IMG/VR virus record: IMGVR_UViG_3300027971_000070
Coordinates: 1-48,660 of that record
Direction: 5' to 3' (one strand)
DNA length: 48,660 bases
Origin: a virus
Part shown: positions 1 through 48,660 of the stretch, in pieces
Layout: each line of letters begins with the position of its first letter
Numbering within the stretch: the first letter of the stretch is position 1
Program-made: the position numbers and the translations under genes
The notes under the pieces: model-generated
Databases searched by the model: none
What the model saw: the letters and a program-made list of their open reading frames with translations, nothing else
What the model was told of the DNA's origin: nothing

Positions 1-150
1 ATAAATTCCCCGATTGTTTCCAGATGGAGCGAATGTTTCAGAGTAGTATCCTCTAATCCCTACCAGCGCAACACGATCTTCAATTCCCGCACGGATAACC
101 ATTGCAAGGGTTTTTTCCTTCGCCTGCTGCGGTCTGGAATTAGGAACCAT
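1..150 (-). CDS. Lysis-cluster protein, C-terminus cut by window edge
   Basis: Reads from an ATG at 150-148 with no stop before base 1, giving 50 residues. It begins MVPNSRPQQAKEK and contains IEDRVALVGIRGYY followed by NNRGIY. I recall similar N-termini in uncharacterised podovirus proteins close to holins, but assign no activity. Its ATG overlaps the TAA of the next gene upstream (TAATG), so it is translationally coupled to the small membrane-protein genes and probably belongs to the lysis cassette. A cell-wall hydrolase role is possible but not shown by any motif in this fragment. Confidence 0.6.
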   Translation of the reverse strand, partial: MVPNSRPQQAKEKTLAMVIRAGIEDRVALVGIRGYYSETFAPSGNNRGIY

Positions 151-320
151 TACCCTTTACGAACTACATTGATAAGTCCTACGAGGCCGAGTCCTGCTAC
201 AATAATGGACTCTTGAAGTTCTGGCTCAAGTTTAACTCCGATTGCTGTAGCGATCAGAATCAATCCGCGCCATGTGCTGTTCTCTGATAGTCGTTCTAGT
301 AGTATATTTACGATTTTCAT
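150..320 (-). CDS. Small membrane protein of the lysis cassette (holin-like)
   Basis: A 56-residue protein, too short for a standard ORF cutoff. It begins MKIVNILLERLSENSTWRG and has two hydrophobic stretches, around residues 18-27 and 38-52, ending VVRKG. The size, the basic tail and the position between a lipoprotein and the truncated lysis gene suggest a holin or holin accessory in the inner membrane. The start overlaps the upstream stop (ATGA) and its own stop overlaps the next ATG (TAATG). The holin assignment rests on context and hydrophobicity, not on a recognised family signature. Confidence 0.6.
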   Translation of the reverse strand: MKIVNILLERLSENSTWRGLILIATAIGVKLEPELQESIIVAGLGLVGLINVVRKG

Positions 321-475
321 TTTTTTGTTCCTTTCGGTTCGGGTAGTTCATAAGTGAACATCCCATAGTCTGTCTTCAGCGAAATTCCAATCGTCTCACA
401 ACCTGTCATAAATGCAAGCGTAAGGAATGCGAATGAGATTACAATCATTACAAGTGCAATTTTTTTTGGTTTCAT
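317..475 (-). CDS. Small lipoprotein, outer spanin candidate
   Basis: A 52-residue protein with a basic start (MKPKK), a hydrophobic signal segment (residues 6-22) and a lipobox-like end, FMTGC, that puts the lipidated cysteine near residue 26. The short mature part ends in PEPKGTKK. A tiny lipoprotein between two membrane-protein genes in a lysis cassette fits the Rz1-type outer spanin. No separate inner spanin was recognised, so a unimolecular or non-spanin role remains possible. It overlaps both neighbours by four bases. Confidence 0.55.
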   Translation of the reverse strand: MKPKKIALVMIVISFAFLTLAFMTGCETIGISLKTDYGMFTYELPEPKGTKK

Positions 476-654
476 TTGTTTTTATTCCAGTTACGAACGA
501 TAACAATAAGCGATCCAATTCCAACTGCGATACCAACAAGAAGAGAAACGATGCGTAGCCATGCCTCAACTTCTGGAAGCAATGAAATTCCAACAGATGT
601 TGCCGTAGCAAGAACTCCTGCCATGCCTGCGTTAAATGAGTGTGTATCCATCAT
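472..654 (-). CDS. Probable holin
   Basis: A 60-residue protein with two predicted membrane segments (about residues 8-27 and 33-53) and a polar, basic end (RNWNKNK). Class II holins have this two-helix hairpin layout, and the next genes downstream encode a lipoprotein and another small membrane protein, so a lysis role is likely. The start lies in the same frame as, and downstream of, a TGA-interrupted reading frame (655-804) with no other stop between them. The alternative is therefore an N-terminally longer ancestral fusion. Confidence 0.65.
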   Translation of the reverse strand: MMDTHSFNAGMAGVLATATSVGISLLPEVEAWLRIVSLLVGIAVGIGSLIVIVRNWNKNK

Positions 655-804
655 TCTTGTTCTTCTATGCGTTGAGTAGTCAATTTCACTTTCAAGTCTA
701 ATCTCTATATTTTCTGGAAGCTCAAATGGAGTTACGCCATCTCATAGGATTACATTTTCAATGTATCCTTCGTCCTTGTTAATTAAAACATATCGTTGAG
801 ACAT
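655..804 (-). pseudogene. Small tail-type gene interrupted by in-frame TGA
   Basis: From the ATG at 804-802 the frame reads MSQRYVLINKDEGYIENVIL, then TGA at 744-742, then DGVTPFELPENIEIRLE, and continues openly into the holin frame at 654. The pattern ENVIL-x-DGV usually carries tryptophan at x in small phage tail-associated proteins, so a TGG to TGA change is the simplest reading. TGA is an ordinary stop elsewhere in the window (many ATGA overlaps), so a general code change is unlikely. It may be a nonsense mutation, a sequencing error, or readthrough. Confidence 0.45.
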
Positions 805-805
805 A

Positions 806-2425
806 TTAGAAGTAAGTTGTTACGATGACAATTCCAGCAATTCCATCTCCGCCAGCACCAGAGTTGCCAACACCATCAGTTGCCGCCCCGCCACCTCCAC
901 CTCCACCGCCGTAGAGTCCACCCGCTGCGCCAGACACTCCATTTCCTGTTGTAGATCCATTTCCTCCACCGCCACCTTGACCAAGTGCAGTTATCAAACC
1001 ATGTGGAGTTGGTGAAGATGGAGATGACCCTCCACCTGCTGCACCTTGGTTAGTTGCGTTAACAAATCCACCGTTTGATGCGTTAAATGTTGTGTTGTCT
1101 GCCTTAATTCCGCCGCCGCCGCCACCCCCAGAAATAAATGTTGCTCCGACAGCATTTGTAGATGACGATGACCCGCCGCCAGTTCCGCCAGCACCGCCAG
1201 TAAATTGTCCTGTTCCACCAACACCACCTGCGGCAGTTGTTGCAGTTCCACCATTCCCCCCACTTCCTCCACGACCACGGAAAATTCCAAAAGTGGAGTC
1301 GCCTCCATCTGCGCCTATGACTCCATTTGCAGAGTTAGTTGCTTGCGATGCACCCCCAAGTCCTCCTGCACCAGTAACAACAGAAACAGTTGCAGGTGCA
1401 TTTGGAAGCGTAGATGCGTCAATTTGGGTAATAGTAATTCCTGCACCGCCGCCGCCTCCACCTCCAGATCGAACCGTAGAGGTTGCGCCTTTGCGTCCAG
1501 ACCCGCCACCACCGCCACCACCGACGATTTGAACTTCAACAGCTTTTGCTCCTGTTGGTTTAGTCCAAGTTCCACTTGTTGTGAAAATCTGAACATCAGC
1601 AGGTATTCCAGCAGCAGCAACAGTTTGAATAGAGCCATTGCTAAATTTAATACCAGTCGAATCAACTGACAACCCAACAGTTGCGTCAGGAGCAATCCCA
1701 ACTCCAACTTTGCCAGCAGATGAGACAACAAATGGCGTTGCATCTGGATTTGGAGAATCTTCAATTCGGAGTGATTCGCCAGAACCTTCCTGTGTAACGC
1801 GAAGCATTACAGATGCACTTGTTCCAGTGATAATTTGCGGTTGAGTAAATGTTTTTGTCGCAGTTATTGTTTGAGAAGTATCAGTTAAAACAACATTTGC
1901 TGGGCTTACTCCCGTTGCACCTGTTGCGCCGACTCCAGATGCTCCTGTAGCACCTGTGCTTCCTTGCGTTCCAACGCCCGTTGCTCCTGTTGATCCGTCA
2001 ATTCCAGCAGTTCCCGTTGCGCCAGTTGCGCCAAGTAAACCCGTTGCGCCAGTTGCACCAGTAGGACCACTTGCTCCTATTCCAGTAGCTCCGGTAGCTC
2101 CATCAATACCAGTTGCGCCTGTAGAGCCTTGATTGCCTTGAACACCTGTAGAACCAGTTGCTCCCGTGACTCCAATCCCCGTAGCTCCTGTAGGACCGCC
2201 GCTCGGCCCTGTTGCGCCAATCAACCCAGTAGCTCCCGTTGCTCCTCCACCCGGCCCAATCGGGCCTTGGATTCCAGTTGCACCTTGCAAGCCCGTTGCT
2301 CCACTTGCCCCGCTTGCACCAATAGATTTTTGAGCAAAACAAGCAGAATGCGCTGCGCTTATCGCGCTTTCTTTTGCAGACCTTGCGTATGACGCTACAA
2401 TAATAGTTTCGTTGCAACAACTCAT
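806..2425 (-). CDS. Collagen-like and glycine-rich tail fibre adhesin
   Basis: A 539-residue fibre. After a 30-residue head it carries a run of Gly-x-y triplets (GATGATG type, about residues 35-170), which in phages form trimeric collagen-like shafts. Next comes a module with [19 protein letters not shown] and GSIQT (about 230-275). The C-terminal half starts with a [20 protein letters not shown] strand pattern followed by many polyglycine blocks. That arrangement matches glycine-rich phage adhesin tips, whose exposed loops bind receptors. The DNA is repetitive and C-rich on the plus strand. The palindrome at 2432-2447 lies seven bases before the ATG, and there is no Shine-Dalgarno sequence. 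Confidence 0.8.
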
Positions 2426-2431
2426 AGTGAT

Positions 2432-2447
2432 TTATCGTTTACGATAA
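2432..2447. repeat. 16-bp palindrome, copy 1
   Basis: TTATCGTTTACGATAA, exact match to TTATCGKWWMCGATAA. Intergenic, seven bases before the collagen-like fibre ATG. Confidence 0.9.
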
Positions 2448-2870
2448 TGTTATTCCAAGTTCTTGATATGCCTCAATAACAGTTTCGTTAAATGAAAATG
2501 GCGCAGTCCCCCAGTTTTCTTTTGGTTGATTGCTCTGCACATACTCTCCAAGAATTGCATTCGTCCATGCTTTTACTGCATTAAGTTTTTCAGAAGATTT
2601 TCCTTCAGCAGTAAGTGAAGCATAAAGATCAAGCAAAGTTACCAATTGCGTAGCTCCGTATCCTTCTTTTGTTAACCATTGCTCTGCGTTATACAGAGTA
2701 GGAGGAATTGGCGCAACTACCCATTCTCCATCCACCCAATTACATTGTTGCGTTTCTGGATTGAATGGTGGTTGCGGAGCGAGAACCCAGCCTTTGCGCT
2801 CAAGGTTGGCGATGATTGCAAGATCGGTTTCGGAGCGGAGTTCTTTGTCAAGAGTCAGATATGTTTTCAT
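2439..2870 (-). CDS. Tail fibre-associated protein, possible assembly chaperone
   Basis: Start chosen at the internal Met (MKTYLTLDKEL), giving 143 residues. The longer form would overlap the upstream gene. The protein has a CNWVDGEWVVAP segment (about residues 42-53) and a helical C-terminal half ending QELGITLS. Trp-rich proteins of this size next to fibre genes are often fibre chaperones or attachment-site proteins, but no family was recognised with certainty. Its stop codon lies in the intergenic palindrome region that precedes the collagen-like fibre gene. Confidence 0.6.
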   Translation of the reverse strand: MKTYLTLDKELRSETDLAIIANLERKGWVLAPQPPFNPETQQCNWVDGEWVVAPIPPTLYNAEQWLTKEGYGATQLVTLLDLYASLTAEGKSSEKLNAVKAWTNAILGEYVQSNQPKENWGTAPFSFNETVIEAYQELGITLS

Positions 2871-2875
2871 GTTTT

Positions 2876-3595
2876 TTATGAGCAAGCGATTTTGAAGGAA
2901 AATGCAGAGGCGTGTTCAAGACGCTTGCGAAGCGGATTGCTAACATCGGCGGGGATGGCGACAACTTGGCTGATCGCTCCGTCAAATTTTACATTTTGTG
3001 CGTCTCCACAAATCCCTCGTCTGTCGGCACTATCACCAGCATATCGACTTCCTGTTGTAGTTGTTTCATTCGCTCCATTCGTCCATACGGTAGTAGACGA
3101 ATTTGATGTGGCTGTGCTGGCTGGTTTGGCTGTGCAAATGCGCCACACATTTTCAATGCTCTGACCGCTATCTGTGGGCACATGCCCCCAATTTTCCGAT
3201 CCTGCGCCAAATCCTGCGGCATACATCATGTTGAAATTTGCGGTGAAAGGTGGACAGAAAGTGGCTATTGGTGGATAGTTTGCTTTATTCGTATCACTTG
3301 TCCTTGTGGCAACTGCCAAAAAAAGGCTGGGGGCTACTGTGATGCTAATTGAGTGAGTCAATGTGTCTGCTACGCCGGATGTTGAGAACCTTAATGTTGG
3401 AGAATTATTATTGCCGCCTGTTGATTCAAATGTGGGGCGACTCGCGCTTGTGGATTGTGTGGCATTATTACTACCGACACGATTTGTCCAAGTATCTACG
3501 CCTGCGCCATTGGCAACAGCAATGCCATAACGCGCATCAAAAGCGGCGGTGGCTCCTGTATGTGCTGGATTAAAATGTCTTTGCCGTGCTCTCAT
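2876..3595 (-). CDS. Tail protein with lectin/LamG-like fold candidate
   Basis: A 239-residue protein rich in Ser, Thr, Asn and Gly with beta-strand periodicity. The opening (AFDARYGIAVANGAGVDTW, then RVGSNNATQST and RPTFES) resembles concanavalin A/laminin G-like jelly-roll domains common in phage tail and bacterial surface proteins, which bind glycans. It lies between two fibre genes, and its start overlaps the stop of the next gene at 3595. I infer a carbohydrate-binding tail component. No catalytic motif was seen. Confidence 0.6.
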   Translation of the reverse strand: MRARQRHFNPAHTGATAAFDARYGIAVANGAGVDTWTNRVGSNNATQSTSASRPTFESTGGNNNSPTLRFSTSGVADTLTHSISITVAPSLFLAVATRTSDTNKANYPPIATFCPPFTANFNMMYAAGFGAGSENWGHVPTDSGQSIENVWRICTAKPASTATSNSSTTVWTNGANETTTTGSRYAGDSADRRGICGDAQNVKFDGAISQVVAIPADVSNPLRKRLEHASAFSFKIACS

Positions 3596-5355
3596 TAGTT
3601 GAAGACGATTTCGATGCCGAGGAGTCGGGCATCGACGGCTAGTGTATCTCCACCAGCGGCAGCGTCACGATAAATTTGAAAAAGAATTGGTTGATTTGCT
3701 GCTGGGGTTCCAGCGATAGTAATAGCACTTGTTGCAGATGTAACGTGCATACTATTTGTTGTAATAAGCGTGTCAGTTACTGTTTGTGCTGTTCCAAATG
3801 CTTGGTCAAGACTGACGGCATCAGCGTATGCTCGTCCTTGCAACCCCCAAACAACCGCGCCAGTTCCAGTAGAAGAAGTCCAATAAAACCTTCCTGTAAT
3901 CGTTGAATTATTGTAATTGTTTGGAAGTATGGTTAGAGCCTGTGCAAATTCATTGGTTGCTGGATCAAACAACAACTCATCGTAATTTGTAAGGTTTGTT
4001 GCAAGTTCACGCGAATCAACTCCACATCCAGTAGTAGTGCGAGGAATCCAAGCAGAAGCGGGAATCCATATATTTGTTGATCCGTTAATTTTATTGTTAA
4101 ATGTAGTCCAATCCGTAGAAGTAAGAAATCCTTTAGTGCTTCCGCTTGCTGCCTGCCCATTAGTATAGTCAATGCTAACTACTCCGCTTGTTGCATTAAA
4201 ATCAGAAGCGGTAAATGCTGCCGCTCCTTTTGTTGTTCCATCTGCTACTGCATCTGCAATGCTGATTGCGGGAGTTGCCCCGCCAGATGATGCTATTGGC
4301 GAAGTTCCAGTAACTGATGTTACTGTGCCTCCACCACTTGCGGTAGTTTGTATCGTGCCATCGTTGAATTTAACTCCAGTCGAATCCAATTTTAACCCAA
4401 CAGTAGCGTCTGCTACTGTATTAACTCCAATTTTTTCTGCATTGATAACACTGAAATAGTCAACTGCATTTAAATTTGTTCCCGTGAAAGTTGAATTTGC
4501 TTTATCGTAAACAAGATTAAGAATACTGTAATTTCCACCCAAGCTCACTCGCTCGACATTAGTTCCCGCTGAGTTTAGCACAAAACTATTTGCCAGCGTA
4601 ATGTTGGTTCCTGCACTTGCAGTGACTGCATTTGTTGTTGGTGCTGCTGCAAAAATAGCACAACCATCAAATTGAAGTCCTCCAACAGTTACACTCGGAG
4701 AAATAACTTGGAAACAGTCTTTGATTAAAACATTTGCCGCCGCATTTGATACTGCTACCGCCCAACATTTGTTTCCCACAATTGAAACACTTCCTGCGCC
4801 AGTAATTTGAACTCCTGCCGTGCATTGCAATTCACTGTTGATAATCTCAACATAGTTTGTACCAGACTTAATAACCCTTGTATCAACAGTACAGTTTGAG
4901 ATGTATGTATTGCCTGACCCAGTAATTGTCAGGTTGCTCATCTTTAAGCCAGAAACGCGAGCGGCAGCATTTAGTGTCAGCGTTCCAGTTAAAAGCGTGT
5001 TTGCACCTGTCAACTCAGACGTTGCAATTGTAGTGTTAGTAGATGTAACGGTTGGACTTTCGGTGTATCCACCCGGATGAACAATGACAGTATTCTTTCC
5101 AGCACCAACCAATGTGAGTGCTTTGGTAATTGTTAAAACTGGATTTAGTAGCGTTCCGTCTCCAGTTGTATCGTTGCCATCCTTGCTAACATGGATTTCC
5201 AAACTATAAACTGGATTAACAGAAATAGTTCCAGATGTTGTAATGGTTCCACCAGTCAGTCCTGTGCCTGCTGTAATGCTGGTAACTGTTCCAGCCCCGC
5301 CGCCACCACCTGCAATATCTAATTTACCTGTAAATGGATTGAATTTATATGCCAT
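3595..5355 (-). CDS. Tail fibre / tailspike-like protein
   Basis: A 586-residue protein starting MAYKFNPFTGKLDIAGGGGG, a common fibre N-terminus. Residues 50-270 show right-handed beta-helix-like repeats (VSKDGNDTTGDGTLLNPVLT then many short V/I/N/T repeats), typical of spikes. Residues about 305-345 repeat the module seen in the collagen-like fibre (VADATVGLKLDSTG, GTIQT). Residues 345-430 carry the widespread segment IDYTNGQAASGSTKGFLTS. The C-terminal 150 residues form a separate beta-rich domain with no recognised catalytic residues. Likely a receptor-binding or spike protein. Confidence 0.75.
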   Translation of the reverse strand: MAYKFNPFTGKLDIAGGGGGAGTVTSITAGTGLTGGTITTSGTISVNPVYSLEIHVSKDGNDTTGDGTLLNPVLTITKALTLVGAGKNTVIVHPGGYTESPTVTSTNTTIATSELTGANTLLTGTLTLNAAARVSGLKMSNLTITGSGNTYISNCTVDTRVIKSGTNYVEIINSELQCTAGVQITGAGSVSIVGNKCWAVAVSNAAANVLIKDCFQVISPSVTVGGLQFDGCAIFAAAPTTNAVTASAGTNITLANSFVLNSAGTNVERVSLGGNYSILNLVYDKANSTFTGTNLNAVDYFSVINAEKIGVNTVADATVGLKLDSTGVKFNDGTIQTTASGGGTVTSVTGTSPIASSGGATPAISIADAVADGTTKGAAAFTASDFNATSGVVSIDYTNGQAASGSTKGFLTSTDWTTFNNKINGSTNIWIPASAWIPRTTTGCGVDSRELATNLTNYDELLFDPATNEFAQALTILPNNYNNSTITGRFYWTSSTGTGAVVWGLQGRAYADAVSLDQAFGTAQTVTDTLITTNSMHVTSATSAITIAGTPAANQPILFQIYRDAAAGGDTLAVDARLLGIEIVFN

Positions 5356-5356
5356 A

Positions 5357-5623
5357 CTATGGGTAAGTGATTGTTACTTTTACCAAGTTTGTGTCGTTTA
5401 CTGTTGGAGGCTGAGTAGCATACTCAAGCGTTAGCGTAGCCACTAAGACTCCTGCATTTTTATATAGAACAGTCGCAATATTATTTGTGGCCCCATAGTA
5501 GGTGATGTCAATCCTGTCATATGGAGGAATGTCAAATCCAGTAACTTGTTTCAATTGCTCGTAGATATTGAAATTCTGTTGATCTGGAGTTAGATTGGTA
5601 AAGCAGGGTTGAGTGAGTGCCAT
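5357..5623 (-). CDS. Hypothetical small virion-region protein
   Basis: An 88-residue protein starting MALTQPCFTNLTPDQQNFNI and ending in a beta-rich segment (VLVATLTLEYATQPPTV, LVKVTITYP). It lies directly upstream of the spike gene and is spaced two bases from it. The palindrome at 5630-5645 sits seven bases before the ATG. A baseplate, joining or decoration role is plausible from position only. Confidence 0.6.
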   Translation of the reverse strand: MALTQPCFTNLTPDQQNFNIYEQLKQVTGFDIPPYDRIDITYYGATNNIATVLYKNAGVLVATLTLEYATQPPTVNDTNLVKVTITYP

Positions 5624-5629
5624 AATATT

Positions 5630-5645
5630 TTATCGGTTACGATAA
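5630..5645. repeat. 16-bp palindrome, copy 2
   Basis: TTATCGGTTACGATAA, exact. Fills the gap between two small genes, seven bases before the ATG at 5623. Confidence 0.9.
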
Positions 5646-5912
5646 TTAACCAACTGGTGGAAGAGCAGCAGCAAGAGCTTCGTTAGTAAGGTAGTATTGC
5701 TGATCTTCAGTTTTTTGCACAAAGCAATTTTGAGTAACTGGGGTGAGTTCACCAATCGTTGCGAGTCCAACATAAAATTGGTAGAGTTTAGCAGCATCAG
5801 TTGCTGAGTCGTAGCAACCATAAGAAATTGGAGTAATGCCAGCGGCAGCGGCGATTGTTTGGACGAACGGGTAGGATTTATTGCGGTAGTCGAGAGCGGT
5901 AAAACAAGCCAT
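5646..5912 (-). CDS. Hypothetical small virion-region protein
   Basis: An 88-residue protein starting MACFTALDYRNKSYPFVQT, with Cys at positions 3, 33 and 63 and an alanine-rich end (EALAAALPPVG). Same length as its downstream neighbour but not obviously related to it. The leader is A/T-rich with no Shine-Dalgarno sequence. The position between the fibre block and the head genes suggests a structural role. Function unknown. Confidence 0.6.
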   Translation of the reverse strand: MACFTALDYRNKSYPFVQTIAAAAGITPISYGCYDSATDAAKLYQFYVGLATIGELTPVTQNCFVQKTEDQQYYLTNEALAAALPPVG

Positions 5913-5968
5913 AATTTAGAAAAGGGTAAGGGTGAGGAAGTATTTACTTCCCCACCCAAGGTTGAGGT

Positions 5969-6583
5969 TTAGTAGTAGATACCAACAACGTAAGCGTTCA
6001 CATAGAGCGCACCTACACGTCCGGCAGTATCAGCACCAGAAACAACGTCAACACCAGCGTTAGCATAGGTGAAGGTAGTTGAGTTAACGACAGTAACTTC
6101 AGCCTGCACATCATTGAACGTAGTGTCGGTCATGCTGGCAATCGTGATCGTGTCGCCCGTGGTAAAACCATGAGCAGCACCAGTAACGATTGTAGCAACG
6201 CCCGAAGTGCGAGCGCGGGTAGCCGTAGCTTGGCCGAGTCCAACAGTGGATTTGAGCAAGCGGAGTGAGCGGGAACCAGTGATGACGTAAGGATTGGCGG
6301 CAATCGTAAGGGGATTGTAGCGGCCTTGGTTATCAAGAGCGTCCGTGATGGTCAGCGAGGAAGTGATGTTTTCGCCAGTGGTTCCATTGTCAACGATCAC
6401 AACTGGATCGGTGGCAGTGGTTCCGCGAGCGTAGGCAGTTTCCAGAACGATGCTTGTTGGAAAGAACTTGGTGTCTTCGTCATTAAGAACGAGGAGGTCA
6501 GCGTTTCCAGAAGCGAGGAGGTTAACAGCAATCGGGCCAAACAAGTTGACGCGATCATAAGCGAGTGGTCGTGAATTAGACAT
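5969..6583 (-). CDS. Probable head decoration or minor capsid protein
   Basis: A 204-residue beta-rich protein. The first part (SNSRPLAYDRVNLFGPIAVN) leads into alternating strands. Residues about 125-190 (ATIVTGAAHGFTTGDTITI through FTYANAGVD) match a small domain I have seen repeated in many phage structural proteins. The gene sits directly downstream of the capsid candidate, a usual place for a decoration or stabilising protein. There is no Shine-Dalgarno sequence before the ATG. Confidence 0.6.
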   Translation of the reverse strand: MSNSRPLAYDRVNLFGPIAVNLLASGNADLLVLNDEDTKFFPTSIVLETAYARGTTATDPVVIVDNGTTGENITSSLTITDALDNQGRYNPLTIAANPYVITGSRSLRLLKSTVGLGQATATRARTSGVATIVTGAAHGFTTGDTITIASMTDTTFNDVQAEVTVVNSTTFTYANAGVDVVSGADTAGRVGALYVNAYVVGIYY

Positions 6584-6643
6584 ATTTTGTATTTTATTTA
6601 AGGTTGTGGGGAGAGGCTTGAATAAGCCCCTCCCCTATTTAAC

Positions 6644-8053
6644 TTAGGAAGGCACAACGATGTCACCCACACCAGCGCAGCTATAGCAGTCCTGATTGTT
6701 CTCAGGAACGATGTAGCTCTGAACCTCGCAGCAGGAACCATAAAGGCTCTTGCTCTTAGGCAGGCGATGCAGGAACGAGTGCATGATGGTTGGGTCTTTG
6801 ACTTGTGCAGCGAGACGGAACTGGGCTTGATAGAAGCCCGTTTTGCGCCAGCGGTTGCACTCCCAATCTGGATTCTTCCACTCCCAATCGCCAGCGTAGT
6901 TCTGGGTCATTTGTTGGGCTTGGCCGTATCCAGTCGAGGATGGCATTGTCCATTTGCACATTGCCTTGTTAACCATAGCAACCGAGATACCGAAGTCGGC
7001 ATTGCGGTAAGCGCGGTTAGGAATGTAAGCGCATCCGTTTTCAAGAACAGTCTTGATGTAACGAGGAACGCGAACGAGACGTGCCCATGTCGCAGGGTCA
7101 GCTTCGTTGAAAGCTGCAAGCGATGCGTTGAAGGCAGTGTCAGCGTTGAAACGAGCGGCGTTGATGTCGTAACCGAAGGCGTAGTCACCGATGATACGAT
7201 TGATGCCGAGCTTCAGACGGGTAAGGCGTTCATCGAAGTCCGTGTTAGCATCCCAGTAACCATTGTTGCGCTTGGCTTGGAAGTAAAGCGCACGGCCAAC
7301 TTGAGGATCAGGGATAACGATGTCGAGCAAAGGCTGACCAGTCGCGTCTTGGAGATCAAGACGGAAAGCGTCATCTTCGTCTTGCAGGTCAACGAGTGCA
7401 TCGTCGAGCATATCAAGCGAGAGATAAGCGATCTTGTTGAGGTCGGCGGGAGCCATCTTAACGCGAAGAGCGCAGAGGTCGTAGCCAGCTTCGTTGTTGA
7501 GCGTATGCTCTGGAACGAACCATGCTGCATCGTCAACGAGTCCGCAGTAAGTGCCGTCATCAGTAGTGATGCCCATCCATTTGTGTCCAGAACCACCGAT
7601 GTAGTTGGAACGAAGGAACTCTTCGTGGACGTTCTTGGTGATACGAGCATTTGACTCCTCGAACTGGAGAATCTCTTCAGCGGGGAAGAGGCGATAGAGA
7701 AGGCTCTCAACGCAAATCCAGTCAGTGGTCATCTCTTTACGGAGAAGCTCGAAAGTGTAGCTCTCAGTGCCGGGACGCTGAATGACTTCGGGTTTGCTAT
7801 CGCAAGAATCAGTCTCGCAGTAGGTGTCGGTGATCGTGCGGAAAGGAGCGCAAGGATCGTGGAATCCACGGCCAAAGCGGAATGCTTTCTGTTCGGTTGT
7901 GTGGTTAAGAGGCCATGCTTGCTCCTCGAAACGGGTGAAATATGCAGAGTTGGTGACGAGTTTCTTGACGTAGAGGTCGTTGAAATATTCGCGGCCCTCG
8001 CGGAAGAAACTGTCAATCTCGGCACAACTATTGAAGTAGAGTTGATCGCTCAT
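6644..8053 (-). CDS. Probable major capsid protein
   Basis: 469 residues from the internal Met (MSDQLYFNSCAEIDSFFREG). The upstream in-frame extension is low in quality and reads through the leader. It is assigned as capsid from its place between a coiled-coil scaffold candidate and a decoration candidate, its length, and its mixed alpha/beta composition with a long acidic helix region (YLSLDMLDDALVDLQDEDDAF). A cysteine cluster (DTYCETDSC) and four Cys near the C-terminus are unusual. It follows a strong terminator and a candidate promoter, consistent with high separate expression. Family membership needs a structure or profile search. Confidence 0.6.
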   Translation of the reverse strand: MSDQLYFNSCAEIDSFFREGREYFNDLYVKKLVTNSAYFTRFEEQAWPLNHTTEQKAFRFGRGFHDPCAPFRTITDTYCETDSCDSKPEVIQRPGTESYTFELLRKEMTTDWICVESLLYRLFPAEEILQFEESNARITKNVHEEFLRSNYIGGSGHKWMGITTDDGTYCGLVDDAAWFVPEHTLNNEAGYDLCALRVKMAPADLNKIAYLSLDMLDDALVDLQDEDDAFRLDLQDATGQPLLDIVIPDPQVGRALYFQAKRNNGYWDANTDFDERLTRLKLGINRIIGDYAFGYDINAARFNADTAFNASLAAFNEADPATWARLVRVPRYIKTVLENGCAYIPNRAYRNADFGISVAMVNKAMCKWTMPSSTGYGQAQQMTQNYAGDWEWKNPDWECNRWRKTGFYQAQFRLAAQVKDPTIMHSFLHRLPKSKSLYGSCCEVQSYIVPENNQDCYSCAGVGDIVVPS

Positions 8054-8230
8054 TGATTTATTTGATTTTGGTTTAGTTTTAGTTTTGCACCGCCAACTAT
8101 ACCACAGAGGAATAGCAAGCGAGTGCTTGGTTTCCTCTGCTGGACTCAACCCAGAGTTTCTTCTGTCCAGAAATCGTTTTTCATGCGAGGTCGAAAACTC
8201 GCCAGCCAGAGTGCGGCTGAATCCCTAATT

Positions 8231-8246
8231 TTATCGTAAACGATAA
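8231..8246. repeat. 16-bp palindrome, copy 3
   Basis: TTATCGTAAACGATAA, exact. In the capsid leader, downstream of the candidate promoter. Confidence 0.9.
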
Positions 8247-8270
8247 TTTCGGATTTCTCTTTGATCGGAC

Positions 8271-8297
8271 ATTGCAATCATCTATTTACTATGTCAA
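8271..8297 (-). promoter_or_regulatory. Candidate promoter for capsid operon
   Basis: On the minus strand, a perfect TTGACA (8297-8292), a 15-bp spacer and TGCAAT (8276-8271). The spacer is short, so the -10 call is weak. It lies between the terminator and the capsid gene. Confidence 0.35.
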
Positions 8298-8306
8298 GCG
8301 ATATTT

Positions 8307-8350
8307 TTAAAAAAGTTTGGGGGAGGTAGAAAAGCATAACTACCTCCCCC
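8307..8350 (-). terminator. Rho-independent terminator after scaffold gene
   Basis: Perfect 11-bp stem, GGGGGAGGTAG at 8319-8329 with CTACCTCCCCC at 8340-8350, followed on the minus strand by AAACTTTTTT. It sits 30 bp past the stop at 8380. Confidence 0.85.
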
Positions 8351-8379
8351 GTCTATGACCAGACTCAAGAATGTAAGGC

Positions 8380-9663
8380 TTATGCTGTTCGTCCTTGCGG
8401 TGAGAACTTCGCAAGTTTAGCAGCCAGTCCTTCTGTGATGCTCATTCTTGGTTTCTGGGAATCCGATGCACTTGATGATGACGAGATGCGCGACGAACCT
8501 TTCAGTTGCGCGATGTAATCGTCTTTCTCTTTTACCATCTCTTGGTATGCCTTGAGTTGTGCTTGAATCTTCTGATAGGCGCGGCCTTGGTGGATCAGTC
8601 GGTTCATGTCTTCAACTGATGCCTGCTCATTAGTCTGCTGGGTAGCCGCCAGAGCAATAGCCTCGTCACGGGAGATGTCAAATTTGATTCCCTTCTCTTT
8701 CATGTAGTCAGCAATTGTATCTGGAATTTCCGTAGCACGATCAATCTCCTGCTGAGTATTCTTGTAGCCTTCACGCCACTGGTTCAGATACTTGTTTCTA
8801 CCTTCTTGTTCTTTTTGTTTAGCGGTTTGAAGGATATTCTGCTTGGTTTCTTCAAAGTTGACAAGAGCAGCGTGATGTCCTTGAGTTGCTTTGATGAAGC
8901 TGTTAACCTGCTCCGCGAATTGATATTGCTTGAACTGCGAGAGCGAGTTCGTGATTTCCTCGAACGCCTGGTCGCGGTCGGTTTCTGCCGCTCGACGATC
9001 CTCTTCGGAGGTCGAATTGAAGATGGAGGCATTTGCATTGACAGCACGGGAGAATGTCGAAAGAAGAGTTGGATCATTCGATAGCAATTGTCGCGCAGTA
9101 TCGTAGGTGCTTTTGATAGGATCGAGGTAAGTCTTTTTGAAATCTGGATTACTTGTGATGTCGTGGAAGTCCAGTTTACCCCGAAGGTCTTTGATCTGTT
9201 CTGATAGTTGTTGCTCAACATCCAACTTCTCTTGGTTGGCTTTGTTGAGTTGTTCTTGGTAATGATTGGCTTCTTTAGTCGATGTTGACTCGGATACCAT
9301 TCGCTCAAGTTCTTGGATTTTGGTTTCAAACTTGGGGATTTCATCTTTCTTGTATTTCTCAAGTTCTTCTTTGAGCTTGCGGTTCTCTTCGATTTGTCGC
9401 TCAACGAACCCTTTCTTTTTTCCTGTTCGGTCAGATGTGATTTCAGCTTCGGTAACTCCCGCCACTTCTTCTGGTGGTTCTTCTTCATTGTATTTTGCTA
9501 TTCCAAGTTTAGGATCACCAACATTGGTAGCACTTGGCTTACCCTCGTCGGATTGCTGTTTGCTGAACTTCTTGAGGAAGTCAGATGTGTTACCTTTAAT
9601 CGGGACTTGAGGTTTGGATTTCAGTTCCGCGATTACGTCTGCTGTGTCGTTTGTGTCTGCCAT
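8380..9663 (-). CDS. Probable scaffolding protein
   Basis: A 427-residue protein, highly charged, with long coiled-coil predicted stretches (about residues 85-175 and 260-400) and Ser-rich low-complexity near the end (SSRISSSSSASDSQK). It lies between the portal side and the capsid gene, the classical scaffold position. Podovirus scaffolds are helical, charged and of this size range. The N-terminal 80 residues are Lys/Glu/Pro-rich and probably disordered. The C-terminal basic tip (PQGRTA) could contact the shell. Function is inferred from order and composition. Confidence 0.65.
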   Translation of the reverse strand: MADTNDTADVIAELKSKPQVPIKGNTSDFLKKFSKQQSDEGKPSATNVGDPKLGIAKYNEEEPPEEVAGVTEAEITSDRTGKKKGFVERQIEENRKLKEELEKYKKDEIPKFETKIQELERMVSESTSTKEANHYQEQLNKANQEKLDVEQQLSEQIKDLRGKLDFHDITSNPDFKKTYLDPIKSTYDTARQLLSNDPTLLSTFSRAVNANASIFNSTSEEDRRAAETDRDQAFEEITNSLSQFKQYQFAEQVNSFIKATQGHHAALVNFEETKQNILQTAKQKEQEGRNKYLNQWREGYKNTQQEIDRATEIPDTIADYMKEKGIKFDISRDEAIALAATQQTNEQASVEDMNRLIHQGRAYQKIQAQLKAYQEMVKEKDDYIAQLKGSSRISSSSSASDSQKPRMSITEGLAAKLAKFSPQGRTA

Positions 9664-9666
9664 AAA

Positions 9667-9912
9667 TTAGATTTCGTCGAGGTCTGGATCAATCGTGCTA
9701 TCCGCAGGCTCTTTATGTTTTGCAGAAGCTTTTGTTTTTTTGAATACTCCCTGCTCTTCAGTTCCAATAGCTTCAATAGTTTTGATTGCATGAATAAGCG
9801 TGGTTACTCCTTCTGGTGGGTTTACATTAAGTAGTAAATACGCTTGTAGTTTGTTCCAGTCTTCGTGTGAGCTTATTGCCGCGCATAGGGATTTTACTTT
9901 TTCTGTTGTCAT
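9667..9912 (-). CDS. Hypothetical small protein between portal and scaffold
   Basis: An 81-residue protein starting MTTEKVKSLCAAISSHEDWN. It has a helical N-terminal part and an acidic tail (DSTIDPDLDEI), and is spaced two to three bases from both neighbours, so it is co-translated with them. A head-assembly accessory is possible. No family was recognised. Confidence 0.6.
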   Translation of the reverse strand: MTTEKVKSLCAAISSHEDWNKLQAYLLLNVNPPEGVTTLIHAIKTIEAIGTEEQGVFKKTKASAKHKEPADSTIDPDLDEI

Positions 9913-9914
9913 GT

Positions 9915-12356
9915 TTATTCTGGTGCTTGCATTGGAGCAGTTTCAGTAGGTTGTGGAGTCTCAATATTTGTTTGATCGATGTTTACAGTTGGTTCTTCTG
10001 CCGCCATCTTACCTTTGGTTTTCTGAATCTCTGCACGGGCTTTAGCCTTCTGAAGTGCAAGTTGTGTGATGCCCTGTTCCTTGCGCTGCTCTGTGCGTTG
10101 AGCGTGTGAGATAGAAGCCTTGCCAATTGAGATGTCAGCAAGTTTCTTCTTGGTATCAATCTCAATTCCAGACTTAGCGGCGAGGTATTGAAGTTTAATA
10201 TCTTCTTCAGAGTTTGGCTGACCTTGTTTCTGAGCTTCTGCTTCTGCCATCTGAACGTAAACTTGTTGAAGTTCGTCGGCCATTCCTTGTGCTTCATTCA
10301 TGCCTTGCATGAATTGTTTCAAGAAGTCCTGCTTGGATTGATCCTTACTGATATATTCAACGTGCGCCATGATGTGACCGCCTTTGAATTTGACTGAGCG
10401 GACTGCCTTGGAAAGCTCTGCAAGTTCTGGTTGACCTTGCTGCACAGATTGCAAATTCATCTGCAACTGCATCATCATATCCTGCAAGTGACCAACTGCG
10501 TGTTCGATATGCGGATCAGTTGGCAGCACGGGGAAGTTTTGTGGATTAACAAAGGCATCTGTCATGCCAGCATTCTCAAATCCAATTACGCGAGCAGTAT
10601 CAGTAATCTTGGTTGGCTTGGTATTCCGGTAACGAGCTACGTTGTCCCTGCCAGAGAGTGCCGCAATTGCGTCTTTAACTGCGTTCTCTTGCCCTTCGTT
10701 GGCTGGAGTAATTGCTGTAATCTGCAATAGCTTCTCTGCCGTGATGAGCTTGAATGACGGACTACCTGCCCCGTTGATGAGGTTAGAACGAATGCTTGTG
10801 ATGTTCTTCCAAGCCGCAGCTTCTTTCGGAGTTCCAAGTTCTTCAAGAATCTCATAGAACTTCTTCACGAACTCATATCCATCATCGCTGGACTTTGCGT
10901 TTACGAAGCGTTTGTAGAGTTGTTTGAAGTAGAGAGTTTGGCACTCGTTGAATCGACGAATCTGAGTTCCAGATAGTTTAGCTGACTCAGCCGCATCCAA
11001 TTCAGCTTCGCCTTTTGTCCTTTGCTTGCCGCCAGCAGTAGGAGCGTTGATGCGATATTGACCCATGCCGCGATACATATCTCCCATGAAGAACTGCATG
11101 AAGCTCATGCTTTCTGCTACTGGAAGTTGGAAGCGGTTCTGGATAAACTTTGCTCCATCTGGCATTACGCTGATAGGCAACCATTCCATTTGTTTCAACA
11201 TCTTGGTTGCGTCTGGGCCTTGACCTTCGATCATCAACATGGAGTTGAGGCGCACGGCATCAACCAATGAGTTCATTGTGAAGTCATACTGACGGCAAGC
11301 GACGAACGCCGATTCCGCTTGGCTCTTGATGTCTTGGAAGAGTCCGCTACCAACTGAGTCAGTCAGCATATACATGATCTCATCCCATGAGTTGAATAGT
11401 CCAATCTTGAGCATCATAAACCCATGTTGGCTTCTGACATCATCTTCGCTGATCTTACCTGCTCCTTTGATATTGGAGTTAATGTAGTCAGAGATTGGTT
11501 GATAGTCTTGAAGGATAATCGCTTTGCTGATCTTGCCGTCAAACTCCCTCCAGTAAACTTCGTATAGGTCAATCTTTTGGTTTACGGAGAGTGACCAATT
11601 GAAACCTGCCTCGCTGATCGTGCGGAAGAAGTCTTCGCGTGTCTTACGATTGTTGCTGAATGCACGATGGAAACGGATAGCGTCAATAGCTGCGTCCACA
11701 TTCCAACCCATTGCTTCTGCCGCTGCACGATTCTCGATCTTCTTGTAGAGTTCGTATGGTGTCAAACGGACGCGACGAACAAATTCCTCAAGGTTGCAAA
11801 AGTCGATCCTAATGTCGTCTGGAAAGAGAAGGTCGGAGAGGTAAACGTGTTCTGGCATCCACCCCATAGGGGAGTCCCACATTCCGATTCCTTTTCCATA
11901 CAGCAACATTTCTTCAAGGTCTTGTTCTGTGTTGTAGAGGTATCCGGGCCATTCGCGGATTGCTTGGTCAAATGCGATTCCGATGTTCTCTGAGTTAACG
12001 AGTCGTTCTTTTTCATTGCCAAATTTACTTTTGATTGTGCAACAAGCCTGCCGTTCCGTAATTACATCGTAGTAACTAGACTTCTGGTTATCAACGATAA
12101 ATCCAAGTTGTCCGTAGTTCACATCCGATTGCCAAGGTAAACGCTTCTCAGCAAGTTTGCTATACCCTGTAGGGGGAAACATCTTATACGCCTTATAGAT
12201 ACGGATACGTTTCGACTCCCTTCCGATATTTGCAAGTCGCAAATGATTTGCTATGTTCCAAGCGTGTGAGGCGTTGGAGATTCGTGTTTCTGGTGGCTTG
12301 CCGTCTTGATCTAAAACAGCAAGTGAAAAGTTGTCGTTACCTATGCTTAGAGACAT
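9915..12356 (-). CDS. Portal protein
   Basis: An 813-residue protein, the size of large podovirus portals. The N-terminal half is mixed alpha/beta with segments such as SYYDVITERQACCTIKSKFG, YGKGIGMWDSPMGWMP and DDIRIDFCNLEEFVRR. The central region has the Gly/Met-rich FMQFFMGDMYRGMGQY, and the last 200 residues form long Gln/Ala/Lys-rich helices, as in the portal barrel. It forms the dodecameric DNA gate at one capsid vertex. It lies next to the scaffold and within 500 bp of the divergent large terminase. The palindrome at 12367-12382 lies 11 bp before its ATG. The portal call is by size, order and composition. Confidence 0.7.
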   Translation of the reverse strand: MSLSIGNDNFSLAVLDQDGKPPETRISNASHAWNIANHLRLANIGRESKRIRIYKAYKMFPPTGYSKLAEKRLPWQSDVNYGQLGFIVDNQKSSYYDVITERQACCTIKSKFGNEKERLVNSENIGIAFDQAIREWPGYLYNTEQDLEEMLLYGKGIGMWDSPMGWMPEHVYLSDLLFPDDIRIDFCNLEEFVRRVRLTPYELYKKIENRAAAEAMGWNVDAAIDAIRFHRAFSNNRKTREDFFRTISEAGFNWSLSVNQKIDLYEVYWREFDGKISKAIILQDYQPISDYINSNIKGAGKISEDDVRSQHGFMMLKIGLFNSWDEIMYMLTDSVGSGLFQDIKSQAESAFVACRQYDFTMNSLVDAVRLNSMLMIEGQGPDATKMLKQMEWLPISVMPDGAKFIQNRFQLPVAESMSFMQFFMGDMYRGMGQYRINAPTAGGKQRTKGEAELDAAESAKLSGTQIRRFNECQTLYFKQLYKRFVNAKSSDDGYEFVKKFYEILEELGTPKEAAAWKNITSIRSNLINGAGSPSFKLITAEKLLQITAITPANEGQENAVKDAIAALSGRDNVARYRNTKPTKITDTARVIGFENAGMTDAFVNPQNFPVLPTDPHIEHAVGHLQDMMMQLQMNLQSVQQGQPELAELSKAVRSVKFKGGHIMAHVEYISKDQSKQDFLKQFMQGMNEAQGMADELQQVYVQMAEAEAQKQGQPNSEEDIKLQYLAAKSGIEIDTKKKLADISIGKASISHAQRTEQRKEQGITQLALQKAKARAEIQKTKGKMAAEEPTVNIDQTNIETPQPTETAPMQAPE

Positions 12357-12366
12357 ATTTTTATAT

Positions 12367-12382
12367 TTATCGTTTACGATAA
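12367..12382. repeat. 16-bp palindrome, copy 4
   Basis: TTATCGTTTACGATAA, exact. 11 bp before the portal ATG, over the stop of the upstream gene. Confidence 0.9.
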
Positions 12383-12751
12383 TGAATTCAAGGCATTTCT
12401 TCGCTTGTTACATGAACTGCATCCGCGAGCTTTATGCTCAAGTTTAGTTCCAAGAACCCTATCCGTAGCCGCAGCTACTGTGTGAATTGCTTGTGCAATC
12501 TTATCTCCAAGCCCATCGCTATACCAGCAACGATCACTTGGTTGGCGTTGGCAAGTTTGATCCTCCACCAACTGCTCAATGTTATTTGGAAGTTCAACTC
12601 CGTTGGAGCGGTAATCTTTCTGGATGTTCTGCATCAAACTGCTCCATGTGCTTCCGTAAACAATCGCTGGAAACGTGAGTTTGTCGCGCTTGATTTCATA
12701 ACGCCAATACCAACCCCCGACTGGTGCTAGGTTTTTGTTTTTCAGTTTCAT
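12374..12751 (-). CDS. Hypothetical protein upstream of portal
   Basis: A 125-residue protein starting MKLKNKNLAPVGGWYWRYEI. It has a basic aromatic N-terminal half and a C-terminal cysteine pair (RGCSSCNKRRNALN). Two further cysteines (TCQRQPSDRCW) could form a zinc site with them. Its stop codon falls inside the palindrome at 12367-12382. It is divergent from the large terminase with only 36 bp between the start codons, so the two may be co-regulated. Confidence 0.6.
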   Translation of the reverse strand: MKLKNKNLAPVGGWYWRYEIKRDKLTFPAIVYGSTWSSLMQNIQKDYRSNGVELPNNIEQLVEDQTCQRQPSDRCWYSDGLGDKIAQAIHTVAAATDRVLGTKLEHKARGCSSCNKRRNALNSLS

Positions 12752-12765
12752 CTTGCCTTTCGTCG

Positions 12766-12779
12766 GAAAATATATTTTC
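12766..12779. promoter_or_regulatory. AT-rich palindrome between divergent portal and terminase genes
   Basis: GAAAATATATTTTC is a perfect 14-bp palindrome in the 36-bp gap between two divergent start codons. It could be a regulator site or a simple AT-rich promoter element. Only one copy was noticed. Confidence 0.3.
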
Positions 12780-12787
12780 TTATTGAT

Positions 12788-14638
12788 ATGTCAAGAGTTT
12801 TTTCTTCAAACAAAGGTATTCGTCGTTACGGAATTCAATTCCCAGAAAATATGGATGATCTTGGTATTGAACTATACTGCTACGCTATAAGTCGAGGACA
12901 ATATGGTAGAACTTATTGTATTAGACAAAATATAAATATTTCAGATTTTAAACTACTTTCACCATCTGAGCATTTCCTTAATGCAGTTAAACTTCAATGG
13001 CCGACTGAAGTTTCTATTTACAACCGAGGATATACCAACACTCAGCTGATTAGAACCTTAGATGAACTTTGCAGCAATGTTGATATTTGTTTAGCCGGGG
13101 CCGCTTCAATGGGAAAAAGTTTTCCAGTGGGTCTTTGGATTTACCTTGATTGGTGCGCTGCCCCGCACTGCACTTCGTCATGGGTAGCTACCACTACGTT
13201 AGGTGCATCCGAAGATCGTATCTGGGGTATCATTTCCAAGCTCTATAAATGCGCTCGCGTTCAGATAGGTAAACTAATCGACTACCGCCATATGATTGTT
13301 TGGGGTGGAGCAACAAACGATGAGGAAAAGGAATACGATAATGCTATTAAAGCCCTCGCATTCCCATCTGGTAATGAAGGTCAAAAAGCAGTTGATACAA
13401 CCCGTGGTCGTAAGAATGATCGAATCCGTCTTGCACTTGATGAGTTGCCAGAAATGGAAATGGGGGCGATCACCTCAAAAGTCAACTTGGGTGCAAACGA
13501 TGATGTTACCTTTATCGGTATCGGAAACCCATCTGCTGGTGACAATCCTCACACTCGTTGGGCAATGCCTAAAGGTTGTTCTAACTTTGATTCAGTAAAT
13601 CCAGACATGGATAAGTGGGAGACTGAAACTGGCGTTTGCTTGTTTTACAATGGTATGCGTAGCCCTAACTTTGCTGCGCCTGCTAATGAACCCTCTCCGT
13701 TTCCGTTCCTCATGGATCGTAAGAAGCAGGAGATGATGCTCAAACTTTGTTATGGAGATGAGAACGCGATTGACTATGTGCGTAACGCTATTGGTTGGTG
13801 GCCGAAGACAGGGTTCGCTCAGACTATTCTTACCGCTGATTTGATCCGTAATGCTGATACCAACGAAGAACCACTATGGGATTCCGAGGGCTTTACTAAG
13901 GTGGCTGGGTTCGACACCGCATTTACAGTTGGCGGTGACAGATGTGTTCTGACTATTGCCAAACTTGGATTTGTTCGCGGGACTCGCAATCGTGTAATGT
14001 GGTTGGAAAGTCAGAAGGTAATTCAATTATCCGCTAATGCTGCTGCTGAGTTTGAAATCCAGTTGGCTACTGAAGTTGTTGCTTTATGCCGCACTTCCGG
14101 TGTTCAACCTTCTAAGTTTGGTATGGACGTGTCTGGCGATGGTGGTCGGGTCGGGCAGGCTATCATCCGTGAGTGGTTACGCTTTGACTCTATGGGAGCC
14201 GCTATAGCTCTTATTTCATCTATGGGTAAACCTACTGACCGAATTGCAGCAGAGGTTGATAAACGTCCGTGTAAGGATGTTTACGATAGGTTGGTATCTG
14301 AATACTACTACTCAGCTTATCACGCATTCAAGAGTCGCGTTCTATTCGGTGTTAGTCCTACTTCAGAGTTGGCGCGAGAACTTTGCCTTCGCAGATACAC
14401 GATTAAGAACAAGAAGATTGCTATTGAGACTAAAGATGACCTAAAAGGAAGAACAGGATACTCGCCCGATTTGAGTGATAGCTTGATTTACGCCTTAGAA
14501 ATGGCGCGGCGTAATGGACTTGTTTTTATCGGAAACGATAAACCAGTTCCAACTAACAGATTCTGGGCGCGGGATGAAGTATCAATTGATACCATTCCAG
14601 ACGATGACTACGGATCAGACGATAACGGAGATTGGTAA
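12788..14638 (+). CDS. terL: Terminase large subunit
   Basis: A 616-residue packaging ATPase/nuclease. The Walker A motif GAASMGKS lies at residues 104-111 and the Walker B strand with the acidic pair (LALDEL) at about 215-220. The C-terminal part has aspartates in RNase H-fold contexts (VAGFDTAF at about 360-370, FGMDVSGDGGRVG at about 440), as expected for the headful nuclease. It translocates DNA through the portal. Unusually, it is transcribed away from all other virion genes. The start has no Shine-Dalgarno sequence. One palindrome copy (14526-14541) lies in its 3' end, encoding FIGNDK. Confidence 0.88.
   Translation: MSRVFSSNKGIRRYGIQFPENMDDLGIELYCYAISRGQYGRTYCIRQNINISDFKLLSPSEHFLNAVKLQWPTEVSIYNRGYTNTQLIRTLDELCSNVDICLAGAASMGKSFPVGLWIYLDWCAAPHCTSSWVATTTLGASEDRIWGIISKLYKCARVQIGKLIDYRHMIVWGGATNDEEKEYDNAIKALAFPSGNEGQKAVDTTRGRKNDRIRLALDELPEMEMGAITSKVNLGANDDVTFIGIGNPSAGDNPHTRWAMPKGCSNFDSVNPDMDKWETETGVCLFYNGMRSPNFAAPANEPSPFPFLMDRKKQEMMLKLCYGDENAIDYVRNAIGWWPKTGFAQTILTADLIRNADTNEEPLWDSEGFTKVAGFDTAFTVGGDRCVLTIAKLGFVRGTRNRVMWLESQKVIQLSANAAAEFEIQLATEVVALCRTSGVQPSKFGMDVSGDGGRVGQAIIREWLRFDSMGAAIALISSMGKPTDRIAAEVDKRPCKDVYDRLVSEYYYSAYHAFKSRVLFGVSPTSELARELCLRRYTIKNKKIAIETKDDLKGRTGYSPDLSDSLIYALEMARRNGLVFIGNDKPVPTNRFWARDEVSIDTIPDDDYGSDDNGDW
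14526..14541. repeat. 16-bp palindrome, copy 5
   Basis: TTATCGGAAACGATAA, exact, inside terL (FIGNDK frame). Confidence 0.9.
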
Positions 14639-15021
14639 AAGGTGGCCGGGTTAACTCGGTATTATTGGGAAGGGCGTTTAAAAGCGCACCACCTCACCCG
14701 CCGACCATATAAAATTAATACTAGGCCAAGGCGTTACTCTTGGTCATGGTTTCAGTAACGGCCCCATGTATTGCCGCTTGGCTATTTTTGCCACTTAAAC
14801 AAGACTACTTCAAAGCTCGTAGTTAGCTACATGACTCCATGCTTCCCAGTAAAGTAACTTGCAGGAACGAGTATGCATCCCCTTTTCAGATGTGGGCTTT
14901 CTGGAGTCTAGGAGGCTCATGCCCCGCCCATCCAGCCGCTCACCTGTCATACCGCTACGCAATAGAGGAAGGTTAAAGACGGCAGTAAGTAGACCACCTG
15001 CCTGCAAAATTGTTTCAAAGA
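14639..15021. ncRNA. Gene-free stretch with consecutive stem-loops, structured RNA candidate
   Basis: No credible ORF. Several stems can be drawn: GGTGG 14641-14645 with CCACC 14689-14693; GGCC/GTTACT (14724-14738) with AGTAAC/GGCC (14754-14763); TGGC/GCCA at 14779-14793; GTAG/CTAC at 14819-14830; GACTCC 14833-14838 with GGAGTC 14903-14908; GGCAG 14981-14985 with CTGCC 14998-15002. Individual short stems are weak evidence, but their density in an otherwise compact phage genome suggests an RNA. The strand is unknown. It directly follows terL and could instead be its 3' untranslated region. Confidence 0.35.
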
Positions 15022-15249
15022 TCAATCAAGAATTCCTTCAAGTTCCAAAGTATTTGCTACTTCTTCTGGAACTACAATACGAATTATTTTCTCCCCGTCA
15101 AGATGTCCAAGAGTTTCGTTCAGTCGGATGTCACTTTTCTTCACCCAACATTGATTGAACTTCTGACGAAACAGAATCTTCTCCGGTGTATTGCTAACTT
15201 CAGTTCCCTCGCAGATGATGCGGGATTCAAATGTATTATTTGTAGTCAT
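15022..15249 (-). CDS. Hypothetical small protein
   Basis: A 75-residue protein starting MTTNNTFESRIICEGTEVSN, with the C-terminal segment DGEKIIRIVVPEEVANTLEL. Its start overlaps the end of the HNH gene by 14 bases, so it is co-translated with it. No family was recognised. Confidence 0.55.
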   Translation of the reverse strand: MTTNNTFESRIICEGTEVSNTPEKILFRQKFNQCWVKKSDIRLNETLGHLDGEKIIRIVVPEEVANTLELEGILD

Positions 15250-15553
15250 AAATTATATATTCATTCTCTCTTGCCCATCCTACTTCGTGGTGGCAGCGGT
15301 TGTGGCAGGCGCGGCATAAAACCATGAATGAGGACTTGTCACATAGGAACTTGCCCCTTCCTTTCTTATGGTGAAGGTCTGTGCCTTGCCCATTACATAT
15401 CTCACACTGGTAGTTTTTTTCTTCAAAGTATTCTGCTTTGACTTTTTCGTAGTCGGCATTCTTTACTCTCCGAGTGCTTGAGACTGCTCTGAGCTTTCCG
15501 CCTCGTTTTTTAAATCCTGTTTTTGCCTGTAGGGGCGTTTTTCTTTGTAGCAT
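15236..15553 (-). CDS. HNH endonuclease
   Basis: A 105-residue HNH nuclease. The basic N-terminus (MLQRKTPLQAKTGFKKRGGK) is typical of phage HNH proteins. Then come the zinc pair CEIC (50-53), the catalytic LHH (60-62) and the second zinc pair CRAC followed by HNRCHH (80-89). Such genes near terL often assist terminase-dependent cutting during packaging. Here it lies about 600 bp from terL on the opposite strand. The typical N-terminus supports this start even though it overlaps the XRE gene by 91 bases. Confidence 0.85.
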   Translation of the reverse strand: MLQRKTPLQAKTGFKKRGGKLRAVSSTRRVKNADYEKVKAEYFEEKNYQCEICNGQGTDLHHKKGRGKFLCDKSSFMVLCRACHNRCHHEVGWARENEYIIYDYK

Positions 15554-15795
15554 AGGGCGATTACCTTTTCGACTTGTTCTTTCTTTAAGATACTCTTGGA
15601 GTTTACTTCAATTTGGTTTACCAACGAACCAGTAACGCCAATCTTATCTCCAAGTTCACGGACAGTCAATTTCAACAATCTCCTTGTTTCACGAAGCTGG
15701 CTTGCAAAAGTCTTTCGTCCAAGAGAACGGATCGTGCGTGATTGCTCGTAGGCACTCATGCAAGATTCATAAGCAGTTTCTAATGGATGTTTCAT
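15463..15795 (-). CDS. XRE-family transcriptional repressor
   Basis: A 110-residue protein with a Cro/CI-type helix-turn-helix at about residues 33-88 (LRETRRLLKLTVRELGDKIG, then SLVNQIEVNSKSI). It is transcribed divergently from the early operon, with the promoter at 15821-15849 and an inverted repeat over its own start codon (15790-15805), the classical layout of an autoregulated phage switch. There is no oligomerisation or RecA-cleavage domain, so it is more Cro-like than CI-like. No integrase was found in the window. The gene overlaps the HNH gene by 91 bases. Confidence 0.78.
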   Translation of the reverse strand: MKHPLETAYESCMSAYEQSRTIRSLGRKTFASQLRETRRLLKLTVRELGDKIGVTGSLVNQIEVNSKSILKKEQVEKVIALCYKEKRPYRQKQDLKNEAESSEQSQALGE

Positions 15796-15805
15796 TTCAA
15801 TGAAA
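15790..15805. promoter_or_regulatory. Inverted repeat, candidate repressor operator
   Basis: TTTCATT-TC-AATGAAA is a perfect 7+7 inverted repeat covering the ATG of the XRE gene and lying 16 bp before the early -35 box. Similar sites occur at 17282-17297 and 25073-25090. Confidence 0.5.
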
Positions 15806-15820
15806 AATAAACCAAGACTA

Positions 15821-15849
15821 TTGACAAGTCAATATTTTTTTGATACTAT
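15821..15849 (+). promoter_or_regulatory. Early promoter
   Basis: TTGACA (15821-15826), a 17-bp spacer and TACTAT (15844-15849) give a good sigma-70-like promoter. The predicted transcription start (about 15856) is within a few bases of the ATG at 15858, so the first early mRNA may be leaderless. Confidence 0.6.
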
Positions 15850-15857
15850 GATTGCCT

Positions 15858-16244
15858 ATGGATAACACAAACCCTGCAAACAATTTAGATAAAAATCTGG
15901 AAGACCTTCTCGTTAATGTAAGGAAGACAGTTTTAGTTACAAATATGTCTCTCGCTACTTCTATGAATAGCCCATTCATGGCTACCTATGAAAACCAAAA
16001 GGGTATTTGCTCGCTGGCAATGAGGACAAATAATACAGCTATCTTGGCCGCGACATCAACCGGAGGTAGCATAGTTTTTAAATATGATCTTGTTATTACC
16101 GAGGAAGGTATCGGTGAAGGTCGCACTATCATTCAATGCGAAGATGCAGAAAATGCAGATGAAATCTGGGAACTCATAAACGGAAAGATGTATGACTGGT
16201 CGCAGGGCGCAATTGAAGAAGTAAGTATAGAGGAATTATCGTAA
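15858..16244 (+). CDS. First early protein, hypothetical
   Basis: A 128-residue acidic protein, MDNTNPANNLDKNLEDLLVN onward, with a mixed strand/helix body (GSIVFKYDLVITEEGIGEGR) and the end IEEVSIEELS. The ATG at 15858 was preferred over a TTG two codons earlier. It is the first gene after the early promoter, so it may be a host-takeover or regulatory protein, but no motif was recognised. Its stop lies within the palindrome at 16236-16251. Confidence 0.65.
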   Translation: MDNTNPANNLDKNLEDLLVNVRKTVLVTNMSLATSMNSPFMATYENQKGICSLAMRTNNTAILAATSTGGSIVFKYDLVITEEGIGEGRTIIQCEDAENADEIWELINGKMYDWSQGAIEEVSIEELS

Positions 16245-16251
16245 CCGATAA
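16236..16251. repeat. 16-bp palindrome, copy 6
   Basis: TTATCGTAACCGATAA, exact. Over the stop of the first early gene and four bases before the next ATG. Confidence 0.9.
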
Positions 16252-16255
16252 AATT

Positions 16256-17050
16256 ATGAAAATAGATAAACCATTAGTTGTTGCTTACGGAGGCGGCACA
16301 AACTCAGTTGCCATGCTTTGCGGTTTTCTTGATAGGGGAATCAAACCAGACTTAATCGTATTCGCAGATACTGGCGGTGAACTTCCGAATACTTACGCTC
16401 ACATTGATTTGATGAGCAAGAAAACTCAAGAATTGTGGGGTCTTGAGATTGAAAAAGTTTACGCTACATACAAAGGGCAATACGAGTCACTTGAAGATTC
16501 TTGCGTGAGAAAGAAAATGCTCCCATCTCTTGCCTATGGGTTCAAGGCTTGCTCAATGAAACACAAGGTTGAGCCGCAAAACAAGCGAGTCAAACAATGG
16601 ATGAAAGATAATAATGTGTCTGAAATTATTCGGGCGATTGGATATGATGCCGCTGAAGGTCACAGAAAAATAAACAAGACCGAAGGCTCTTTAGGAAAAG
16701 GAAGAAAAGAAGACTACTGGTATCCACTAATTGAATGGATGTGGACTCGCAGTGAGTGCGTTGATACAATCAAACGACATGGGTTGCCATTGCCCGGAAA
16801 GTCTTCATGCTTCTTCTGTCCAGCAATGAAGAATAGTGAAATTCTTCGCTTGCGAAAAGAATACCCAGAATATTTTGCGCGAGCAATCGCAATGGAAACA
16901 AACATGGTTGTGAAAGGCCGAGTAAAAGGATTAAACTTTGGCGTTCCGTGGAGCGACATTGTTAATGCCGACGACGATCAATTGAAACTTTTTGAATGGC
17001 TTGACGAGAATGATCCACACAAAATTCCATGCGGGTGCTATGATGGATAA
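16256..17050 (+). CDS. PAPS reductase-like / adenine nucleotide alpha hydrolase
   Basis: A 264-residue protein of the PP-loop superfamily. The N-terminal strand and loop VVAYGGGTNSVAML (residues 8-21) is the SGGxDS-type ATP-binding motif, followed by DLIVFADTGGELPNTY (about 35-50). The C-terminal GKSSCFFCPAMKNSEILRLR supplies a C-x2-C pair as in phage PAPS-reductase-like and DndC-like proteins. Canonical PAPS reductases make sulfite. Phage forms more often seem linked to sulfur or nucleic-acid modification, so the substrate is unknown. The palindrome ends five bases before the ATG and replaces a Shine-Dalgarno sequence. Confidence 0.8.
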   Translation: MKIDKPLVVAYGGGTNSVAMLCGFLDRGIKPDLIVFADTGGELPNTYAHIDLMSKKTQELWGLEIEKVYATYKGQYESLEDSCVRKKMLPSLAYGFKACSMKHKVEPQNKRVKQWMKDNNVSEIIRAIGYDAAEGHRKINKTEGSLGKGRKEDYWYPLIEWMWTRSECVDTIKRHGLPLPGKSSCFFCPAMKNSEILRLRKEYPEYFARAIAMETNMVVKGRVKGLNFGVPWSDIVNADDDQLKLFEWLDENDPHKIPCGCYDG

Positions 17051-17066
17051 TTATCGTAACCGATAA
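17051..17066. repeat. 16-bp palindrome, copy 7
   Basis: TTATCGTAACCGATAA, exact. Immediately after the stop of the PAPS-reductase-like gene. Confidence 0.9.
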
Positions 17067-17070
17067 TCAA

Positions 17071-17088
17071 TTTCGTGACATCACGAAA
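17071..17088. promoter_or_regulatory. Perfect palindrome next to 16-bp motif
   Basis: TTTCGTGA-CA-TCACGAAA, a perfect 8+8 inverted repeat four bases after the palindrome at 17051-17066 and seven bases before a TTGACA box. It may be an operator for the downstream RNA or operon, or a weak hairpin ending the upstream transcript. Confidence 0.45.
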
Positions 17089-17095
17089 AAGATGC

Positions 17096-17124
17096 TTGAC
17101 ATCGAACACAACCTATAGTAGTTT
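17096..17124 (+). promoter_or_regulatory. Candidate promoter of small RNA
   Basis: Perfect TTGACA (17096-17101), a 17-bp spacer and TAGTTT (17119-17124). The -10 box is poor (three of six), but the predicted start, about 17131, coincides with the first base of a stable stem-loop. Confidence 0.4.
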
Positions 17125-17130
17125 TCAGTC

Positions 17131-17287
17131 GTGCGAGAAATCGTGCCTTCGGGGTGAGAGCCGAAGTGAATAGTAAAGCATAAAAATAAATTGAATACAA
17201 AATATAATGGTCGCTTGTAGTGGTCTAACTACTCTCATCTGTCAGTTCGCCAGTTTATGCTGCCACTGCAAGCGATCGCCTTTTTTC
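17131..17287 (+). ncRNA. Candidate small structured RNA with own terminator
   Basis: No ORF. In order: a stem-loop GTGCGA-GAAA-TCGTGC (17131-17146) with a GNRA loop, a stem-loop CTTCGG/CCGAAG (17147-17166), an AT-rich linker, and the terminator stem with six T. The plus-strand GNRA loop and the T-run give the direction. A TATAAT at 17203-17208 could start a shorter version. The function is unknown. The location between the PAPS-reductase-like gene and the replication genes suggests an antisense or attenuator role. Confidence 0.45.
17209..17286 (+). terminator. Rho-independent terminator with large loop
   Basis: A 13-bp stem, TCGCTTGTAGTGG (17211-17223) with CCACTGCAAGCGA (17263-17275), one G-T pair, then TCGCC and six T (17281-17286). 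The 39-base loop is long for a simple terminator. Confidence 0.6.
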
Positions 17288-17297
17288 AAATGAAAAA
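17282..17297. promoter_or_regulatory. Inverted repeat over start codon, candidate operator
   Basis: TTTTTCA-AA-TGAAAAA, a perfect 7+7 inverted repeat overlapping the ATG at 17290. It resembles the inverted repeat over the XRE start (15790-15805), both having a TCA...TGA centre. Confidence 0.4.
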
Positions 17298-17547
17298 TAA
17301 TCGTATCTGGAAAGTAAAAGATGGTTATTCATTTTTGCCTCATCAATTGGCTCAAGATGAAAATCTGTCACTACAAGCAAAGGGGTTAGCAGCAGTAATA
17401 TGTTTGGTTTGCATAAAACAATCAGAATCTACAGTTTCAATAATTGAATTGTGGAAGGCTATAGTAGATTGTAGAGGAGAGAATGCTTACAAAGAACTAT
17501 TAACTGCTGGATATATCGAAGATTTTCTGAAAGGACACATACAATGA
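17290..17547 (+). CDS. Winged-helix replication-type protein
   Basis: An 85-residue protein from MKNNRIWKVKDGYSFLPHQL. An upstream ATG at 17257 lies inside the terminator hairpin and was rejected. The segment LSLQAKGLAAVICLV (about residues 27-41), followed by a second helix pair and LLTAGYIED, matches the N-terminal helix-turn-helix found in phage replisome organisers and RepA-like proteins. It has no second domain. It overlaps the next gene by four bases (ATGA), and that gene encodes a second winged helix, so the two probably act together at the origin. Confidence 0.65.
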   Translation: MKNNRIWKVKDGYSFLPHQLAQDENLSLQAKGLAAVICLVCIKQSESTVSIIELWKAIVDCRGENAYKELLTAGYIEDFLKGHIQ

Positions 17548-18416
17548 GTGTTCGAATAATGTCAGAGGTCTTTGAGCGTAGTAAGACTCAAGGTAACGCA
17601 AGGTTGGTTCTTTTGTCTTTAGCTGACTCCTGCAATGACGATGCCAGTTGCTGGCCGTCTATACGGAAGATTGCAGAGAAAGCAAACATCTCAGAACCTA
17701 TCACGAAGAAGTATTTGAATGCTTTAATCCAGATTGGAGTCATTACCCGCGATGAGCGTGAAGACTTTTCTGGAAGGCAGACATCGAACCTTTACACGAT
17801 CAATGTTGAGAAGATCGGTGATGATGAAATAACGCAAGATGTCATTCACCAAGTTACTTCACCAAGCAGATTGAAAACATTTAAGGGGGTAACTGCGGTT
17901 AATGTGGGGGTGGATAACCCAGTGCAGATGGTGGTGGGGGTAACTAAAGTTAGTCTCCCTATAATGAACCATCATAAGGAACCCAAAATAGAACCATCAA
18001 GGGAAAGTTCGGCAGTGGCCTCACATTCCTCAACTCAAACTAATCTTTTCCCGACTTACCCAAATGAAGGTCACACTTCGGGTTCGGCTACCGCCAAACT
18101 GAAATCTGCCGATGGCAAAGAAACGGCCCCCCATTGCGCGGCCCCCCCACGAAATAAAAAATCGTCAGCTACCCAAATCGAAAAACCTGCTGGAGTAGGC
18201 GAGCAAGTCTGGGATGACTTCATCGCCCTCCGTAAAGCCAAACGCGCACCGCTATCAGCAACGGCACTCGCGTCTATCGCCAAAGAAGCGGAGAAGGCAG
18301 CGATGCACATCGAGGAGGCACTGACCGAATGCGTCACCCGTGGATGGCAGAGCTTCAAGGCTGAATGGATGAAACCAAAAACAACTACCAAACCAGAACG
18401 ATTCTCCAACTTTTAA
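17544..18416 (+). CDS. Replication initiator-like protein with HTH_36 domain
   Basis: A 290-residue protein. Residues about 8-80 form an HTH_36-type winged helix (RLVLLSLADSCNDDASCWPS, KIAEKANISEPITKKYL, then GVITRDERED), typical of phage and plasmid initiators. The centre is a Ser/Pro-rich linker. The last 90 residues (VWDDFIALRKAKRAPLSATA onward) are a helical domain like those that load helicases or contact primase. It lies six bases before dnaB, fitting an initiator/loader role. A weak AAAGGA site precedes the start. Confidence 0.75.
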   Translation: MSVRIMSEVFERSKTQGNARLVLLSLADSCNDDASCWPSIRKIAEKANISEPITKKYLNALIQIGVITRDEREDFSGRQTSNLYTINVEKIGDDEITQDVIHQVTSPSRLKTFKGVTAVNVGVDNPVQMVVGVTKVSLPIMNHHKEPKIEPSRESSAVASHSSTQTNLFPTYPNEGHTSGSATAKLKSADGKETAPHCAAPPRNKKSSATQIEKPAGVGEQVWDDFIALRKAKRAPLSATALASIAKEAEKAAMHIEEALTECVTRGWQSFKAEWMKPKTTTKPERFSNF

Positions 18417-18422
18417 CCTAAC

Positions 18423-19655
18423 ATGAAAAAAGTCCCAATAGCACGAAAGAGCGAAGCGGCAGTGTTGTCGCTCATCGCAATCGATAGAAACATCCTTTCC
18501 CAACAAACATGGGATAGTGATTATTTCGCCATACCAGCCCACAGGATCGTTTTTAATGCGCTCCAAGGGGTTCACCAGCGGACAGGGGTTTGCTGCCCGT
18601 TTTCTGCCATCGCAGAGCTAGAGGCAACTGGACAATTGGAAGCAGCAGGTGGTGAAGAATCTGTCCACGACACATTATGCACGATGAAGGTAACTTCTGG
18701 GAAGGTTTGCCAAGACATGGCAGATGACTACCGGAAACACCTACACCGCACGAAGGCATACCGCGATGTTCTGACTCTCATGGAGAAGGAAGAAGTAAAT
18801 CTTCGCGCAGGTAAGGCCGATTTGAAGGAATTATCGGAAACGATAATGAAGTGCGCCGAGGATCGGACAACAAAAGTGAAACCAGTCAAAGATTTAATCA
18901 TTGAAATCATCGATGAGATGGAAGGGAAGGCAGTAAAGGATTTCTTTCCTACTGGATTGCTGAAAGTAGATCGTGCCTTGAAAGGCGGAATGCACAAAGG
19001 AGAGATGATGACAGTAGCATCAGAGACTGGTGGAGGAAAATCCATCTATCTTGTCCAAGCTGCACTCGCAAATCTTGAAGAAGGTAAGTCAGTTCTCTTC
19101 TTCAGCCTCGAAATGAAGGCAAAAGACATCCTAACTCGCATGGCTTGTAACTTGGCAGGGTATCCAGTGCGTGAACCAGAGGATTACAAGAACGCCAACC
19201 AACACGAACTCCTCAAAATCAACGCCGCATTGTTGAAATTACACCAGTTACCCATCGAAATCGTGGATGGAGTAGCCGAAATTGACGAGATTGAGGCCCA
19301 AATCAACCGATACACAGGTGAAAAACGGGCAGATGTAATCGTCGTAGATTACCTACAAATCATCTCATCTGATGGTGAAGAGGGTAGAGAAAGCCAGATT
19401 TCGGAGATAGCAAGGCGTTTAAAACTGGCGGCACTGAAGAATAATTCGATCATGCTGACAGCTTCCCAGCTTAACGACGATGGAAGATTGCGCGAATCAC
19501 GGGCGATTGGAATGCACTCTGACCAAGTAGTGTATATCGAACACATAAAGGAGAAGAGTAGGCTGACAATCAAGAAAAACCGCCGAGGTCAAAGGAACTA
19601 CATGACTGAAATAATCATGCGCGGTGACATCTCAAAACTTGAAGAGGTCTACTAA
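18423..19655 (+). CDS. dnaB: Replicative DNA helicase, DnaB family
   Basis: A 410-residue hexameric helicase. The N-terminal helical domain covers about residues 1-110. The RecA-like core has Walker A ASETGGGKS (199-207), FFSLEMKAKDI (226-236), Walker B ADVIVVDYLQII (303-314) and the LTASQLN motif (345-351), with the arginine-rich end KKNRRGQRNY. It unwinds the fork and may recruit host primase and polymerase, since the phage encodes none that I can see. Palindrome copy 18831-18846 lies between the two domains, encoding LSETI. Confidence 0.92.
   Translation: MKKVPIARKSEAAVLSLIAIDRNILSQQTWDSDYFAIPAHRIVFNALQGVHQRTGVCCPFSAIAELEATGQLEAAGGEESVHDTLCTMKVTSGKVCQDMADDYRKHLHRTKAYRDVLTLMEKEEVNLRAGKADLKELSETIMKCAEDRTTKVKPVKDLIIEIIDEMEGKAVKDFFPTGLLKVDRALKGGMHKGEMMTVASETGGGKSIYLVQAALANLEEGKSVLFFSLEMKAKDILTRMACNLAGYPVREPEDYKNANQHELLKINAALLKLHQLPIEIVDGVAEIDEIEAQINRYTGEKRADVIVVDYLQIISSDGEEGRESQISEIARRLKLAALKNNSIMLTASQLNDDGRLRESRAIGMHSDQVVYIEHIKEKSRLTIKKNRRGQRNYMTEIIMRGDISKLEEVY
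18831..18846. repeat. 16-bp palindrome, copy 8
   Basis: TTATCGGAAACGATAA, exact, inside dnaB (LSETI frame). Confidence 0.9.
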
Positions 19656-19849
19656 TGACAACTGACCAAGCATACGGCAGAGCCTTGAAGTATCTGGAGG
19701 CGGCAAACGCTATCTGGGAAGCTCAAGACAAGGAAAGGTATTGTATCGCAGAGAACTACCATAACGAAGGAATCAAAATTCGCAACCAATACTTCTCTGA
19801 AACAAAAGTATTGACACAGATACAAGATATTGATTCAATGCTCCCATGA
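19655..19849 (+). CDS. Hypothetical small protein
   Basis: A 64-residue protein, MTTDQAYGRALKYLEAANAI onward. It looks all-helical and overlaps dnaB by one base and the next gene by four. A helicase accessory is possible only by position. Confidence 0.6.
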   Translation: MTTDQAYGRALKYLEAANAIWEAQDKERYCIAENYHNEGIKIRNQYFSETKVLTQIQDIDSMLP

Positions 19850-20055
19850 ATAACACACCAGAGACAGATGTAGCCATAAAAGCCCAAGCGCAATGGAGAA
19901 GGCCATTCATATCCTACACGATGGATGGTATCACATGGGATGGGCCAGTTGTTGATCTATGTCGCAGACTGGAACGCGAGCGCGACGAGGCGAGGCAGCA
20001 AATTGATGATTACAGAGAACGACACGATTTACTTCCGATAAGTTGGGAGCTTTAA
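19846..20055 (+). CDS. Hypothetical small protein
   Basis: A 69-residue protein, MNNTPETDVAIKAQAQWRRP onward, with a short beta segment (ISYTMDGITWDGPV) and a charged helix (CRRLERERDEARQQIDDYRE). Proteins with this TPETD...LERERDEAR layout are frequent in phage early regions and have no known function. Coupled to both neighbours. Confidence 0.6.
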   Translation: MNNTPETDVAIKAQAQWRRPFISYTMDGITWDGPVVDLCRRLERERDEARQQIDDYRERHDLLPISWEL

Positions 20056-20060
20056 TCACT

Positions 20061-20390
20061 ATGATCAACTCAAGAGCTAAAGGAGCAAGGGGTGAAAGGC
20101 AGTGGAGAGATCAACTCCGAGCCGAAGGCTACACTGCTAAACGAGGACAGCAACACGCAGGAGGACAAGACTCGCCAGATGTGGTCTGTGAAGAGCTGAA
20201 AGGTAAACTCCACTTTGAAGTAAAGTGTGTTCAGAATTTAAATTTAGATAAGGCTTGCGAACAGGCTGAACGGGATGCTAAAGGCATTGCGTGGGCGGTC
20301 GCTCACAAGAAGAATAACAAGAACTGGAAGGTAACAATCTCTGCCGACTTGTTCTTCAAACTACTAAGGGATGGAATTGATGGATTATGA
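20061..20390 (+). CDS. PD-(D/E)XK Holliday junction resolvase-like nuclease
   Basis: 109 residues from MINSRAKGARGERQ, chosen over a start six codons earlier because this is the usual N-terminus. Catalytic residues fit the Hjc/phage resolvase pattern: E12 in GARGE, D40 in SPDVV, and E53-x-K55 in FEVK, followed by a QAERDAKG helix. The enzyme would cut branched DNA before packaging. A GGGAGC site lies 13 bases before the ATG. It overlaps the next gene by four bases. Confidence 0.82.
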   Translation: MINSRAKGARGERQWRDQLRAEGYTAKRGQQHAGGQDSPDVVCEELKGKLHFEVKCVQNLNLDKACEQAERDAKGIAWAVAHKKNNKNWKVTISADLFFKLLRDGIDGL

Positions 20391-20548
20391 AAAATGAATT
20401 CATAATAACAATTGACGACAAATATTGTGTATACAAGTATGTTGTAAGTCTTCCAGACGATGTTGCAATTTACGATATTATTAAAACAATTTGCGATAAC
20501 TATAAAATAGAAACACCAGAAGCAATTTATGAAAAAACCAACAAGTAA
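20387..20548 (+). CDS. Hypothetical small protein
   Basis: A 53-residue protein below usual cutoffs, MKNEFIITIDDKYCVYKYVV onward, beginning with two beta strands and then a helix. It overlaps the upstream stop by four bases (ATGA) and the next start by 20 bases. Function unknown. Confidence 0.5.
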   Translation: MKNEFIITIDDKYCVYKYVVSLPDDVAIYDIIKTICDNYKIETPEAIYEKTNK

Positions 20549-20708
20549 GGCCGCGAAGGTGGCTAAAGTCATGGGCGAATACAAGCGTGGAACTCTCCAT
20601 GCAGGAGTGAATCCTAAAGGCCCGAAGAAAGCACCGCTCGTTAAGAGCCGCAAACAAGCAGTAGCTATCGCTATGAGCCAAGCAGGAATGAAGAGGAAGA
20701 AAAAATGA
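20529..20708 (+). CDS. Small basic protein, DUF6496-like
   Basis: A 59-residue Lys-rich protein, MKKPTSKAAKVAKVMGEYKR, GTLHAGVNPKGPKK, then VKSRKQAVAIAMSQAGMKRK. The layout (AKVMxEYKxGxLxxG ... VKSRKQAxAIAxSxAG) matches a conserved phage family of unknown role that I recall as DUF6496. The strong positive charge suggests nucleic-acid binding. Overlaps both neighbours. Confidence 0.65.
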   Translation: MKKPTSKAAKVAKVMGEYKRGTLHAGVNPKGPKKAPLVKSRKQAVAIAMSQAGMKRKKK

Positions 20709-20839
20709 AAACTAAAGCAAAAACGCACAAAATGCCAAATGGCAAAATGATGTCAGATTCCGCGCACAAGAAGATGCACGAAAAAAAGGAATCCAAATCC
20801 ATGAAGAAAATGGAACGTAAGCGTGGATACAAATCCTAA
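20705..20839 (+). CDS. Tiny Lys/Met-rich basic protein
   Basis: A 44-residue protein, MKTKAKTHKMPNGKMMSDSA then HKKMHEKKESKSMKKM and KRGYKS. It is almost entirely Lys, Met, Ser and His. It overlaps its neighbours (ATGA, TAATG) in a chain of basic micro-proteins. It may bind DNA or RNA, or be a minor virion protein. Unrecognised. Confidence 0.5.
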   Translation: MKTKAKTHKMPNGKMMSDSAHKKMHEKKESKSMKKMERKRGYKS

Positions 20840-21081
20840 TGGAAAAGAGATTCACGAAGGTAGTCAAGAACGCTAAGACTGGCAGGACTAAGACTGTGAA
20901 GTTTGGTCAAGCTGGCAAGGCTAAGGATGGTAAGGATCGTATTCAACCACTCACAAAAAAAGCGGACGCATACTGTGCCCGTTCAGCTAAGATTAAGGGA
21001 GATTGGAAGAGTGATCCCAATTCCCCCAATAACCTATCTCGCAAGAAGTGGAAGTGCAAAGGTAGCAAGTCGATGAAATGA
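20839..21081 (+). CDS. Conserved phage basic protein, DUF6321-like
   Basis: An 80-residue protein whose sequence (KFGQAGKAKDGKDRIQPLTK, DAYCARSAKIKGDW, then PNNLSRKKWKCKG) is strongly conserved across aquatic phages that I recall. Two cysteines and many lysines suggest a compact nucleic-acid-binding fold. Function not established. It is encoded in the same coupled cluster as two other basic micro-proteins. Confidence 0.75.
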   Translation: MEKRFTKVVKNAKTGRTKTVKFGQAGKAKDGKDRIQPLTKKADAYCARSAKIKGDWKSDPNSPNNLSRKKWKCKGSKSMK

Positions 21082-21248
21082 AGATCAACGGCAAGGATAT
21101 TGAAGGTAATGTTGATCTGGATGATAGTCGAGTAGGATGGAAATATCCACTCAACTCCAAACAGATCAGCAAAGCCTGCGAAGACTTCTTCAAAAAGCGT
21201 GGAATGAAACAATACGATTGCTGCGGCAGACCTAAAAAAACACAATGA
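21078..21248 (+). CDS. Hypothetical small protein
   Basis: A 56-residue protein, MKINGKDIEGNVDLDDSRVG onward, with a helical segment (SKQISKACEDFFKKRG) and a vicinal CC near the end. Overlaps both neighbours by four bases (ATGA). No family recognised. Confidence 0.5.
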   Translation: MKINGKDIEGNVDLDDSRVGWKYPLNSKQISKACEDFFKKRGMKQYDCCGRPKKTQ

Positions 21249-21499
21249 CGTGTCCTAAATGTGAATCACCTACTGAAGTCATTAATAGCAGAAAGAGAGA
21301 TGGCACAGTGGTAAGGAGGAGGCTTTGTGCTTGTGGGGAAAGGTTCTCAACTAAAGAAGTAATTGTTGATTCAAGAAAGGTTATTTTCAAAAAGGTAGTC
21401 AAAGCACTATCGATGACTAAAGCAGTTACTGGAGAGTGGACAATAAAGGTAGATGAAAATACACCCGAATGGGCAAAGAAAATGTTAATCAACTTATAA
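21245..21499 (+). CDS. NrdR-like zinc-ribbon protein
   Basis: An 84-residue protein. Residues 1-45 copy the NrdR zinc ribbon: MTCPKC (C3, C6), NSRKRDGTVVRRRLCACGER (C28, C30) and FSTKEV. The ATP-cone domain of true NrdR (ribonucleotide reductase repressor) is absent, and the second cysteine pair is C-x-C instead of C-x2-C. It could be a truncated mimic that interferes with host nrd control or a stand-alone DNA-binding ribbon. The nearby dCMP deaminase points to nucleotide metabolism. Confidence 0.65.
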   Translation: MTCPKCESPTEVINSRKRDGTVVRRRLCACGERFSTKEVIVDSRKVIFKKVVKALSMTKAVTGEWTIKVDENTPEWAKKMLINL

Positions 21500-21500
21500 T

Positions 21501-21677
21501 ATGGATAACGGAAAACAAATTGAACAGTTTCAAAATAAATTAGATAAGTTGGTAAATACCTACACAGAAGAATTTGATCTATCAATTGCAGCAATGATAG
21601 GCATTTTTGTGTGTAAGATATACGAACTCTTAGCTAACCAAGAAGATGAGGAAGATGAAGAGGAGGAATTAGTATGA
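21501..21677 (+). CDS. Hypothetical small acidic protein
   Basis: A 58-residue protein, MDNGKQIEQFQNKLDKLVNT onward, with a hydrophobic middle (LSIAAMIGIFVCKIYELLA) and a very acidic tail (EDEEDEEEELV). One membrane or buried helix is possible. Its end codes for the AGGAGG site that serves the next gene. Confidence 0.5.
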   Translation: MDNGKQIEQFQNKLDKLVNTYTEEFDLSIAAMIGIFVCKIYELLANQEDEEDEEEELV

Positions 21678-21928
21678 AAAAGACAGATGTTTTTCTTTCA
21701 AAAGCATTAGATAAAATGTTTCAGTATGTAGGGTTTGAAAAGTTTGATCGGGAGTTTTCAAATCAAGAAGGTTGGTATTCACTCAGAACTTGGACTAAAG
21801 AACAATCTAATGAATTCAAAGATTGGTTTATAAAAGAATACGTTAAAACATTTAAGTCAAAAAAACAAAGTGCTGAAAAAGAATATCAATGGTTCAACCT
21901 TATGTGGGGGTGGAAAGTAAATGACTAA
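21674..21928 (+). CDS. Hypothetical protein
   Basis: An 84-residue protein, MKKTDVFLSKALDKMFQYVG onward, rich in Trp and Lys (KEQSNEFKDWFIKEYVKTF). The start is supported by a strong AGGAGG eight bases upstream and an ATGA overlap. Lys-rich alpha-helical phage proteins like this are common and uncharacterised. Confidence 0.6.
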   Translation: MKKTDVFLSKALDKMFQYVGFEKFDREFSNQEGWYSLRTWTKEQSNEFKDWFIKEYVKTFKSKKQSAEKEYQWFNLMWGWKVND

Positions 21929-22118
21929 ATATGAGTTGTGGGAAATATACTGCACAAAGAACCCATCATTTGAAGAAGATGGAAATGTTACTTTGTCAAC
22001 TAAAGGATTACGAAAATTGTTTGAAACAACATGGGATCAAGCGATCCGCTCAACCCCCAGAGGGCCGCAAAGTGATAAAGCGGTAGATGACCTAATGAAT
22101 ATTTTTGGAATGAAATAA
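21921..22118 (+). CDS. Hypothetical protein
   Basis: A 65-residue protein, MTKYELWEIYCTKNPSFEED onward, with TTKGLRKLFETTWDQA-like helical content. The pattern YELWEIYCxKNPSFxxD is familiar from phage early regions but has no assigned role. Overlaps the upstream gene by eight bases. Confidence 0.6.
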   Translation: MTKYELWEIYCTKNPSFEEDGNVTLSTKGLRKLFETTWDQAIRSTPRGPQSDKAVDDLMNIFGMK

Positions 22119-22121
22119 CCT

Positions 22122-23249
22122 ATGAGTATCGTTAACGATAAATTCAGATTCCATATCCTTGGACTTCCTCACACAGTAAGTTCCAAGGAGTTTAACGCCT
22201 GCGCTTACACCCAAAAGGTAGTGAAGTTCGGGAAGATGATGACGCAGCGCGGCCATGAAGTAATCCACTACGGACACGAAGATTCAGATTTAATCTGCAC
22301 AGAACACGTCCCTGTTCTAACTAATGCTAATTGGAAAATAGCATACGGAAATCACGACTGGCGTAAAACATTCTTTAAGTTTGATACAAAGGATTACGCT
22401 TATCAAACATTCTACCTTAATGCTATTAGAGAAGTAGGTAAAAGAAAACAGAAGAATGATTTTATTCTTCCATTCTGGGGAAGTGGGGTCAGACCAATCT
22501 GTGACGCGCATCCAGACCTAATCACAGTTGAGCCGGGAATAGGATATGCGGGTGGACACTGGGCAAGGTGGAAAGTATTTGAATCCTACGCAATCTACCA
22601 TGCGTTCTGCGGAATGCAGGCAGTAGGAAATTGCCAGCAAGATAACTATGCTGTGGTAATTCCAAACTACTTCGATAAAGAAGACTTTGACTTCTGTGAC
22701 CATAAAGAAGATTACTTTCTTTATCTGGGTAGAGTATACTCTGGGAAAGGTGTAGATATTGCCATTGAAGCTACTAAACGAGCAGGCGTTAAGTTGGTAA
22801 TAGCAGGCCAAAAGGAGGAAGGTTATAAGCTACCAGACCATGTTCACTATGTAGGATACGCCGATGTTCCTACTAGAAAGAGGCTCATGTCAAAGGCTAA
22901 GGCATCCTTCCTTCCAAGTCAGTATGTAGAACCATTCGGTGGAGTCCAAATAGAAAACCTACTTTCTGGCACTCCTACGATAACTACCGACTGGGGTAGT
23001 TTCACTGAGAACAACCTACATGGGATAACAGGATTCCGCTGCCGCACGATGGGGGACTATGTAGATGCGATTAAGAACATTGAGCAAATCTGCCCATTTG
23101 ACTGCAATATTTTCGGAAAAAACTTCACCTTGGAGCGGGTAGCACCCATGTATGAGAAATACTTCTCAGATGTCATGGATGTCTACACAGGAGAAGGGTG
23201 GTATGCCAAAGGAAATAACATCGAAGCAATGAACAGATACTATCCATGA
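22122..23249 (+). CDS. GT-B family glycosyltransferase
   Basis: A 375-residue glycosyltransferase of the GT4-like group. The C-terminal Rossmann half is clear: DYFLYLGRVYSGKGVDIAIE (about 200-220), LVIAGQKEEG, HVHYVGYAD, then the donor-site segment YVEPFGGVQIENLLSGTPTI (EPFGGVxxEALxxGTP type). The N-terminal half (FHILGLPHTVSSKEFNACAY) is the acceptor side. It would transfer a sugar from a nucleotide donor to an unknown acceptor: DNA, a virion protein or a host surface glycan. A palindrome copy (22126-22141) overlaps codons 2-7 (SIVNDK). Confidence 0.85.
   Translation: MSIVNDKFRFHILGLPHTVSSKEFNACAYTQKVVKFGKMMTQRGHEVIHYGHEDSDLICTEHVPVLTNANWKIAYGNHDWRKTFFKFDTKDYAYQTFYLNAIREVGKRKQKNDFILPFWGSGVRPICDAHPDLITVEPGIGYAGGHWARWKVFESYAIYHAFCGMQAVGNCQQDNYAVVIPNYFDKEDFDFCDHKEDYFLYLGRVYSGKGVDIAIEATKRAGVKLVIAGQKEEGYKLPDHVHYVGYADVPTRKRLMSKAKASFLPSQYVEPFGGVQIENLLSGTPTITTDWGSFTENNLHGITGFRCRTMGDYVDAIKNIEQICPFDCNIFGKNFTLERVAPMYEKYFSDVMDVYTGEGWYAKGNNIEAMNRYYP
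22126..22141. repeat. 16-bp palindrome, copy 9
   Basis: GTATCGTTAACGATAA, one outer mismatch. Covers codons 2-7 of the glycosyltransferase gene. Confidence 0.8.
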
Positions 23250-23635
23250 ACTGGGACGAATACGCTATGAGTATAGCCGAGGTAGTGGCTAAGAAGAGTA
23301 AAGACCCATGGCATAAGGTCGGAGCGGTGATCCTAAGAGAAGACCATTCAGTAGCCTCAGTAGGGTATAACGGATTCCCTCAAGGTGTAGAAGAAGACTG
23401 GTCAGACAGAGAAGAGAGAAAGAAGTATGTAATCCACGCAGAGCAGAATGCCCTCAGATATACCCAACCCGGCGAAGGAAAAACACTGGTATCCACCCTA
23501 CTCCCATGTAGAGACTGCCTAAAAACCATAGCCGCCTACAAAATAAAGAGAGTCCTCTACAAAGATGTTTATAAATCAGACCCAATAGCCCTAGACATAG
23601 CAGAAAAAATGGGAGTCACACTAATCAAATTATGA
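23246..23635 (+). CDS. dcd: dCMP deaminase
   Basis: A 129-residue deoxycytidylate deaminase. The zinc site is complete: H64-A-E66 in VIHAEQNAL and C88-x2-C91 in LLPCRDC, with the upstream KDPWHKVGAVIL segment. It converts dCMP to dUMP, feeding dTMP synthesis. It overlaps the glycosyltransferase gene by four bases. No thymidylate synthase or dUTPase was found in the window. The gene symbol denotes function only. Confidence 0.85.
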   Translation: MNWDEYAMSIAEVVAKKSKDPWHKVGAVILREDHSVASVGYNGFPQGVEEDWSDREERKKYVIHAEQNALRYTQPGEGKTLVSTLLPCRDCLKTIAAYKIKRVLYKDVYKSDPIALDIAEKMGVTLIKL

Positions 23636-23931
23636 CAAAACAAGAAGCAATACAAGAACAGATAGACGAGATAATGGATTCCTTTGATTTTGAGAAAGCA
23701 CAGAAAATCATGGAAGCCATAAACTGGGAGTGGCATGAAGAAGGAATCCCAGACATTTACTCACTAAGAACATTAGCCAGAAAGCATCTTAAAGAAGCAG
23801 CGGAAATTAAAGGAGCAATTTCATCTGGCGGGTTTACAGCAGCCTACACAGAGAATAAAGAACCTTGGGTAAGGCTGGAACTTTACTTTGGAGTAGATTT
23901 AGTAAATGAACCAACCAACTACAATGAATGA
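23632..23931 (+). CDS. Conserved hypothetical phage protein
   Basis: A 99-residue protein with an N-terminal helical half (MTKQEAIQEQIDEIMDSFDF) and a C-terminal strand segment (ISSGGFTAAYTENK, then VRLELYFGVDLVNE). The helix-SGGFxA-LxLxF layout recurs in many phage genomes without known function. Overlaps dcd by four bases. Confidence 0.65.
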   Translation: MTKQEAIQEQIDEIMDSFDFEKAQKIMEAINWEWHEEGIPDIYSLRTLARKHLKEAAEIKGAISSGGFTAAYTENKEPWVRLELYFGVDLVNEPTNYNE

Positions 23932-24007
23932 CCAAATCATGGCATTAATCTTAGCTTGGACGGTAGTAGTAGCCTGCTTCATAGTAGAGACAATCACTAA
24001 GAGATGA
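23906..24007 (+). CDS. Single-span membrane micro-protein
   Basis: A 33-residue peptide, MNQPTTMNDQIMALILAWTV then VVACFIVETITKR, with one clear membrane helix. An internal Met at codon 7 (23924) is an alternative start that would reduce the overlap with the upstream gene. It overlaps the next start (ATGA). Confidence 0.4.
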   Translation: MNQPTTMNDQIMALILAWTVVVACFIVETITKR

Positions 24008-24159
24008 AAGCCTGCCACCAAGCCTTCCTATTCCACTACCCAGACCTAAAAGAATACCAAGACTTCAATGACTGGCTATTCTCCAAAGACCCAATCTGTC
24101 TATCATTCAGAAAAGGTTGGGCCGCATCTAATAATAATTCAAAAGCACATTCAATATGA
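24004..24159 (+). CDS. Hypothetical micro-protein
   Basis: A 51-residue protein, MKACHQAFLFHYPDLKEYQD onward, rich in aromatic residues. Coupled to both neighbours by ATGA overlaps, which is the main reason to believe it. Unrecognised. Confidence 0.45.
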   Translation: MKACHQAFLFHYPDLKEYQDFNDWLFSKDPICLSFRKGWAASNNNSKAHSI

Positions 24160-24338
24160 AACAAGAACAAGAAATACTCCAACTAATCAAAGACACAGTA
24201 GATAAATTCAAATCTGAAGATGAACACAAAGACAGGATGTTCAACCTCGGAGAAATAACCGATACCAAAGGAAACCGCCAAAGGGTATGGCTAACCTTCA
24301 CATCTACTAATATGAAACTCAAGAATAGAGAACTCTAA
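24156..24338 (+). CDS. Hypothetical small protein, last of early operon
   Basis: A 60-residue protein, MKQEQEILQLIKDTVDKFKS onward, with a helical start and a short beta end (RQRVWLTFTSTNMK). It ends the coupled early operon. No terminator hairpin follows. Confidence 0.55.
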   Translation: MKQEQEILQLIKDTVDKFKSEDEHKDRMFNLGEITDTKGNRQRVWLTFTSTNMKLKNREL

Positions 24339-24462
24339 TCCAACTAGCTTACCAAAACTTAAACCCCAAGAAACCATCTACTCTTGTGAAAAGTAACTAC
24401 AAACCCATTAAACGGATTTCAAAAATAAGTTATGTTGGAAAAACGATACACAATTTTCAACA

Positions 24463-24478
24463 TTATCGGAAACGATAA
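24463..24478. repeat. 16-bp palindrome, copy 10
   Basis: TTATCGGAAACGATAA, exact. In the origin-candidate region beside a 14-bp direct repeat. Confidence 0.9.
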
Positions 24479-24514
24479 CCATACGACATAAGACCTAAGC
24501 TAACCATACGACAT
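24476..24514. repeat. 14-bp direct repeat, two copies
   Basis: TAACCATACGACAT at 24476-24489 and 24501-24514, 25 bp apart. The first copy overlaps the right end of the palindrome at 24463-24478. Iteron-like. Confidence 0.6.
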
Positions 24515-24561
24515 TAGCATGAATTAGCTTGGATTTTAGCTTGCGTTGTCCATATAGTTTA

Positions 24562-24590
24562 TTGACATTGAAAAAACCAGTTTTTATGGG
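24562..24590 (+). promoter_or_regulatory. Candidate promoter
   Basis: Perfect TTGACA (24562-24567), a 17-bp spacer and TATGGG (24585-24590). The -10 is weak. It points into the GC-rich, hairpin-rich part of the gap. Confidence 0.3.
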
Positions 24591-24705
24591 GAGAGGGGTT
24601 TCCGCATTGGGAGCTGGCGCGCTGGGCATGGTGGGGTAGCCCGGTGCCGGGGTCGAGCCTCACGGAATAAATAGATTCCTTTGCGCCGTGCCATGCCAGT
24701 GTCGC

Positions 24706-24748
24706 TGGCGTTGCTCATGGTATAGTGGCGTTGCATTAGCTGGCGTTG
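24706..24748. repeat. Three TGGCGTTG direct repeats
   Basis: TGGCGTTG at 24706-24713, 24726-24733 and 24741-24748, in the same orientation. Iteron-like. Confidence 0.5.
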
Positions 24749-24883
24749 TTGAGACGGGCATGATGTCCATTATCGACGCTATGTGATTATCAGAGCTTAT
24801 CAATCTCAAGAAGGATCGTGACATAATGCAACTGGCTTGCATTTATCTTTGCGCTACGTTGGCCCAGGATCGCGTAGAATGAA

Positions 24884-24936
24884 TCGAGCGGGATAGCGGC
24901 ATGGGGGATTTTTCGAGCGAATCGCATTTTCGAGCG
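24884..24936. repeat. Three TCGAGCG direct repeats
   Basis: TCGAGCG at 24884-24890, 24913-24919 and 24930-24936. The last two extend to TTTTCGAGCGA, 17 bp apart. A partial copy lies at 24653-24658. Confidence 0.5.
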
Positions 24937-25072
24937 ATAGCTGGAAAAGGGGAAATGAGATGCGGGGATTGATGAGATGAAATGGAAACGGGAATGTCAA
25001 TGCAAACTTGGCATGAGATTAGCTTACCGAGTTTTCATTTATTTTTGAAATGTCGTTCACTTTGTTCATTCA

Positions 25073-25090
25073 TTTCATTTATTAATGAAA
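25073..25090. promoter_or_regulatory. Inverted repeat upstream of ardA
   Basis: TTTCATT-TATT-AATGAAA has the same half-sites as the inverted repeat over the XRE start (15790-15805), with a spacer two bases longer. It may be a second repressor site. Confidence 0.35.
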
Positions 25091-25237
25091 ATTGACTTGG
25101 CATGGCATTTGCTCTGACAATCTTTGTTTTGTCTAAAAATAAATATGGACAGAATCGCATATTCTGATATTGTCTTTTACGTGCTGCTCGCTGAGGCTGA
25201 TGAATTCAAGCGCTGCGAGTAAATGCGCAAATGTTCT

Positions 25238-25269
25238 TTGACTAAAAAAACTTTTCGCTCTGGTAAAAT
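25238..25269 (+). promoter_or_regulatory. Candidate extended -10 promoter of ardA
   Basis: TGGTAAAAT (25261-25269) is an extended -10 with TAAAAT (25264-25269). TTGACT lies at 25238-25243 with an over-long 20-bp gap. It gives a start near 25276. Confidence 0.4.
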
Positions 25270-25394
25270 GCCAGTGTGAAATCGAACCAATGAATAAACA
25301 AACTTATGCGCTACGAATCAAGCTTGCGTCTCTCAGGGATGCGAAAAAAATCGCAGTGCTTAAACTAAAAATCACAACTAGAAAAAAAGAAAAA

Positions 25395-26030
25395 ATGAAT
25401 ACCACAACAGAAAACAAAACTATCCTTGTGACCTCTATTTGCACCCAATGTGGCGCAAGGTATAATGGAAACGAAAACTGTATATCTTGCGGAGATTGCG
25501 CGCCTATTCGCCGAAAGGTTTCCGACGAAGAGCCCGCTGTATATGTCGGGACGTATAATAAATATAACAACGGAAGCATAGGCGGGGCTTGGCTTTCTCT
25601 TGAGGGCCACGACAAAGAATCCTTTTATGAAGCTTGTCGTTTGCTTCACTCCGACGAATCAGACTCCGAGTTTATGTTTCAAGACTTCCAAAATTTCCCG
25701 CGTGAGTTTTACGGTGAATCCGGCTTTGATTCTGCCTTATGGGACTGGCTGGAATTGGATGAGGATGACCGCGCACTGTTGGCGCAATACTGCGATGCTA
25801 TCGGATGCGATGGTTTGACGATTGAACAGGCCCGCGATGCGTTTCACGGCACGGCAGACAGTTTCGCCGAGTTTGCGGAGCGAACAGCCGAGGATTGCGG
25901 AGACATCCCAAAAGACTTCCCTAGCTGGGTTGTGATTGATTGGGAAGCTTCATGGAATTGTAATCTTAGTTATGATTACGCGACTAGCGAAGATGACAAC
26001 GGGACGATCTGGTTTTTTCTCAATCACTAA
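25395..26030 (+). CDS. ardA: ArdA-family antirestriction protein with N-terminal Cys cluster
   Basis: 211 residues from the Met at 25395. An in-frame ATG at 25290 would add 35 basic residues and cannot be excluded. ArdA features: PAVYVGTYNKYNNGSIGGAW (residues 48-67), EFMFQDFQNFP, then an acidic body with AFHGTADSFAEFAERTAED and the end WFFLNH. ArdA proteins are elongated acidic DNA mimics that block type I restriction enzymes. Unlike classical ArdA, residues 16-35 hold five cysteines (CTQC, then CISCGDC), a likely zinc ribbon. The gene is followed directly by a terminator, so it is transcribed alone. Confidence 0.82.
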   Translation: MNTTTENKTILVTSICTQCGARYNGNENCISCGDCAPIRRKVSDEEPAVYVGTYNKYNNGSIGGAWLSLEGHDKESFYEACRLLHSDESDSEFMFQDFQNFPREFYGESGFDSALWDWLELDEDDRALLAQYCDAIGCDGLTIEQARDAFHGTADSFAEFAERTAEDCGDIPKDFPSWVVIDWEASWNCNLSYDYATSEDDNGTIWFFLNH

Positions 26031-26041
26031 CTTCAACCAAT

Positions 26042-26070
26042 GCGGGGAACGTAAAAAACTCCCCGCTTTT
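26042..26070 (+). terminator. Rho-independent terminator after ardA
   Basis: GCGGGGA (26042-26048) and TCCCCGC (26060-26066) followed by TTTT, 12 bp after the stop. Confidence 0.8.
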
Positions 26071-26080
26071 CTTTCTTCTT

Positions 26081-26209
26081 ATGAATAAACTTCGTTCACT
26101 ATATTTTAAATATATCTCAGAAAACACGTCCTACGCATGGGAAGCATTTGCCAATGAATGCGCCCGCCGGGGATTTAACCCAGAAACAATCGCGGAATCT
26201 TTCCAATGA
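26081..26209 (+). CDS. Hypothetical micro-protein
   Basis: A 42-residue protein, MNKLRSLYFKYISENTSYAW onward, ending RRGFNPETIAESFQ. Overlaps the next start by four bases (ATGA), which supports translation. Unrecognised. Confidence 0.45.
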   Translation: MNKLRSLYFKYISENTSYAWEAFANECARRGFNPETIAESFQ

Positions 26210-26316
26210 ACAAAATCCATTCCACATTCCAATATAATCGTGCAAAGAATCGCTTTTTCGGTCTTTTGCTCATCCTTGCCATCCTTATTGATATTATCCT
26301 ATTTATTATTTTATGA
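26206..26316 (+). CDS. Single-span membrane micro-protein
   Basis: A 36-residue peptide with a basic N-terminal half (MNKIHSTFQYNRAKNRFFG) and a membrane helix (LLLILAILIDIILFIIL). Overlaps both neighbours by ATGA. Confidence 0.45.
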   Translation: MNKIHSTFQYNRAKNRFFGLLLILAILIDIILFIIL

Positions 26317-26474
26317 ATTACGAAAAACACCTTCGGCGTATTAGAACAAAAATATTCGATTATCCTGCTGAAAAAGAGGAAAAAGCAGATAGAGTTTTAC
26401 GCAAACTAAAAGAGGCTTTTTTGAAAACACGTCCGATTGCCAACGAATATCATCCATTTTATGCCTGTGAATAG
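26313..26474 (+). CDS. Hypothetical basic micro-protein
   Basis: A 53-residue protein, MNYEKHLRRIRTKIFDYPAE onward, highly charged and helical. Third in a coupled trio. The first CCCTCCACA copy begins seven bases after its stop. Confidence 0.45.
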   Translation: MNYEKHLRRIRTKIFDYPAEKEEKADRVLRKLKEAFLKTRPIANEYHPFYACE

Positions 26475-26515
26475 TATTCACCCTCCACACTTGGCGCAAC
26501 TTTAATCTTTATTCT

Positions 26516-26686
26516 ATGCTCGAAATAACAATGCAATCTATTAATCCCCTCCACACTATGCGGGAAGAGTCCGAACCTCTCCCGCTTTGCTCTATTCGCC
26601 TCGCTATCGCGTTTTTATTACCTTTCCGCACTCTCTACACTCCTTTCCACTATGCGCATTTTTACGGCTTTGATCGTTTACGATAA
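26516..26686 (+). CDS. Doubtful ORF
   Basis: A 56-codon frame, MLEITMQSINPLHTMREESE onward. Composition is odd (Leu, Pro, Phe, Arg), the stop lies in the palindrome at 26671-26686, and it contains one of the CCCTCCACA repeats. It is listed only because the gap would otherwise be empty. It may well be untranslated leader. Confidence 0.2.
   Translation: MLEITMQSINPLHTMREESEPLPLCSIRLAIAFLLPFRTLYTPFHYAHFYGFDRLR
26671..26686. repeat. 16-bp palindrome, copy 11
   Basis: TGATCGTTTACGATAA, one mismatch. Between CCCTCCACA copies, 50 bp before the ATG at 26736. Confidence 0.8.
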
Positions 26687-26700
26687 TCCCTCCACAAGAT

Positions 26701-26720
26701 TTTCCCTCCACAACACAACA
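26701..26720 (+). repeat. 20-bp leader repeat, copy 1
   Basis: TTTCCCTCCACAACACAACA, identical to 28024-28043. It ends 15 bases before an ATG (26736) in a leader without Shine-Dalgarno sequence. Confidence 0.6.
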
Positions 26721-26735
26721 AACCACAACAAAAAC

Positions 26736-27077
26736 ATGAATAATACACTCCACACACCCGCCCCTTGGTATATCGCCCATCATAGCGACATCAACGGGGA
26801 TCAATCAATCGACATCCGGCATTGCTGCGACATTGCACCCTCCACACCGGAAATCCATCAAATTGCTCGTTTGCCAGAAAATGCACTAGCAAACGCTCGC
26901 CTCATAGCTGCCGCTCCTGATTTGCTCTCCGCATTGGAATCCCTTGCGGTCTGGAATGACGGGGAATCCTGCTTTTGTCATGTTCACGGGGAACATGAGC
27001 GTGCCCGTTACACTCCGCACAATTCCTATTGTGACAAGGCCCGTGAAGCCCTCCGCAAAGCAAAGGGGGAAGCATGA
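26736..27077 (+). CDS. Conserved phage/plasmid hypothetical protein
   Basis: 113 residues from MNNTLHTPAPWYIAHHSD. A longer frame from 26652 reads through the leader repeat and was rejected. The TPAPWxI start and the NARLIAAAPDLLSALESLA core (about residues 49-67) are hallmarks of a very common phage and plasmid protein of unknown function. The C-terminal half has Cys and His residues (CFCHVHGEH) that might bind zinc. Overlaps the next gene by four bases. Confidence 0.72.
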   Translation: MNNTLHTPAPWYIAHHSDINGDQSIDIRHCCDIAPSTPEIHQIARLPENALANARLIAAAPDLLSALESLAVWNDGESCFCHVHGEHERARYTPHNSYCDKAREALRKAKGEA

Positions 27078-27328
27078 GCGAGATTATATTTTCCGAATCT
27101 GGAAATACTATTGTCGGAAACTTGGCAAATGAGTTGTATTTCAAATACAAACAAAAAATGGAAATGCTAAAGCGAGAAGTTGTCGGAGGCATGGATTCCC
27201 TTCTCATTTTGAAGGCTAAATTCTGGGTGATTGATTTAGATTGTCGGATTATCGCCACGCAGTCAACGCGTGATGGCGCATTGCGATATTGCAACGATCA
27301 AAGGGTGATTTTATCAAAGGGAGATTAA
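27074..27328 (+). CDS. Hypothetical protein
   Basis: An 84-residue protein, MSEIIFSESGNTIVGNLANE onward, with a helical middle and a strand-rich end (AKFWVIDLDCRIIATQSTRD). Coupled to the upstream gene (ATGA) and followed 12 bp later by a strong terminator. Confidence 0.6.
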   Translation: MSEIIFSESGNTIVGNLANELYFKYKQKMEMLKREVVGGMDSLLILKAKFWVIDLDCRIIATQSTRDGALRYCNDQRVILSKGD

Positions 27329-27340
27329 CCCTCCACAGGG

Positions 27341-27372
27341 GGCAGAATAGGTCAATTCCTATTCTGCCTTTT
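27341..27372 (+). terminator. Rho-independent terminator
   Basis: Perfect 11-bp stem, GGCAGAATAGG (27341-27351) with CCTATTCTGCC (27358-27368), then TTTT. It separates the plus-strand pair from the convergent minus-strand gene. Confidence 0.85.
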
Positions 27373-27406
27373 GTCCATAGTTTTTTATGACACGATTTTG
27401 CTCTAC

Positions 27407-27985
27407 CTATTGTTGCCTCTCCACGGGTTCTATCTGCCCCTCCACAGCATCGGAACATTCCACGGGAACAATAGTAATGTCCTCCGCTTTCTTTGGGCCT
27501 TCCACATGGAGACTGATCATCGCATTTATATTTAACCCCTTCCTGTCGTGAAGATTATTCTCATCCAGTCCCAATGCTCTGGTAGCCATTTTCTCATATT
27601 GCGCCAACACATCGAGCCTTCCTGCTTGGTCTTTAATGTTCCCCGATTTAGTCCGTATCTCAATCTGTTTTCTCTCTTCGGAAATCTGTTGCAACATGAA
27701 GTTGTAATGGTTTTCCGTTTCCCTCCGCATCACATCTTCCATTTTTGGCGCAAGCGTATTTGCCACTTCTTCCCTCAGTTTGATTCGCTTTGCTATCCAC
27801 TTCCCTTGCACCATCAAATTTTTCAGATAGTTCTTCGACATTTTGGAAAACTCCTCAGTTTTAAGAATGTCACCCAACTCTGCCCCCGCCATGTATAGCT
27901 GCTCTATCTTCGCAACATCCCACTTTCGATTGCCGCGCTTCACTCCACGGGTTCCCAAACTTTCCGCATTATATTCTTGTTTCAC
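27407..27985 (-). CDS. Terminase small subunit candidate
   Basis: A 192-residue protein. The N-terminal 70 residues (KWDVAKIEQLYMAGAELGDI, then KNYLKNLMVQGKWIAKRIKL) resemble the helix-turn-helix plus W-x-x-R-R of phage small terminases. Next come a charged coiled coil (LREEVANTLAPKMEDVMRRE), a second helical part (GRLDVLAQYEKMATRALGLD) and a loose C-terminus. Small terminases bind the packaging site and activate TerL. This gene lies 13 kb from terL on the other strand, which is unusual but not unknown. A generic DNA-binding regulator is the alternative. Confidence 0.5.
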   Translation of the reverse strand: MKQEYNAESLGTRGVKRGNRKWDVAKIEQLYMAGAELGDILKTEEFSKMSKNYLKNLMVQGKWIAKRIKLREEVANTLAPKMEDVMRRETENHYNFMLQQISEERKQIEIRTKSGNIKDQAGRLDVLAQYEKMATRALGLDENNLHDRKGLNINAMISLHVEGPKKAEDITIVPVECSDAVEGQIEPVERQQ

Positions 27986-28023
27986 ACCTTCTTCTATTCT
28001 ACGCCTTTCCGCTTGTCAACAAA

Positions 28024-28043
28024 TTTCCCTCCACAACACAACA
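28024..28043 (+). repeat. 20-bp leader repeat, copy 2
   Basis: Identical to 26701-26720. Ends 31 bases before the ATG at 28075. Followed by further CAACA units. Confidence 0.6.
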
Positions 28044-28074
28044 CAACAAACCAAACCTAAACCAATAACATAAC

Positions 28075-28203
28075 ATGAGTTATACAGAAAAAACAGAGTC
28101 AACCTGCCTTCCACCGGAGGCTTACATTCACCTATGGAACGCCGCTGCAAAAGCTGGCGTAACTCCAAAATTCAAATCCACCATTTACCCTACTAAAAAA
28201 TGA
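28075..28203 (+). CDS. Hypothetical micro-protein
   Basis: A 42-residue protein, MSYTEKTESTCLPPEAYIHL then WNAAAKAGVTPKFKS. First of a four-gene coupled run ending in the helicase. Its leader carries the 20-bp repeat. Unrecognised. Confidence 0.5.
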   Translation: MSYTEKTESTCLPPEAYIHLWNAAAKAGVTPKFKSTIYPTKK

Positions 28204-28475
28204 AAATATTAGCAAACCAAGTTTGGGAACTGATTGACCTCGCAGAAGGCCCAGATTGCCCTCTCTACGCATCCCGTAAAGATCACCGTGAAGCAACCCT
28301 CAAAGTCATGTCAGACTCAGGATGTTTTGATGAGGCCAGAAACCTTGTGGAAGACTTCGGAGATTATTTCGGGGAACAAACTACCCCTCGCCAAGTCATC
28401 GAGTGGATTGCTGAACGATTGGTTAGTTTATCCATGCAGTGGGAAGATGACAACGAATTGGAGGAAGTCATATGA
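28200..28475 (+). CDS. Hypothetical protein
   Basis: A 91-residue acidic helical protein, MKILANQVWELIDLAEGPDC onward, ending WEDDNELEEVI. Its 3' end contains the GGAGG site for the next gene. ATGA overlaps on both sides. Confidence 0.6.
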   Translation: MKILANQVWELIDLAEGPDCPLYASRKDHREATLKVMSDSGCFDEARNLVEDFGDYFGEQTTPRQVIEWIAERLVSLSMQWEDDNELEEVI

Positions 28476-28660
28476 GAACATATACCATGCACAAACAAAA
28501 GCCGCTCTTCAGATTCAAAGACTCTCCGCTCTCTGGCGAGTCTACGAAGCGCGAGATGATGGACGCATTGGAAGCCGTTCTCGATGCTTATGGCGATGGT
28601 GACACGCTCCTTATGATGCAGTGCCGCCGCGCCTTAGATAACGCGAGGAGGACACGATGA
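28472..28660 (+). CDS. Hypothetical protein
   Basis: A 62-residue protein. The MMDALEAVLDAYGDGDTLLM segment and following helix are well formed. The start is supported by GGAGG upstream, and its 3' end encodes AGGAGG for the helicase. Confidence 0.55.
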   Translation: MRTYTMHKQKPLFRFKDSPLSGESTKREMMDALEAVLDAYGDGDTLLMMQCRRALDNARRTR

Positions 28661-30285
28661 ACATTCACGATCTCATGGCAACAGTTGAGTGGTCGCACCC
28701 CATTCAGCTAAACACTAAACGAGGCGTTCGACTCCTCAAGAAAGCTCCTATCACTCAGCAATTCTGGAAAGTATATGGTGAGGATAAAGAGTTATTCAAA
28801 AAGCAAATGGGTGACGCTGGCATTCAGCTTGGCAAGTTTAGAGAAGAATGGCAACTTACCCATTGGTCAGATGATCAACTCAAGTTTAAGCAGATAATCG
28901 TAACCGATAATCCTGTTGAAGCAGTGCCAGAACTTGATTTAATTCCTCTACTGCACCCCGAAGGCTTGTTTGAGTATCAGCAAACGAGCGTTCAGATGGG
29001 TGTTGCATCGATGCACAAATACAATCGGGTTCTTTTGGGTCATTCCACGGGCGTAGGAAAGACATTCTGCGCCCTTGGTATCGCCAGAGAGTTAGGTAAA
29101 AGAATAGCAGTAGTCTGTCCCAAACCGATAACGACTGACTGGCATCGCGCCGCGAAGATGATGGGCGTTGAAGTCTTTGAGATTTCAGGCTGGGAATGGG
29201 CGAAAACTGGCAAAAGTCAGTTGGGCCGCTGGACGTGCAATGAAAAGAAAACATTCCGTTTCATGTTGCCCGAAGATGTCCTTCTCGTATTCGACGAGGT
29301 TCATCGTGGGAAGGGTGAGGCTACCCAAAACGCTTTCCTTGTTCGTGATTCGGTAGTCCAGAATATCCCTGCTATCGCCCTATCTGCTACTATTGCCGAC
29401 GATCCAACAAAGCTGTGGGCAATCGGTCAGTTCCTCGGACTACACCAAGGCGGGAAAGATTATTTCCGTTTCCTTAGTCAGAACGGATGTCGCAAAACCC
29501 GCTTCGGAATGCAGTTCACAGGAGGTCATTCAGTGCTGAAGAAGTTGCATAGTCGAATCTACCCTGAAAAAGGCAATCGCCTTCGCCACTCAGACTTGGG
29601 CGACGCGTTCCCTGAGACGCTTATCAAAGCTAAAGCCTTCGACATGGACAACGCAAGAAAGATCGCTGGTGAGTATGATGATCTATGTAATCGAATCGAA
29701 GAGTTGCGGATGCAGGAAAACTTCTCGGCTAATGTTTTGGCAGAACAAACCAGAGCAAGGCAGAGAATCGAAATGTTGAAGGCTCCAGCGGTGGCAGCGA
29801 TGGCGCGGGATTTGATCGAAGAAGGTAACTCTATCTTCATCGCAGTCAACTACACCGAAACCCGTGAATGGCTCATGGAAGAATTAAAGACAGATTGTGC
29901 CATATACGGAGGGCAGGATGATATTGACCGCCGAGGCAAGATTGATTCGTTCCAGAATGACAAGTCGAGAGTCATCATTGGAGTGATACAAGCCTGCCGC
30001 GAAGGTCTGAACCTCCACGATCTAAACGGCAATCATGCACGGGTAGCCTTAATCATGCCTTGCCCTTCGATTTTCGACACCCGCCAAGTGTTGGGTCGGG
30101 TGCATAGAGCAGGTGGAAAATCCAAAAGTATCCAGTTTTTGGTTTACGCAGCGGGTGTTCCAATCGAAGAATCCATTTGCGAAAAGTTAGACGAGAAGTT
30201 AAAGCGTCTCGATCTCTTGAATGACGGGGCCATCGACCCTACCATCTCACTAGCTCCAAAAGAAGAAGAAGAGAAGCTGATTTAA
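28657..30285 (+). CDS. SF2 helicase, DEAD/SNF2-like
   Basis: A 542-residue superfamily 2 helicase/translocase. Q-like region FEYQQTSVQMGV (105-116), motif I GHSTGVGKT (128-136), motif II DEVH (213-216), motif III SAT (243-245) and, near the C-terminus, motif V-VI segments ACREGLNLHDLNG and RQVLGRVHRAGGK. Its extra N-terminal 95 residues are not recognised. It could drive replication restart, recombination or transcription-complex removal. A strong AGGAGG lies upstream and a terminator follows 21 bp after the stop. Palindrome copy 28895-28910 encodes IVTDN. Confidence 0.85.
   Translation: MNIHDLMATVEWSHPIQLNTKRGVRLLKKAPITQQFWKVYGEDKELFKKQMGDAGIQLGKFREEWQLTHWSDDQLKFKQIIVTDNPVEAVPELDLIPLLHPEGLFEYQQTSVQMGVASMHKYNRVLLGHSTGVGKTFCALGIARELGKRIAVVCPKPITTDWHRAAKMMGVEVFEISGWEWAKTGKSQLGRWTCNEKKTFRFMLPEDVLLVFDEVHRGKGEATQNAFLVRDSVVQNIPAIALSATIADDPTKLWAIGQFLGLHQGGKDYFRFLSQNGCRKTRFGMQFTGGHSVLKKLHSRIYPEKGNRLRHSDLGDAFPETLIKAKAFDMDNARKIAGEYDDLCNRIEELRMQENFSANVLAEQTRARQRIEMLKAPAVAAMARDLIEEGNSIFIAVNYTETREWLMEELKTDCAIYGGQDDIDRRGKIDSFQNDKSRVIIGVIQACREGLNLHDLNGNHARVALIMPCPSIFDTRQVLGRVHRAGGKSKSIQFLVYAAGVPIEESICEKLDEKLKRLDLLNDGAIDPTISLAPKEEEEKLI
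28895..28910. repeat. 16-bp palindrome, copy 12
   Basis: TAATCGTAACCGATAA, one mismatch, inside the SF2 helicase (IVTDN frame). Confidence 0.8.
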
Positions 30286-30305
30286 AACCAGTTTCACTTA
30301 AACTT

Positions 30306-30343
30306 AAAAACCAGATTGGAAGAAATTCCTTTCTGGTTTTTTT
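30306..30343. terminator. Bidirectional terminator
   Basis: AAAACCAGA (30307-30315) with TCTGGTTTT (30332-30340), an inner GGAA/TTCC, and T-runs in both directions. It ends the helicase transcript and could end a minus-strand RNA from 30808. Confidence 0.75.
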
Positions 30344-30813
30344 GTTTTCTAAACTATTTCTGAAACTATTCAGAATATATTCTACTCGGAGATCAATGAA
30401 TCTCCTGCGTTTCTGGCGGGGCAGAACCAGAGCGACAAGTCTCCCAAGAAATTTGGGAAAACTTGCCGAATGAATCATACGTTTCAGTATGGGTGTTGTC
30501 ACCTTTCGCTTAACAATCCACGCCCAGCGGTCTTCCTTTACCTAGGCTAGTCTAATCTCGTTGACTAATTGCAAGTCGTCCCGAAGGACAGCATTAAGTT
30601 GGCAGGATAACAGTCTCAGCAGCCATTCCAACTCCACTCCTTCACCAGTATTTAGCAGACTACTCTCGGTGCGTCCTTCACGCATCCCCGCTGGCTACAC
30701 GATCCAATGGTGGCAAAAAATTGGGCCTGTCGTAGCTGACGGACTACAACAGACCCATTTTATTGACTGAAAATTGATCTCCAAAGTCCGTCAGAACTCG
30801 TATTGGATACGAG
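30344..30813 (-). ncRNA. Large structured RNA candidate
   Basis: About 470 bases without a gene but with many stems: TTCTGAA/TTCAGAA 30358-30375; GGAGAT/ATCTCC 30388-30405; TTCTGG/CCAGA about 30411-30431; CAAGT-CCCAA/TTGGG-ACTTG 30436-30465; CATAC/GTATG 30476-30491; GGTG/CACC 30492-30503; GTCC/GGAC 30578-30589; AGTTGG/CCAACT 30597-30633; TGCGT/ACGCA 30670-30684; TGGG-CTGT-GTAG with CTAC-ACAG-CCCA 30722-30757; CTCGTA/TACGAG 30797-30813. CTGACGGACT in the 30736 loop matches AGTCCGTCAG at 30785-30794, a 10-bp pseudoknot. The stem at 30578 reads C-UUCG-G only on the minus strand, which together with the promoter suggests that strand. Confidence 0.5.
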
Positions 30814-30814
30814 G

Positions 30815-30842
30815 AATCTATCACGGAGAAAACCAATGTCAA
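30815..30842 (-). promoter_or_regulatory. Candidate promoter of large RNA
   Basis: On the minus strand, TTGACA (30842-30837), a 16-bp spacer and TAGATT (30820-30815). Same boxes and spacer as the promoter at 34625-34598. The predicted start (about 30808) falls inside the first stem, a caveat. Confidence 0.4.
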
Positions 30843-30851
30843 ATACTTTTT

Positions 30852-30867
30852 TTATCGGTTACGATAC
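30852..30867. repeat. 16-bp palindrome, copy 13
   Basis: TTATCGGTTACGATAC, one mismatch. Intergenic, nine bases upstream of the minus-strand TTGACA at 30842. Confidence 0.8.
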
Positions 30868-31155
30868 TTACGGAGTGAAAAGAAGCGGTTGATCGTCTTT
30901 CTCTTTCTCTGGTTCATCGAACCGCTTGCGGAACTGAGCATTCTGGTAATACATGAATGCCAATTCCAGATACTTGATGCACTCAAACCCTTCACCCTTA
31001 CGGGATTCGGATCGAATGACCATCATGCTTGCTGTATGCAACAGACTAGCCATTGCATGGACTCGTTCGTTTAGTGTCTCGTCGGCTGACTTGATAAACG
31101 TGAACGCTTCAAGAACCGCTTTCGAGGTTTCGTTTTGTGGTGTTGGTTCTGACAT
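30868..31155 (-). CDS. Small helical protein, possible nucleotide-sponge type
   Basis: A 95-residue all-helical protein. The core LNERVHAMASLLHTASMMVI, then KGEGFECIKYLELAFMYYQN, has a two-helix pattern and size reminiscent of Acb2-type phage proteins that bind cyclic oligonucleotides and so blunt CBASS defence. The resemblance is faint and from memory only. The tail is acidic and proline-containing (EPEKEKDDQPLLFTP). It is the last gene of the recombination operon, three bases after the ParB/KorB-like gene. An SSB or recombination accessory is an equally fair guess. Confidence 0.55.
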   Translation of the reverse strand: MSEPTPQNETSKAVLEAFTFIKSADETLNERVHAMASLLHTASMMVIRSESRKGEGFECIKYLELAFMYYQNAQFRKRFDEPEKEKDDQPLLFTP

Positions 31156-31158
31156 AAA

Positions 31159-32142
31159 TTATTGCTCCTTCAAGAATTTCATCCATTCTCCTTCGGCTGG
31201 ATCAAACCATGACTTGTCACCAAGGTCGATCAAAAGTTGATGTTCTTGCACTTCTTCGGGCATCGTGCGGAAGACTTCTGAGTTGGAGAAGTTACCGACA
31301 TTTAGAAGAAGGAAACGATGACCTGCTGGTTGGTCGTTTTTACCTTGCTCACTACGCACTCGGTTCCGAACCTCGGTTGAGGATAGCTTCTCGTTCTTTG
31401 CTGCCTCAAGAAGTTCACTCTGCTTCTTAGCGTTGGTCTTATCGTCTCCGAAGTTAGCGTTTCCAATCTCTCGGTAAACAGTAAACGGAAGCATTGGATC
31501 TCTCATTCCTGCTGTGAATACTCTACACGCACGGGCATATCCTGAGATTGTAGAATAACTTTTCTTGAAGTTAGCACACAACTGATTAACTACATCCTCA
31601 TGCCCTGCGTTCTCCAAGGCTACTACCGAATCACCGATGATCCATTGTGCGCCGCTTTCGAGAGTCAGACCAAAGGCAAATGCTGCCACCCAGTCTTTCA
31701 TCTCTACCTCGCCGCGAGGCACACATTGTGTCATTCCTGCGCCAATATCGAACTTAGTGGTAAAGGAAGATAACTCTAAGCCTTGTTTGACACTCTCCAC
31801 AAGGGCGAGCGATTCGTTGACTGGCTCATCTTCAGTCAGTTCAACTTCAACTTCTTCTGCTTCCACTGGATTAGCCAAGCGTTCTTCTGCCATTTCCTCG
31901 GCCATGTCGAGGTCGGCACTCATCTTCTCAAACATCTCCAGCATTTCATCTGGCGCATCATCTTCAAGGTATTCGTTCTTGATGACCTTTGCCCATGCCT
32001 TCTTAATATGGGTTTCGGTGATGTTGATGCCCGGCCATTCGGTTTTAACATACTCGGCCATTTGGGTTAGGTATTTTGACAGAGGGACGATGATTCCCTC
32101 TTGAGTTGGACTGAACAATTCTAATTCTGGTTTTTTTTTCAT
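31159..32142 (-). CDS. ParB/KorB-like DNA-binding protein
   Basis: A 327-residue protein. The N-terminal 110 residues are acidic and helical (KMSADLDMAEEMAEERLANP). Residues about 165-260 (WIIGDSVVALENAGHEDVVN, KSYSTISGYARACRVF, NANFGDDKTNAKKQSELLEA, LSSTEVRNRVR) follow the layout of a helix-turn-helix module in ParB/KorB-related plasmid and phage proteins (GDxxxxxE...xSYxTLxxY...LSxxELRxxVR). The last 60 residues may be for dimerisation. No ParB CTPase motif was seen. A dimer of this type would suit the dispersed 16-bp palindromes. That match is inference. Confidence 0.55.
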   Translation of the reverse strand: MKKKPELELFSPTQEGIIVPLSKYLTQMAEYVKTEWPGINITETHIKKAWAKVIKNEYLEDDAPDEMLEMFEKMSADLDMAEEMAEERLANPVEAEEVEVELTEDEPVNESLALVESVKQGLELSSFTTKFDIGAGMTQCVPRGEVEMKDWVAAFAFGLTLESGAQWIIGDSVVALENAGHEDVVNQLCANFKKSYSTISGYARACRVFTAGMRDPMLPFTVYREIGNANFGDDKTNAKKQSELLEAAKNEKLSSTEVRNRVRSEQGKNDQPAGHRFLLLNVGNFSNSEVFRTMPEEVQEHQLLIDLGDKSWFDPAEGEWMKFLKEQ

Positions 32143-32270
32143 GTTGTATTTGTGTTTAGGTTTGGTGTTCTGGGGAGAACATAATAGTGGCGCGTTTTTT
32201 GGGATGCGCGCCCCCCCTTTACCCCTGCATAACCCATACGGATTTGCGAGGAAATTATTTGATCTTAGCC
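32143..32270. promoter_or_regulatory. Intergenic hairpins before ParB-like gene
   Basis: Two stems, GTTC/GAAC at 32167-32180 and GGCGCG/CGCGCC at 32189-32212, followed on the plus strand by a C-run. There is no T-run on the minus strand, so this is likely an RNA stability or attenuation element and not a terminator. Confidence 0.4.
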
Positions 32271-33098
32271 TTAATATGGAATGTCGTCTTGAGGTTCGTC
32301 GGTGAAAGGTGAATCAAGGTGGAACACTTCAGCAGCTTTCTCTACGCACTTGGCAAAAGGAGTTGTGAATCCTTTCTCCAAGTAATACTCATAAAGTTCT
32401 GCGAGTTTAGGTTTACCGATGTCAACCAACTTCTTTCCTTTCTGCGAACCGCTTGGAACGATGGCGGATGCCCAATTATTTATGTCTGCATTTTCATTTG
32501 GTTCCTCGGCCTTGGGTTCTTCCTTCTTAGGTGCTTCGACCTTCGATGAATAGTGGATGCCTTTGCGATTAGCCTCAATGAAGACCGACGAGACATAAGA
32601 GCGAAGAGTCTCTTCGTCTGTGATCTTGCCAAGGTATGCCATGCGGACGAGGCTATCAATATACTGGTGCATCTCAACGATCTCATCCAACGCCTTCTCT
32701 GGATTATCGGTTACGATACTCTTGGTTTCAGTGCGGCGAACAGGTTCCTCGCTCGGTCGGTCAAACTCAATCTTACCAGTAGCCGTAACTTTAATGATGT
32801 CACGATCTACCTTGCCATTCTTACCATCGTAAGACTCATGCTCTAAGGATACTCCAGTCAGCCCATGCTTTCCACGGACTGATGAGAGTGTAATCACATT
32901 ACCCTTGATGCTCTGCTCTTGGGTATTGTTGAAGAACTTGAGTCCGTAGGTTTGCCCGTCGATCTCAATATCTCCACCTTGGATGACAAACTCACCCTTG
33001 GGGCCGTTGAATGTCTTAGGTTCCCACAATTTAGTGACCTTGCCAGTCACCCGTTTGATGATGTCTTTCTGTTCGATTCCTTCTAATTGGTTACTCAT
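32271..33098 (-). CDS. Single-stranded DNA-binding-like protein
   Basis: A 275-residue protein. Residues about 12-115 are strand-rich with OB-fold spacing (VTGKVTKLWEPKTFNGPKGE, GGDIEIDGQTYGLKFFN, GNVITLSSVRGK, IIKVTATGKIEF). A helical middle (120-175), a Lys/Glu/Pro linker and a small domain (GSQKGKKLVDIGKPKLAELY) follow. The last residues DEPQDDIPY copy the acidic SSB tip (DDIPF) that recruits SSB partners. It is longer than usual SSB and lies upstream of the ParB-like gene. Palindrome copy 32704-32719 encodes IVTDN. Confidence 0.65.
   Translation of the reverse strand: MSNQLEGIEQKDIIKRVTGKVTKLWEPKTFNGPKGEFVIQGGDIEIDGQTYGLKFFNNTQEQSIKGNVITLSSVRGKHGLTGVSLEHESYDGKNGKVDRDIIKVTATGKIEFDRPSEEPVRRTETKSIVTDNPEKALDEIVEMHQYIDSLVRMAYLGKITDEETLRSYVSSVFIEANRKGIHYSSKVEAPKKEEPKAEEPNENADINNWASAIVPSGSQKGKKLVDIGKPKLAELYEYYLEKGFTTPFAKCVEKAAEVFHLDSPFTDEPQDDIPY
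32704..32719. repeat. 16-bp palindrome, copy 14
   Basis: TTATCGGTTACGATAC, one mismatch, inside the SSB-like gene (IVTDN frame). Confidence 0.8.
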
Positions 33099-33105
33099 AA
33101 TTTAT

Positions 33106-33342
33106 TTACCAGTTGTCTTCGTTTGATTTTAATAATTTCTTTTCCTTGGTTGATCTATCGTAGATGTAGTTGAAGTCAAATACTCCGCTAAGAGAAATAC
33201 GGACTTCCCAACGCATCATTGGATCAACAGTTTCATCTATGATTGCTGGAGGTTGACTTGCCATCCAGTCTAATGCTTCTTGCCTATTCTCTTCTGGCAA
33301 CATCGCCAGTCTTTCGATAGGTGGTAGTAGCTTGCTATTCAT
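33106..33342 (-). CDS. Hypothetical protein
   Basis: A 78-residue protein, MNSKLLPPIERLAMLPEENR onward, with the segment ALDWMASQPPAIIDETVDPM. It overlaps the nuclease gene by eight bases and lies seven bases before the SSB-like gene. A recombination accessory by context. Unrecognised. Confidence 0.6.
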   Translation of the reverse strand: MNSKLLPPIERLAMLPEENRQEALDWMASQPPAIIDETVDPMMRWEVRISLSGVFDFNYIYDRSTKEKKLLKSNEDNW

Positions 33343-34204
33343 TTGTATTATAGGTTGTTTTGTAGTAGTGGCAGAAGGGAGCTACTGAGCAATAACGCTC
33401 GCAGCGGATGTTGCCTCCTGCTCGTGTTTCGATTGAGTGTTTCGCGCCATAGGTAGGAAGGAGTTGTTGTGCTTCCTCCAATGTCTCGCACACTTTTGCT
33501 GCTCGTTTATTGCCATCTTTTTTAATGGCAAAAGTATTTGACTTAGCCCACCGCTCCTTTGGTTCGCAAGCTGGGATCGTATCGTCTGGCATAGCCGCCG
33601 CTGCTTGGTGAAGTTTAACCCTCTCCGTAGCATAGCGGACTACCTCATCATTATCCCACAATGGTATGTCTACAACGTGGACTGCACACTGGGGATACTC
33701 CTTGTCATACTCAGCCTTGCTCGACTGCCAGTCCCGAAGGATAGCGACGATCTGACCTTTCTTGACTTCGTATCCATACTCTCTCCATAAACAAGCGTTC
33801 AAATTAATTTGTTGCTCCCACTCAGATTTTCCGCCGAGGAGGAAAGAGAATACTGAGGTGACCTTAAAGTCACTTATTACTTTGTTGCCGATCTCATACA
33901 AGTCAGTCTGACCTGTGAGTGTCCAGCCATTGATCTCTTTGTAGAGACGCTTCTCAGTCATCTCTTCCTCACCGCCTGCCAGCTCAAGAACCTTGTGAAC
34001 CGACTGACCAAGTAGTGCCCACACCCTATCGGATGCGTCTTCTGTGATCTGGTCGGAGTAGCGTTTCTTGAGTTGGTTAATCTTTGGTGGCCCGATAAGG
34101 GTTGTTACCGATATGTCTGCCTTCTTAGTTCCCGCCATATACCCATCATGGGATAAAGCGCGGAACATAGGTGCTGGGAGGTCGTATCGGTTAGTTATCT
34201 TCAT
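33335..34204 (-). CDS. RecB/Cas4-like PD-(D/E)XK exonuclease
   Basis: 289 residues from MKITNRYDLPAPMFRALSHD. A longer start at 34246 would overlap the upstream gene more. Nuclease motifs: H70 in GQSVHKVLE, D101 in TGQTDLYEIG, D112-x-K114 in VISDFKVTS and a QQINLNACLW helix (131-140). The C-terminus has a cysteine cluster (IRCERYCSVAPFC) as in iron-sulfur AddB/Cas4 nucleases. It would resect DNA ends to feed an annealase or host RecA, together with the SSB-like protein and, from another operon, the resolvase. Confidence 0.8.
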   Translation of the reverse strand: MKITNRYDLPAPMFRALSHDGYMAGTKKADISVTTLIGPPKINQLKKRYSDQITEDASDRVWALLGQSVHKVLELAGGEEEMTEKRLYKEINGWTLTGQTDLYEIGNKVISDFKVTSVFSFLLGGKSEWEQQINLNACLWREYGYEVKKGQIVAILRDWQSSKAEYDKEYPQCAVHVVDIPLWDNDEVVRYATERVKLHQAAAAMPDDTIPACEPKERWAKSNTFAIKKDGNKRAAKVCETLEEAQQLLPTYGAKHSIETRAGGNIRCERYCSVAPFCHYYKTTYNTNE

Positions 34205-34340
34205 CTGAATCCCAATATGTAGGTTCGATGCCTTGATCCATGTCACGCTTCATACATTGCCGTAAAAACGCTTCATGCCTTGCTTCTTCTATCTCAGAAG
34301 AAAAATCTTTTTCATCCCAATCTCGTTCGGGTAATTCCAT
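34191..34340 (-). CDS. Hypothetical acidic micro-protein
   Basis: A 49-residue protein, MELPERDWDEKDFSSEIEEA onward, ending YWDSDEDN. Its start overlaps the upstream stop (TAATG) and its end overlaps the nuclease start by 14 bases. These overlaps are the evidence for translation. Confidence 0.5.
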   Translation of the reverse strand: MELPERDWDEKDFSSEIEEARHEAFLRQCMKRDMDQGIEPTYWDSDEDN

Positions 34341-34558
34341 TATTCGGTAACTGCTGGGAGTTTGCCTTCAAAACAGACTGCTAAGATTTCCGACACACCT
34401 TTGAGGTGGTCACCCATCTTGATTACTGTTGATGCACTTGCCAGATTACCGAGGTCGAACTTGCCATCCGCTGCTGTAGCAGAGAGAAGGCGAAGGTAGA
34501 TTTCTTGTTGAAGCTCACTTGGAGCGTTTGTTTTTGTAGGTGTAGGTTTATCTTTCAT
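34340..34558 (-). CDS. First gene of recombination operon, hypothetical
   Basis: 72 residues from MKDKPTPTKTNAPSELQQEI. A Met 11 codons earlier (34591) coincides with the predicted transcription start and is less likely. It is helical, with LLSATAADGKFDLGNLASAS and MGDHLKGVSEILAVCFEGK. No family recognised. Confidence 0.6.
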   Translation of the reverse strand: MKDKPTPTKTNAPSELQQEIYLRLLSATAADGKFDLGNLASASTVIKMGDHLKGVSEILAVCFEGKLPAVTE

Positions 34559-34597
34559 TAGGTTTTTATGGACGGAGGTTGCGCCGTTCACAAGGCA

Positions 34598-34625
34598 AAT
34601 CTACACCCTCCGATTATCGTGTCAA
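34598..34625 (-). promoter_or_regulatory. Promoter of recombination operon
   Basis: On the minus strand, TTGACA (34625-34620), a 16-bp spacer and TAGATT (34603-34598), giving a start near 34591. A palindrome copy lies 31 bp upstream (34656-34671). Confidence 0.5.
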
Positions 34626-34655
34626 CATTTTTTTAATACTTTTTAGAAAATATTT

Positions 34656-34671
34656 TTATCGGTTACGATAA
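34656..34671. repeat. 16-bp palindrome, copy 15
   Basis: TTATCGGTTACGATAA, exact. Between the giant gene's terminator and the recombination operon promoter. Confidence 0.9.
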
Positions 34672-34673
34672 CA

Positions 34674-34706
34674 GAAAACGCACCCCCGAATACTCAGGAG
34701 TGCGTT
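34674..34706 (-). terminator. Terminator after giant virion gene
   Basis: AACGCAC (34677-34683) with GTGCGTT (34700-34706). On the minus strand the stem is followed by TTTTC. The T-run is short, so strength is uncertain. Confidence 0.55.
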
Positions 34707-34776
34707 CACCTAATGAATAACACATACACAAACCAGCGAAGTTTGCAGAACCAATCTACATCAGCTTCTGCGGGTG

Positions 34777-37700
34777 TCAAGGCTTTTTCGCAGCTACCCT
34801 AACTTTGTTCTCTGCGATGTCCCTTGCGCGATTACCAATTCGCTCAACAATTTTAGTGTAAGCATCTGGTTTCATCGCGGAAAGTTTCTCGTAATTATTT
34901 TTCATAGATGTCGTAAGAATAGTTCCATATTCTCTCACGAACATCTCGTATTCTTTGTTGGTTGGTTGCCTGTCGAGCCTTTGTGCGAGCTGATTCCGAG
35001 TCGGTATGCTTGGCCCTCCACCTTGGTTTAAAACTAACTCATGGAGCTTGATTGATTCTCTATCAGTCGGAATGTCATAGACAATCGGAACTCCAAGTTT
35101 AAACATCTTTGATGCCATGTCAGTTGATAGCGAGGGTTCACCAAATGCGTTCAAAGATTTTGGTGCTACAACAGGCCCGATGAATGGGATGTTTGACCAT
35201 ACCGCACCATCCAATGTTCTCCTGTCAATCGGATCGTTGATAAAGTTTGATAGGTTGCTTGCAAGACTTGTTCCCAATATTGGAATCAGAGTCTTTGCAG
35301 GGAAAGTTAGACCCTTGGCAACGCCCTCTACACCTATGTCTCCGTAGGTTCCGAAGAGTGATTTAGTGGTGAATGCGTATGGCCCACGTCGAAGTGCTGC
35401 ATCAAATACAAACCCTGCTACAATCGCCGCATCTTCTAATTGCGTGGCAGTATTAGTTTTCTTATTTTGTTTCTTGCGAATCTCAAGATCATCCATCGCG
35501 CCAAGCATCATGGCGGGCCAAGTGAATGCTTCAAATCCCCTCATCATATTCAAAGCAAATTTAGTTTTGCCAAAATATACACTCATCGTGTTTGGCTTAT
35601 TGCCTGCTTTATACCAAGAATCGTAGAACTGAGGATCATCTTTCCTTTGTGGGCCATTGCCAGTAAAAACTATCTTGAACGCATCCTCATCCTCTGGATC
35701 GTCTGTTGATCCAGCACGGAGGGCAAACAATGCAGTCAAAGCTACAGTTCCAGCAATAGCCTCGTTTAGCCTTTGGCTATACTGAAGATCATTCCCAAGT
35801 GACTGAGCATATGGGGATGTCTTGCCCATTTTTTTTGCAGCATAGTCATATCCAAAGCGAACGAATCCGTATGGCGAGAACCAAGCTGTGTCACGAATTA
35901 CGCGAGCAGGAACGATAGCAAACCCATAGATTACTCGGCTGAATAATTTCAGAACTTGGCTTTCACTTTGATTCGCAGCATTCGCCATTGACTCTAACAA
36001 CCACAAGGCAGGCATCGAAGATACTCCAGCGTCCTTCATTTTTGTTGACTCGTCTTTCAAGGCATCAATCGACTGCCTATTCCTACCAACTGAGGACAAC
36101 GCATCGTTGATTGCAGCATCCATCGCTTGTTTAATATCATTGTTTTCTACGCCTGCTTTAGTGAGAGCTTCACTCCATGATGAAATGTAGAACTCATCAG
36201 CAAGAATGCTTGCTCTGTTTTTATCGGTTCCGATAGCGATTTGTTGAAGGTAGAAATCATTCTTGGCTTTCATCATTACACCAAACATTTCGTTTGCGTC
36301 TTTGGTGGACATCCCTTGCCGCTTCATTACCGCCATCGAATATTTGCTGATGTTTTGATTCTGAAGTGAGGCAATCGCGCCATAATCTAAAGCATTCAAA
36401 ATACGACGAACATAATCCATCATACCAATCATCATGTTCTTCACACCATCTGCACGTTGTCTTGATGTTGTTCCGTTCTTGAATTGATTTACTCCGCGAT
36501 TGTAAAGACGAAGCAATCTCTCATCATTTACGATGTAATCTACGTTTGAATAGACTGTGACATTATTCTTGAAAGAGTATGCAACTGTGTTTGCCCATGA
36601 CTTCATTGAGTCCATGAACGCAGTCGTAGCATTTGTGATAGCCTTTGGATTTCCTTTAAGTGTTCCTGATCCAATCTCAACGATAAGATTCCGCATAGCA
36701 AATGCGATTGGTGAGAATGCGTTCACAGTTAAGGTAGGGATACCACTCAAGGCTTGAGCATCGTAGTATTGTCCGATTACGTCTCTTGCTCTAATAGGCA
36801 GCTTGGCTTTAGAAATAACATCTTGGATTGCTTTGTAGGCTTCTGCCTTTTTAAGTTCTCCTGCTTTTGGATCAGCGAGGATAGCGTCATTCTTAAGTAG
36901 GGTCTTATACTGCTCTGGAGTAAACCCAGTCCATCCATTGAGTGCCGCCATGTCACTCAACACATTCCTTGCCGGGTCTAATGCGCCAGCACGGAGGGCT
37001 TGCAATACCTTTTGAAATGCTCTGCGGCTTCTGGTATCTCCAGATTTCCAAGGTGCAGTCTTACTGATAGCATCTGTGAATGCCTGCTCCTGCGCCATTG
37101 TGAAGCGTTTCTGGAGCGAGATGTCCATCAGTTTGGCTATCCGTTCAGCTTGGGATAAAGATAATCCTGCTCTACGGAGATAGTCACGCATGACTTCGTA
37201 TCTCCAATTAGGATTCTGCTGTTGTTCCAACGGAGTTTCCTTGATTGCTTTGACGATCTCCGAGATTGGCCCTTTCTCAATCGCTTTGTTGATGGAGGAT
37301 AGTTCTCTCGAAAGGTTATTGATCTCATGCTGTCTCCAAACGATGTCAGCCAGTGTCTCTGCTGCCGCCAGTTCAACTCCTGCTTCTTGTAGTTTGGCAA
37401 CCAACATGGACTTCCAAGGAGTTTTGCGCCCCATGTCTGGACGTTGTTTTAAGTCATTAGCTACGATAGCACGGACATCATTTGCGGTCTGCCTTGCTGC
37501 TGCTGGATCAAACGAAGGTGTATCAGACTGAATCTTGGCGAGCTTTTCAATCTCTGCGTCAGCCTGCTTCTGAACCTTCTCGTATTCTTTATCCAGTTCT
37601 TGCTCTTCAGTCTTGCGCTTCTCTTTACCTTTCTCAGTAGCTTTAGTGAACTCTTCGTTGATCTTACCCACCAAGTCAGTTCCAGTCCGATCACCGACTG

Positions 37701-40700
37701 CTTTGATCTCATCAGTCAACTCTTGCTCGGTTACTTGTGGAGTTTTTTCTACCGCTGCATAGGCATCTTTGATAGATTGAATTTGATCTTTAGTTGGGTT
37801 AGGCCCGTAGATGAACTCTGCTACATAGTTGGTGTAGGCATCCTGTTCAGCATCCCCCATCATGCGGAAGCGTTGGCTTAACTCAAGTCTTGCGCGTAAA
37901 TCTCTAGCGGCATCGCTTACGCCGATTGCAGCAGTCGGTAGTTTGTTGATGTTAGTCAACATCATACCAAGCAGTTTCTTATTTCCTTCTGCTGCAAGTC
38001 TAATGGAATACTCAAACAAGTCGTTAATGAACAATGCAGCACCCATGCTGATCTCACTCGCTGCGCCAGACTCATCTACTACCCTACCAACATCGTTAAG
38101 TTCTTTAGCAAAATCAGTTCCACCCCTACCAGTCAATCTTCCCAATGCACGGAATGCTTCGGTAGTATTGTTTACTGATACTTTCGATGGATCAAACTGC
38201 TTTCTTAAGAGTTCTTTGGTTTTAGCAATAATGCCTTCTGGGGTTGTTTTTGGTGGGCCAACTTCTTGGCTCATGATCTGCTCTGGTTTTCCAGTTGGCG
38301 CGGGTTCTGCTACCGCCTGAGTCTTTCCACCTAACTTACCTCCACCAACATTGACTGCACCAGCTTCACCCTTCTTCGGAAGATACCCCATCAGTTCATT
38401 CAACTTCGCTGGCGCACCGCTCACTGCTTGCCATACTTCCCCAAGGAACTCTCTCACAGCATCACCGAATTGCTGGATCATCTGTTTAGCCCAAGCACCA
38501 AACTCCATTCCAGCCTCGTAGATGTTCTGTCCTGCTTGGATGAAGTCTTCTTTGGTGGGGATTAGAACGCCGCCTTTTTCTCCAAGTTTTGGTTTGGTTA
38601 TCGTTTCCGATACTGCGGGGGTGGGTTGCGATGTAAGGGATGGAACAATTTCTCCGCTCCTAAAGTATCTAACAATTGGTCGCAGTTTCTCTAATTCAGA
38701 TTCTTGAATGTCTTTTTTAGAAATATCCGCTCCAGATGCAATGATTGCTTGCGTGAATTTCTTGGCTTCAGACAAAGAATTAAACTGCATAATACGCAGT
38801 CCAGAATGCCAATGGTCAACATTGTATAGCGCATTCTTGCCAGATGTTACTTTTCTTATTCCGACATCTCCATATCGTTTTGATTCAAAAGCCTGATCTG
38901 AACCATCTGGCGCGGTGAATCGCATTGTTTCAGATTTTCCTGTTGGAATCTTGACTTGAGATATTGCGTCTTCGTATGCCACCTTTTCTTCATTAAATTG
39001 TCTCTGTTTTTCCTGCTCCTGCTGTTTCTTTTCTGACTCTTTAGCTTCTACAGCAGAAACCCTGCCTTCCTCTTCATTAAGAATGTTCTGGAAGTATTGA
39101 TTTTTAATTTCAATATCTTGAAGGTTTCTCCGTTCCTTTTCAAAGAAACGCTTCATTACGGAATCTTTGTTAGTATTGTGTCCGTAACCTCCGCTTTCAA
39201 ATGGCTGATTTGATCCAATCAGTCTAATTCCGATTGAAAACATATCCGGCCTTTCTGGAAGCAGCCCTTTAACTAAAGCAAATTCAGTATTATTTTTTCT
39301 ATCAACAGCAACAATGTCTCCAACCTCTGGCGCGGGAGCTTCTGCTGGTGCAGCTTGCTCTGTGACTGGTGCGGGAGTGGCTTCTGAAAAAGCTGGGCCT
39401 GTTCTTACTCTTCCATTTTCAAATGTGTAAAATGTTCCTTTGTTTGATCGCTGTATTGGAGTTCCGTTTATATCGGTTCCAACTACAGGATCATTTTTAG
39501 GGTCTGTTGTTTCAATTAGCCGATCTCTGAATTTTGTTACAAGATTTTGGTAGCGAGACTGATCTTGTTTCGTGAACTTAACTCCACGAACTTTGTTTTC
39601 CGCTTGCCCCTTTCTTTCCATCAAGTCGTTAAGTTCAGCAAATTCTTTTTCATCGCTGACAGACATTGGTTCTTCTTCGATAGCTGGTGCTGGTGCAACC
39701 TCTACTGATTTCCTTCTTGCTCCAGCAAATACATCAAACACTCCAGTCTGTCCTCCATAGGTTCCCTCTGCGGTTTGTTCTTCAATCGTAGGCGCGGCAG
39801 GCAATTCAGCAGGTTTAGGTATAGCTACTGGCTTGCGCGTTATGCCTCCGAATACATCATAGACTTGTTCTTCTCTGCCATAGGTTGCGCCCGGTGTCTC
39901 GGTAGGCAATACATCAGTTGGTAATGGTCTCGCCTTGGCTTCTGGAGTGGTAATAGCTTTCGCCAATTCTGCCTGTTGCTTCTCTGCTTCGGTTATCGTT
40001 TCCGATAATCCAGTAAGACCAGTGAATTGCTTGTTAAGTTCTCCAAGCATTGACTCACCTTCGGCTATATCAAGTTTAAGAGTCTGCGCTTCTCTGCTTG
40101 TAGGCTCAATCGCGGCCAAGGTTTGCTTGCGTATCTCTTGAACTTGAGACAATGCTTTAATCTGTTGGTTAAGATTGTTGGCTTCTGTATCGTCTGGTGA
40201 AATCGAAAGATCGTTTGCTACCCTATTAGCGGCATCATTTATTTGATTTTCAGCAATTTGCTCTGGAGTTTTGGGTTGAGTAAATAATACTTTGCCAACT
40301 TCTTTCCCGCCCATGCCAGCAACTTTTACAACGCCACCCGCGCCTGTCGTGATAGCACCCAACGCCAATGTAGTAGGAGCAACTTCTTTGAAGGCTTTTA
40401 CTGCGCCAGCTAACCCTTGGTATTCGTTTGGTGCGCCTGCCGTGGAACCAGTTTGAACATATTGTTCCATCTTTGCTTGGTCTGGCCCCTGCTGTGTTTG
40501 AGTGATAGTTTCACCAGCAAGTTCAATTGCTTGCCCACCCGCAACTGCGCCAACCTTTTTCAATAAAGTATCATTTGCTTTTTTAATCGCTTGACCAGCT
40601 ACATTCGTTGCTGCTTTCTTTCCAAATCCAAAAGCATACTTCAATGCGCCAAGTTCAACTGCGTTGCCGATAGCCTCTGGCCCTGCTTCCCACAATGCTG

Positions 40701-41358
40701 TATTCTGCGCGATAGGAAGAAGCTCATTATACGCTTTGGTTTTTTCTTCTTCAGTAAGTGGTCTTCCTTTGTTTTCTTCTAAGGATTTGAAAGCATCATA
40801 CAAGAATTGTCCACCTGCCATTCGATATGAAACTGGGGCAGATGCAACCATTGATCCAATACCCCCAGCAATTGCCCCAATAGGAATAGTAGCAGCTTCA
40901 GCAGGAGGAAATAAAGCACCTGCTACAGACCCCGCCACTGCTCCACCAGCAATAGCGGGAGCCATGCCAGCAACAGTAAATCCAAGGCTTTGACCCGCTC
41001 CACGAATAGCCTCACCAACGCTGGTCATCCTTCCTTGAGCCTGCCTTGTTGCGGCTTCTTGTTCTAACTTTTTAAAGTATTCTCGTTGGGTATCAAATGC
41101 AGCAATGGATTCTTTTGAGTATTGATCTGGTCTTGCAAGACCTTCTTTAGCTGCGTAATAAGAAGCAGGAACAGTTTTTGTTAAGCCAGAAAACGCTTCA
41201 CCCAAAGCTGAAACTGTATCTTCAACTGAAAAAAATCCAGATGGTTCTGGTTCTACATTTAATTCTGGTGCGCCTTGAACATATTCAAACTGCAATCCAT
41301 TTGTCTTGGGTTGTGGCGCAGCTTGGCTTTCCGGTTCTTCAACAAATCGAAATTCCAT
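34777..41358 (-). CDS. Giant internal virion / DNA-ejection protein
   Basis: A 2193-residue protein, the longest in the window. Features: a Pro/Glu-rich start, a Gly/Ala-rich hydrophobic zone at about residues 115-180 (GFTVAGMAPAIAGGAVAGSV) that could insert in membranes, Pro/Ala/Glu-rich linkers with near-repeats (TYGREEQVYDVFGGITRKP and TYGGQTGVFDVFAGARRKS at about 485-555), long charged coiled coils (about 1180-1300) and a folded C-terminal half. Podoviruses use such proteins as the ejectosome that channels DNA through the envelope. No lysozyme or polymerase signature was spotted. Palindrome copies lie inside at 36221, 38598 and 39993. Confidence 0.7.
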   Translation of the reverse strand: MEFRFVEEPESQAAPQPKTNGLQFEYVQGAPELNVEPEPSGFFSVEDTVSALGEAFSGLTKTVPASYYAAKEGLARPDQYSKESIAAFDTQREYFKKLEQEAATRQAQGRMTSVGEAIRGAGQSLGFTVAGMAPAIAGGAVAGSVAGALFPPAEAATIPIGAIAGGIGSMVASAPVSYRMAGGQFLYDAFKSLEENKGRPLTEEEKTKAYNELLPIAQNTALWEAGPEAIGNAVELGALKYAFGFGKKAATNVAGQAIKKANDTLLKKVGAVAGGQAIELAGETITQTQQGPDQAKMEQYVQTGSTAGAPNEYQGLAGAVKAFKEVAPTTLALGAITTGAGGVVKVAGMGGKEVGKVLFTQPKTPEQIAENQINDAANRVANDLSISPDDTEANNLNQQIKALSQVQEIRKQTLAAIEPTSREAQTLKLDIAEGESMLGELNKQFTGLTGLSETITEAEKQQAELAKAITTPEAKARPLPTDVLPTETPGATYGREEQVYDVFGGITRKPVAIPKPAELPAAPTIEEQTAEGTYGGQTGVFDVFAGARRKSVEVAPAPAIEEEPMSVSDEKEFAELNDLMERKGQAENKVRGVKFTKQDQSRYQNLVTKFRDRLIETTDPKNDPVVGTDINGTPIQRSNKGTFYTFENGRVRTGPAFSEATPAPVTEQAAPAEAPAPEVGDIVAVDRKNNTEFALVKGLLPERPDMFSIGIRLIGSNQPFESGGYGHNTNKDSVMKRFFEKERRNLQDIEIKNQYFQNILNEEEGRVSAVEAKESEKKQQEQEKQRQFNEEKVAYEDAISQVKIPTGKSETMRFTAPDGSDQAFESKRYGDVGIRKVTSGKNALYNVDHWHSGLRIMQFNSLSEAKKFTQAIIASGADISKKDIQESELEKLRPIVRYFRSGEIVPSLTSQPTPAVSETITKPKLGEKGGVLIPTKEDFIQAGQNIYEAGMEFGAWAKQMIQQFGDAVREFLGEVWQAVSGAPAKLNELMGYLPKKGEAGAVNVGGGKLGGKTQAVAEPAPTGKPEQIMSQEVGPPKTTPEGIIAKTKELLRKQFDPSKVSVNNTTEAFRALGRLTGRGGTDFAKELNDVGRVVDESGAASEISMGAALFINDLFEYSIRLAAEGNKKLLGMMLTNINKLPTAAIGVSDAARDLRARLELSQRFRMMGDAEQDAYTNYVAEFIYGPNPTKDQIQSIKDAYAAVEKTPQVTEQELTDEIKAVGDRTGTDLVGKINEEFTKATEKGKEKRKTEEQELDKEYEKVQKQADAEIEKLAKIQSDTPSFDPAAARQTANDVRAIVANDLKQRPDMGRKTPWKSMLVAKLQEAGVELAAAETLADIVWRQHEINNLSRELSSINKAIEKGPISEIVKAIKETPLEQQQNPNWRYEVMRDYLRRAGLSLSQAERIAKLMDISLQKRFTMAQEQAFTDAISKTAPWKSGDTRSRRAFQKVLQALRAGALDPARNVLSDMAALNGWTGFTPEQYKTLLKNDAILADPKAGELKKAEAYKAIQDVISKAKLPIRARDVIGQYYDAQALSGIPTLTVNAFSPIAFAMRNLIVEIGSGTLKGNPKAITNATTAFMDSMKSWANTVAYSFKNNVTVYSNVDYIVNDERLLRLYNRGVNQFKNGTTSRQRADGVKNMMIGMMDYVRRILNALDYGAIASLQNQNISKYSMAVMKRQGMSTKDANEMFGVMMKAKNDFYLQQIAIGTDKNRASILADEFYISSWSEALTKAGVENNDIKQAMDAAINDALSSVGRNRQSIDALKDESTKMKDAGVSSMPALWLLESMANAANQSESQVLKLFSRVIYGFAIVPARVIRDTAWFSPYGFVRFGYDYAAKKMGKTSPYAQSLGNDLQYSQRLNEAIAGTVALTALFALRAGSTDDPEDEDAFKIVFTGNGPQRKDDPQFYDSWYKAGNKPNTMSVYFGKTKFALNMMRGFEAFTWPAMMLGAMDDLEIRKKQNKKTNTATQLEDAAIVAGFVFDAALRRGPYAFTTKSLFGTYGDIGVEGVAKGLTFPAKTLIPILGTSLASNLSNFINDPIDRRTLDGAVWSNIPFIGPVVAPKSLNAFGEPSLSTDMASKMFKLGVPIVYDIPTDRESIKLHELVLNQGGGPSIPTRNQLAQRLDRQPTNKEYEMFVREYGTILTTSMKNNYEKLSAMKPDAYTKIVERIGNRARDIAENKVRVAAKKP
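36221..36236. repeat. 16-bp palindrome, copy 16
   Basis: TTATCGGTTCCGATAG, one mismatch, inside the giant gene (IGTDK frame). Confidence 0.8.
38598..38613. repeat. 16-bp palindrome, copy 17
   Basis: TTATCGTTTCCGATAC, one mismatch, inside the giant gene (VSETI frame). Confidence 0.8.
39993..40008. repeat. 16-bp palindrome, copy 18
   Basis: TTATCGTTTCCGATAA, exact, inside the giant gene (LSETI frame). Confidence 0.9.
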
Positions 41359-41365
41359 AAAAACA

Positions 41366-43153
41366 TTATTGCACTACCGCTGCCTTACCAGCAATATAAA
41401 TAGTTGTTCCCTTATTGAATTTCTTGTTACTATTCCTCGCTTCTTGTTCCGAAGCAAATACTCGTCCTTCAGATTTTGCTACAGATATTTGCTTCAGTGT
41501 ATCAAGTTTCTTTTTTGTTTTTTGATAGTCCTCGTAATTTGCAGCGTCATCAGGTTGAAATCCTTTTCGGGCAGCAAGTTTCTCCAACACTTTCAATTTA
41601 GTTTCAAGGCTTGAAATTGTATCTTTTGTTCGTGTTTTAGAAACTTCAGCTTCGGTTGCTTGCTGACTTGCTTTTTGTTCACTTATTTTTTTAGCAAATG
41701 GATTTGTTGCGTCTAATTCTTCTGGAGCTGCTTGCTGAGTTGCTTTAGTAGCACCAGTTTGAACCGCTGGCATTCCACCTTGAGTTGGTGCTTGAGTTTT
41801 GGCCGCTGGTTTTTCACTCTTCAATCGAATAAACTTAGCATCGTGAACATTTGCAGCACCAGTTTGTGAACGAAGCATTGCAATTTGATCTGCTGCTTCT
41901 TTAGGAACTTGAATTTTTGTTTCTGGCTTTCCTCTAACTGAAAGTTCAACCATATTTTGTCCATCCAATTCACCCTTGCCTATTGGCTCTATATCAATAG
42001 CCAAAGCATCATTACCTGCTTTACTAAGAAGATTGCGGAGTTGTGGATTGGAATTTACTTGAATCGAAGTATCTTGCCATTGGTTAAACCAATTGAGTGC
42101 AGCTTTAGCTTTTGCATCTCCTTCAATTTCTGGCTTGATACTATAACTTTTAGCCTTAGTTGAAGGATTAACATTTATGCTGCCAACAATATATTTCATG
42201 TAAGATTCTGGAACTTCAACCCCTCCAGCGAGTCCGGGAACTCCAACTGCTGCCGCTGGAGAAAGTTCAATTATTCCCCTGCCTTTTGTTGGCTTATAAC
42301 TTGCCAGCATTTCTTTGTTTGGGAAAATAATGGAGTTGTTATCCATCTCTGCTTTTTGCTTTTCAAATGGCAATGCCGCAAACTTATCTTCAAACTTAAT
42401 AAACTTTTCAACAACATTCTTAGGTGGGGGTGCGGCTTGAAGGTCAGGGAAAAGTGCGTTCTCTGGATTTGCAGGGTTAAGTGGGCCGCGAGCAAGAGGT
42501 GCTGGAGGTTTCTTTGTTGTTCCAGTTGGTGTGACTGCTGGCAATCCTGCTGCCGTTGCTTGAGCGGTAATTGATTTTGGTGTCATGCTCATCCCTCGCT
42601 GAGTTTGGATGCCCTCTGTAGGAATTCTAAATCCGGGCATTCTTCCTGCAACTACAGGGTTAACTCCATCTGGATTAACTGTTTCATCAACTGCAAGAAC
42701 ATCGCCGCCACCTTGATTTATTGCGTTTAAAAAACTTTGAGGGTCAAATCCATCTCCACCTCCTCCTCCACCGCCACCATACCTCGCGTTATACATATCT
42801 TCACGAACGCGAAGTTGTTCTTTTTTATAGAACTCATCTGCCGCAATCTTTATCCCACTTTCAAATGCAGGTATAACTTGCCTTAAATTTGGATTATTTA
42901 TTACTGATGGGTCAGCCAAGAATGGCATCAGTTTAGCATACGCATCACTAGTTTTACCTTGACCAGCAAGTGTCATCGACTCCTGCATACTCTGCTGCAA
43001 AAAGGGTAATATCTCTTGAGCTTGCTTTTGCTGCTCGCGTTCACGAAGAACCTTGCTTACATTGTCTCCAATTTTAGCCAAAGAATCTGCCACCCAATCC
43101 GTTGATTTGGATGCTTGCTGAGTTCCTGTCATTATGAGTTCTGCGATTGACAT
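41366..43153 (-). CDS. Internal virion protein
   Basis: A 595-residue protein starting MSIAELIMTGTQQASKSTDW. It has a helical Gln/Lys-rich N-terminus, a polyglycine hinge (about residues 127-133), Pro/Thr/Ala-rich linkers (TPTGTTKKPPAPLARGPLNP), a central folded part and a C-terminal coiled coil (EAEVSKTRTKDTISSLETKL). It lies between the giant ejection protein and the Gln/Ala-rich internal protein, so it is likely the second component of the ejection apparatus. There is no Shine-Dalgarno sequence before the ATG. Confidence 0.65.
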   Translation of the reverse strand: MSIAELIMTGTQQASKSTDWVADSLAKIGDNVSKVLREREQQKQAQEILPFLQQSMQESMTLAGQGKTSDAYAKLMPFLADPSVINNPNLRQVIPAFESGIKIAADEFYKKEQLRVREDMYNARYGGGGGGGGDGFDPQSFLNAINQGGGDVLAVDETVNPDGVNPVVAGRMPGFRIPTEGIQTQRGMSMTPKSITAQATAAGLPAVTPTGTTKKPPAPLARGPLNPANPENALFPDLQAAPPPKNVVEKFIKFEDKFAALPFEKQKAEMDNNSIIFPNKEMLASYKPTKGRGIIELSPAAAVGVPGLAGGVEVPESYMKYIVGSINVNPSTKAKSYSIKPEIEGDAKAKAALNWFNQWQDTSIQVNSNPQLRNLLSKAGNDALAIDIEPIGKGELDGQNMVELSVRGKPETKIQVPKEAADQIAMLRSQTGAANVHDAKFIRLKSEKPAAKTQAPTQGGMPAVQTGATKATQQAAPEELDATNPFAKKISEQKASQQATEAEVSKTRTKDTISSLETKLKVLEKLAARKGFQPDDAANYEDYQKTKKKLDTLKQISVAKSEGRVFASEQEARNSNKKFNKGTTIYIAGKAAVVQ

Positions 43154-43165
43154 AGTAATAAAATG

Positions 43166-44239
43166 TTATGTTGGAAGTGCAACTGGCCTGTCGCTCATTG
43201 AACCTGTAGCCGGACTTCCGCCTAAATAAGTTCCGCTTGATGTTCGCGGCGTGTTGTAAAGTGGCGTTGCTCCCAGTCCTGTTCCGTATGGATTTCCAGA
43301 TTGTCCACCATAAGAAAATCCAGCAAGAACATTGCTATATCCAGACAACGCGCCAGAAGTAGCTTTGCCAATGTCAGAGACACCTTGGCCAACTGCTTGT
43401 TGTGCTGCATAACTTGCGGCGATGTTTTCTTTATTCGCTCCGTAGATTTGCGTAGCAAGACCAGACTGAGCATTGTAGATGTTTCCAAACATATCAGATG
43501 TCATCTTAGCTTTCTGCAATCCGACTTCTGCTGCTGCTGTTTGGAATCCGAGTTGAAGCCTACCTACATCCAATGGTTCTGCTGTAAATGCTCTTGCCAA
43601 CTGCTGCCAGTTTTGTGCTGTGCCTTGGATAGATGGAATTGCTGCCAATCCTCGTCCTTGAATATCAAGTGAGGTCAGTCCAAGGTTACGCGCCATCTGC
43701 CCTTGTGCTGCTTGGAATCCACCAGCTTGCCCTGCCGTTGCTGGATTAAACCCTGCGCCGGCACTCTCGGCAACATTACGCATAATCTGGTCTTTGACAT
43801 CTTGTGGAACTTCTCCTTTAAGATATTGTGAGATAACATCCATTGCCTGCCCAATTTGCGTAGTAGCTTGCTGGCGTTGTTGTGCTGCTCCGGGTTGGAA
43901 TTGTTCAAGTTGCTGTTGATAGTAATTTGAAATCTGACCAGCATCACCAAGCATTGCTCCAAGATTATACTCTGGAGCCTTGACTTCGTTAATCATTCCT
44001 TGGACTTGTTCTTGCCCTTTAAGAAAACCTTTAGTTGCTTTTCTCTGTTGATTTTTAAATTGTCCTGCCGCCGCACCTTGAGCTTTCTTTGCGCGATCTG
44101 CTGCCGACATGGAGATAGCAGCAGATGTTGCCGCCGCACCTACAGCAACCACACCAGCAGCAATAGCGAATCCGCTGGTGTGAAACATCATTGGATGTTT
44201 GTTAAAAAGTAAATCTTCTGGATGCTGAAGGAATCTCAT
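43166..44239 (-). CDS. Internal virion protein, Ala/Gln-rich
   Basis: A 357-residue protein. The hydrophobic stretch FAIAAGVVAVGAAATSAAIS (about residues 24-43) is followed by long Gln/Ala/Gly-rich helices and a Gly/Tyr-rich end (GFSYGGQSGNPYGTG). This is typical of the smallest podovirus ejection protein, which inserts in the outer membrane. The start overlaps the upstream stop (ATGA). An internal MM pair at 17-18 is an alternative start. Confidence 0.68.
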   Translation of the reverse strand: MRFLQHPEDLLFNKHPMMFHTSGFAIAAGVVAVGAAATSAAISMSAADRAKKAQGAAAGQFKNQQRKATKGFLKGQEQVQGMINEVKAPEYNLGAMLGDAGQISNYYQQQLEQFQPGAAQQRQQATTQIGQAMDVISQYLKGEVPQDVKDQIMRNVAESAGAGFNPATAGQAGGFQAAQGQMARNLGLTSLDIQGRGLAAIPSIQGTAQNWQQLARAFTAEPLDVGRLQLGFQTAAAEVGLQKAKMTSDMFGNIYNAQSGLATQIYGANKENIAASYAAQQAVGQGVSDIGKATSGALSGYSNVLAGFSYGGQSGNPYGTGLGATPLYNTPRTSSGTYLGGSPATGSMSDRPVALPT

Positions 44240-44724
44240 TTGATTAAGTCGGTTCTGTTATGCCGCCACTTCTGCACCCTTGGGTCTTCCTTGGCGATGT
44301 GGGGATTAAAGTCTCTTGAAGTGATGCTGTCAATAATTTCGTCTGGATCAGTTAAATCAGTGACATGGCAGGTAGTCCAGATTGTATCTTTATGAGTGGC
44401 AAGCAAACGCCTCGTTCCTGCTTCTGTGATACCACTGTAGCCTGTTTTGTAGCGATGAGCAGGGATACCATGATACCAGACAGTCACATCACCTTTCATC
44501 ACGAAGAACGGATGCGTAGTTAGATGGAGTAAACTTGTGAGAATCGTATCCTTCGGCATATAAATTTCCCGAATATACATTCCCGGTGTGAACCTATGCA
44601 CCAGCGGACATTCCCGTGGAGGTAGTTTTAGAATCTCCAAGTCCATCAAGTTAAGCTCGTAGTCTGGATCACCATACCCAACCACATTTCTCGCGTCGAT
44701 CTTATCTGGAATTGTCAGTGTCAT
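44236..44724 (-). CDS. Cupin-like phage protein
   Basis: A 162-residue protein whose core (GMYIREIYMPKDTILTSLLH, PFFVMKGDVTVWYHG, YSGITEAGTRRLLATHKDTI, WTTCHVTD) has the strand order of a cupin barrel. Such proteins are common in phage head-tail regions with no known reaction. The usual metal histidines are not all in place (H67 and H71 are candidates), so a structural role is possible. Four-base overlaps on both sides. Confidence 0.65.
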   Translation of the reverse strand: MTLTIPDKIDARNVVGYGDPDYELNLMDLEILKLPPRECPLVHRFTPGMYIREIYMPKDTILTSLLHLTTHPFFVMKGDVTVWYHGIPAHRYKTGYSGITEAGTRRLLATHKDTIWTTCHVTDLTDPDEIIDSITSRDFNPHIAKEDPRVQKWRHNRTDLIK

Positions 44725-45683
44725 CGATATAAGAAGTAATCGTTGGGTGTTGGTGACAATATATCATACCCGATTAGGTTGTCTGCCCTGCTGTAGTTGG
44801 CAAACCGAATTGGAGCGCAAGTTGGTATTTCTGTTCCCTCCATCTCTTTTTCCTGCTCCTGCACAGCTAATGCTAAATTAGCCATGAACTCCTGCGCCTT
44901 TCGATTCTCACGCGAGTTTAATGCAAGAACCGCATAGATCATTGCATCTGGGATGAACTCAACCAATTCTTTTGGGTCGGTTAGATCAAAGTATTTCTTC
45001 GATGCGTAAAGCGTGATACACTCGCACGTCCTCGGTGCTTTGAACCTACGGAATGTAGGATGAGCATCGTTCGGTTGATAGATCGCTATCAGCGTCTTTG
45101 CTTCATAATATGGATCGTAGGCATACACCCGAATCCTGCCCTTAGTTACTGGCTTGGTTACTCCCCGAATTCCTTTTACAAGGAGATCAGACTTTGCCAG
45201 CGTTGGAGGATTGGCAGTAGTAACCCTAACTTTATGATAGGTGTCATATTGGTCTTGCGCTTCAAACATCAACTCTACGCCGATGTCTTCAGCTTCCTCG
45301 GCCATCACCCCAATTTGGTATGCCCTCGTAGTATAATCTCGGAAGAGAACATGGAGTCCCCCTACCTCAGTAATTCCTCTATGGCATGAGTTACCTGCTT
45401 GTAGAGCAAAAGCGTTCGTCGCATTGAACCATTCATCTGCGAGAGATACTGATTCATCCCCGATCCACGCAAGTCTGATTTGCTCATACCTTGCTGGAAG
45501 CGTGAAACAATCGTTCACGCAGCAAATTTGGACATACTCTTCTTGAGTAGTCCAGTTACGCTTATTCCAAAGTAGTCGCCTTGCTTGGTTTACGGCTTTG
45601 ACTCCTCGCTCGTATGAACAAGTTCCTGAGTCTCCGACGAACCCCTTCACAAGCTCTACCATCTCTTCGAGGGTATCAGCCAT
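44721..45683 (-). CDS. Head-tail connector, tail-tube-A-like
   Basis: A 320-residue protein. An N-terminal helical part (LEEMVELVKGFVGDSGTCSY, AVNQARRLLWNKRNW) is followed by strand-rich segments and a helical end (IYAVLALNSRENRKAQEFMA). The size and position next to the 664-residue protein match the T7 gp11-like tubular protein A / head completion pair. It would bridge portal and nozzle. Palindrome copy 45689-45704 lies six bases before the ATG. Confidence 0.6.
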   Translation of the reverse strand: MADTLEEMVELVKGFVGDSGTCSYERGVKAVNQARRLLWNKRNWTTQEEYVQICCVNDCFTLPARYEQIRLAWIGDESVSLADEWFNATNAFALQAGNSCHRGITEVGGLHVLFRDYTTRAYQIGVMAEEAEDIGVELMFEAQDQYDTYHKVRVTTANPPTLAKSDLLVKGIRGVTKPVTKGRIRVYAYDPYYEAKTLIAIYQPNDAHPTFRRFKAPRTCECITLYASKKYFDLTDPKELVEFIPDAMIYAVLALNSRENRKAQEFMANLALAVQEQEKEMEGTEIPTCAPIRFANYSRADNLIGYDILSPTPNDYFLYR

Positions 45684-45688
45684 AGGGA

Positions 45689-45704
45689 TTATCGTTTCCG
45701 ATAA
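45689..45704. repeat. 16-bp palindrome, copy 19
   Basis: TTATCGTTTCCGATAA, exact. Six bases before the head-tail connector ATG. Confidence 0.9.
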
Positions 45705-45863
45705 TTATTTCTGGTAGCCTTGCTTTGGAGTGCCAGCAGTCGTATAGATGCTTGGCTTCTTTTTGCCCAAGTTGGGCATATTACCCATACCTTCACGGAT
45801 CATTCCGCGAGTTGGTGAGCCGCCAGATACGAGGCGAGGATCGGTTCCTTTTAGTGGTGTCAT
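45705..45863 (-). CDS. Hypothetical basic micro-protein
   Basis: A 52-residue protein, MTPLKGTDPRLVSGGSPTRG onward, with IREGMGNMPNLGKKKPSIY. Gly/Pro-rich and probably unfolded alone. The palindrome at 45689-45704 exactly fills the space between its stop and the next gene's leader. Unrecognised. Confidence 0.5.
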   Translation of the reverse strand: MTPLKGTDPRLVSGGSPTRGMIREGMGNMPNLGKKKPSIYTTAGTPKQGYQK

Positions 45864-45890
45864 ATGTTTTGTTTTCTATGGCTTGGTTTA

Positions 45891-46388
45891 TTACAAAGCG
45901 TGAATTGCCATCCATTCAACGCTAGTTATTTCCGCAATGTTATTTTCAATGCGGATCGAAAATCCTGTAGTAGTTTTGCTTCCTACATTTAATGAGAAAA
46001 GTGGTGTGGGCTGAATTCCAATTGTAGCGGAACAAACTGGAGTAATTGATACTGCATAGTTTGCGGTTGGAAGTGCAGCAAATGTTACAGTCCTTACAGA
46101 GTCTCCTGTAGTTACTCCAGTAATTGTTCCAACTCTTATTGTGCTAGTTTCAATCGTAGTAACACGAGTTTCAAGTGCATCAATTTCGTTCTGCTGATTA
46201 GCAAGGTCTTCGTTAATCTGCGCGATCTGCTGTGGAGTTACATCGCCAAGACCCGGAACGAGAATAGTTCCATTGGAAAGAACCTCATCAATAAATGCTT
46301 GGAACACATTTTGCCAATTACCAGTTGGACAGAAGTCATCTGGAACATTTGGAAAAGTAAGTGCTGGTGAGCTGTCTGCGTTGTCCAT
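45891..46388 (-). CDS. Virion-region protein with coiled coil
   Basis: 165 residues from MDNADSSPALTFPNVPDDFC. The longer frame from 46433 overlaps the upstream gene. The N-terminal part leads to a coiled coil (QQIAQINEDLANQQNEIDAL, ETRVTTIETS), and the C-terminal half is beta-rich (VRTVTFAALPTANYAVSIT). This resembles a trimeric fibre head or tail-tip protein. No palindrome or Shine-Dalgarno at the start. Confidence 0.6.
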   Translation of the reverse strand: MDNADSSPALTFPNVPDDFCPTGNWQNVFQAFIDEVLSNGTILVPGLGDVTPQQIAQINEDLANQQNEIDALETRVTTIETSTIRVGTITGVTTGDSVRTVTFAALPTANYAVSITPVCSATIGIQPTPLFSLNVGSKTTTGFSIRIENNIAEITSVEWMAIHAL

Positions 46389-46390
46389 AG

Positions 46391-48385
46391 CTAATTTACG
46401 ATATTGTATTCCCAATATTTTTCTTGGCAACACAAAAATGGTTCACATTCTTGATTTTCTTCTGGGCAGTCACCAACTGGAGAATCATCGTTGTTCTTGA
46501 TGTTTGCCATTAGGCGAACTCGGTCAACAGTAGCCGCGCCAGTGAGGTTGACTTTGATCTGGAACTCGCTGCCCTCTACCGATGGGATACCTGCCAAGTC
46601 ATTGCACTCACTTGGGTCTGGAGTGTTAAACTTGTAGCGTTTATAGCGATTGCCTCCCCTCTGAGGAATACATTCAGTTACTTGTGGTGAACATGAATCG
46701 CACCCGTAGGTTGTAGGAACTTTAAGTTCTGACCAACATGGATTAGAATCAGAACGGAAATCTACATAGCTATCTACTTGGCCTTTAATCTCACTCATCC
46801 ACATTTCTCCACCAGTAATTTTTTTGCGGAGGAACTTGTTTGTTGCCCCGCTTCGATTGAAGTCATACCTACCAGTTGTGAAAAAGGATTCTATCTGCCT
46901 GCTACCATTTGGCCCGTAATCGTCGCCTTGTGCTACAGTGAATTCGTAAAGTCGGTTCTTGTTGTCTTTATCAAACGAGAATCCGAATCCTCGCTTCTCA
47001 GCTTGGATTAGTGCTGTCAGTAGCTGAGTTGGTCTAAAGCCTGTCCAAATGCCATTCCAGCGGAAAGAAAGCTGTGCGTCTGGTGCAGGTGAAGATGATT
47101 GATCAAGATCAAGAACCACCATTCCCCTATGATAGCGATTCAGTCCTTCTACCCCTGCCGCTCGATAAGTTTGCGGAGCTACTGTGCTAATTATGTAGTT
47201 ATTGAAAAACATCGTAGAAGCGAATTGCTTCAACCAAGGCGTATCATTTTGCACCCACTTATTCACTTCTCTAGACAGTTTGCGAAGTGAGAAGTATCGC
47301 GCAAATTCAGATTGGCTATTGGAGTAAAATGCCCAACCATCGTGTGACCTAAACCAAAGCTCAGAGTTTGCTAGTGCCAAATATGGACTTGTGCATCCAC
47401 GTCCAAGCAATGAGATACGTTGGATGTTCGATGTATTCCATTGTGACCTTGGTATAGACACATCCATTGAGAAAGCTCCATTACCAGTAAGGACTACAAG
47501 CTCACCTTGGCCGCGAAGGTTGGTTCCAATCTGTGGCATTACTCTCATGCCAGTAATATTCCCCATCATTGCTGGAGTAGAGAACGCACCGCCTTCTGCC
47601 CAATATCCAATCTCGGTGAAATTCTCGGTATTCTTGGTATCGGTAAACCCACCGCCATAGATAATGTCAGATGCGTAGATTTGATTGAACCTATCAGAAA
47701 CAAAGACTCGCCCGAATGCGTATTCCATCACAGTTCCAATCGGCATCTTTGCCAAGTATGGATTCAGTCGGTAAGCAGGAAGTTTTACTGTGCCAGTTCC
47801 TATTCCGCTTCCAGTTGCCGTAAACTTTACTCCGACTGTATTGGATGGCGCACCGATTAAAGTAAAATCAGTAGTGCCAACTGAAACAATTTCCGAGTAA
47901 TCGTTGTTTTGGATTTCAAAAGCAGTCAGCGTTCCTAATACGCCATCCCATGCTATCGCATTCTGGTATCCGTTTTGGATATACGCCCGATCTTCAGCTT
48001 GCACAAAGAATGTGTGCATCATGCCCGGATCGTTACCTTCGATGATCTTGTAGGCGTATGCTTGGTTGTTTACTATCTTTAGAAAGTAGATAACTCCAGA
48101 TACAGATAGTAGTAGTCCATCGCTGGTTCTGTAATTGGTCGCCCGATATGGATACGCACCTTGGAAGTTACCTCCAAGAATATCGTTAACGATAGTCTCA
48201 GCTTGCCCTGTTCCCGCAACAATTGAGATGTTCCGAATGCTTGGTCTTGTTCGGTTAATGCCTCCTCGGAATGTCCTATTGACTGACTCTGCTACAAAGG
48301 ATTCTGGTAAATATGATGGGTGAGTATCTGCGTCTTGTGCAATGATACTTGTGAACCCATCAAAGACTGATCCTTCTGCTGGCAT
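46391..48385 (-). CDS. Tail nozzle, tail-tube-B-like
   Basis: A 664-residue beta-rich protein (ESFVAESVNRTFRGGINRTR, FGRVFVSDRFNQIYASDIIY, GNGAFSMDVSIPRSQWN), with a Cys-rich end (YGCDSCSPQVTECIPQ, CEPFLCCQ). Length, composition and place beside the 320-residue connector fit the T7 gp12-like nozzle that caps the short tail. The C-terminal cysteines are unusual for the family and could bind metal. Palindrome copy 48180-48195 encodes IVNDI. Confidence 0.65.
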   Translation of the reverse strand: MPAEGSVFDGFTSIIAQDADTHPSYLPESFVAESVNRTFRGGINRTRPSIRNISIVAGTGQAETIVNDILGGNFQGAYPYRATNYRTSDGLLLSVSGVIYFLKIVNNQAYAYKIIEGNDPGMMHTFFVQAEDRAYIQNGYQNAIAWDGVLGTLTAFEIQNNDYSEIVSVGTTDFTLIGAPSNTVGVKFTATGSGIGTGTVKLPAYRLNPYLAKMPIGTVMEYAFGRVFVSDRFNQIYASDIIYGGGFTDTKNTENFTEIGYWAEGGAFSTPAMMGNITGMRVMPQIGTNLRGQGELVVLTGNGAFSMDVSIPRSQWNTSNIQRISLLGRGCTSPYLALANSELWFRSHDGWAFYSNSQSEFARYFSLRKLSREVNKWVQNDTPWLKQFASTMFFNNYIISTVAPQTYRAAGVEGLNRYHRGMVVLDLDQSSSPAPDAQLSFRWNGIWTGFRPTQLLTALIQAEKRGFGFSFDKDNKNRLYEFTVAQGDDYGPNGSRQIESFFTTGRYDFNRSGATNKFLRKKITGGEMWMSEIKGQVDSYVDFRSDSNPCWSELKVPTTYGCDSCSPQVTECIPQRGGNRYKRYKFNTPDPSECNDLAGIPSVEGSEFQIKVNLTGAATVDRVRLMANIKNNDDSPVGDCPEENQECEPFLCCQEKYWEYNIVN
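48180..48195. repeat. 16-bp palindrome, copy 20
   Basis: ATATCGTTAACGATAG, two outer mismatches, inside the nozzle gene (IVNDI frame). Confidence 0.7.
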
Positions 48386-48660
48386 TATGCGTTGACACTT
48401 TTGATTACAATGAATCGCAGACTAAGAGCTTCAGATAATGATCCTCCGGTAATGTTACGGATCGTGACATTGGCATTACCTGTTGCTGGAGCTACCGCAA
48501 AGTTGTATGCACCAAGCGTTCCTCCAGAGATGTGACTTACCAACACGATGTCCGTAGCTTCAATAACCGAATTGCTCAAGTTGAAGGTAACGGCGGTAGC
48601 GGACGCAAGTGCCGCGCTATCGGTAACGATAATTCCAGTAGGACGATTGAGAGTAACAGC
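48385..48660 (-). CDS. Tail or fibre protein, N-terminus cut by window edge
   Basis: Open to the window end, 91 residues visible. It reads AVTLNRPTGIIVTDSAALAS, TAVTFNLSNSVIEATDIVLV, SHISGGTLGAYNFAVA, then VTIRNITGGSLSEALSLRFI. The segment VSHISGGTxGAYNxxV...ITGGSLSEAL is a familiar phage tail module. The in-frame TTG at 48579 is unlikely to be the true start because the coding signal continues to the edge. The stop overlaps the next ATG. Palindrome copy 48617-48632 encodes IVTDS. Confidence 0.65.
   Translation of the reverse strand, partial: AVTLNRPTGIIVTDSAALASATAVTFNLSNSVIEATDIVLVSHISGGTLGAYNFAVAPATGNANVTIRNITGGSLSEALSLRFIVIKSVNA
48617..48632. repeat. 16-bp palindrome, copy 21
   Basis: CTATCGGTAACGATAA, one mismatch, inside the gene cut by the window end (IVTDS frame). 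Confidence 0.8.

Follow-up and report, generated by a model that had tools for sequence, protein, structure and literature searches.

P0001, a 327-residue protein encoded in the phage record analysed here, is a well supported candidate for the reader of a 16-bp palindrome, TTATCGKWWMCGATAA (as a 16-mer, TTATCGGAAACGATAA), that recurs throughout the same genome, and with slightly better than even chances it is a dimeric ParB-type DNA-binding protein that regulates transcription phage-wide, its own included, in the manner of KorB or of a stoperator repressor. The window, i.e., the whole stretch of DNA under study, is an entire IMG/VR record of 48,660 bp, and its features are collected in Table 1. 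The P0001 open reading frame runs intact from ATG to stop on the minus strand (32142 to 31159), the plus strand of this interval being riddled with stop codons, so that the 327-residue protein proposed here by the sequence-only reading is real, albeit on the minus strand. It belongs to an operon which extends from 34591 down to 30868, includes the exonuclease gene as well as P0001, and has at its head a terminator, a palindrome and a TTGACA promoter in an order common to most related records; for the 275-aa product of the neighbouring gene 32271-33098, Pfam and PHROG gave no family match.

The palindrome is present in the window in 12 exact copies, compared to a mean of 0 in shuffled sequences, in 20 copies with at most one mismatch (shuffle mean 0.07), and in 23 when two mismatches are allowed (1.8 expected); the dispersed motif noticed earlier is thus real and lies far above chance by shuffling (20 versus less than 0.1). 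In the aligned window sites the 12 arm bases are 0.84-1.00 identical (at least 0.96 at 17 of the 20 sites), as opposed to 0.76-0.92 for the flanks, and the higher conservation of the arms also holds for sites within coding genes. Sites are kept at orthologous positions among related records. The base preferences are symmetric under reverse complementation (K at position 7, M at position 10) and positions 1/16 and 7/10 show no pairing-type covariation, as would be predicted for double-stranded DNA read by a dimer. In length the palindrome equals both parS (16 bp; PMC12260392) and the KorB operator OB (16 bp; PMC11790492).

With respect to their distribution, the window sites are separated by gaps of ~2.2 kb with a coefficient of variation of 0.48, versus 0.93 (sd 0.18) for random placement, and none of 5000 simulations of random placement was as even as the window. 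Even spacing is found in most records, with G001, G007, G010, G025 and G026 as the exceptions. Although the coding fraction is 0.90, 218 of 517 sites (42%) lie outside genes, and of 190 upstream sites 121 have their centre 0-29 nt ahead of a start codon, where they mostly fill the stop-to-start junction. Promoter-like sequence is found 5-40 nt from 44 of the 517 sites, compared to 3.8 (sd 1.9) at random positions, in a count where the related genomes are not independent and the random positions ignore intergenic placement; in the window only three of 21 sites have promoter-like sequence close by. A KorB-like placement of sites at promoters, that of P0001's own operon included, is borne out by these data. 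Counting against a regulator, about 58% of the sites fall within genes, an unexpected location for a promoter operator.

Table 1. Position of P0001, its gene neighbourhood and the palindromes in the window.
Feature	Position	Strand	Basis or conservation
P0001, ParB-type HTH protein, candidate palindrome reader	31159..32142	-	ORF, core fold and homologues
Predicted conserved core, residues 118-272, ParB/Noc-like DNA-binding domain	31327..31791	-	AF2 and Foldseek
Predicted helix-turn-helix, residues 182-208, second helix YSTISGYARACRV	31519..31599	-	AF2 and homologue alignment
Promoter-like TTGACA-N16-TAGATT of the P0001 operon	34598..34625	-	sequence
Palindrome, 30 bp before the -35 box of the P0001 operon	34656..34671	.	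motif scan
Terminator-like hairpin directly before operon site and promoter	34673..34704	-	sequence
83-aa gene, first after the operon promoter	34340..34591	-	
RecB/Cas4-type exonuclease, P0001 operon	33335..34246	-	phrog_2139, 9e-52
78-aa protein, same gene run as P0001	33106..33342	-	
275-aa protein upstream of P0001, same gene run; intragenic site	32271..33098	-	SSB/OB-like by eye only
95-aa protein directly downstream of P0001	30868..31155	-	in 20/26 records; no family
Palindrome just before start codon of gene 806-2425	2432..2447	.	
Palindrome just before start codon of gene 5357-5623	5630..5645	.	
Palindrome, intergenic	8231..8246	.	
Palindrome just before start codon of gene 9915-12356	12367..12382	.	
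Palindrome within terminase gene	14526..14541	.	kept in 21/22 aligned records
Palindrome at junction before gene 16256-17050	16236..16251	.	
Palindrome upstream of promoter-like TTGACA...TATAGT	17051..17066	.	
Palindrome within DnaB-like helicase gene	18831..18846	.	kept in 14/14
Palindrome (1 mismatch), start of glycosyltransferase gene	22126..22141	.	
Palindrome, intergenic	24463..24478	.	
Palindrome (1 mismatch)	26671..26686	.	
Palindrome (1 mismatch) within helicase gene	28895..28910	.	
Palindrome (1 mismatch) just past end of gene 30868-31155	30852..30867	.	
Palindrome (1 mismatch) within gene 32271-33098	32704..32719	.	kept in 12/13
Palindrome (1 mismatch) within 2193-aa gene	36221..36236	.	
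Palindrome (1 mismatch) within 2193-aa gene	38598..38613	.	
Palindrome within 2193-aa gene	39993..40008	.	
Palindrome just before start codon of gene 44721-45683	45689..45704	.	kept in 18/18
Palindrome core (ATATCG..CGATAG)	48180..48195	.	kept in 23/24 aligned records
Palindrome (1 mismatch)	48617..48632	.	

At the sequence level P0001 stands apart from described families: Pfam yielded nothing up to E = 1, the single PHROG match (E 0.016) is meaningless, a PDB sequence search returned no credible relative, and HTH_ParB (PF17762) had zero matches across six related records. An hhalign comparison with KorB of R751 showed no sequence relationship, but had little power because KorB was entered as one sequence only. 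The ParB/Srx CTPase domain PF02195 had no Pfam match in P0001 or 17 homologues, and nothing above the curated cut-off in 30 related records. While a fold search with the full-length AlphaFold2 model, which is of moderate quality (pLDDT 76), failed, the core model alone (residues 118-272, 18 sequences; pLDDT 90.4, pTM 0.84) had as its best PDB match Thermus Spo0J (probability 1.00, TMq 0.52, E 0.13), followed by two Geobacillus Noc chains (probability 0.98 and 0.97, TMq 0.52 and 0.51) and, in fifth place, Myxococcus ParB (probability 0.69); its viral fold matches include two phage proteins annotated as Spo0J/ParB-like. Since the Foldseek E-values are weak (0.13-0.32 for Spo0J and Noc, 0.13-1.7 overall), the ranking and the Foldseek probabilities indicate a fold resemblance and do not prove common descent. 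The predicted structure supports a ParB-type middle-domain fold for the core, with the helices of the HTH at residues 182-191 and 196-208. According to the full-length model the core is preceded by a short N region, which is helical and includes a long helix (65-90), and followed by a small beta C-terminal region, residues 277-322 being modelled with moderate confidence as five short strands. The ParB/KorB-like HTH middle that had been read from the letters therefore stands as a fold, with Spo0J and Noc as top PDB matches in the structure prediction suggested at the time, but not by sequence, where no library matched; and with neither a sequence relationship nor a CTPase domain, membership of P0001 in KorB or ParB proper is not supported.

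A direct search recovered 34 relatives of P0001 in viral contigs, and 61 loci were confirmed once the alignment included the distant homologue of record G025, while none were found in INPHARED phages or PLSDB plasmids at the sensitivity used or in GTDB genomes, where the search was sensitive to close relatives only. P0001 represents an orphan family of an uncultured phage group, now tied to a precise and testable DNA target. P0001 is present in 37 contigs of 40 kb or more, among them the window and G027, which has only the first 18 P0001 residues at its contig end, and every one of the 37 holds 12-33 sites; the 17 contigs of this size that lack it, all found through an exact palindrome, hold 1-4 each. 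The proposed co-occurrence of protein and motif was thus recovered in both directions, in that among records of 40 kb or more none was found with many sites and no P0001, and none with a whole P0001 and few sites. Motif-rich records without P0001 are all shorter than 40 kb, and four of them that were inspected at the level of single genes (G026, G030, G036, G040) miss the neighbouring helicase-exonuclease-SSB block too. G020, with a P0001 N-terminus and one site, was considered as a counterexample and left out of the count; it is related to the phage group only over its last ~2 kb, which holds the site, and is therefore probably a chimera. This contig (L172-L174) is otherwise an AT-rich, unrelated sequence of 55.7 kb ending in an SSB-like gene and the P0001 N-terminus, i.e., a probable assembly chimera or recombinant.

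As all P0001-bearing records except G025 form one lineage, the co-occurrence is largely inherited, and G025 is its most informative case. This record, judged closed from its 123-bp terminal repeat, has a terminase only 29% and a portal-like protein only 21% identical to those of the window, and contains 12 sites against a shuffle mean of 0.03. Its P0001 homologue is 27% identical overall and keeps the start of the second HTH helix, S-Y-S-T-V-S. Besides P0001, iterated profiles (which contained G025 rows, the E-values being inflated) identified as common genes the terminase, 9915-12356 and 12374-12751, which adjoin it, and 44721-45683, all of virion or packaging type.

Amongst known systems, ParT of the Streptomyces plasmid SCP2 is like P0001 in having a ParB-type HTH core, no CTPase fold and an inverted-repeat site, which comprises 18 bp as compared to 16 bp here; ParT, however, works with ParA and has its mapped parS in its own gene, whereas the phage has no ParA and about 20 sites (PMC12260392). 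As judged from the description of ParT and not from an alignment, P0001 would resemble a CTPase-less ParB/ParT-type protein in its layout. KorB of IncP plasmids likewise combines a ParB-type DNA-binding core with 16-bp operators, which precede promoters at distances of either 4-10 bp or 45 bp to over 1 kb, but unlike P0001 possesses a CTPase domain, and it has KorA as a partner (PMC11790492). In cluster A mycobacteriophages, more than twenty stoperators are bound genome-wide by a repressor which is proposed to be autoregulated and is encoded near a Cas4-family gene, and there as in the present phage many of the dispersed sites occupy short intergenic spaces; stoperator repressors, however, bind as monomers to asymmetric 13-bp sites in one orientation, whereas here the sites are palindromes and the candidate reader has a ParB-like core (PMC6550527, PMC9283540). 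A fixed-orientation asymmetric site was not found in the phage group, the site being palindromic and its spacer bias mostly compositional. By analogy, the sites at gene junctions are reminiscent of stoperators and those at promoters of KorB operators. Noc, the second-best structural match of the P0001 core, recognises numerous palindromes scattered over a chromosome and contains, besides a membrane-targeting sequence, a CTPase domain; it differs from P0001, in which no CTPase domain was detected.

The ORF, the fold resemblance, the co-occurrence of protein and motif, and the sites with their conservation, spacing and placement are observed here; that P0001 binds and dimerises, and in which direction it would act on transcription, is inferred. 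A P0001 dimer would sit on the 16-bp palindrome with one subunit per 8-bp half-site and would occupy some twenty regularly spaced positions along the genome; at promoter-side sites, that of its own operon included, and at gene-to-gene junctions it might regulate transcription phage-wide, thereby controlling its own expression and damping or organising transcription along the whole genome. If this is true, it would extend CTP-independent DNA binding by a ParB fold from plasmid partition to genome-wide phage control and represent a second answer to the problem that stoperators solve.

The even spacing in the window and in most records, together with the many sites deep within genes and conserved there, would also fit a protein that loads at these sites, spreads and thereby coats or compacts the phage genome for protection, replication or packaging and not for gene regulation. 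The domain layout of P0001, with a short N region and long helix, an HTH core, a separate C region and no CTPase fold, resembles that of ParT, and since ParT, which is ParB-like but has no CTPase domain either, needs no NTP to load at its site and move along DNA by diffusion, the missing domain is no bar to spreading (PMC12260392). Owing to the even spacing and the conserved intragenic sites, coating remains a serious alternative, if a rather doubtful one: sites are enriched near promoters, a conserved site lies at the operon's own promoter, and spacing is uneven in the five exceptional records named above. Tentatively, a motor-less, CTPase-less ParB/ParT-type protein might use about twenty loading sites ~2.2 kb apart to coat and silence or organise the whole phage genome, as a ParB-fold counterpart of the stoperator system. 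The sequence-only reading had instead proposed a plasmid prophage in which P0001 and the dispersed sites form a partition (centromere) system. Some cluster A mycobacteriophages do carry parABS in place of an integrase (PMC6550527), the P0001 core is ParB-type, and the reported lack of an integrase now extends to 30 records, in which neither a tyrosine integrase nor a serine recombinase was found while controls were positive. However, the reported lack of ParA and of a CTP motif holds across 30 related records just as well, the ParA ATPase (AAA_31) being found in 0/30 with controls positive in 14/14, and P0001 has no relative in the GTDB, PLSDB and INPHARED searches described above; terminase relatives were not found in GTDB either. 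Partition sites are, moreover, usually clustered rather than evenly spread. As ParA is missing and neither a prophage nor a plasmid form came up in the GTDB and PLSDB searches, plasmid-prophage partition is unsupported and in our view very unlikely.

That P0001 is merely a co-inherited neighbour, and that the palindrome is read by another factor, most plausibly the XRE/Cro-like protein encoded at 15463-15795 or a host factor, would agree with the occurrence of the XRE gene in 24/26 records, about as widespread as P0001, and with the single lineage to which most P0001-bearing records belong. We nevertheless consider this unlikely, as in most relatives a palindrome of its own, TATTGACTTGTCAATA, lies at the promoter of the XRE gene, G025 retains motif and P0001 but yielded no XRE homologue, and motif-poor contigs never have a full P0001. 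A role of the palindrome as RNA hairpin rather than DNA site is the least probable of these readings, although AA prevails over TT in sense-strand spacers (158:53) and in five records small early genes are preceded by a leader hairpin whose stem varies in a compensatory way and whose tip bears the motif. Once related sites are collapsed, the ratio of AA to TT becomes 70:26, against a sense-strand background of 63:37, so that the strand bias is mostly a matter of composition; in addition, pairing ends at the 16-mer in most window cases, and the symmetric preferences without covariation are those expected for double-stranded DNA. Rfam had no match in the window or in pieces of G001, G007 and G010.

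In the window, TATTGACTTGTCAATA is located at 15819-15834, in overlap with the XRE promoter; it recurs in most relatives and is probably the XRE operator, while a TTATCG site near the XRE promoter occurs only in a few records (G029, G052, G059). The records G006, G015, G025, G052 and G059 have direct repeats of 123 or 127 bp at their ends, and as these are like those that assemblers leave on closed circles, the five records (about 49-54 kb) are probably complete genomes. The 2193-aa gene at 34777-41358, which has three palindromes inside, is conserved only partly among relatives, and a PAPS-reductase-like gene (16256-17050, phrog_424) occurs in the window and in one other of the 26 records compared. 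Finally, the leaders of small early genes in G001, G007, G010, G056 and G060 (e.g., L038, L049) contain a long hairpin in which CAGACACT, a paired and compensating stem, TTATCGNNNNCGATAA, the returning stem and AGTCTG follow each other, succeeded by a second small hairpin and the start codon; the sequence of the stem varies among these five records while its pairing is kept.
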